A stretch of DNA of 38,164 nucleotides from Acidimicrobiales bacterium (GTDB lineage Bacteria > Actinomycetota > Acidimicrobiia > Acidimicrobiales > CADCSY01): NCBI GenBank assembly GCA_025463335.1, contig JAOBWJ010000010.1, positions 1 to 38,164 of the forward strand, written 5' to 3'. Within the stretch, counting starts at the first letter, position 1; each line of letters starts with the position of its first letter. The position numbers and the translations under genes are program-made. The notes beneath the pieces were generated by a model, which had not been told where the DNA came from, made no database searches, and saw only the letters and a program-made list of their open reading frames with translations. Below, one piece after another: positions 1 to 38,164 of the stretch.

Positions 1-82
1 GCTTGTTCTTCATCGTGATGTAGTTGCGGCGCTTGCACTGCTCGCAGGCGAGCGTCACCTTCACGCGCTTGTCGCTGGCCAT
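1..82 (-). CDS. rpmG: 50S ribosomal protein L33 (partial, 3' end outside window)
   Basis: The visible 27 codons read [20 protein letters not shown] and onward to YITMKNK, which is the zinc-ribbon form of L33. The first CxxC of the ribbon (CEQC) is visible; the second would lie beyond base 1. The purine-rich stretch GAAGAGAGA lies just before the ATG at 82. The gene follows tRNA-Thr and tRNA-Met on the same strand, an arrangement known from many Actinobacteria, where secE and nusG usually come next. The C-terminal half is outside the window. Confidence 0.93.
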
Positions 83-110
83 CGGTTTTCTCTCTTCTTC
101 GGGCCGGTCC

Positions 111-187
111 TGGTAGCGGCGGCCGGATTTGAACCGGCGACAACTCGATTATGAGCCGAGTGCTCTAACCAACTGAGCTACGCCGCC
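111..187 (-). tRNA. tRNA-Met (anticodon CAU)
   Basis: The minus strand gives a full 77-nt cloverleaf including an encoded CCA (bases 113-111). The acceptor stem is GGCGGCG paired with CGCCGCT-type bases, and the T-arm is GGTTCAAATCC. The anticodon loop CTCATAA reads CAU. The A after the anticodon, the general sequence and its place before rpmG fit the elongator tRNA-Met. A CAU anticodon could also belong to tRNA-Ile2 modified with lysidine, which is less likely here. Confidence 0.95.
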
Positions 188-214
188 TTGGGTTGTTGCG
201 CCCGCCGAGGCGGG

Positions 215-290
215 TGGAGCCCCCTGTCAGAATCGAACTGACGACCTTTTCCTTACCATGGAAATGCTCTACCGACTGAGCTAAGGGGGC
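215..290 (-). tRNA. tRNA-Thr (anticodon GGU)
   Basis: The minus strand gives a 76-nt cloverleaf with an encoded CCA (217-215). The acceptor stem is GCCCCCT/AGGGGGC, the D-arm is AGCTCAGTCGGTAGAGC, and the anticodon stem-loop is TTTCC-ATGGTAA-GGAAA. The anticodon is therefore GGT, reading ACC/ACU threonine codons. Only 27 bp separate it from tRNA-Met, so both tRNAs and rpmG are probably on one precursor transcript. Confidence 0.96.
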
Positions 291-340
291 GTAGGTGTCC
301 TTGCCCCCCTTGGCTTGCGCAGGGGCAGGTCGGACGAGCA

Positions 341-346
341 AGGATA
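341..346 (-). promoter_or_regulatory. Candidate -10 box for the tRNA-Thr/tRNA-Met/rpmG transcript
   Basis: On the minus strand TATCCT (TANNNT) lies 50 nt before the 5' end of tRNA-Thr. No convincing -35 hexamer is seen at 17-18 nt. It is the best -10-like match between tRNA-Thr and the divergent acetyltransferase gene, but the call rests on position and a weak match. Confidence 0.3.
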
Positions 347-378
347 GCCAGTGTCCCACCGATGGGGAACTCGGCCCC

Positions 379-384
379 TACGAT
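379..384 (+). promoter_or_regulatory. Candidate -10 box giving a leaderless start for the GNAT gene
   Basis: TACGAT matches TANNNT and ends 7 nt before the GTG at 392, which is the spacing expected if transcription begins at the start codon. There is no Shine-Dalgarno sequence before either this GTG or the upstream in-frame ATG at 362. The box would lie inside the gene if the ATG were used, so box and start choice support each other but are not independent. Confidence 0.4.
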
Positions 385-391
385 CCGACCC

Positions 392-880
392 GTGGACGTG
401 CGCGTGGCCCGGACCGACGATGCCGAGGCCCTGCGGGCGATCTACAACGTCGAGGTCGAGACCTCGACGGTGACGTTCGACCTCGTACCCCGCTCCCCGG
501 CCGAGCAGCGGGCCTGGTTGGCGGCCCGAAGCGGTGCCCACACCGCACTGGTGGCCGCCGAGGGCGAGGGGATCATCGGCTTCGCCGCCCTCTCCCCGTA
601 CAAGGAGCGTCCGGCGTACTCGACCTCGGTCGAGGACTCCGTCTACGTCCACCGGTCGCACCAGGGGAAGGGCGTGGGCAAGGTCCTCCTCGGCGCCCTG
701 CTGGAGACGGCCCAGGCCTCCGGGTTCCACGCCGTGTTCGCCCGGATCGTGGGGGGTCACGAGGCGTCGATCGGCCTCCACGCCGCCCACGGCTTCGAGA
801 TCATCGGCACCGAGCGGGAGGTCGGCCGGAAGTTCGGCAAGTGGCTCGACGTGGTCCTCATGGAGCGGCTGTTGCGGTGA
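392..880 (+). CDS. GNAT-family N-acetyltransferase (phosphinothricin acetyltransferase-like)
   Basis: This is a 162-residue GCN5-related acetyltransferase that would transfer acetyl from acetyl-CoA to an amine. The acetyl-CoA pyrophosphate loop is visible in VHRSHQGKGVGKVLL (Q/R-x-x-G-x-G). The N-terminal RVARTDDAEALRAIYN and the later ARIVGGHEASIGLHAAHGFE match the phosphinothricin/methionine-sulfoximine acetyltransferase branch. I chose the GTG at 392 because it gives the usual family N-terminus (about 18 residues before IYN) and is preceded by a TANNNT box. The ATG at 362 would add ten residues. The 3' end overlaps the convergent Kelch-like gene by 23 bp. The true substrate cannot be read from the sequence. 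Confidence 0.85.
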   Translation: MDVRVARTDDAEALRAIYNVEVETSTVTFDLVPRSPAEQRAWLAARSGAHTALVAAEGEGIIGFAALSPYKERPAYSTSVEDSVYVHRSHQGKGVGKVLLGALLETAQASGFHAVFARIVGGHEASIGLHAAHGFEIIGTEREVGRKFGKWLDVVLMERLLR

Positions 881-2159
881 CCGGCGGGCCGTCAGGGGTG
901 TAGAGCTCGCCGGCCTCGATCAACGTGCAGCAGCTACTGATCCCCGGGCTCGTCTGGGTGGAGAAGCCGCCGCCCCACACCACCGCCGAGCGCCCGAGCC
1001 AGGCCCACGACGCCTCCTCGCGACGGTGGTCGATCGGCGAGGCCGGCCCCACCTGCCACGCGCGGGTGGTCGGGTCGAAGGAGACAGGTCGGGCGCCCTC
1101 GCCGTCCAGGGTGAGTACCGCCGTACCGGTCCACAGCTCGCCGAAGCGATCGCTGCCGGCGAAGGCGACGGGCGCGTCGGGCACCCGTTCCCACATGCCG
1201 GTGGCCAGATCGACCAGGGCGGCATCGCGCAACGTGACGTCGCCGTCGTGGCCGCCGCCGACGAACAGCCGACTGCCCGTCCAGGCCACGGTCATCTGGC
1301 CCCGCACTCCGTCGAGACCCCACGGGACCTCCCGCCACCGGTCGGCAGTCGGGTCGTAGACCTGGAGGGTGTTGTTGCCAACCGACGTCCCGGACGTGTT
1401 CACGCGCCCGACCACTGCCAGCTCGGTGCCGGTCCACACCGCGTCACCGAAGCTCGGCATCGGCCCGGCAGGCAGCGAGCCCTTCCGCCAGGAGTCGGTC
1501 GCCGGGTCGTAGACGGCGACCTGGTTCACCGTGCCCCCCTCGCCCGGATCGTCGATGCCGACCACGACCAGCTCGGTGCCGGTCCACACCGCGTCGTTGA
1601 GGGCGCTGGCCCCGTTGCCCAGGGGCGGGGCGGCCAGCGTGCGCCACGCGTTGGCGACGGGGTCGTACGCGGCGGCCACCACGTCGTCGCGCTCGCCGGA
1701 CACGACGATGGCCTCGTGGCCCGTCCACGCCCCGACGGCGTCGCCCACCCGGAACGGCCCCGCCGGCACCTTCGTCCAGGTGTCGTCGGCGGCGTCATAC
1801 ACGGCGCCGTCGAGCCGGGTGTCCCCGTTGGAGCCGCCCCACACCAGGACCCGGTCACCCATGGCGACCGACAGGTGCTGCATGCGGGGTGAGATCGGCG
1901 CTTCCGCCATGGCGTGCCAACCCGGCTCGCGTGCCGGCGTGCCGGCCACCGTGTGAACCGAAGGATCCTGGCGCAGGGCAGCCATGCCAGCGATCATCCC
2001 GACTACGACGGCTGCCGCCAAGGCGCCTCGCCCGACTGCTCGGCGGCGGCGCACCACGGCGATCTGTCCCGCCACCCGGTCGTCAAAACCCGCCGGCACG
2101 TCCTGGGTGGCGGCCGCCGCGTCCAGCCCGCTTCGCAGGCGTTCCTCGAGATCGTTCAT
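858..2159 (-). CDS. Membrane-anchored Kelch-like repeat protein, partner of the ECF sigma factor
   Basis: The protein has 433 residues. The first 35 or so are charged and likely cytoplasmic, followed by one hydrophobic segment (VGRGALAAAVVVGMIAGMAA, about residues 40-60). The rest is built of Kelch-type beta-propeller blades. Repeated signatures are D-x-W (DDTWTKVP, NAWRTLA, DSWRKG, DRWREVP, GMWERVP), AYDP/VYDP turns, and AVWTGTELVVVG-like strands. The ATG overlaps the TGA of the sigma gene (ATGA, 2156-2159), so translation is coupled. In this position one expects an anti-sigma or sensor protein. The short cytoplasmic N-terminus could hold the sigma factor, but I see no zinc-binding HxxxCxxC anti-sigma motif. 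The anti-sigma role is inferred from context only. Confidence 0.8.
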   Translation of the reverse strand: MNDLEERLRSGLDAAAATQDVPAGFDDRVAGQIAVVRRRRAVGRGALAAAVVVGMIAGMAALRQDPSVHTVAGTPAREPGWHAMAEAPISPRMQHLSVAMGDRVLVWGGSNGDTRLDGAVYDAADDTWTKVPAGPFRVGDAVGAWTGHEAIVVSGERDDVVAAAYDPVANAWRTLAAPPLGNGASALNDAVWTGTELVVVGIDDPGEGGTVNQVAVYDPATDSWRKGSLPAGPMPSFGDAVWTGTELAVVGRVNTSGTSVGNNTLQVYDPTADRWREVPWGLDGVRGQMTVAWTGSRLFVGGGHDGDVTLRDAALVDLATGMWERVPDAPVAFAGSDRFGELWTGTAVLTLDGEGARPVSFDPTTRAWQVGPASPIDHRREEASWAWLGRSAVVWGGGFSTQTSPGISSCCTLIEAGELYTPDGPPVTATAAP

Positions 2160-2659
2160 CGGTCTTCCTCCAACAGGGTGCGCAGCTGCTCGAGCGCGCG
2201 GTGGACATGGGTCTTGACCGTCCCGGGGCTCACGCCCAGGAGGTCGGCGGTCTGCTGCTCGGACCGGTCCTCGTAGAACCGCAGGACGACGGCGGCCCGC
2301 TGCCGGAGCGGGAGGCGCTGGAGGGCGACGTGCACGGCGTCGCGCTCGGCGGCGTCGTGGTCGAGCAGGCGCACGGCCGGTTCGACCCGGCGCCGGTCGT
2401 CGTAGCGGCGCCGGACGCCGGCCCGTCGGGCCCGGCCCCGCAGCTCGTTGACGATGGCCCGGCGGACGTAGGCCCTCGGGTCGTCGATGCTCCCGCCGCG
2501 CCACCGGGGCCACGTGCGGGCCAGGGCCTCGGCCACCGCGTCCTCGGCCCGGTGGTGATCGCCGCAGAGCAGGTAGGCGAACCGCAACAGCCCGACGTGC
2601 TCGTCCCGGACCAACCGGTCGAACGACGCCAGCTCAGTGGGGCCGTGGGCGCTCATCAT
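2156..2659 (-). CDS. ECF RNA polymerase sigma factor, SigE-family (SigM-50-like)
   Basis: This 167-residue protein has sigma region 2 at about residues 10-80 (FDRLVRDEHVGLLRFAYLLC, then DAVAEALARTWPRW, then DDPRAYVRRAIVNE). Region 4 is at about 105-160 (LQRLPLRQRAAVVLRFYEDR, then QTADLLGVSPGTVKTHVHRAL, the helix-turn-helix). It would direct RNA polymerase to a small regulon. The start is one of two adjacent ATGs (2659 or 2656). It overlaps the 3' end of nagA by 26 bp and the downstream Kelch-like gene by 4 bp. No match to an autoregulatory ECF promoter was found upstream. Confidence 0.9.
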   Translation of the reverse strand: MMSAHGPTELASFDRLVRDEHVGLLRFAYLLCGDHHRAEDAVAEALARTWPRWRGGSIDDPRAYVRRAIVNELRGRARRAGVRRRYDDRRRVEPAVRLLDHDAAERDAVHVALQRLPLRQRAAVVLRFYEDRSEQQTADLLGVSPGTVKTHVHRALEQLRTLLEEDR

Positions 2660-3680
2660 GCAACCGTCCAGACGCGGCAGAGTCCGGTTCGGTTGACGGG
2701 CGGGACCAGATGATCTCGCCGGCCACGACGGTGGTCACCACCTCGAGCGCCGGGGTGAGCAGCACGAGGTCGGCCCGGGCGCCCACCCGGAGCTGGCCTC
2801 GGTCGGGCAGGCGGGCGTAGCGGGCCGGCGCCGACGTGGCCGCCCGGATGGCCCGCTCGGGCGAGCCCGTCCATGCCGCCAGGTTGCGCACGGCGCCGTC
2901 GAGCAGCACGGCGCCGCCCTGGAGGATGCCGTCCCGGCGGGTCGGGCCGGCCACGGCGTCGGACACCAGCACCAGCCGCTCCCCCGCCGCCCGCTCGACG
3001 ATCACGGCCACCGCCGGGTGCACGTGCTCGCCATCGGCCACCAGGGTGACGAACAGCCGGTCGTCTGCCAGGGCCAGCCCGGCGGGACCCGGCGCCCGGT
3101 GGTGGAGCGGGGCCATGGCGTTGAACACGTGCGTCACGCCGTCGACGCCCGAGAGGTCGGTGGCCTCGGTGTGACCGGCGGCCACCACCACACCGGCGGC
3201 GCGAAGTCGAGCGATCACCTCGGTGGCGCCCGGCAGCTCAGGGGCGAGCGTCACCAACCGCACGCCGGTCAGGTCGTCGAGGTCGAACGGTCGGAGCAGG
3301 CTCGGCTCGTGGGCGCCGGCGATGGCCAACATCGGCCCCTCGAGGTGGAGGCCGGGGGCGTCGGCACCGCGGTGGTCGGCCGGGCGGGCAGCGAGGGTGG
3401 CCTGGGCCCGCTCGACCACCCCGGCCGCCGAGGTGACGATCGTGGGCAGGAAGGTCGTGACGCCGGCCCGCGGGAGCAACGCCGCCAGCTCCCAGAGCCG
3501 CTCGGGCTCGGCGGCCAGGTCGATGCCGAAGGCCCCATTGCACTGGAGGTCGACGTAGCCCGGGGCGACCAGCAGGCCGGTGGCGTCGAGCACCTCGTCG
3601 GCGTCGGCCCGCTCCCCCATCGAGGCGATGCGGCCGTCGACGAGGAGCAGGTCGGGCCCGGCTACCAGGACGCTCGCCAT
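2634..3680 (-). CDS. nagA: N-acetylglucosamine-6-phosphate deacetylase
   Basis: A 348-residue amidohydrolase that removes acetate from GlcNAc-6-P in amino-sugar and peptidoglycan recycling. The sequence shows YVDLQCNGAFGID, where Q-x-N replaces the usual HxH as in E. coli NagA. It also shows the metal-ligand Glu in HLEGPM, His ligands in AAGHTEAT and VTHVFNAMAPLHHR, and the catalytic Asp in LVSDAVAG. Its C-terminal RADLVLLTPALEVVTTVVAGE is the closing beta strand typical of the fold. It is somewhat shorter than the usual 380 residues. No nagB or transporter is adjacent. The tail overlaps the sigma factor start, so the three genes may be read on one message. Confidence 0.9.
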   Translation of the reverse strand: MASVLVAGPDLLLVDGRIASMGERADADEVLDATGLLVAPGYVDLQCNGAFGIDLAAEPERLWELAALLPRAGVTTFLPTIVTSAAGVVERAQATLAARPADHRGADAPGLHLEGPMLAIAGAHEPSLLRPFDLDDLTGVRLVTLAPELPGATEVIARLRAAGVVVAAGHTEATDLSGVDGVTHVFNAMAPLHHRAPGPAGLALADDRLFVTLVADGEHVHPAVAVIVERAAGERLVLVSDAVAGPTRRDGILQGGAVLLDGAVRNLAAWTGSPERAIRAATSAPARYARLPDRGQLRVGARADLVLLTPALEVVTTVVAGEIIWSRPSTEPDSAASGRLHDERPRPH

Positions 3681-3712
3681 GCGCCCATCATCGTCCGGGT
3701 AGGAAGACCCCC

Positions 3713-5608
3713 ATGCACCTACCTCGCCGCGCCCTGGCCGCCGCCGTGCTCGTCACCCTCGTCGGGACACCGGCCGCCTCGGCAGCGGAGGGCGACGCCG
3801 ACCCAGCATTCGGGGGTGGGCGACCGGTGGCCGTCGCCGGCCTGTCCGCCGACGTGCTGGCCGTGCAGCCCGACGGCAAGGTGCTCGTCCTCGGGGCCGA
3901 CCGCAACGGCGCCGGCATCCGCCTGGCCCGGCTCCTCACCGACGGGACGCTCGACCCGTCGTTCGGCACCGGCGGCCAGGTCTCCGTCGATACCCGCTCC
4001 TTCGACGTGGCCGGGCGGCTGGCCGTCGCCGACGACGGCCTGATCTACGCCTCCGACGCGCCGCCACCGCTACCGCGGTCCTCCCGCCTCGACCGCCTGT
4101 GGCGGTTCCTGCCCAGCGGTGCGCCCGACCCCGCGTTCGGCACCGGCGGCGTCGTCGACTTCGACGGCTTCGGCCTCGACCAGCTCGCCCCCCTGCCCGA
4201 GGGCCGTGCGGTGCTCGCCGTCAGCGGCGACGGCCCGTTCCCCGGCGACGAGGGCCGGCTGTGGGCCCTTCGGGCCGACGGCAGCCGCGACACCACGTTC
4301 GCCGGGCACGGCGAACGGCTGCTCCCAGGCCGGGCCAACGGGCTGGTCCGCGCCGGTGACCGGCTGGTGGTCGATGCCCCGAGCGCGTTCAGCCCCGACG
4401 CCGCGGCGACCCTGGTCGTCCGCCTCGACCTGCAGGGCGCGCCCGATCCCGGGTTCGGCTGGGGCGGCGTGGTCGCCCTGCCGCCCGGCGACTCCGGAGG
4501 GCACGGCGTGGTCGTCGACCGCGATGGGCGCCTGGTCGTGCGGGCCGACCGCCCGCGGCGGCTGCTCGGCGACGGGAGACCCGACCCGTCGTTCGACGCC
4601 TCGGCCTACGGCATGGCCGGCGGGCCGATCGGCGTGCTGGCCGACGGGTCGGTGATCGTCCAGGGCCCATCGGGGACCGCCCGGGTCGGGACCGACGGCG
4701 GCTGGGACCGATCGTTCGGGCCGTGCGGCGCGGTGGCGTCGGCAAACGCGGCGGTGGGTGCCGACGGTCGGGTGTACGTCGCCGCCGGTGACGGCGTGGC
4801 CCTCGTCCAGACGTCGCCGGGCGGGCCGAACCAACCGCTCCCGGGGGGCCAGTCGCTGATCGAGCTCCAGGCCGACGGCCTCCGCACCTACGGGAGCCCG
4901 TGCTCGTTCGGCTCGCTCGCCGGTCGCCACCTGAACCGCCCGGTCGTGGGCCTGGCTCGAACCCCGTCGGGCAACGGCTACTGGATCGTGGCCGGCGACG
5001 GCGGCATCTTCAGCTTCGGCGACGCCCGGTTCCTCGGCTCTACGGGCAGCCTCCACCTCAACCAGCCGATCGTCGGCATGGCCGCCACCCCGTCCGGCCG
5101 CGGCTACTGGCTCGTCGCCCGCGACGGCGGAGTCTTCACGTTCGGCGACGCCGTGTTCCGGGGCTCCACCGGCAGCCTCCAGCTGCGCCGCCCGATCGTG
5201 GGCATGGCCGCCACCCCGTCGGGCCGGGGCTACTGGTTGGTCGCCGGCGACGGCGGCATCTTCACCTTCGGCGACGCCCGGTTCCTCGGGTCCACGGGCG
5301 GCACGCTGCCGGCCCGGCCGGTCGTGGGCATGGCCGCCACGCCCAGCGGCGCCGGCTACTGGATCGTCGCTGCCGACGGCCGGGTGCTCCCGTTCGGCGA
5401 CGCCCGTCGCTACGGCGACCCGACGGACGTCTCCGGCCTCACCGGACCCGGCTTCACGGTGGCCGGGATCGTCCCGACGCCGAGCGGTCAGGGCTACTTC
5501 GTCGTCGATGCCGACGATCGCGACCTGTTCGTGTCCCGCTACGGCGACGCCTTCCCCATCCCGCTGAGCCACCACGAGGGCGGCGGACGGGTCATCGCCG
5601 TGGCCTGA
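3713..5608 (+). CDS. Secreted protein with delta-60 and GYW/FGDA tandem repeats
   Basis: The 631-residue product starts with a signal peptide (RRALAAAVLVTLVGTPAASA, cleavage near residue 24). The N-terminal two thirds carry delta-60-type repeats, seen as VQPDGKVLVLGA, LLTDGTLDPSFGTGGQV, SGAPDPAFGTGGVV and DGRPDPSFDA, which are propeller-like. From about residue 411 there are four 42-residue units of the form VVGMAATPSGRGYWLVAGDGG-IFTFGDARFLGST, then one decayed unit. Such repeats are common in secreted Acidimicrobiia proteins and are probably beta-propeller or adhesion modules. No catalytic domain is seen, so the function is unknown. AGGAAG before the ATG is a usable ribosome binding site. 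A strong hairpin follows the stop. Confidence 0.85.
   Translation: MHLPRRALAAAVLVTLVGTPAASAAEGDADPAFGGGRPVAVAGLSADVLAVQPDGKVLVLGADRNGAGIRLARLLTDGTLDPSFGTGGQVSVDTRSFDVAGRLAVADDGLIYASDAPPPLPRSSRLDRLWRFLPSGAPDPAFGTGGVVDFDGFGLDQLAPLPEGRAVLAVSGDGPFPGDEGRLWALRADGSRDTTFAGHGERLLPGRANGLVRAGDRLVVDAPSAFSPDAAATLVVRLDLQGAPDPGFGWGGVVALPPGDSGGHGVVVDRDGRLVVRADRPRRLLGDGRPDPSFDASAYGMAGGPIGVLADGSVIVQGPSGTARVGTDGGWDRSFGPCGAVASANAAVGADGRVYVAAGDGVALVQTSPGGPNQPLPGGQSLIELQADGLRTYGSPCSFGSLAGRHLNRPVVGLARTPSGNGYWIVAGDGGIFSFGDARFLGSTGSLHLNQPIVGMAATPSGRGYWLVARDGGVFTFGDAVFRGSTGSLQLRRPIVGMAATPSGRGYWLVAGDGGIFTFGDARFLGSTGGTLPARPVVGMAATPSGAGYWIVAADGRVLPFGDARRYGDPTDVSGLTGPGFTVAGIVPTPSGQGYFVVDADDRDLFVSRYGDAFPIPLSHHEGGGRVIAVA
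4943..5446 (+). repeat. Four 126-bp in-frame tandem repeats
   Basis: Units begin at 4943, 5069, 5195 and 5321, each 126 bp (42 codons). Units 2 and 3 are nearly identical in protein sequence (IVGMAATPSGRGYWLVA-x-DGG-(V/I)-FTFGDA), and the DNA is also highly similar. A fifth, diverged unit follows to about 5560. Loss or gain of units by recombination would keep the reading frame. Confidence 0.85.
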
Positions 5609-5615
5609 GAACGGA

Positions 5616-5645
5616 AGGAGGCGCCCTCCGGAGAAGGCGCCTCCT
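5616..5645 (+). terminator. Hairpin terminator after the repeat-protein gene
   Basis: A perfect 10-bp GC-rich stem (5616-5625 AGGAGGCGCC with 5636-5645 GGCGCCTCCT) encloses a 10-nt loop, 8 nt after the stop codon at 5608. There is no T-tract, as is common for actinobacterial terminators. It also stands just past the 3' end of the convergent tRNA-Tyr (5658), so it may serve both directions. Confidence 0.75.
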
Positions 5646-5657
5646 GTCCATCCTGTG

Positions 5658-5739
<82 letters not shown>

Positions 5740-5755
5740 TTGGGAGCGGCCACGA

Positions 5756-5761
5756 TAGCGT
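5756..5761 (+). promoter_or_regulatory. Candidate -10 box giving a leaderless YajQ-family mRNA
   Basis: TAGCGT (TANNNT) ends 6 nt before the ATG at 5768 and no Shine-Dalgarno sequence is present. This fits transcription starting at or near the start codon. No clear -35 element is seen. The same short interval must also hold the promoter of the divergent tRNA-Tyr. Confidence 0.4.
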
Positions 5762-5767
5762 CATCAC

Positions 5768-6259
5768 ATGCCGAGCTTTGACGTGGTGTCCGAGATCGAC
5801 ATGCAGGAGGTCCGCAACGCCGTGGACCAGGCCCAGCGTGAGCTGGCCACCCGCTTCGACTTCAAGGACACCGGATCCGAGATCGAACTGGGGAAGGACG
5901 AGCTGACGCTCCGCTCCTCCTCCGAGGACCGCCTGAAGGCCGTGCGCCTGGTGCTCGAGGAGAAGTTCGTGAAGCGCAAGCTGTCGCTGAAGACCCTCGA
6001 CTGGGGCAAGGTCGAGGACGCCTCCGGGCAGAACGTGCGCCTGGTGGTTGGCCTCAAGGCCGGGATCAGCAGCGACACGGCCCGTGACCTCAACAAGCGC
6101 ATCAAGGCGCTTGGGATCAAGGGCGTCCAGAGCCAGACCCAGGGTGACGCCATCCGGGTCACCGGCAAGAAGCGGGACGACCTCCAGGCCGTCATCGCCG
6201 CCCTCAAGGGTGCCGAGGATCTCGAACTGCCCCTGCAGTTCAACAACTTCCGGGACTAG
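5768..6259 (+). CDS. YajQ-family (DUF520) nucleotide-binding protein
   Basis: The 163-residue protein matches the YajQ family from end to end. It begins MPSFDVVSEIDMQEVRNAVD and continues with RFDFKDT, the VRLVLEEKFVKRKLSLKTLD core, LNKRIKALGIKGVQSQTQGD and the closing LPLQFNNFRD. Family members are small two-domain ferredoxin-like proteins, and some bind cyclic di-GMP and act as transcription co-regulators. Length is normal. It stands alone between tRNA-Tyr and a noncoding stretch. Whether this member binds c-di-GMP cannot be told from sequence alone. Confidence 0.95.
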   Translation: MPSFDVVSEIDMQEVRNAVDQAQRELATRFDFKDTGSEIELGKDELTLRSSSEDRLKAVRLVLEEKFVKRKLSLKTLDWGKVEDASGQNVRLVVGLKAGISSDTARDLNKRIKALGIKGVQSQTQGDAIRVTGKKRDDLQAVIAALKGAEDLELPLQFNNFRD

Positions 6260-6404
6260 AGAGAGATCAAGCCGTAGCGAATAGCGGCGTTCGGCCCTTC
6301 AGAGGCAACGAGGGCGAAGGACGGTCACCCGGCCGAACTGGCGATGGAAAGTCATCAAAAACGTTGACTATTCGTCGCGGGTTCGGCGAGGGATCCCAGC
6401 AGGA
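6260..6404. other. 145-bp intergenic stretch between convergent genes
   Basis: No ORF or recognised RNA family is seen. Base composition is less GC-rich than its surroundings, with an AAAA run near 6356. CGAATAG (6278-6284) can pair with CTATTCG (6368-6374), closing about 83 nt, and short internal GATG/CATC pairs are possible. This could be a structured 3' end for either convergent gene, but no T-tract is present. Confidence 0.4.
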
Positions 6405-7610
6405 CTAGCGGGTCCAGCCGGCGACGCGGGCGAGGGCATCAGGGACGAGCGGGAGGAGCCACTGGCGGGCCTGTTCCTCGGCGCTGGCCTGCTCGAGGGT
6501 GGCCGCGGCCACCGCGGCCCAGTCGATGCGGTCGGCGGCTGCCAGGGCATCGCGCTCGGCCAGCCGCAGAGTGCCGCCGGCCGGGTTGGCGGCGGTGGCC
6601 CACAAGAGCGCGGCTCGGGGGCTGAGCGAGTCGAGCTGGGGGGCCGGGGCGGTGACCGGCACGTGGGGCACGGCCGGCTGCTGCGACGCCCGGGCGTAGG
6701 CATCGAGGAGCTGAGGCGCGAGGTGCAGCGCGTCGGCCACGAACCGGTCGACCACCGGCTTGGGTGGCACGGCCGGCCCACCGGCGGGGTGGACCTCGAA
6801 GTGGAGGTGAGCGGCGCCGCCACGGGCGTTGCCCGAATCCCCCACGAAGCCCACGACCTGCCCCGTCTTCACCGTGACCCCTTCGGCGATGCCAGGCCCG
6901 AGGCCGGAGAGGTGGGCCATGTACCAGTACGTGCGATCGGGCTGCTGGACGTAGACGGCGAGGCCGCCGAGGCCGTGGTTGGTGACCCGCACCCGCCCGT
7001 CGACCGGCGCCCGGACCGGCGTGCCATAGGCGGCGAAGATGTCGAGGCCCTGGTGGAGCCGCCAGCCGGGGCCGAAGCGGGGGAACCACCAGTCGTCGGA
7101 CCACACGGCCGTGCCCGCCACCGGGAAGCGGCCGAAGCCGACGACGGCCCGCTGGGTCGCGTCCAGCCCGTACTGCTGGAGCGGGGCCAGCGCCGCCACC
7201 AGCGTCTTGGTGTTGTTGGCCGGCGTGCGCCGGACCGAGTTGACCATGGCCTGCAACTCGGGCGGCATGGCCCCGGCGTCGTGCGTCGGGGCACCGTCGC
7301 CCTCACCAGGCGGCATCGGCTCCGAGTGCGACGGAGGTGCCGTGGTCGTGGTCGCCGGGGCCGGGGGCGTGGTCGGCGGCGTGAGCAGGCCAGGCTTGGT
7401 CGTCGTGGTGGTGGTCGACGACGGGCGCTGTGCCGGCGGCGCGGTGGTGGTAGAGCCCCCACCGAGCGGTGGGAGCTGCTGACCGAGCTGGGCGTGGGCG
7501 GTCATCGAGCCGACCACCAGCAGCACCGACGTGGCGGTTGCCACCACTGCTGCCGCCCGCCGGCGGGACCCCTCGACCGAAAGCATCTGAAAGACGACTT
7601 CGCCGTCCAC
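6405..7610 (-). CDS. Secreted M23-family (LytM) peptidoglycan endopeptidase
   Basis: From the GTG at 7610 the product has 401 residues. I prefer this start because AGGAAGG lies 6 nt before it. An upstream TTG (7637) has no ribosome site. A signal peptide (RRRAAAVVATATSVLLVVGS to MTAHA) is followed by a Thr/Pro-rich linker (about residues 52-105) and a C-terminal M23 domain. Zinc ligands are visible: H186 and D190 in WRLHQGLDIF, and H270 in HLHFEV; H233 in AHLS and H268 are the catalytic-site histidines. The domain would cut peptide cross-links in the cell wall. A further tail of about 120 residues follows the domain. It is the last gene of a same-strand run after htpX. Confidence 0.88.
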   Translation of the reverse strand: MDGEVVFQMLSVEGSRRRAAAVVATATSVLLVVGSMTAHAQLGQQLPPLGGGSTTTAPPAQRPSSTTTTTTKPGLLTPPTTPPAPATTTTAPPSHSEPMPPGEGDGAPTHDAGAMPPELQAMVNSVRRTPANNTKTLVAALAPLQQYGLDATQRAVVGFGRFPVAGTAVWSDDWWFPRFGPGWRLHQGLDIFAAYGTPVRAPVDGRVRVTNHGLGGLAVYVQQPDRTYWYMAHLSGLGPGIAEGVTVKTGQVVGFVGDSGNARGGAAHLHFEVHPAGGPAVPPKPVVDRFVADALHLAPQLLDAYARASQQPAVPHVPVTAPAPQLDSLSPRAALLWATAANPAGGTLRLAERDALAAADRIDWAAVAAATLEQASAEEQARQWLLPLVPDALARVAGWTR

Positions 7611-7657
7611 CGGATGCCTTCCTGCGTGGCGGTGCAATCACCGCCACGATGCGTGAG

Positions 7658-8515
7658 CTAGCTCGCCCACTCCCGCGCCCGCAGGCGAGCCACCCGGTCC
7701 TCCGTCGCCGGGTGGCTCCGGAAGAGGTTGGCGAACTGGACCTTGCGCCCGGTGAGCGGGTTCACGATGAAGGCCTGGGCGTGCGCCGGGTCGATGTCCA
7801 TCGGGATCTGCTTGGCCGCGCTCTCGAGCTTGAGCAGCGCTCGGGCCAGGGGCTCTCCATCGCCGATGAGACGGGCACCCGAGCGGTCGGCCTCGTACTC
7901 ACGGGTACGGGAGAGCGCCATCTGGAGGACGCCTGCGGCCACCGGGGCCAGGATCGACATGCCGATCAGGGCGATGGGGTTGGCGCCATCGCCGTCACGG
8001 CCGCCGCCGCCGAAGATGGCGGCGAAGCGAAGCATGGTCGCCACGTACATGATGCCCATGGCGACGGCGGCGGCGACCGAGCTGATCAGGATGTCCCGGT
8101 TGCCGACGTGGCTGATCTCGTGGGCGAGGACGCCCCGAAGCTCGTCCCAGTCGCAGACCTGCAGGATCCCCTGGGTGACGGCCACGGCCGCGTGCTCGGG
8201 GTTGCGACCCGTGGCGAAGGCGTTGGGCTGCAGGTCCGGACTCACGTAGAGCTTGGGCATGGGGATGCCAGCCTTCTGGGTGAGCTCGCGCACGACGCGG
8301 TAGTACTCGGGCATCTCGGCCTCGGAGACGGGCACCGCCCGGGCCGCCCGGATGGCCGACTTGTCGCTGTTCCAGTACGACCAGCCCACGAAGGCGAAGC
8401 CGAGGCCGAGGCCGATGGTGGCCCCGCTCCGACCGCCCAAGAGGCCGCCCAAGAGGATGACGAGCCCGCCGAGGCCGCCCAGGAGGACGGCAGTCTTCAA
8501 ACCGTTCTTGCTCAT
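7658..8515 (-). CDS. htpX: Membrane zinc metalloprotease HtpX
   Basis: This 285-residue M48 protease takes part in quality control of membrane proteins. Two N-terminal membrane segments (about residues 8-48) precede the catalytic HEISH at 132-136. The third zinc ligand is the Glu in TREYEADRSGA, and two more hydrophobic segments lie between them (ILISSVAAAVAMGIMYVATM and IALIGMSILAPVAAGVLQMA). The start is the ATG at 8515, which gives MSKNGLKTAV. There is no Shine-Dalgarno, but an ECF-type promoter lies directly in front. Length is typical for the family. Confidence 0.94.
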   Translation of the reverse strand: MSKNGLKTAVLLGGLGGLVILLGGLLGGRSGATIGLGLGFAFVGWSYWNSDKSAIRAARAVPVSEAEMPEYYRVVRELTQKAGIPMPKLYVSPDLQPNAFATGRNPEHAAVAVTQGILQVCDWDELRGVLAHEISHVGNRDILISSVAAAVAMGIMYVATMLRFAAIFGGGGRDGDGANPIALIGMSILAPVAAGVLQMALSRTREYEADRSGARLIGDGEPLARALLKLESAAKQIPMDIDPAHAQAFIVNPLTGRKVQFANLFRSHPATEDRVARLRAREWAS

Positions 8516-8523
8516 ATGCAGGA

Positions 8524-8549
8524 AACGGTAGCGGCGCGTCGACAGTTCC
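8524..8549 (-). promoter_or_regulatory. Candidate ECF-type stress promoter of htpX
   Basis: On the minus strand GGAAC (8549-8545) is followed after 17 nt by CGTT (8527-8524), with the htpX ATG 8 nt further on. GGAAC-N16/18-CGTT is the form recognised by SigE/SigH-type ECF sigma factors in Actinobacteria, and htpX belongs to such stress regulons in mycobacteria. The match is by eye. The 40-bp gap before htpX and the lack of a Shine-Dalgarno agree with a transcript starting almost at the ATG. Confidence 0.5.
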
Positions 8550-8555
8550 AGCTGC

Positions 8556-9050
8556 TCACGCTTCGTAGTACCCCGAGTGGATGTAGATGCACGGAATGCC
8601 CTCGTCGTGGAACATGTCGACGTTGCGGCGATCGTCGTCGAAGGCGAGCCGCAGGTCGAAGCCGGAGGCCCGCAGCTCGTGCACCGCCATGCGCTTGGCG
8701 TCGGGCGACGAGCGGAAGTCACCCTCGGGCCGCATGACCAGCAGATCCCACCGCAGGTCGTGCTGCTGGAGCCACGTGAGGGTGATGCGCTGGATGGTGG
8801 TGGGTCGGGCCGTGAGCAGGACCACGCACAGGTTGGGGTCCATGAGCTCGGTGGCCCGGGCCACCTCCTCGATGACGGCGTCGTCGCCGGCGGCGGCGAA
8901 GAACGCCTTCCAGTTCTTGCGCCGCCCGCCGCTGTCGAGGATGTCCTGGCGGTGCCCGGCGTCGGCCAGCACGCCGTCGATGTCGAAGACGACGGCCGGG
9001 CCCCCCTCGTGGGGCGTGCCCCGCCAGCGCCAGTTCGGGTTGTCCGTCAC
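8556..9050 (-). CDS. HAD-superfamily phosphatase, polynucleotide 3'-phosphatase-like
   Basis: The 164-residue product has HAD motif I in [11 protein letters not shown] (D23 nucleophile, D25 acid/base), motif II Thr in LLTARPTT, a Lys in SPDAKRMAV, and motif IV acids in [13 protein letters not shown]. The spacing, with a small helical cap ([12 protein letters not shown]), resembles the 3'-phosphatase domain of phage polynucleotide kinases and related acid phosphatases. The GTG start at 9050 overlaps the TGA of acetyl-CoA synthetase (GTGA), so it is translationally coupled to it. The substrate is unknown. A link to acetate metabolism is suggested only by this coupling. Confidence 0.82.
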
Positions 9051-11014
9051 TCTTCCTGCGGAGCGGTCGTGGCCCGCCGGCGGATCTCCTCCACCACGGC
9101 GGGGTCGGCGAGGGTGGTGGTGTCGCCCAGGTCGCGTCCCTCGGCCACGTCGCGCAACAGGCGGCGCATGATCTTGCCGGACCGGGTCTTGGGCAGGTCG
9201 TCGGTGAAGATCACCGTCTTGGGGCGGGCTGTGGGGCCGATCTTGGTGGCGACGTGCTTGCGGAGCTCCTCGCCCAGCTCGACGCTGTGGGTCACGTCGC
9301 CCTTCACCGTGACGAAGGCGACGATGGCCTGGCCGGTCGTGTCGTCCTTGGCCCCGACCACGGCGGACTCGGCCACCTTGGGATGGTCGACGAGCGCCGA
9401 CTCGACCTCGGTGGTGGAGATGCGGTGGCCGGACACGTTCATGACGTCGTCGACCCGGCCCAGGAGCCACAGGTAGCCGTCGTCGTCGAGCTTGGCGCCG
9501 TCGCCGGCGAAGTAGCGGCCCTCGAAGCGCGACCAGTACGTGTCGCGGTAGCGCTCGGGGTCGCCGTAGATCCCCCGCAGCATGGACGGCCACGGCTTGG
9601 TGAGGGTCAGGTAGCCACCGCCCAGCTCGACCTTGTGGCCGGCGTCGTCGACCACCTCGGCCCCCACGCCGGGCAACGGGAACGTGGCCGAGCCCGGCTT
9701 GGTCACGGTGAGCCCGGGGAGCGGGCTGATCATGATGGCGCCGGTCTCGGTCTGCCACCACGTGTCGACGATCGGGGCCTGCCCGCCACCGATGTGCTCC
9801 CGGTACCACATCCACGCTTCGGGGTTGATGGGCTCGCCCACCGACCCGAGCAACCGCAGCGAGCCGAGGTCGTGCTTGGCCGGCTCGGCCGTGCCCCACT
9901 TCATGAACGTGCGGATGGCAGTCGGCGCGCAGTAGAGGATCGTGACGCCATAGCGCTCGATGATGTCCCACCAGCGGTCGCGGCCGGGGGTGTCGGGGGT
10001 GCCCTCGTACATCACGGAGGTGGCCCCGTTGGCGAGCGGCCCGTAGACGATGTAGCTGTGGCCGGTCACCCAGCCGATGTCGGCCGCGCACCAATACACA
10101 TCGGTGTCCGCCTGCAGGTCGAACACGTACTTGTGGGTGAACGCCACCTGGGTGAGGTAGCCACCGGTCGTGTGCATGATGCCCTTGGGCTTGGCCGTGG
10201 TGCCGCTCGTGTAGAGCAGATACAGCAGGTCCTCGGACTCCATGGGTTCCGGCGGGCAGACCGGATCGGCGTCGGCCAGGAGCTCGTGGTACCAGTGATC
10301 CCGGCCCTCGGTCATGTCGACGTCCTGGCCGGTGCGTCGCACCACCACCACGTGCTCGATGGACGGCGTGTTCGTCAGCGCCACATCGGCATGGGGCTTC
10401 AGCCCGGCCGCCGCGCCTCGGCGGTAGCCGCCATCGGCGGTGACGAGGACCTTGGCCTCGGCGTCGTTGATGCGGTCGGCGAGCGAGTCCGACGAGAAGC
10501 CGCCGAACACGATCGAGTGGGGGGCGCCGATGCGGGCGCAGGCCAACATGGCCACCGGGAGCTCCGGGATCATCGGCATGTAGATGTTGACCCGGTCGCC
10601 CTTGCGCACCCCGAGCGACTTGAGCACGTTGGCGAAGCGCTGGACCTCGTCGAGCAGCTCGGCGTAGGTGATGGTCCGGGTGTCGCCGGGCTCGCCCTCC
10701 CAGTGGTAGGCGACCTTGTCGCCCCGGCCGGCGGCCACATGGCGGTCGAGGCAGTTCTCGCTCACGTTGAGCTGGCCGCCGATGAACCACTTGGCGAACG
10801 GCAGGTCCCACTCCAGCACGGTGTCGAAGTCGCGCTGCCAGGTCAGCAGCTCCCGGGCCTGGGTCGCCCAGAAGTCCTCGTGATCGGCGTCGGCGTGCTC
10901 CTGGAGCGAGCGGTCGGTGACCAAGGCGTTGGCCACGAACTCGAGCGGCGGCGGGAACGTCCGCTCTTCCAGCCCGTAGGTGTCGATCGCGGCCTGCTTG
11001 TCGTCCCCACCCAT
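9047..11014 (-). CDS. acs: Acetyl-CoA synthetase (AMP-forming)
   Basis: The 655-residue enzyme makes acetyl-CoA from acetate, ATP and CoA through acetyl-AMP. The adenylate-forming signature [18 protein letters not shown] is at about residues 265-285. The acetyl-pocket/ATP motif DTWWQTETG follows, then [20 protein letters not shown], the hinge region [14 protein letters not shown], and the C-terminal [11 protein letters not shown]. The Lys of the last motif is the residue acetylated in regulated homologues. Length and architecture are normal. A TANNNT box 7 nt before the ATG suggests a leaderless message. It is followed without a gap by the HAD phosphatase gene. Confidence 0.96.
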
Positions 11015-11021
11015 GGCGGGG

Positions 11022-11027
11022 ACGTTA
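11022..11027 (-). promoter_or_regulatory. Candidate -10 box giving a leaderless acs mRNA
   Basis: TAACGT on the minus strand ends 7 nt before the acs ATG at 11014, with only C and G between and no Shine-Dalgarno. The whole acs/midA gap is 21 bp. No clear -35 match is seen, as expected if it lies in the end of the upstream gene. Confidence 0.5.
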
Positions 11028-11035
11028 GCCAGGGC

Positions 11036-12148
11036 TCAGACCATCCACTCCAGGACGCGGAACGCACCGAGCCCGCCGGCGTCGGTGAGGGCGTCGGCCT
11101 CGCCCAGCCGACTGCGGTGCTTGAGCGCCTCGAGGTCACCGACATGGGCCCGTTCCTGCCAGGCGGCCTGGGCGACGGCAACCAGCGCGTCGATGCCGTG
11201 GGCGGCGAGCCACTCGGCCTGCGACCGGTTGGTGGTGGGGCGGGGCAACTGGTCGAACGCGACCTCGCACGTGACGTCCTGCTCCCCCGGCGTCACCAAC
11301 GGGGGGCCACCGCGGGCATGACCCCGGTAGGTGCGGAGCCACTCGGTCCACGGGCGGGCGGCGAGCGAGGCCGACGTGTCGGCGTAGTCGATGACAACCA
11401 CCCGGCCGGCCTGGAGCACACCGAGGGCCCGCCGGAGCCAAGCGGTCGCCTCGTGCTGGAGCGGGAGGCGGGCGCCGACCGGGGCGTCGGGCGCCAAGCG
11501 GGTGGCCTCGCCGACGATGTCGGGCGAAGCCGGCACCAGCACCTCGACGAGGGCGTGCTTCTCGGCGCCGACCAGCACCTCCGACCAGCCCTTGGCGGTG
11601 CGCTCCACCAACCGGAACGGCAGGTTGTCGAGCAGCTCGTTGGCCAGCACCACGCCGGTGATCGGCACGAGCGGCAGGTCGTCGAGGGTGGCGAACACCG
11701 GACCGGTGCCGGCGATGACGTGGGCGTCGTCATCGAGGTCGTCACCCGACACCACCGCGCCGAAGACGTTGGCCGCCGGCTCGATCGGGAGCAGGTCGTC
11801 GATGCGGGCCCGCAGGATCGCCGACCGCTCGACGCAGACGTACCGCAGGGCCGGGGCACAGGCGGGGCCGGCGTCGAGCACGGCTCGGGCCAGGGCACCG
11901 CGACCGGCTGCCGCCTCCAGCACCACGAACGGGTCAGGCCGCCCGAGCCGTTCCCACTCAGCGTCGAGGGCGTTGGCCACCACCGCCCCGAACAGGGGGC
12001 CCACCTCGGGGCTGGTCAGGAAGTCGGCCCGGCGACCAGCGCCGGCGCCCGAGGCGAAGAACCCCCCGTCGCCGTAGAGCAGGGCCTCCACGGCCGCGTC
12101 GAACCGGACCGGCCCCTCCCGGTGGATCCGGTCGAACAGGCCCTGCAT
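11036..12148 (-). CDS. DUF185/MidA-family SAM-dependent methyltransferase (NDUFAF7 homologue)
   Basis: The 370-residue protein carries the family features. These are the N-terminal GRRADFLTSPEVGPLFGAVV, where the family has GDFxTSPEIxPxFG; the SAM loop VVLEAAAGRGALARAVL; and TGVVLANELLDNLPFRLVE, the ANE-x-LD block. In mitochondria the homologue NDUFAF7 symmetrically dimethylates an Arg of the 49-kDa subunit NDUFS2 (the NuoD homologue) during complex I assembly. Here the ATG lies 8 nt after the nuoN-A stop, with no promoter or ribosome site of its own, so it reads as the last gene of the 11-subunit nuo operon. That makes NuoD of copy A the likely substrate, which is an inference. The SAM loop is AAAGRG rather than the usual GPGRG. 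Confidence 0.85.
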   Translation of the reverse strand: MQGLFDRIHREGPVRFDAAVEALLYGDGGFFASGAGAGRRADFLTSPEVGPLFGAVVANALDAEWERLGRPDPFVVLEAAAGRGALARAVLDAGPACAPALRYVCVERSAILRARIDDLLPIEPAANVFGAVVSGDDLDDDAHVIAGTGPVFATLDDLPLVPITGVVLANELLDNLPFRLVERTAKGWSEVLVGAEKHALVEVLVPASPDIVGEATRLAPDAPVGARLPLQHEATAWLRRALGVLQAGRVVVIDYADTSASLAARPWTEWLRTYRGHARGGPPLVTPGEQDVTCEVAFDQLPRPTTNRSQAEWLAAHGIDALVAVAQAAWQERAHVGDLEALKHRSRLGEADALTDAGGLGAFRVLEWMV

Positions 12149-12156
12149 GGAGAGCG

Positions 12157-13641
12157 TTACGAGCCGAACGGGGCCAGGTGGGCGAAGCGGGCGACGATCT
12201 GGGGAACGACGCCGATGGCGAGGGTGGCGATGGCGCACAGGCCGATGGCGGCAGCGAGCGACGACGGCACGCTGATCGGCGTGCGGTCCTCGTCGGGCAC
12301 GGGCCGCATCCAGGTCTCACGGGCGACCGACGCGTAGTAGTAAAGGCCGATCGCCGAGTTCACCCCCACGAGCACGGCGAGGACCACCGACCACACGGTC
12401 GGTTGGTCGAGCAGCGTGCGGAAGATGACGAGCTTGGCGTACCAGCCGCCGAGCGGCGGGATGCCGGCGAGGGCGAAGAAGAAGATCGACGTCAGCACGG
12501 TCAGGCCGGGCGCGTACTCGAAGAGGCCGCCGAAGCTCGACAGCTCGCCCGAGCGGGTCTTGCGGGCCACGGCCATGACCACGGCGAAGGCGCCGATGTT
12601 CATGGCCAGGTAGACGAGCAGGTAGGTGACCACCGACTCGACCGCCTGGTTCACGCCCGTGTGCCCGGCAACCGCGAACGGGGCGAGCATGTAGCCGGCT
12701 TGGGCCACCGAGGAGTAGGCCAGCAGGCGAATGACGTTGGTCTGGCGCAGGGCGATGACGTTGCCGACGGTCATCGTCAGCGCCGACAGCACCCAGAACA
12801 ACGGCTGCCAGACGTCGCTGCGGCCCTCGAAGGCGATGAACACCAGCGACAGCAGGGCCACGAAGCCGGCCGCCTTGGACGCCACCGACAAGTAGGCGGT
12901 GATCGGCGTGGGCGCGCCCTCATACGTATCGGGCGCCCAGGCATGGAACGGCACGGCCGACACCTTGAAGGCGAAGCCGATGATCACGAACAAGATGCCG
13001 ACGGTCACGATCGGCACGGAGGCGCCGCCACCTGCCAGGCGCTCGCCGATGACGGTGAGCACCGTCGAATGGGTGACGCCGAAGATCAGCGACATGCCGT
13101 AGAGCATCACCCCCGAGGCGAACACGCCGAGCAGGTAGTACTTGAGCGAGGCCTCGTTGCCCTTGAGGTCGCGCTTGCGCCAACCGGCGAGCAGGTAGGC
13201 CGGGATCGACAGCGTCTCGAGGGCGATGAAGATCGAGATCAGGTCGCGGGCCGAGGCGATCACGAGCATGCCCAGGAGCGACGAGAGGAGCATGAAGTAG
13301 TACTCGCCCTCGTAGTAGTCGCCCTCGCCGATGTAGTCGGTGCTGATGAGCACCGTCAGGTAGCCACCGATGAGGAACAGGGCCTTGAGCACGAGGGCGA
13401 AGTTGTCGACCACGTAGGCGCCGCCGAACATCGACCGGTCGCCGCCGTCGACGGCGAGAGTGAGGATCGGGACCAGGGCGCCGAGCAGGCCGAGGCCGGC
13501 CAGCGTCGAGGTGGCCCACCGGGCCCGGTCCTCGAAGAGCAGGTCGACGACCAGGATCAGCAGCAGGGCGCCGACGAGCACGATCTCCGGCGCGAAGGCG
13601 TGGTAGTCGATCTCCGGTCGGCTGAAGGCGGCGGCGAGCAT
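12157..13641 (-). CDS. nuoN: Complex I antiporter-like subunit N, copy A
   Basis: A 494-residue multi-pass subunit, one of three Mrp-antiporter-like proton channels. It keeps the conserved Glu in FIALETLSIPAYLLAG, the Lys in FKVSAVPFHAWAPDTYEGAP, the second Lys in LSVASKAAGF, and the C-terminal Lys in GGWYAKLVIF. About 14 membrane helices fit the normal architecture. It starts 3 nt after the nuoM-A stop and is the last nuo gene of this operon. Proton translocation therefore looks intact even though the NADH arm is missing. Confidence 0.95.
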   Translation of the reverse strand: MLAAAFSRPEIDYHAFAPEIVLVGALLLILVVDLLFEDRARWATSTLAGLGLLGALVPILTLAVDGGDRSMFGGAYVVDNFALVLKALFLIGGYLTVLISTDYIGEGDYYEGEYYFMLLSSLLGMLVIASARDLISIFIALETLSIPAYLLAGWRKRDLKGNEASLKYYLLGVFASGVMLYGMSLIFGVTHSTVLTVIGERLAGGGASVPIVTVGILFVIIGFAFKVSAVPFHAWAPDTYEGAPTPITAYLSVASKAAGFVALLSLVFIAFEGRSDVWQPLFWVLSALTMTVGNVIALRQTNVIRLLAYSSVAQAGYMLAPFAVAGHTGVNQAVESVVTYLLVYLAMNIGAFAVVMAVARKTRSGELSSFGGLFEYAPGLTVLTSIFFFALAGIPPLGGWYAKLVIFRTLLDQPTVWSVVLAVLVGVNSAIGLYYYASVARETWMRPVPDEDRTPISVPSSLAAAIGLCAIATLAIGVVPQIVARFAHLAPFGS

Positions 13642-13644
13642 GCG

Positions 13645-15170
13645 CTACTTCCCGATCGCTGCGGTGACGACCTGGATGGCCGGATCGGTGATCTTGAACA
13701 GGAGGTTGGGGATGAGGCCGAGGGCCACGATGCCGGCCAACAGCGGCACCCACGAGACGTACTCGGGCCAGTGCATGTCGTCGATGGCATGCCCGTCCCA
13801 CTCCTCCTTCGGCGTGCCGAAGGCCACCCGCTGGAGCATCCAGAGGAGGTAGCCGGCGGCGAAGACGGTGCCGATGGAGGCGATCACCATGTAGGTGCGA
13901 AACAGCGGCTGGGACAGCCCCGCCGCCGGGTTGTAGGCGGCGAGGATGGCCGGGAACTCCCCCCAGAAGCCGGCCAGGCCGGGCAGGCCCAGCGACGCCA
14001 TGCAGCAGAACCCGAGGATCCACCCCATGCGCGGCGCCTGCAGCAGGAGGCCACCGAGTCGCTTCATGTCGAGGGTGTGGAAGCGGTCCTTCACCGAGCC
14101 GGCGACGAAGAAGAGCATGCCGGTGATGAGGCCGTGGGCGACCATGCCGAACACGGCGGCGTTGATGCCGAAGTCGGTGAGGGTGGCGATGCCGAGCATC
14201 ACGTAGCCCATGTGGGCCACCGACGAGAAGGCGATGAGCCGCTTCATGTCGGTCTGGGCGAGACACCCGAGGGCGCCGTAGATGATGCCGACGACGGCCA
14301 GCCCGCCGATCCACGGTGCCCACGTGTGGGCGGCGTCGGGGAGGATCGGGATGGCGATGCGGATGAAGCCGTAGGTGCCGAGCTTCAGGAGGACGGCCGC
14401 CAGGATCACCGAGCCCTGGGTCGGCGCCTGGGTGTGGGCATCGGGCAGCCAGGTGTGGAACGGGAACATGGGCACCTTGATGGCGAAGCCCATGAACAGG
14501 CCGCCGAAGATGAGCAGGGCCACGTCGGGATCGATGTTCGCCTGGGCGTGCTGGACCAGGAACGGGATCGAGAAGCTCTCGGCGCCGGTCGCGAAGAACA
14601 GGGCGAGGAACCCGAGGATCATCAGGGCCGAGCCGAACAGGGTGAAGAGGAAGAACTTGATCGCCGCGTACTGCCGGTTCTCGCCGCCCCACACGCCGAT
14701 CATGAAGTACATCGGCAGCAGCACGACCTCGAAGAACACGAAGAACAGGATCAGGTCCTGGGCCACGAAGGTGCCGTTCATGCCGACCTCGAGGATGAGG
14801 ATCAGGATCAGGAACGCCTTCGGGTTGTGCGGTTCGGGGAAGTGGTTCCACGAATACAGGACCACCAGCAGGGTGATCACCATCGACAGGAGCAGCAGCG
14901 GCAGGGCGATGCCGTCGATGCCGACCTCGTACTTGGCGTGGATGACCGAGATCCAGTCCTTCGGCGTGGGCGCGAACTGGAGTCCCTGGTGCCCGCCGTA
15001 GTCGTAACGGGCGAGGATGGCCACGCCGATGCCGAGGGTGGCCACCGTGGTGACCAGGGCCACGACCTTGTGGAGGCCCTCCTCGGCCCCGGGGATGACC
15101 AGCATGACGACGGCTCCCACCAGCGGGAGGAACACCGCCAGCGTGAGCGCCCAGTCGTCGAATCCGTGCA

Positions 15171-15171
<1 letters not shown>
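13645..15171 (-). CDS. nuoM: Complex I antiporter-like subunit M, copy A
   Basis: A 508-residue proton-channel subunit. The channel Glu is in LFFVFFEVVLLPMYFMIG. The Lys residues are in KVPMFPFHTWLPDAHTQAPT and LLKLGTYGFIRI, and the late Glu is in LAGFWGEFPAIL. I chose the ATG at 15171, which shares one base with the nuoL-A stop (TGATG). A TTG directly before it is possible but not needed. The C-terminal helices are complete. Confidence 0.94.
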
Positions 15172-17303
<2,132 letters not shown>

Positions 17304-17305
17304 GG

Positions 17306-17614
17306 TCAGCCCTTCATGAGGTCGACCTCGTCGAGGTCGACCGTCGTCCGGTTGCGGTAGATGAGCAGCACGATCGCCAGGCCGACGCCGACTTCGGCGG
17401 CGGCCACGGTGATCACGAACAGGGCGAAGACCTGGCCGGTGATGGCGGCGGCGTCGCCGCCCATCATCCCGAAGGCGACCAGGTTGATGTTGACCGAGTT
17501 CAAGATGAGCTCGATCGACATCAGCACGAGCACGCCGTTCTTGCGGGCCAGCACGCCGTACACGCCGATGCAGAAGAGCACGGCGCCCAACAAGAGGAAC
17601 TGGTTCAGGAGCAT
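17306..17614 (-). CDS. nuoK: Complex I subunit K, copy A
   Basis: A 102-residue three-helix subunit (Mrp MnhC-like). Helix 2 carries the conserved proton-path Glu in [19 protein letters not shown] and helix 3 the second Glu in [25 protein letters not shown] lies 5 nt before the ATG at 17614. The first six codons (MLLNQF) are also present 110 bp upstream, directly after the nuoJ stop. Confidence 0.94.
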
Positions 17615-17724
17615 CGCGTCACCTCAGGGCCGGCGTCGGGAGCGGGTGGGCACCGGGAGCCCAGCCGGCAGTCGAGCGCAGCCTGCGGAGCGAGACCATC
17701 AGCGCAGAACTGGTTCAGCAGCAT
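17597..17724 (-). repeat. 18-bp direct repeat (nuoK 5' end) flanking a 92-bp insert
   Basis: GAACTGGTTCAGGAGCAT (17597-17614) recurs as GAACTGGTTCAGCAGCAT (17707-17724) on the plus strand, with one mismatch in 18. The 92 bp between them are GC-rich with no gene or clear terminal inverted repeats. The geometry fits either a tandem duplication that later diverged or an insertion with target duplication. Confidence 0.8.
17605..17724 (-). CDS. Possible 39-codon leader ORF made from a duplicated nuoK start
   Basis: The ATG at 17724 has the best ribosome site in the operon (AGGAGGGATTGAC before ATG). It is one nucleotide after the nuoJ-A stop and reads MLLNQF exactly like NuoK. It then runs into unrelated codons ([16 protein letters not shown] and onward) and ends at 17605, inside the true nuoK gene, overlapping its start by 10 nt. 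This looks like the original nuoK start separated from its gene by a 110-bp duplication or insertion. Translation through it would lead ribosomes to the real nuoK start. A stable product is doubtful. Confidence 0.45.
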
Positions 17725-17725
17725 G

Positions 17726-18241
17726 TCAATCCCTCCTGGCCAGGACGATGGCCCCGACGAGGGCGGCGAGCAGGAGGACCGACACGACCTCGAACGGGAT
17801 GAGGTAGGTGGAGAAGATGGCGTTGCCGACGGCACCGGTGCCGCGGGTGGCGTTGAGCTGCTCGTGGGTGCGGTTCAACTGGGGCAGCTTGTCGTCGCCG
17901 AAGTAGTCGACGAGCACGTAGCCGAGGATCCCGAGGATCAACAGGGCGGTCACGGCGGCCAGGCCCCGCTGATCGTTGTCGAGCTCGCCCTCGTGTCCGA
18001 GCTTGGCCCGAGTCAGCATGACGCCGAACAGGAACAGCACGACGATGGCGCCGATGTAGACCAACAGCTGGACCACGGCCACGAACTCGGCGGCCAGCAG
18101 GATGTAGTTGGCGGCCACGCTGCCGAGCACGACCACCAGGTACAGGGCGGCGTGCACCACGTTCTTGGTCGTGACCATCCGGATGGCGGCCAGGACGGAC
18201 GACGCAGCGAGGATGCCGAACGCGATGTTCTGAGCGATCAA
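17726..18241 (-). CDS. nuoJ: Complex I subunit J, copy A
   Basis: A 171-residue five-helix membrane subunit. Helix 3 is recognisable in VQLLVYIGAIVVLFLFGVML, with the Y-x-GAI-x-VLF signature of NuoJ next to the pi-bulge that moves during turnover. The start is TTG at 18241, overlapping the nuoI-A stop by 4 nt. MIAQNIAFGILAASSVLAA is the expected N-terminal helix. AGGAGG near its 3' end serves the next start codon. Confidence 0.93.
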   Translation of the reverse strand: MIAQNIAFGILAASSVLAAIRMVTTKNVVHAALYLVVVLGSVAANYILLAAEFVAVVQLLVYIGAIVVLFLFGVMLTRAKLGHEGELDNDQRGLAAVTALLILGILGYVLVDYFGDDKLPQLNRTHEQLNATRGTGAVGNAIFSTYLIPFEVVSVLLLAALVGAIVLARRD

Positions 18242-18726
18242 CGCGGCACCTTCTTCTGCTTGGCCTCGGAGCCCGCCTCGTAGGCCTGGTAGTCAGGCAC
18301 GGTCTCGAACCACTCGCCGAGCTTCTCCTTGTCGTGCAGGAGCTCGCCGATGCGCGGCGTCGAGTACTCGTACTCCGGGCTCCAGAACAGGGCGTCGAAC
18401 GGGCAGACCTCGACGCAGATGCCGCAGTACATGCACAGCGAGTAGTCGATGTCGAAGCGGTCGAGCGCCTGCACGGTGCGGGGCTTGCCGCCCTCCCGCC
18501 GCGGCGGCGCCTTCGTCTTGTGGCCCTCGATGTAGATGCACCAGTCGGGGCACTGACGGGCGCACAGCATGCAGACCGTGCAGTTCTCTTCCTTCAGGGC
18601 GATGACGCCCCGGGCGCGCGGTGCCGGCGCCTCCTTCACGTGCGGGTACTGCACCGTCACGTTGGGCTGGAGCATCGTCTTGAACGTGATCCCGAGACCC
18701 TTGATCACACCGGGGAGCTGGGGCAT
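18238..18726 (-). CDS. nuoI: Complex I 2[4Fe-4S] subunit I, copy A
   Basis: A 162-residue ferredoxin-like subunit holding clusters N6a and N6b. Ligands are C49, C52, C55 and C59 (CTVCMLCARQCP) and C98, C101, C104 and C108 (CMYCGICVEVCP), all present. In an 11-subunit complex this subunit is the likely entry point for electrons, because the NADH module that normally feeds N6a is missing. The ATG shares one base with the nuoH stop. The C-terminal YQAYEAGSEAKQKKVPR is short and basic. Confidence 0.96.
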   Translation of the reverse strand: MPQLPGVIKGLGITFKTMLQPNVTVQYPHVKEAPAPRARGVIALKEENCTVCMLCARQCPDWCIYIEGHKTKAPPRREGGKPRTVQALDRFDIDYSLCMYCGICVEVCPFDALFWSPEYEYSTPRIGELLHDKEKLGEWFETVPDYQAYEAGSEAKQKKVPR

Positions 18727-19751
18727 CAGAACACCACCTTCAGGACGGCCGTGACCATGATGTTCGCCAGCGAGATCGGGATCAGGTATTTCCAGGCCAG
18801 CGTCTGCAGCTGGTCCTCACGGAACCGGGGATAGGTGAACCGGAACCAGAAGATGAGGAAGGCGACCAACATCATCTTGGTCAGGACCACGATCGGCCCG
18901 ATGACGTTCATGTAGTTGGCGTTCAGGTCGAGGCCCGGGAGCCACCACCCGCCGAGGAACAGCGTGGCGGCGAGCGCTGCGAAGGCGCCGGCCGAGGCGA
19001 ACTCGCCGATGAAGAACAGGAGGAACCGCATGCCGGAGTACTCGGTCATGTAGCCCGAGACCAGCTCGGACTCGGCGACCGGCATGTCGAACGGGGCCTG
19101 GCTGAGCTCGGCCTGGGCGGCCATCAGGAACAAGCCGAACGCCACGAACTGGGTGAGGATGAAGGGGTTGCCCAGGGCGCCGAACCCGAAGATCGACCCG
19201 TTGGCCTGCGAGTTCACGATCTGGATGAGGTTGAGGCTGCCGGCCTGGATGACCACGCCGACGACCGCGAGCACCATCGGCAACTCGTAGGCGATGAGCT
19301 GGCCGGCGGCGCGGAGGCCACCCATCAGCGAGTACTTGTTGGCCGACGCCCACCCGGCCACGAGGATGCCGATCACCGACAGGGACGACACGGCCAGGGC
19401 GTAGAAGATCCCGGTGTCGAGGTTGGCGAACCAGGCGTCGGGCCCGAACGGGATGACGACGTAGACGAGCAGCACCGAGCCGACGACGATGTAGGGCGCC
19501 AGGGCGAACAGGGTCCGGTCGGCGCGCTCCGGGAAGATGTCCTCCTTCTGGAGGGACTTGCCGACCTCGGCCAGCAGCTGCAGCGAGCCGTAGGGACCGG
19601 CCTCCATGGGGCCGAGCCGACTCTGCATGAAGCTCATCATCTTGAACAGGAAGACGTAGACGAACGTGCCGGCCGGCAGGAGCACGGCGGCAAGGACGAG
19701 GACGACCCGGATGATTGTCGATTCCCAATAGGGCAGGGCAGCGAGGATCAT
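18726..19751 (-). CDS. nuoH: Complex I membrane subunit H, copy A, lacking two conserved glutamates
   Basis: The 341-residue subunit forms the floor of the quinone chamber and the start of the hydrophilic axis. It keeps LAGWAS-type loop residues (VAGWASANKYSLMGGLRAAG), the YE of helix 5 (QLIAYELP), and AELSQAPFDM. The Trp-x-Glu-Arg segment normally found before Q-x-R-x-GP is replaced by FLFK, so L35 stands for the conserved Glu. PEAESEL reads PVAESEL, so V225 stands for another. GPNRVGP reads GPMEAGP. Copy B NuoH has all of these. GAGGG lies about 9 nt before the ATG at 19751. The gene follows a 196-bp spacer after nuoD. Confidence 0.95.
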   Translation of the reverse strand: MILAALPYWESTIIRVVLVLAAVLLPAGTFVYVFLFKMMSFMQSRLGPMEAGPYGSLQLLAEVGKSLQKEDIFPERADRTLFALAPYIVVGSVLLVYVVIPFGPDAWFANLDTGIFYALAVSSLSVIGILVAGWASANKYSLMGGLRAAGQLIAYELPMVLAVVGVVIQAGSLNLIQIVNSQANGSIFGFGALGNPFILTQFVAFGLFLMAAQAELSQAPFDMPVAESELVSGYMTEYSGMRFLLFFIGEFASAGAFAALAATLFLGGWWLPGLDLNANYMNVIGPIVVLTKMMLVAFLIFWFRFTYPRFREDQLQTLAWKYLIPISLANIMVTAVLKVVF

Positions 19752-19947
19752 CGGCTGTTCCCTCGTGTGCTCGTGCCCGGCTTGGCGGGTCCTGTCCCTC
19801 CGAGGACTCCTCCCACCTCGGCTGGCGCCTCGGCGGGCCCCTCCTCCACGGGCCACCCACCAAGCCTCGTCGCGCGACGGCGCGCGACCTCCGAGAGGGA
19901 GAGGGGGGAGAACGACAGCGGTGCGCCTCCGGCGCGCATCATCTCTC
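19752..19947. other. 196-bp noncoding spacer at the position of the missing nuoE-F-G
   Basis: This is by far the largest gap in operon A. Most other junctions overlap or are a few bases apart. It has no ORF with coding character. It holds a perfect 8-bp hairpin (19869-19888), a 5-bp hairpin just past the nuoD stop (19921-19937), and purine/pyrimidine-biased runs. It may be a deletion scar, an mRNA-processing site or an internal promoter region. I could not find a remnant of NuoE, NuoF or NuoG in it. Confidence 0.6.
19869..19888 (-). terminator. Perfect 8-bp hairpin between nuoD-A and nuoH-A
   Basis: GTCGCGCG (19869-19876), loop ACGG, CGCGCGAC (19881-19888) form a very stable stem in either strand. 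There is no T-tract. Within an operon it may act as an attenuating or mRNA-stabilising structure rather than a full stop. Confidence 0.45.
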
Positions 19948-21120
19948 TCACCGGTCGATGTCTCCCAGGATGAAGTAGAGGCTGGCCAGGATGGCGATGA
20001 CGTCGGGGACGTAGACGCCCTTCATGACCCAGGGCACGACGCTGATGTTGTTGAACGACGCCGAGCGGATCTTGCAGCGGAACGGCCCGAGATCGCCCTT
20101 GCTGACGATGTAGTAGCCCATCTCGCCGAGCGGGTTCTCCGTGGAGACCCAGGCCTCGCCGGCCGGCACCTTGATGATGCGGGGGACCTTGGCCATGATC
20201 GGCCCGGCCGGGATGCCGTCGCACAGCTGCTCGACGATCTTGGCCGACTCCCGCACCTCCTGGAGGCGGACCCAGCACCGGGCGAAGGCGTCGCCGTCGG
20301 GGTGGGTGATGACGTTGAAGTCGGCGTGCTTCCACGCCAGCGGGTAGTCGCGGTCGCGGCGGAGGTCCCAGTCGACGCCCGAGGCCCGGAGGTTGGCGCC
20401 CGACAGGCCGTAGCTGAGGGCGATGTCCTTGGGGATGATGCCCACGCCGCGGAGCCGGGCCTGGAAGATCTCGTTCCCCATGAGGAGGTCTTCGATCTGG
20501 TCGCAGAACCCCTTCACCCGGACCATGACCGCCTTGCACTCCTCGACCCAGCCCTTGGGCAGGTCGTCCTTCAGGCCACCGATGCGGTCGAAGTTGGGGT
20601 GGAAGCGGCCGCCGGTGACCGACTCCATGAGGTTGAGCACGTGCTCGCGGTCGCGGAAGGCGTAGAAGACCGGCGTGATGGCGCCGATCTGGGCACCCAG
20701 GTCGCCGAGGAAGAGCGTGATGTTGGCCTGGCGGGCCAGCTCGAAGAAGATCGTGCGGATCCACTGGGCGCGGGGCGGGGCCTCGATGCCCATGAGCTGC
20801 TCGGCCCCGAGGATGAACGGCACCTCGTTGGCGAAGTGGCCGAGCCAGTCGATGCGGTTCACCAGCGTGGTGACCTGCGGGTAGGTCCGGACCTCGGTGA
20901 GCTTCTCGTAGCCCCGGTGCATGTAGCCGGGGATGGGCTGGGCGTCGATGACCTGCTCGCCGTCGAGCTTGACCACGATGCGCAACGTGCCGTGGGTGGC
21001 CGGGTGCTGCGGGCCGATGTTGAGGGTCATGCCCTCGGTCTCGAGCTCGACGTTGACCCGCGCCTCGGCGGCGATGGCCCCGATGTAGGCCCGCTGCTGG
21101 CGCTCGGTGATCGCCGTCAT
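19948..21120 (-). CDS. nuoD: Complex I 49-kDa-type subunit D, copy A, with altered quinone site
   Basis: The 390-residue subunit forms the quinone-reduction site with NuoB and NuoH. H43 of GPQHPATHG (T. thermophilus His38) is kept. The Tyr that with His holds the quinone headgroup (His38/Tyr87 pair) is W92 in NRIDWLGHF. The Asp that partners the His (Asp139) is Q144 in LGAQIGAITP. The usual SLDPVMGEVDR end reads SLYFILGDIDR (Y382, F383). R69 in GYMHRGYEK aligns with NDUFS2 Arg85. The ATG at 21120 overlaps the nuoC stop by 4 nt. The rest of the fold is collinear with normal NuoD, so this is a specialised rather than a decayed protein. Confidence 0.95.
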   Translation of the reverse strand: MTAITERQQRAYIGAIAAEARVNVELETEGMTLNIGPQHPATHGTLRIVVKLDGEQVIDAQPIPGYMHRGYEKLTEVRTYPQVTTLVNRIDWLGHFANEVPFILGAEQLMGIEAPPRAQWIRTIFFELARQANITLFLGDLGAQIGAITPVFYAFRDREHVLNLMESVTGGRFHPNFDRIGGLKDDLPKGWVEECKAVMVRVKGFCDQIEDLLMGNEIFQARLRGVGIIPKDIALSYGLSGANLRASGVDWDLRRDRDYPLAWKHADFNVITHPDGDAFARCWVRLQEVRESAKIVEQLCDGIPAGPIMAKVPRIIKVPAGEAWVSTENPLGEMGYYIVSKGDLGPFRCKIRSASFNNISVVPWVMKGVYVPDVIAILASLYFILGDIDR

Positions 21121-22103
21121 TCCGCTACCTCTGCTTCTGCGTCCGCTTCCTCGGGGTCCTCGCCGGGCATGGGCTCGACGTCGACCAGGCCGGGCCACGG
21201 CTTCACCATGCGGGCGAGGAGCGGGAAGTCCTTGCGCCCGGGGTGGCCTTCGAAGCCACCCGGGAGGTACAGGTTCACCATGTGGGGGTGGCCGGCGAAG
21301 TCCACGCCATACATCTCCCGCGCTTCGCGTTCGTGCCAGTTGGCGCCGGCGAACACGTCGGACCACGTTGGCGCGACCAGGTCGTCGCCGACGTCGGTCT
21401 TCAGGTTGATGCCGAGGGATGTGCCCGGCATCTCGAGGCGGGCGAACAGCTGGAAGCGGGTCTCACCGCCGGCCACACCGGTCTCGAACGGGCCCGAGAG
21501 GTTGATCTCGACGGGCGCCGAGTCGTCCTCGCTCTTGCCGAACGGCGAGGGCATCCAGTCGATGACGCTCAGGAAGCAGAAGTAGGTGAAGCCGAGCTCG
21601 TCGCGCAGCACCTTGGCAACGTCGGCCCAGGCCTCGAGCCGGACGCGCACCCAGAGGTCGACGCCGGGCACGAGCTCGCTCTGGACCACGGCATCGCCCA
21701 GCTTGGCGGCGAGCTTCTCGAGGAGCGGCGAGCGGCGCTCGTCGAACGGCGGTGGGGTGGGCTCGGAGGCCTCGGCGACCGGCACCTCGACGGCGTCAGC
21801 CGCGTCGGTGGCCGGCGGCTGCTCGGGCGCGGCGGCGTCGTCGGTCGGGGGCGTGGACGGGGCCTCGTCCTTGGGCTCGGCCGTGCCGGCACCCTCGGGC
21901 GTGCCCGGGTCGATGTCCTGCTGGGGGGCGGACGAGTCGACACCCGTCCCCTCGGTGTCGCTGGTGAGCTCGTCGCGCGCGTCGTCGGCAGCAGCCGGAG
22001 GCTGCGGCACCTCGGCACCGACCGGATCGCTCTCGATGGGCGCGACGTCGCCCGGCGGCGGCCCTTCCGGCCGCACGTCGTCAGGAGACGACAATGGGCT
22101 CAC
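21117..22103 (-). CDS. nuoC: Complex I subunit C, copy A, with long acidic N-terminal extension
   Basis: The product has 328 residues. Residues 125-310 are the 30-kDa domain, with its signature in [20 protein letters not shown], then [15 protein letters not shown]. The first 120 residues are Pro/Ala/Asp/Glu-rich and probably unfolded, and copy B NuoC has only a short version. The start is uncertain. GTG at 22103 overlaps nuoB by 23 nt with GGAGG touching it. An in-frame TTG at 22094 has better spacing from that GGAGG. Either choice keeps the extension. A short acidic tail follows the domain. Confidence 0.9.
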
Positions 22104-22581
22104 CCCTCCAACGCTCGGCCATGTCCTCGTGGCGGATCTTGTCCTGGAGGAGGACGATGCCCTCGAGCAGAGCCTCGGGACGGGGCGGGCAGCCGGGGAC
22201 GTACACGTCGACCGGGATGATCTGGTCGACGCCCTTGGTGACGGAGTACGAGTCCCAGTACGGGCCGCCGCAGTTGGCGCAGGAACCCATGGAGATCACG
22301 TACTTGGGCTCGGGCATCTGCTCGTAGAGACGACGCAGGGCCGGGGCCATCTTGTCGGTGACGGTGCCCGACACGACGAGCATGTCGGACTGGCGAGGAC
22401 TGGCCGGCAGCGGGATGACGCCGAGGCGCATCACGTCGTATCGGGGCGACGCGAACGCGGCACCCATCTCGATGGCGCAGCACGCCAGACCCCACTGGTA
22501 CACCCAGAGGCTGTACTTCCGGCTCATGTTGAGGAGCTCGGTGAGGGGCTTCGGCAGCTTCCCTCGTTCGACTAGACCCAC
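22081..22581 (-). CDS. nuoB: Complex I [4Fe-4S] N2 subunit B, copy A
   Basis: The 166-residue subunit carries cluster N2, the last Fe-S centre before quinone. Ligands C34 and C35 (GLACCAIEM), C101 (MGSCANCGG) and C131 (PGCPPRPE) are present. C104 is an extra Cys three residues after a ligand, where other NuoB proteins have Ser or Thr. [18 protein letters not shown] resembles the chloroplast NdhK form more than the RFGAEVxRASPRQ of 14-subunit enzymes. The start is GTG at 22581, overlapping nuoA by 10 nt, because [12 protein letters not shown] is the expected N-terminus. Confidence 0.94.
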
Positions 22582-22937
22582 CGGAGCACGCCCTTTCGCC
22601 AGGCGTACACCAGGCCCAGCACGAGGATGAAGACGAAGATGCCCATCTCGACCAGCCCGAAGTAGCTGTAGGTCTCGAGCCCGACGGCCCATGGGAAGAT
22701 GAAGACGGCCTCGACGTCGAAGAGCACGAACAGCAGGGCGAAGATGTAGTAGCGGACCTGGCTCTGCGAGAAGCCGGAGCCGACGGGATCGACACCGCTC
22801 TCGTAGGTGGTCAACTTGTCCGGGTTGGGACGGGACGGGCGGATGAGTCTCCCGAGGCCGAGAACTCCGGCAATCAGGAGTCCGGCTGTCCCGCCGAAGA
22901 CGGCGACCGTGAGGTACGCCTGAAGGAAGTCGGACAC
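22572..22937 (-). CDS. nuoA: Complex I subunit A, copy A
   Basis: A 121-residue three-helix subunit. The conserved loop between helices 1 and 2 is visible in [15 protein letters not shown], followed by [31 protein letters not shown] with the Asp/Glu pair in helix 2. The GTG start at 22937 is the first codon of operon A and has no Shine-Dalgarno. A TANNNT box ends 8 nt before it, so the message is probably leaderless. Confidence 0.95.
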
Positions 22938-22945
22938 GGGTTTCG

Positions 22946-22975
22946 AGCCTAGTGATCGATTTCACAGGGGACCAA
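22946..22975 (-). promoter_or_regulatory. Candidate promoter of the 11-subunit nuo operon
   Basis: On the minus strand a -35-like TTGGTC (22975-22970) is followed after 18 nt by TAGGCT (22951-22946). The nuoA GTG begins 8 nt downstream of that. This fits a leaderless operon start. It is the only promoter-like pair I found between the lipoprotein gene and nuoA. The call is by eye. Confidence 0.5.
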
Positions 22976-22986
22976 AGCGTGGTCCC
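22968..22986. promoter_or_regulatory. Perfect palindrome overlapping the nuoA-A -35 box (operator or terminator)
   Basis: GGGACCA (22968-22974), five bases, TGGTCCC (22980-22986). The arms pair perfectly, with the left arm covering most of the -35-like hexamer. It may be a repressor operator for operon A or the terminator hairpin for the upstream operon and lipoprotein gene. No T-run follows it. Confidence 0.45.
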
Positions 22987-23052
22987 GACGGCGACCCGGG
23001 CAGGGCCGCGCGGGCACCCTAGTCCTTGTGGCCGTTGGACCCAGCCCTTGAC

Positions 23053-23739
23053 CTACACCTTCTGGCGGGCCGCGAGGAGGTCGGTGAGGTGGCCCAGTTG
23101 GTCCTGCCCGATCGGCTCGCCCAGGGAGAAGCCGAACAGGAGCGAGATCGCCTGGTCGGTCGTGACCAGCGCCAGGTCGACCTGGCCGTCGAAGGTCACC
23201 GGGTCGGACCTGAACGTGAACGGCACCGTGATCTGGACGCTGTGGTCGGCGGCCTTGACCGGGGCGCGGGCGACCTGGGCCGCGCCCGACTCGTAGGTCA
23301 CGTCCTCGGCCGTCGCCTTCATCTGGTCCTCGAACACCTTGGTGATGCACTCGGCGAACTTCTTGGTGGCCACGATCCGGAACAGCTCGTCGGCCTTGTC
23401 CTTCGACACCAGCACGGCGCTCGACACGACCACCTGCTGCTGATCGACCTCGCTGACCGAGCGCTCGAAGGTACGGGTGTTGGATTCCGCCAGGCTGTCG
23501 TCGGCGGGCGACGACTCGGCCCCGAGGCACTTCAGGAGCTCCTTGTCCTGGCTCCCGGCGTCGCTCGGCTTCTCGTCCGCCGTCTTCGTCCACCCGGAGC
23601 CGAGGTCGGCGGCGGTGAGCTGCGCCTTGGTAGCCACCTTTCTGGCGTCGGCAACGCTCAACGACGAGCCGCCGCTGCTGCAGGCGGCGAGCACGACGGC
23701 GACGGCGAGCACGAAGCAGGGGGCCGCGAACCGGCGCAT
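23053..23739 (-). CDS. Putative lipoprotein of unknown function, between the two nuo operons
   Basis: The 228-residue product starts with a lipoprotein signal (FVLAVAVVLAAC, lipobox LAAC, lipidated C20), then a Ser/Gly spacer. The mature part has no domain I recognise. It resembles small secreted actinobacterial proteins with DARKVATKAQLTAADLGSGW near the N-terminus, two later cysteines (one in LLKCLGAE, one in AECITKV), and a mixed beta pattern to the end. The ATG at 23739 lies 16 nt after the nuoN-B stop, so it is probably cotranscribed with the 14-subunit operon. A role in complex I is not shown. Confidence 0.8.
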   Translation of the reverse strand: MRRFAAPCFVLAVAVVLAACSSGGSSLSVADARKVATKAQLTAADLGSGWTKTADEKPSDAGSQDKELLKCLGAESSPADDSLAESNTRTFERSVSEVDQQQVVVSSAVLVSKDKADELFRIVATKKFAECITKVFEDQMKATAEDVTYESGAAQVARAPVKAADHSVQITVPFTFRSDPVTFDGQVDLALVTTDQAISLLFGFSLGEPIGQDQLGHLTDLLAARQKV

Positions 23740-23755
23740 CGTCGGCACGGAACGG

Positions 23756-25282
23756 TCAGCGCCCGGAGGCGAGCACCACCGGGATGGCTCGGTCGGCCCA
23801 GTGCACGACCTGCTGCGGGAGGATGCCCACCACCACGGTGAAGGCCACGGCCAGACCCAGGGCCACACCGGCGCCCAGCGGCACCCGCACCCGAGGACCG
23901 GGTTCAGCCCCCTCCTCGTCGGTCATGTACATGGCCACGACGATGCGCAGGTAGAGGAACGCCGAGACGACCGACGACAGCATGGCGATCAGGGCCAGGG
24001 CGTAGCTGTGGGCGTCGACGGCGGCACCGATCACGTAGAACTTGGCGAGGAAGCCGCTGGTGAGCGGGACGCCGGCCTGGGCGAGCAGGAACACGGTGAA
24101 CGTGAGGGCGAGCCCCGGGCGCCGCCGCGACAGCCCGCGATAGGCCTCGAGGCCGTGGTGCTCGTCGCCCTTGCCGGACACCAGCGTGGCCACGCCGAAG
24201 GTGCCCACGATCATGAACGTGTACGACAGCACGTAGAACAACGCGGCGGAGACGCCCTGAGCAGTGGCGGCCTGTACACCGACGAGGATGAAGCCGGCGT
24301 GGCTGATCGAGCTGTAGGCCATCATCCGCTTCACGTCGGTCTGCACGATGGCGAGGACCGAGCCGACCACGAGGGTGAGCACGGCGATGCCCCAGATCAA
24401 GGGCTGCCAGTCGAGCCGGTACTCGGCGAAGGTCGACACGAAGACCCGGAGCAAGGCGGCGAACGCCGCGGCCTTGGACGCCGAGGCCATGAAGGCGGTC
24501 ACGGGGGTGGGGGCGCCCTGGTAGACGTCGGGCGTCCACACGTGGAAGGGCACCGCCGACGCCTTGAAGCCGAAGCCCACCAACAGCAGGGCGAAGCCAC
24601 CCAACAGCAGGCCGGTGTGCTCGAGCGTGTTGGCGTTCAGGAACCCTGCGATGTCACCGAGGTTGGTCGAGCCGGTGGCCCCGTAGATGAAGGCGATGCC
24701 GTAGAGGAGGAACGCGGAGGAGAACGCGCCGAGCACGAAGTACTTCATGGCCGACTCGCGCGACTCGGCCCGGCGGCGGTTGAAGCCGGCCATCACGTAC
24801 AGGGCGATGGAAAGCGTCTCCAGACCGAGGAACACCACGATGAGGTCGTTGGCCATGGCCATCACGATCCCGCCGGCGCCCGACAGCAGCATGAGCACGT
24901 AGAGCTCGGGACCGTCGAGGTTCTCCCGACGCAGGTAGTCGTCGGCCAGCAGGGCGGACAGGGCGATGCCGAGGCTGATGACGACGATGAAGAAGACGCT
25001 GAAGCCGTCGACGGTCAGGGCGCCCGCGGCCGTCGTGAACGCACCCCGTTCGGCATCGGTCACCCGGGCCCACAGCACACCAGCGGTGCCGATGGCGAAG
25101 GCCGAGGCCAGCACCGTGATCACCGCGTAGGTGCCGCGTGCCGGACGGCTGGTGGTGAGCGATGAGATGAGCAGGAGCAGGAGGGCGGCGCCGCAGAGGA
25201 TCAACAGCGGCGCGGTCGCCGCCCAGTCCAGCTTGGGCGTCGCCACCTTCTCGACCTGGGCGAACAGCAGTGCGGCGGTCAC
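23756..25282 (-). CDS. nuoN: Complex I antiporter-like subunit N, copy B
   Basis: A 508-residue proton-channel subunit. Channel Glu is in VVFLGLETLSIALYVMAGFN, and Lys residues are in FKASAVPFHVWTPDVYQGAP and MASASKAAAFAALL. The late Lys is in TSGFLAKFYVIGAA. The GTG start at 25282 overlaps the nuoM-B stop by 4 nt (GTGA). It differs clearly from copy A N, so the two operons are not a recent duplication. The C-terminus is complete. Confidence 0.95.
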   Translation of the reverse strand: MTAALLFAQVEKVATPKLDWAATAPLLILCGAALLLLLISSLTTSRPARGTYAVITVLASAFAIGTAGVLWARVTDAERGAFTTAAGALTVDGFSVFFIVVISLGIALSALLADDYLRRENLDGPELYVLMLLSGAGGIVMAMANDLIVVFLGLETLSIALYVMAGFNRRRAESRESAMKYFVLGAFSSAFLLYGIAFIYGATGSTNLGDIAGFLNANTLEHTGLLLGGFALLLVGFGFKASAVPFHVWTPDVYQGAPTPVTAFMASASKAAAFAALLRVFVSTFAEYRLDWQPLIWGIAVLTLVVGSVLAIVQTDVKRMMAYSSISHAGFILVGVQAATAQGVSAALFYVLSYTFMIVGTFGVATLVSGKGDEHHGLEAYRGLSRRRPGLALTFTVFLLAQAGVPLTSGFLAKFYVIGAAVDAHSYALALIAMLSSVVSAFLYLRIVVAMYMTDEEGAEPGPRVRVPLGAGVALGLAVAFTVVVGILPQQVVHWADRAIPVVLASGR

Positions 25283-26885
25283 TTGTGACCCTCCTGGGTG
25301 GTGGCCTCACCCTGCACGGCGGCGCCCTTGGTGGCGACCTCGGGCTGGCGGTAGGTGGTGCGGTCCTCGATGTGGGCGATCAGCCGGTTCACCGAGGGCT
25401 CGATGCGCTCGAGCATGGGCTTCGGGTAGACGCCGACGAAGAGAATGGCGGCCAGCAGCGGCGCCATCACCAGCCCGTCGACCCAGTTCATGTCGGGCGT
25501 GGCCGCGTTGGCCTCGTCGGGCTCGCCGTGGAACACCCGCTGGTAGGCCCACAGCAGGTAGAGGGCGGCGAGGATCACGCCGGAAGCGGCCACGATCGTC
25601 CACCAGCGGCGGGTGATGAAGCTGCCGAGCAGGATGAGGAACTCGCCGGAGAAACCGTTGAGCCCGGGCAGGCCGATCGACGACAGCATCACCACGGTGA
25701 ACACGCCGGCCAGCACCGGCGCCACCTTCTGGAGACCACCGAGCTCGGCGATGAGCCGCGTGTGGCGACGGTCGTAGATCATCCCGACCAGCAGGAACAG
25801 GGCGCCGGTGGAGACACCGTGGTTCACCATCTGCAGCACGCTGCCGGTGAGTCCCTGGGTGGTGAGGGCGAAGGTCCCCAGCACGATGAAGCCCAGGTGG
25901 GCCACCGACGAGTAGGCCACCAGCCGTTTCAGGTCCTTCTGGACGGCAGCCACGATGGCGCCGTAGATGATGCCGATCACGCCGAGCGTGACCAGGCCCG
26001 GCGCCGCCCACACCGCCGCCTCGGGGAAGAGGTACAGGCCGAAGCGCAGGAAGCCGTAGGTGCCGAGCTTCAGCATCACGCCCGCCAGGATCACCGAGCC
26101 GGCCGTGGGCGCCTGCGTGTGGGCGTCGGGCAGCCAGGTGTGGAGCGGAAAGATCGGCACCTTCACCGCGAAGGCCACGGCGAAGGAGACGAACAGCCAC
26201 CGGGCGGTGTTGGTGGCGAAGTCGGCGTGCTCGGCGATCTGCACCAGGTCGAACGTGAGCGCGCCCCCGGGCATCGAGCTCCGGGCGAGGAACGCGGTGG
26301 TGAGGATGCCGACGAGCATGAACGTCGAGCCGAGCATGGTGAAGAGGAAGAACTTCAGCGCCGCGTACACCCGGTCGGCGTAGCCCCAGCCGCCGATGAT
26401 GAAGTACATCGGCACCAGCACGATCTCGAACATGACGAAGAAGAGGAAGAGATCGAGCGAGAGGAACACGCCCATGCACCCGGCCTGCAGCAGCAGCAGC
26501 CACGCCGTGTAGGGCTTGGGGTCGTGGTGGGGCTTCACGCCCCACAGGGCCAGCGGGAAGAGCAGCCCGGTGAGCAGGACGAGGAACAGCGAGATCCCGT
26601 CGACCCCGAGGTGCCAGGAGATGCCGAGGTCCTTGATCCAGTCGTGCTTCGACACGAACTGGAACCCGGCGTCGTGGCTGTCGAACTGGGTGACCAGCCA
26701 CACCGACAGGGCGCCGGTGGCGGCACTGGCCGCCACGCCGACCAGCCGGCTGACCTCCGGTCGGGTGCGAGGGACGACGGCGACCAGCACCGCGCCAATG
26801 GCCGGCAGCAGGATGAGGGCGGTCAGCAGCGGGAACCCGGCGCCGCTCACGGAGTGGACGCCGGTTTGGGCGAGGACGTTCAGCA

Positions 26886-26886
<1 letters not shown>
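25279..26886 (-). CDS. nuoM: Complex I antiporter-like subunit M, copy B
   Basis: From the ATG at 26886, which shares one base with the nuoL stop, the product has 535 residues. The channel Glu is in FFVMFEIVLVPMYFIIGGWG. The Lys residues are in KVPIFPLHTWLPDAHTQAPT and MLKLGTYGFLRF, and the late Glu is in LNGFSGEFLILLG. An extra 25-residue polar tail (YRQPEVATKG and onward) follows the last helix. An upstream in-frame ATG would add nine residues inside nuoL and is unlikely. Confidence 0.94.
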
Positions 26887-28868
<1,982 letters not shown>

Positions 28869-28875
28869 GTTGCTG

Positions 28876-29177
28876 CTACCCCTTCAAGAGGGAGAGGTCG
28901 TCGGCAGTGGTGCCGGGCTTGCGCCGGAGGATGGACACGATGATGCCGAGGCCCACCGTGACCTCAGCGGCCGCCACCACGAGGACGAAGAAGACGACGA
29001 CCTGGCCCCCGATGTCATTGAGGCTGCGGGAGAAGGTCACGAACGTGAGGTTCACGGCGTTGAGCATCAGCTCGACGCACATGAACATCACCAGCGGGTT
29101 GCGACGGATGAGCAGGCCCAGGGCGCCGAGCGAGAACAGGACGGCCGAGAGCACCAGGTACCACCACTCGGGCACGT

Positions 29178-29181
<4 letters not shown>
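28876..29181 (-). CDS. nuoK: Complex I subunit K, copy B
   Basis: A 101-residue three-helix subunit. Conserved Glu residues lie in [19 protein letters not shown] (helix 2) and [19 protein letters not shown] (helix 3). The ATG at 29181 overlaps the nuoJ stop by 4 nt. It has the usual short N-terminus ([20 protein letters not shown]), with none of the start duplication seen in copy A. Confidence 0.95.
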
Positions 29182-29717
<536 letters not shown>

Positions 29718-30410
29718 CTAGTGCCCTCCCCCGTGGTCGTTGTCGTGATGGTCGTGGTCGTGATCGTCGTGGTCGTCGGCGGCCGGCACCGGCATCGGGT
29801 CCTCGGCCGTCTGACCCGGCTCCGGGGCACGGACGCCCCAGCCGAGCTCGCCCGACCACGCCACGCGGTTCTCGTAGGCGGCGCTGCCGCTCGGAGCGGT
29901 GGCCCGCACCCACGCCGAGGTCCGCGGGTGGGCGGTCTCGGCGTCGCTCCAGTCCTCCCATGGGAGGTGCTTCGGGTTGCCCTCGTCATCGACCACCAGC
30001 TCGGCCTTGGTGTAGATGGCGTCCTGGCGGTTGGTGAACGAGAACTCGAACAGCTTCGACTCGGTGATGGCCTCCGTGGGGCACGCCTCGATGCAGAGGT
30101 CGCAATGGATGCACCGGAGGTAGTTGATCTCGTAGACGTAGCCGTAGCGCTCGCCCGGCGAGACCGGCTCGTCGATCGGGTTGTCGGCGCCACGCACGTA
30201 GATGCAGCGCGCCGGGCAGACACCGGCGCAGAGCTCACAGCCGATGCACTTCTCCATGCCGTCCTCGTACCGGTTGAGGACGTGACGGCCGTGGAGCCGG
30301 TCCGGCTTCGGGCGCTTCTCCTCCGGGTACTGGGTGGTGACCACCTCGCCCGTTGCCGTGTTGTGGAGCAGCTTCTTCAGCGTGACGGCGAAGCCGTTCA
30401 AGTACCCCAT
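29718..30410 (-). CDS. nuoI: Complex I 2[4Fe-4S] subunit I, copy B, with His/Asp-rich tail
   Basis: A 230-residue subunit carrying clusters N6a and N6b. Ligands are C55, C58, C61 and C65 (CIGCELCAGVCP) and C100, C103, C106 and C110 (CIHCDLCIEACP). The core ends near residue 150 and is followed by about 60 residues with low conservation. It closes with a His/Asp-rich tail (HDDHDHDHHDNDHGGGH, residues 214-230), which could bind metal or may be a neutral low-complexity end. The ATG shares one base with the nuoH stop. Confidence 0.94.
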   Translation of the reverse strand: MGYLNGFAVTLKKLLHNTATGEVVTTQYPEEKRPKPDRLHGRHVLNRYEDGMEKCIGCELCAGVCPARCIYVRGADNPIDEPVSPGERYGYVYEINYLRCIHCDLCIEACPTEAITESKLFEFSFTNRQDAIYTKAELVVDDEGNPKHLPWEDWSDAETAHPRTSAWVRATAPSGSAAYENRVAWSGELGWGVRAPEPGQTAEDPMPVPAADDHDDHDHDHHDNDHGGGH

Positions 30411-31630
30411 CAGGCGCTCACCTCCCCCAGGTCGTCCTCGTCGGACTGCTCGCGGCGGATGGCCGCGGTGCGCATCGACCCGGCCAGCAGGCCGACAGTC
30501 AGCGCGCCGAGGCCGATGGCGGCCAGCGGCACCAGCACCGGGCTCCAATTCTGGTCACGGCCGATGCGGATCCCGGCGATGAACAGGAGCCACATCAGCG
30601 AGATCGGGATGAGCCGCTTCCAGCCCAGGTCCATGAGCTGGTCGTAGCGGTAGCGCGGCACGGTGCCGCGGACCCACACGAAGGCAGCGAGGAAGACCAG
30701 CAGCTTCAGCAGGAACCAGAAGAACGGCCACACCTGGTCGGGGCCGGGTCCGATGGGGCCGGACGGACCGCCGAGGAAGAGGGTCACGATGATGGCCGAC
30801 ATCGTGATCGTGTTCATGAACTCGGCCAGGTAGAACATGCCGAACCGCATCGAGGAGTACTCGGTGTGGAAGCCGCCCACCAGCTCCTGCTCGGCCTCGG
30901 CGAAGTCGAAGGGCGGGCGATTGAGCTCGGCCGTCGCTGCGATGCAGAAGACGACGAAGGGCACGAACGCCGTGACGACGATGTTCCAGTCCAGGATGCT
31001 CCCGCCGCTGGCCTGGGCCGCCACGATGTCGTGGGTCGTCAGCGAGCCCGACATCAGGACCACGCTGACGACCGAGAGGCCGAGGGCCGCTTCGTAGGAG
31101 ATCATCGAGGCCGACGCCCGGACCGAGCCGAGCAGCGGGTACTTCGAGCCCGAGGCCCAGCCGGCGAGCATGGCGCCGTAGATGCCGATCGACGACATGG
31201 CCAAGAGGAACAGGACACCGATGGGCGGATCGGCCACTTGGAGGAACGTGTCGTGGCCGAACAGGTGGACCGTGCCCTGGTGGGCGCCCGTGAAGATGCC
31301 GCCGATGGGCACGATGGTGAACGTGAGGAACGCCGGCACCACGGACAGATAGGGGGCCAGGCGGAACACCAGGGAATCGGAGCCGTCGGGCCGCAGATCC
31401 TCCTTGAAGATCAGCTTGATGCCGTCGGCCAACGTCTGGAGCATGCCCCACGGACCGGCCCGGTTGGGGCCGATGCGGTTCTGGAAGTCGGCGATGAGCT
31501 TGCGCTCGAACCAGATCATGAAGATCACGCCGATGAGCACGAACAGGAAGCCGATGATCGACTTGGCCAGGGCGATGAGCACCACGCCGAAGTCGATGCC
31601 GGTGCTGAAGAGCGGGTCCGCGGCGAACAT
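30410..31630 (-). CDS. nuoH: Complex I membrane subunit H, copy B
   Basis: A 406-residue subunit with all the residues that copy A lacks. E42 lies in IWFERKLIADFQNRIGPNRAGP, and the acidic cluster reads AELNRPPFDFAEAEQELVGG. The quinone-entry loop LLAMSSIGIYGAMLAGWASGSKYPLLGSVRASASMISYE is normal. An extra C-terminal helix and an acidic tail (REQSDEDDLGEVSA) make it longer than copy A. The ATG at 31630 shares a base with the nuoG stop. Confidence 0.95.
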   Translation of the reverse strand: MFAADPLFSTGIDFGVVLIALAKSIIGFLFVLIGVIFMIWFERKLIADFQNRIGPNRAGPWGMLQTLADGIKLIFKEDLRPDGSDSLVFRLAPYLSVVPAFLTFTIVPIGGIFTGAHQGTVHLFGHDTFLQVADPPIGVLFLLAMSSIGIYGAMLAGWASGSKYPLLGSVRASASMISYEAALGLSVVSVVLMSGSLTTHDIVAAQASGGSILDWNIVVTAFVPFVVFCIAATAELNRPPFDFAEAEQELVGGFHTEYSSMRFGMFYLAEFMNTITMSAIIVTLFLGGPSGPIGPGPDQVWPFFWFLLKLLVFLAAFVWVRGTVPRYRYDQLMDLGWKRLIPISLMWLLFIAGIRIGRDQNWSPVLVPLAAIGLGALTVGLLAGSMRTAAIRREQSDEDDLGEVSA

Positions 31631-34347
31631 CAGATGGTCTCCAGCCGGACGTCGGTGACCGGGGCGGCAGCGTCGATGAGATCGGCGGCGCCGGGACCGG
31701 GCTGATCGAAGGCGAGGTGGGCCACACCCCGCGGAACCCCGAGGTCCGCCTGGGTGGTCAGCGTCAACGCCGTGCGGCTGCTGGTGACCCGCACCGAATC
31801 GCCCGCCGTGACGCCGAGCCGCTCGAGGTCGGCCGGGTTGACCCGAACGACCGAGCCCGGCGCCAGCGGAGCCAGGGACGGCGAGTGCTGGACGAGGGTG
31901 CCGTCGTCGTAGAGCTTGTGGCTGGCGACGAGGCGGAGCGAGTAGCCGTCGACCGCTGGCACGGCGCGGCGGGTGACCGTGGGTGTCGAACGAAGCACCG
32001 CGGGACGGTTGGGCCGGGTGGCCACGGACTCGCCGGCCTCGGCCGACTTCTGGACGGCTTCCACGTGGTCACCTTCGCCGCCGGCGAGGATGGCCTCCGC
32101 CTCGGCCGTGCTCGACTCGTCGCCATGAGGCTCGGAGCCGGCCGAGGGGTCGGGCTGGTCCGGCGCAGGCGAGGAGTCTCGGACCTCGACAGTCGGGTTG
32201 TCGCCGTGGGCGGCGACGGCGTCGACCTCGACCGCTTCGCCGCGACCCATCGACGGCGGTCCCTCGTGGTGGGCGTCGTGGAGCCCGCCGGTCAGCAGGC
32301 CGTCGAAGCCGGCGCTCGAAAGCAGCGCTGCGCTCGTGATGCCCACGTACGCGGGAGCGACGGCAGCGATCTCGTCGGTGATGTGGGCAACCGACTCGAA
32401 GCCGAGGTCGCCGCCGAGGCGGGACGCCAGCTCGGCCGCGATCATCCAGTCGGCCCGGGCCGTGCCGGGCGGGGTGATCTTCTGGTTGAGCCGGCTCACG
32501 CGGCCCTCGAGGTTGGTGGTGGACCCCGCCTTCTCCCCGGCGATGGCAGCCGGCAGGACCACGTCGGCCTGGCGGGACGATGCCGTGAGGAAGGCGTCGA
32601 TGGCGATGACCGTCCCGGCCCCGGCCAGCGCCCGGCGGGCCAGGTCGCGGTCGGGGAAGTCGGCCAGCGGATCGGCACCTAGGAGCACGAGGCCCTGGAG
32701 CTTGCCCTCGGCGGCGGCCGTGAGGATGCCGTGGGCATCGAGGCCGGGCTCGGCCGGCAACTCGCCCCAGGTGCTCCCGACCCACTCGCGACCGTCAGCG
32801 AGGCTGATCCGGCCCGGCAGCACGCCAGGAGCCAGGCCCATGTCGAGGGCGCCGTGGACGTTGGCCCGGCGCAGGCCGGACAGGAACGTCACGCCCGGCA
32901 CCGCCTCGAGCAGCGCGGCGGCGGCATCCATCACGGCGTCGGCCGACTCGGCCACCGACTGCCGGCCGAGCACGCACACGACCTTGCCAGCGCCTTGGAG
33001 CAGAGCCTTGGCCGTGTCGTGGCCGACGGCCGAGGCCAACTCCCCGGGCACGGCCCGGACCGAGGCGGCGGCGTAGCGGGTCATGCCCGTTTCGACCGGG
33101 CTGATCTCCAGCACCCGGAGCCCCTGGTCCTGCACGGCGCCCCGGACCCGTAGGTACAGGATCGGCAGCTCTTCCTTCAGGTCGCCGGTCAGCAGCACCA
33201 GCAGATCGGCTGAGCAGGCTTCGTCGATCGTGGCGCGAGGCAGGCCGAGCACGACCTCGGCCGGCAGTCCGTCGCCGAGCTGGGCGTCGACGTGATCGGT
33301 GCCCAGGACGGTGCGGGCCAGCTTCGACCAGGCGTAGGCGTCCTCGTTGGTGAGGCGGGCGCCGCCGAGCACGGCGATGGAGCCGGCGCCGTGGCGGTCC
33401 TTGGCACCCGAGAGGGCCTCGGTCACCTTGGCCAGGGCCACACCCCAGCTCGACTCGGTCAAGGTGTCACCGGTGCGGACCAGCGGCATGGTCAGGCGGT
33501 CGTCGCTGTTGCTGGCTTCGAAGTCGAAGCGGCCCTTGTCGCACAGCCACCCGTGGTTCACCGGATCGACGTCGACGCCGAGGAGGCGGACCACCCGGTC
33601 GTTCGACGACTGCACGGCCATGCGGCAGCCGACCGAGCACGACGTGCAGGTGGACTCGACCTGGTCGAGATCCCACGGGCGGGCCTTGAAGCGGTACGGC
33701 TTGGCGGTCAGGGCGCCGACCGGGCACAGCTGGACGGTGTTGCCGCTGAAGTACGAGGCGAACGGGTCGTCCGGGAACGTGTTGACCTCGGTGTAGGCAC
33801 CGCGGCCCATGAACTCGATGAGCGGGTCGCCCGCCACCTCGTCGGCGAAGCGGGTGCAACGGTCGCACTGGATGCAGCGCTCACGGTCGAGGGCGACCAG
33901 CGACGACAGGTCGATGGGCTTCTCCCAGTGGCGCTTCTCCTCGACGAACCGGCTCTCGCCCGGGCCGAACGCCAGCGTCTGGTCCTGGAGCGGGCACTCG
34001 CCGCCCTTGTCGCACACCGGGCAGTCGAGCGGATGGTTGACGAGCAGCAGCTCGAGCATGCCGTCCTGGGCCTTCTTGACCGTGGGCGACTCGGTGTCGA
34101 CCACCATGCCGTCGGCCACGGGGATCATGCAGGAGGGCTGGAGCTGCGGGCCGCGCGGGCCGACCACCTCGACCAGGCACATGCGGCACATGCCGACCGG
34201 CCGCATACGGGGGTGATAGCAGAAGCGCGGGATGTAGGTGCCACCCCGCTCGGCGGCGGCGATGAGCAGCTCGCCGGGCAGGGCCTCGATCTCCTTGCCG
34301 TCGACGGTGATGGTGAACGTCGTCTTGGCCGGCGCGGTATCGGTCAT
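31630..34347 (-). CDS. nuoG: Complex I large Fe-S subunit G, copy B
   Basis: A 905-residue subunit of the NADH arm. Cluster ligands are visible for N1b (C43, C54, C57, C73), N5 (H105, C109, C112, C118) and N4 (C158, C161, C164, C208). The off-path N7 ligands (C234, C237, C241, C269) are present, as in E. coli and Thermus. A molybdopterin-oxidoreductase-like domain without cofactor follows, then an acidic, Pro-rich linker (about 695-800) and a C-terminal beta domain (DGYSLRLVASHKLYDDG and onward). The ATG at 34347 overlaps the nuoF stop by 4 nt. Confidence 0.95.
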   Translation of the reverse strand: MTDTAPAKTTFTITVDGKEIEALPGELLIAAAERGGTYIPRFCYHPRMRPVGMCRMCLVEVVGPRGPQLQPSCMIPVADGMVVDTESPTVKKAQDGMLELLLVNHPLDCPVCDKGGECPLQDQTLAFGPGESRFVEEKRHWEKPIDLSSLVALDRERCIQCDRCTRFADEVAGDPLIEFMGRGAYTEVNTFPDDPFASYFSGNTVQLCPVGALTAKPYRFKARPWDLDQVESTCTSCSVGCRMAVQSSNDRVVRLLGVDVDPVNHGWLCDKGRFDFEASNSDDRLTMPLVRTGDTLTESSWGVALAKVTEALSGAKDRHGAGSIAVLGGARLTNEDAYAWSKLARTVLGTDHVDAQLGDGLPAEVVLGLPRATIDEACSADLLVLLTGDLKEELPILYLRVRGAVQDQGLRVLEISPVETGMTRYAAASVRAVPGELASAVGHDTAKALLQGAGKVVCVLGRQSVAESADAVMDAAAALLEAVPGVTFLSGLRRANVHGALDMGLAPGVLPGRISLADGREWVGSTWGELPAEPGLDAHGILTAAAEGKLQGLVLLGADPLADFPDRDLARRALAGAGTVIAIDAFLTASSRQADVVLPAAIAGEKAGSTTNLEGRVSRLNQKITPPGTARADWMIAAELASRLGGDLGFESVAHITDEIAAVAPAYVGITSAALLSSAGFDGLLTGGLHDAHHEGPPSMGRGEAVEVDAVAAHGDNPTVEVRDSSPAPDQPDPSAGSEPHGDESSTAEAEAILAGGEGDHVEAVQKSAEAGESVATRPNRPAVLRSTPTVTRRAVPAVDGYSLRLVASHKLYDDGTLVQHSPSLAPLAPGSVVRVNPADLERLGVTAGDSVRVTSSRTALTLTTQADLGVPRGVAHLAFDQPGPGAADLIDAAAPVTDVRLETI

Positions 34348-35699
34348 GCGTGTGCTCCAACGGGGCAGCTGCCCTGCTCGATGTGGGCCACGAACTCGTC
34401 CCGGAACCGCGTGAGAGCCGAGTGCATGGGCACCACGGCGGAGGGGCCGACGAAGCAGATCGTGGTCATCCGGTAGGGCCACGGGGTGGCCTCGAGGCCG
34501 GTGGCCTTGTTGCTGGCGTGGGGGAACGACCCGGGCGAGATGGTCTGGCCGACATCGAGCAGCAGGTCGAGGTCCTCCATGCGGCCGGCGCCGTTCTCGA
34601 TGCGCCACATGATCTTCTCCATCCAGTTGCCGCCCTCGCGGCACGGCGTGCACTGGCCGCACGACTCATGGCTGTAGAAGCGCACCAGGTTCCACGCCGC
34701 CCGCACCATGCACGTCGAATCGTCCATGACGACCACCGCGCCGGAGCCGAGCATGGTGCCCTCGGCCGCGACCGGGCCCGGGTCGAGGGTGAGGTCGAGG
34801 TGGTCCTCGAACAGCCAAGGGGCCGACCCGCCGCCGGGCACGAACGCCTTGATCGTGTGCCCGTCGCGAATGCCGCCGCCGAGCTCGGGGGCGTAGATCA
34901 GGTCGCGGAACGTGATGTTGCCGGCCTCGACCTCGTAGTTGCCGGGGTTCTTCACGTGGCCCGAGACGCACATGATGCGGGTGCCGGTCGAGCGGCCGGC
35001 ACCGAGGGCGGCGTATTCCTCGCCGCTGTGACGCAGGATCCACGGCAGCGTGGACACCGTCTCGACGTTGTTCACGATCGTCGGCTGGTAGTAGAGACCC
35101 TTGGCCGCCGGATAGAACGGCGGCTTGATGCGGGGGAAGGCCCGCTTGCCCTCGAGGCTCTCGAGCAGCGCCGTCTCCTCGCCCACCACGTAGGCGCCGG
35201 CGCCCCAGTGGAGCACCACGTCGATCGACCAGCCCGAGCCCATGATGTTCGACCCGACGTAGCCCTTGGCGTAGGCGTCGACCAGTGCCTGGCCGATGCG
35301 CTCCTGGGCCAGGGCCATCTCACCCCGGACGTACAGGAACACGCGGGTGGCCCGCACTGCGTAGGCCGTGATGAGGGCGCCCTCGATCACCTGGTGCGGA
35401 TCTCGCTCCATCAGCTGGCGGTCCTTGAACGTGCCCGGCTCGCTCTCGTCACCGTTGACCACGACGTAGCGGGGATAGGCGTCCGCGAGCAGCGACCACT
35501 TCTGGCCGGTGGCGAAGCCGGCGCCGCCTCGGCCCGTGAGCGTCGAGGCGGTGGTGGCCGCCTCGATGTCCTCGGGCTTCATCGAGAGCGCCCTGCGGAG
35601 GCCCTCGTAGCCACCCGTGGCGACGTAGCGATCGATGGTGTGCGCCTCGGGATCACCCATGCGGGCGAACACCACCGACTGACTGGCGGTGACGCTCAT
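34344..35699 (-). CDS. nuoF: Complex I NADH-binding FMN subunit F, copy B
   Basis: A 451-residue subunit that oxidises NADH through FMN and cluster N3. The FMN/NADH loops are GRGGAGFATGQKWSLL and VVVNGDESEPGTFKDR. N3 ligands are C347, C350 and C353 (ESCGQCTPCREG), and the fourth is C415 in TTICFVGPSA. The gap between C353 and C415 is about 21 residues longer than the C-x40-C usual in NuoF, owing to an insert with SNKATGLEATPWPYRM. The ATG at 35699 overlaps the nuoE stop by 4 nt. Confidence 0.95.
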   Translation of the reverse strand: MSVTASQSVVFARMGDPEAHTIDRYVATGGYEGLRRALSMKPEDIEAATTASTLTGRGGAGFATGQKWSLLADAYPRYVVVNGDESEPGTFKDRQLMERDPHQVIEGALITAYAVRATRVFLYVRGEMALAQERIGQALVDAYAKGYVGSNIMGSGWSIDVVLHWGAGAYVVGEETALLESLEGKRAFPRIKPPFYPAAKGLYYQPTIVNNVETVSTLPWILRHSGEEYAALGAGRSTGTRIMCVSGHVKNPGNYEVEAGNITFRDLIYAPELGGGIRDGHTIKAFVPGGGSAPWLFEDHLDLTLDPGPVAAEGTMLGSGAVVVMDDSTCMVRAAWNLVRFYSHESCGQCTPCREGGNWMEKIMWRIENGAGRMEDLDLLLDVGQTISPGSFPHASNKATGLEATPWPYRMTTICFVGPSAVVPMHSALTRFRDEFVAHIEQGSCPVGAHA

Positions 35700-36301
35700 G
35701 ATTCAACTCCCTGGGGGGCGGGGTGGATCTCCTCGGGGCGCTCGCGGTCGGCCGGGGTCGTCGGCGCCGGCAGCGTGATGTTCGAAAGCGTGCCGTGGGG
35801 CGGGATCGACTGACCCTCGGGGTCGCGCCCGTTGCGCAGCGCGTCGACGATGCCGTCGACGCGCTCGTCGGTCACGTTCTCGAAGTAGCGGTAGTTCACC
35901 TGGAGACAGGGGGCGCCGCCGCACGCGGCGAGGCACTGCATCTCCTCGATGGTGAACATGCCGTCGACGGTGGTGCTGCCGGCCTTGATGCCGAGCACCT
36001 TCTCGGTGTGCTCGAGCACCTGCTCGGCACCGAGGATCATGCAGGACAGGTTGGTGCAGACGCCGATCAGGTAGGTGCCGACCGGCTCGTGCTTGAACAT
36101 CTCGTAGAAGGTGGCCACGCCCTGGACCTCGGCCGCCGTGGCGCCCACCAGTTCACCGATGTGCTCCATGGCTTCGGGCGTGATGTAGCCGTCCTGCTCC
36201 TGGGCCAGGTGCAGCAAGGGAATGGTCGCCGACCGCTCGCGCGGATAGCGGCGGATGACGGCCTTGGCCCGCTCGACGTTCTGTGCGTTCAGACGTGCCA
36301 C
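35696..36301 (-). CDS. nuoE: Complex I [2Fe-2S] subunit E, copy B
   Basis: A 201-residue thioredoxin-like subunit holding cluster N1a. Ligands are C82 and C87 (CTNLSC) and C123 and C127 (CLAAC), with an additional C132. The N-terminal helical part (IRRYPRERSATIPLLHLAQE, VQGVATFYEMF) is normal. The last 45 residues are polar and Pro-rich, longer than in most NuoE. The start is GTG at 36301, sharing two bases with the nuoD stop context (TAGTG). Confidence 0.95.
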   Translation of the reverse strand: MARLNAQNVERAKAVIRRYPRERSATIPLLHLAQEQDGYITPEAMEHIGELVGATAAEVQGVATFYEMFKHEPVGTYLIGVCTNLSCMILGAEQVLEHTEKVLGIKAGSTTVDGMFTIEEMQCLAACGGAPCLQVNYRYFENVTDERVDGIVDALRNGRDPEGQSIPPHGTLSNITLPAPTTPADRERPEEIHPAPQGVES

Positions 36302-37629
36302 TATCGATCGACCTCACCCATGATTGGATCGACCGACGAGATGTTGGCCACGGCGTCGGCCACGAGTCCGCCCCGCATCATGTGCGGCAGCGTCTGCAGG
36401 TTGAAGAACGACGGGCCGCGGATGCGCATGCGGTAGGGCTTGGCGCTCCCGTCGGAGACGAGGTAGCAGCCGAGCTCGCCCCGCGGGGACTCGACGGCCA
36501 CGTAGACCTCGCCCTCCGGCACCTTCATGCCCTCGGTGAAGAGCTTGAAGTGGTGGATGAGGGCCTCCATCGACTCGTCGATGCGGGCCCGCGGCGGGGG
36601 CGTGACCTTCTTGTCCTGGACCCGGTAGTCGCCCTTGGGCATCTGGTCGACGATCTGGCGGACGATCTTCATCGACTCGCGGATCTCGTTGAGCCGGATG
36701 GCGTAGCGGTCGAAGGAGTCGCCGTAGCTGCCGACGATCACGTCGAAGTCGAGGTCCTCGTAGGCCAGGTACGGCATCGACCGGCGCAGGTCCCAGGCCA
36801 CGCCCGTGGAGCGCAGCACCGGACCGGTGGCGCTGAGGGCGATGGCCTCGTCGGGCGTGATGACGCCGACGCCTTGGAGCCGGTCGCGCCAGATGGGCTG
36901 GCCCGTCATCAACGTGTCGTACTCGACCAGGCGGTCCGGCAGCGTGTCGAGGATGCGCAGCACGTCGTCGCGCCAGTCGCTCGGCAAGTCGGCGGCCACG
37001 CCACCGACGCGGATGAAGTTGTGGTTCATCCGAAGGCCAGTGAACTTCTGGAACAGCTCGAGCAGGTCGTCGCGCTCTCGCCAGCCGTAGATCATCATGC
37101 CGACGGCGCCCAGGTCCATGCCGTTGGTGGCCATGAACAGCAGGTGGGACGCCATGCGGTTGAGCTCGCACAGCAAGGTGCGGATCCACGTGGCGCGGGC
37201 CGGGATCTCGACCTCGAGCAGGGCCTCGGCGGCCAGGCAGAACACCAGCTCGTTGAAGAACGGGCTGGCGTAGTCCATGCGCGTGGTGTTGGTCTGACCC
37301 TGCATGTAGGTCAGCTGCTCACCCGTCTTCTCCATGCCGGTGTGCAGGTAGCCGATGATCGGCTTGGTGCGCAGGACCGTCTCGCCCTGGAGCTCGAGCA
37401 TGAGGCGCAGCACACCGTGGGTGCTGGGGTGCTGCGGCCCCATGTTGATGATCATGGTCTCGTCCTCGGTGCCCGCCGTCGACTGCGAGAGGGCAGCGGC
37501 GTCGGCCTCGGACAGGCGCAGCACGGCGCCCGACTCGAGCAGCAGCTCGGTCGGGTTGGTGTCGGCGGGGTCGTGCAGCTCCTGGGAGCGTTCCGCGGTG
37601 TCGGCGCCAGCGCGCCGGATCTCGGTCAT
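36301..37629 (-). CDS. nuoD: Complex I 49-kDa-type subunit D, copy B (canonical quinone site)
   Basis: A 442-residue subunit with the expected quinone-site residues: H71 in GPQHPSTHG, Y120 in TTRMDYAS, D172 in NGMDLGAV, and the closing VDPIMGEVDR with D434. T97 occupies the position that is Arg in copy A and in mitochondrial NDUFS2 (GYLHTGMEK). An N-terminal extension of about 58 polar residues precedes the core; a shorter start inside it cannot be excluded. It begins 3 nt after nuoC. Confidence 0.95.
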   Translation of the reverse strand: MTEIRRAGADTAERSQELHDPADTNPTELLLESGAVLRLSEADAAALSQSTAGTEDETMIINMGPQHPSTHGVLRLMLELQGETVLRTKPIIGYLHTGMEKTGEQLTYMQGQTNTTRMDYASPFFNELVFCLAAEALLEVEIPARATWIRTLLCELNRMASHLLFMATNGMDLGAVGMMIYGWRERDDLLELFQKFTGLRMNHNFIRVGGVAADLPSDWRDDVLRILDTLPDRLVEYDTLMTGQPIWRDRLQGVGVITPDEAIALSATGPVLRSTGVAWDLRRSMPYLAYEDLDFDVIVGSYGDSFDRYAIRLNEIRESMKIVRQIVDQMPKGDYRVQDKKVTPPPRARIDESMEALIHHFKLFTEGMKVPEGEVYVAVESPRGELGCYLVSDGSAKPYRMRIRGPSFFNLQTLPHMMRGGLVADAVANISSVDPIMGEVDR

Positions 37630-37632
37630 TCG

Positions 37633-38157
37633 CTACCTCGGTCCCGGAGCGGCCTTGAACTGGACCGGGATTCGGCCCACGCCGTAGTCCTTGCGCAGCG
37701 GGTGGCCCTCCCAGTCCTCGGGCATGAGGATGCGGGTCAGGTCGGGGTGGCCGTCGAAGGTGATCCCGAACATGTCGTAGACCTCACGCTCGGGCGCGTC
37801 GGCGCCGGCGTAGAGGTCGGTGATGGTCGCCACGGTGGGATCGCCGGCCGGCACCTGGCACCGCACCCGGACCCGCTCAGCGTTGGCGATCGACAGCAGG
37901 TTGACCGACACCTCGAACCGCTCCCGGGCCACGCCGTCGGGCACGGCCCGGTGGGCGAACGTGAGGTAGTCGACGGCGGTCACGTCGAGGCACAGGTCGA
38001 AGCCGTCGGCTCGCAGGGCGGCCACCAGCTCGTGGTAGCCGTCGCGCTCGGTGTGCAGGACCTCCTGGCCCAGGGCCCGGGTGACCAGGGCGCCGTGGCG
38101 GCGCTCCGGCTCGGGCTCGGGCGCGACGTCCTCGGTGGTGGTCTCGTCGTCGGCCAT
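37633..38157 (-). CDS. nuoC: Complex I subunit C, copy B
   Basis: A 174-residue 30-kDa-type subunit with the signature PEREVYDMFGITFDGHPDLTRILMPEDWEGHPLRKDY. Its acidic N-terminus (about 18 residues) is much shorter than that of copy A. The ATG is at 38157 and only seven bases remain before the window end, so the upstream nuoB and nuoA of this operon are not visible. Confidence 0.95.
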   Translation of the reverse strand: MADDETTTEDVAPEPEPERRHGALVTRALGQEVLHTERDGYHELVAALRADGFDLCLDVTAVDYLTFAHRAVPDGVARERFEVSVNLLSIANAERVRVRCQVPAGDPTVATITDLYAGADAPEREVYDMFGITFDGHPDLTRILMPEDWEGHPLRKDYGVGRIPVQFKAAPGPR

Positions 38158-38164
38158 TACTTCG

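Follow-up and report, generated by a model that had tools for sequence, protein, structure and literature searches.

The window, i.e., the whole stretch of 38,164 nucleotides that was analysed, raises the question of why a gene of the DUF185 family directly follows one of two complex I operons in an Acidimicrobiales bacterium. Both nuo operons were found on the same strand (Table 1). Operon A (12157–22937) contained nuoA, B, C, D, H, I, J, K, L, M, and N, and was devoid of nuoE, F, and G, which makes it the 11-subunit type. The nuoE, F, and G genes (31630–36301) were confined to operon B, which lies upstream of operon A and is cut by the contig end within or just before nuoC. The region between the operons contained a gene for a predicted secreted lipoprotein (23053–23868, minus strand; LAACSSGGSS). 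The preliminary description had placed the DUF185 gene 8 nt after nuoN-A, and the coordinates agree (12157 for the end of nuoN-A and 12148 for the DUF185 ATG). Past DUF185, 21 nt after its stop codon, begins an acetate-CoA ligase gene (9047–11014, minus strand), which may share a transcript with the nuo-A operon. In our study, we found it very likely that the DUF185 protein is a SAM-dependent enzyme of the NDUFAF7/MidA family, which dimethylates Arg69 of NuoD-A, aids its docking on NuoB-A, and ignores NuoD-B. The results strongly suggest that DUF185 does the job of the human enzyme in many bacteria.

Table 1. Positions of the DUF185 gene, the predicted target codon, and the nuo genes in the window.
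Feature	Position	Strand	Remarks
DUF185/PF02636 gene	11036..12148	-	NDUFAF7/MidA homologue, predicted NuoD arginine methyltransferase; 370 aa
nuoN-A	12157..13641	-	stop 8 nt ahead of DUF185 ATG
nuoM-A	13645..15174	-	
nuoL-A	15171..17303	-	
nuoK-A	17306..17614	-	
nuoJ-A	17726..18241	-	
nuoI-A	18238..18726	-	
nuoH-A	18726..19751	-	PF00146; start picked from homologous part of longer ORF
nuoD-A	19948..21120	-	GYMHRGYEK; 390 aa, ATG at 21120
Arg69 codon CGG of NuoD-A	20914..20916	-	predicted target, bovine Arg85 position; from alignment to structures
nuoC-A	21117..22103	-	PF00329; long acidic N-terminal extension
nuoB-A, conserved part	22081..22548	-	Thr codon 22363-22365 at Thermus Nqo6 R83 position
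nuoA-A	22572..22937	-	PF00507
nuoD-B of 14-gene operon	36301..37629	-	within-genome control copy; GYLHTGMEK; Thr97 codon 37339-37341

The window protein matched PF02636 (Methyltransf_28, DUF185 family) with E = 1.3e-34 (120.3 bits, cut-off 23.3), the match spanning residues 57–308 of the protein and positions 2–240 of the 249 in the profile. A profile search of the whole 3.98-Mb genome gave this gene as the single PF02636 match, and none of the NCBIfam models matched the protein. The phmmer search against solved structures found 4f3n (2e-19), followed by 1zkd (1e-12) and MidA 5ztz (1e-9). The AlphaFold model had a mean pLDDT of 94.4, and its top six Foldseek matches were all DUF185/MidA structures (E 1e-20 to 1e-25), with the first other methyltransferase far behind at only E ~1e-5. 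The structures 4g67, 4f3n, 5ztz, 5zu0, and 1zkd matched the model over almost its full length; the match to 5ztz (E 1.9e-23, 399 aligned columns, TM 0.75) indicated a MidA fold that extends beyond the generic methyltransferase core. The closest solved structures, 4g67/4f3n of Burkholderia thailandensis and 1zkd of Rhodopseudomonas palustris (DUF185/COG1565), showed 21–27% identity, but they are proteobacterial and their PDB descriptions give no demonstrated substrate. The family motifs F.TSPE, ANE..D, DY, and PG..DIT were all kept in the window protein, and T45, E171, D174, D254, Y255, G288, and D291 were invariant across 33 family sequences including it. The SAM motif was AAGRG instead of the family GPGRG (GxGxG); the first Gly was substituted by Ala, with G82 and G84 kept, and the same substitution was found in three other family members (L033, L035, and L131).

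The preliminary description had equated R69 of NuoD-A with bovine Arg85 by a fixed offset of +21. The same assignment follows from alignments to solved structures, in which R69 falls on T64 of Thermus Nqo4 and on position 85 of the mature mammalian NDUFS2 protein. NuoD-B was found to contain Thr (T97, codon ACC) where NuoD-A has R69, again as described, so the copy with the methylatable Arg is the one beside the methyltransferase. The only other match to the Arg motif in the genome, on contig C32, was a metallophosphoesterase and not NuoD, so that the NuoD proteins found in the genome are one with Arg and one with Thr. In Thermus, R83 of NuoB provides the Arg that is absent from NuoD, and in Yarrowia substitution of the Arg led to the loss of cluster N2 (PMC8042128). 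In the genomes examined, operons with an Arg NuoD contained a NuoB with Thr (GTVTDKM) and operons with a Thr NuoD a NuoB with Arg (GRVSQKM), and both arrangements were found within one cell. In the window, NuoB-A follows this pattern with its Thr. The contig stops short of NuoB-B, and Arg is present in a related fragment found on contig C396 (1–2758). This fragment is a second start of a 14-gene nuo operon and is only ~81% identical in nuoC, which is why it is probably derived from a related strain (a mixed strain or contaminant) and does not represent a third complex. Copy B resembles Thermus thermophilus (Nqo4 T64/Nqo6 R83) in its Thr-type NuoD and Arg-type NuoB, whereas copy A is reversed, as in mitochondria.

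The preliminary description had proposed a survey of DUF185 against Arg at this site, and 217 Actinomycetota and 170 Pseudomonadota genomes were surveyed. The NuoD motif was read with degenerate patterns, or from the genes themselves in discordant genomes, and both Arg patterns (HRG and HRA) were applied to all 217 Actinomycetota genomes. PF02636 was present in 72 of the 217. DUF185 was found in 66 of 70 genomes with an Arg-type NuoD (HR[GA]XEK, X not Phe) and in 3 of 23 with X = Phe, a split that was drawn post hoc with the data already seen; the unsplit count was 69 of 93 genomes with an Arg NuoD against 3 of 111 without. Genomes with only a Thr-type NuoD contained it in 2 of 33 cases (Fisher p = 1e-19 against the Arg type with X not Phe, the genomes within a family not being independent), and genomes without a NuoD motif in 1 of 78, where the patterns can miss variants. 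Thirteen more genomes with other Arg motifs (GYLHRGIEK and GF[VI]HRGLEK, in putative complex I genes) had no DUF185. Among the four Arg-type genomes (X not Phe) without DUF185, one has a contig that stops inside nuoH (G145), one has a frameshifted DUF185 adjoining nuoD (G022, L270), and one is 81% complete (G160). At the family level, DUF185 was present in 26 of 26 Arg families (X not F) versus 1 of 11 Thr-only families, in a count that included two X = F genomes in the Arg class and was made before the HRA pattern was run over all 217 genomes. This count and the separate gene rearrangements lessen the effect of shared descent among the genomes. The HRA pattern brought in further DUF185-negative Arg genomes, i.e., G025, G036, G042, G129, G151, G159, and G160.

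DUF185 was mostly absent where NuoD is of the HR[GA]F type, which holds for three or more distinct branches of the NuoD tree (e.g., L276 of G036, L156 of G067, L139–L142, L273, L275, L277, and L278; the exceptions are G040, G052, and G064), and it was present in closely related sisters with Tyr or Met. The gene may have been lost separately in these branches, with Phe standing in for the methyl groups. No substitute methyltransferase was seen adjoining nuoN in three Arg-type loci without DUF185. An HtpX-like M48 metallopeptidase gene followed nuoN in two of these three (L139:15231–16151 and L140:4649–5644).

In Pseudomonadota, PF02636 was found in 132 of the 170 genomes. It was present in 128 of 134 genomes with an HR[GA]TEK NuoD, in none of the 17 with the E. 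coli motif HHRGAEK, and in 4 of 19 without a NuoD motif. The homologous Arg is symmetrically dimethylated in bovine, human, Pichia, and Paracoccus complex I, whereas that of E. coli was found to be unmodified by mass spectrometry (PMC3750175). As the E. coli type is unmethylated and lacks DUF185, the known modification state is a better guide to the presence of the gene than the Arg alone. The expected correlation was thus found in two phyla, but Arg does not predict DUF185 everywhere, since E. coli and most HR[GA]F Actinomycetota have Arg without the gene. PF02636 was also found in the controls Synechococcus and Haloferax. A locus scan based on 1zkd returned Alphaproteobacteria only. One record titled Frankia sp. 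RB7 (L172) contained a DUF185 that shares 76% identity with the query from R. palustris; this record is probably mislabelled, because its DUF185 is Bradyrhizobium-like.

The proposed survey had also concerned the adjacency of DUF185 to nuo operons, which was found to recur. DUF185 and an Arg nuoD shared a contig in 41 Actinomycetota genomes and were at most 25 kb apart in 40 of these; where that contig carried both nuoD types, the Arg copy was the closer one in 16 of 16 genomes. Such closeness is well beyond what would be expected by chance. DUF185 followed nuoN of the 11-gene operon in the class of the window organism (L126–L129). In 20 Pseudomonadota genomes the distance between DUF185 and nuoD was 12.9–14.9 kb, and all 11 inspected loci consisted of a complete 14-gene nuoA-N operon followed by DUF185. 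In Alphaproteobacteria, none of 80 loci had DUF185 within 10 kb of nuoD, so the adjacency is not universal. In Streptomyces-like genomes (a label inferred from the gene neighbourhood and the published nuoD2 split) and in other lineages, nuoD2 was found outside its operon, adjoining DUF185. These orphan pairs were convergent, divergent, or co-directional, and one of them (L130) has an overlap between the stop codon of DUF185 and the start codon of nuoD; the gene orders arose in several ways. The separation of nuoD2 from the other nuo2 genes of Streptomyces has been reported (PMC8388888), and our literature search found no report on the gene neighbouring it. The likeliest substrate is NuoD, since nuoD alone stays beside DUF185 once it is outside the operon.

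This bears on the possibility that DUF185 works for the alternative complex I through a different subunit (e.g., NuoB-A) that it modifies, or as a chaperone of NuoD with no catalytic role. Position in the operon by itself would suit any subunit of the complex, and the SAM motif of the window protein is slightly altered. However, the lone nuoD2 adjoins DUF185 in genomes where nuoB2 is ~224 kb off (G128) or on another contig (G138, G007, and G006), the invariant E171, D174, D254, and Y255 are retained, and human NDUFAF7 modifies NDUFS2 (PMC3829151). We therefore regard this reading as unlikely, and methylation of NuoD-A as the better account.

A broader or different substrate, such as DNA or other proteins, with the match to Arg NuoD reflecting shared lineage only, is less probable still. 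Wolbachia MidA expressed in E. coli was reported to methylate DNA (PMC12455994), more than one DUF185 copy was found in G189, G124, G167, and G092 (families f43 and f46), and two genomes (G092, L155; G208, L154) contained DUF185 with only a Thr-type NuoD and no Arg NuoD found. Against this, the members of families f11, f17, and f40 without an Arg NuoD (G058, G073, and G139) are also without DUF185, and lineage does not explain the independent nuoD neighbourhoods. Chance adjacency of a gene unrelated to complex I could have accounted for a single genome; DUF185 comes after nuoN both elsewhere in the window's class and in a second phylum, and the survey excludes chance as the cause, leaving this reading a negligible probability.

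The proposed action of DUF185 on NuoD-A is modelled on NDUFAF7, from which its catalysis, the symmetry of the mark, the timing, and the benefit to assembly are taken. In human cells that have lost NDUFAF7, assembly is blocked at an early step (PMC3829151). The DUF185 protein would symmetrically dimethylate Arg69, near cluster N2 and the quinone site, using SAM. It would act on free or early-assembled NuoD-A, before this subunit joins NuoB-A, and dimethylated NuoD-A would then dock better on NuoB-A during the build-up of the 11-subunit complex without NuoEFG. NuoD-B, with its Thr, would be ignored by DUF185 and obtain its Arg from NuoB-B, so that the mark would be present only on complex A. A wider proposal, to which we give even chances, is that bacteria in general have DUF185 as their dedicated NuoD arginine dimethylase, and that the site has at least three interchangeable solutions, i.e., a methylated NuoD Arg with DUF185, an unmethylated NuoD Arg (E. 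coli and HR[GA]F), and a NuoD Thr with a NuoB Arg; genomes with two complexes would carry two different solutions next to each other.

The window protein shares with human NDUFAF7 and Dictyostelium MidA (5ztz, 5zu0, and 5zzw) the PF02636 fold over most of its length (E 2e-23, TM 0.75) and a partner with the Arg85 equivalent. Unlike theirs, its gene is bacterial and lies in a nuo operon, its complex lacks NuoEFG, a second complex I with Thr coexists, and its activity is a predicted one. Paracoccus denitrificans also has a bacterial complex I with symmetric dimethyl-Arg65, the homologous Arg, in the 49-kDa subunit (PMC3750175), but its complex is of the 14-subunit type and it is an alphaproteobacterium, a class in which the 80 DUF185 loci had no nuoD within 10 kb. 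The nuo2 genes of Streptomyces (nuoA2-nuoN2, with nuoD2 apart; PMC8388888) are likewise a second set without NuoEFG, and Streptomyces-like genomes contained a GYMHRGAEK nuoD2 beside DUF185, whereas nuoD-A of the window is still within its operon and DUF185 follows nuoN-A.

The preliminary description regarded the locus as extending a eukaryotic assembly step to a bacterial enzyme. This extension would hold for Actinomycetota and the 11-subunit complex, but it is not the first, as the mark was already known in Paracoccus (PMC3750175) and Shahul Hameed et al. (2018), to go by the citation in PMC9006661, had put forward bacterial MidA as its maker. The function of MidA in prokaryotes has so far been inferred in silico only, according to a 2025 paper (PMC12455994). 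Relative to the literature searched, the correspondence between the enzyme and its target copy, both inside single genomes and from genome to genome, the nuoD2-DUF185 pairs, the reach into Actinomycetota and the 11-subunit complex, and the Phe-type exception are new. The claim that DUF185 methylates the NuoD-A Arg is well supported by co-occurrence, linkage, the orphan nuoD pairs, and the MidA fold; the preliminary reading as a whole is partly supported, given the earlier bacterial work and the Arg copies that occur without DUF185. A concrete function is thereby offered for a gene family that is usually unnamed in bacteria, and a step of complex I assembly would reach Actinomycetota, past mitochondria and Alphaproteobacteria. 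Organisms with both a methylatable and a non-methylatable complex I, including cultivable Streptomyces, provide natural controls within one cell, in which the part played by dimethyl-Arg near cluster N2 could be told apart from that of the Arg itself, a question named as open in PMC8042128.
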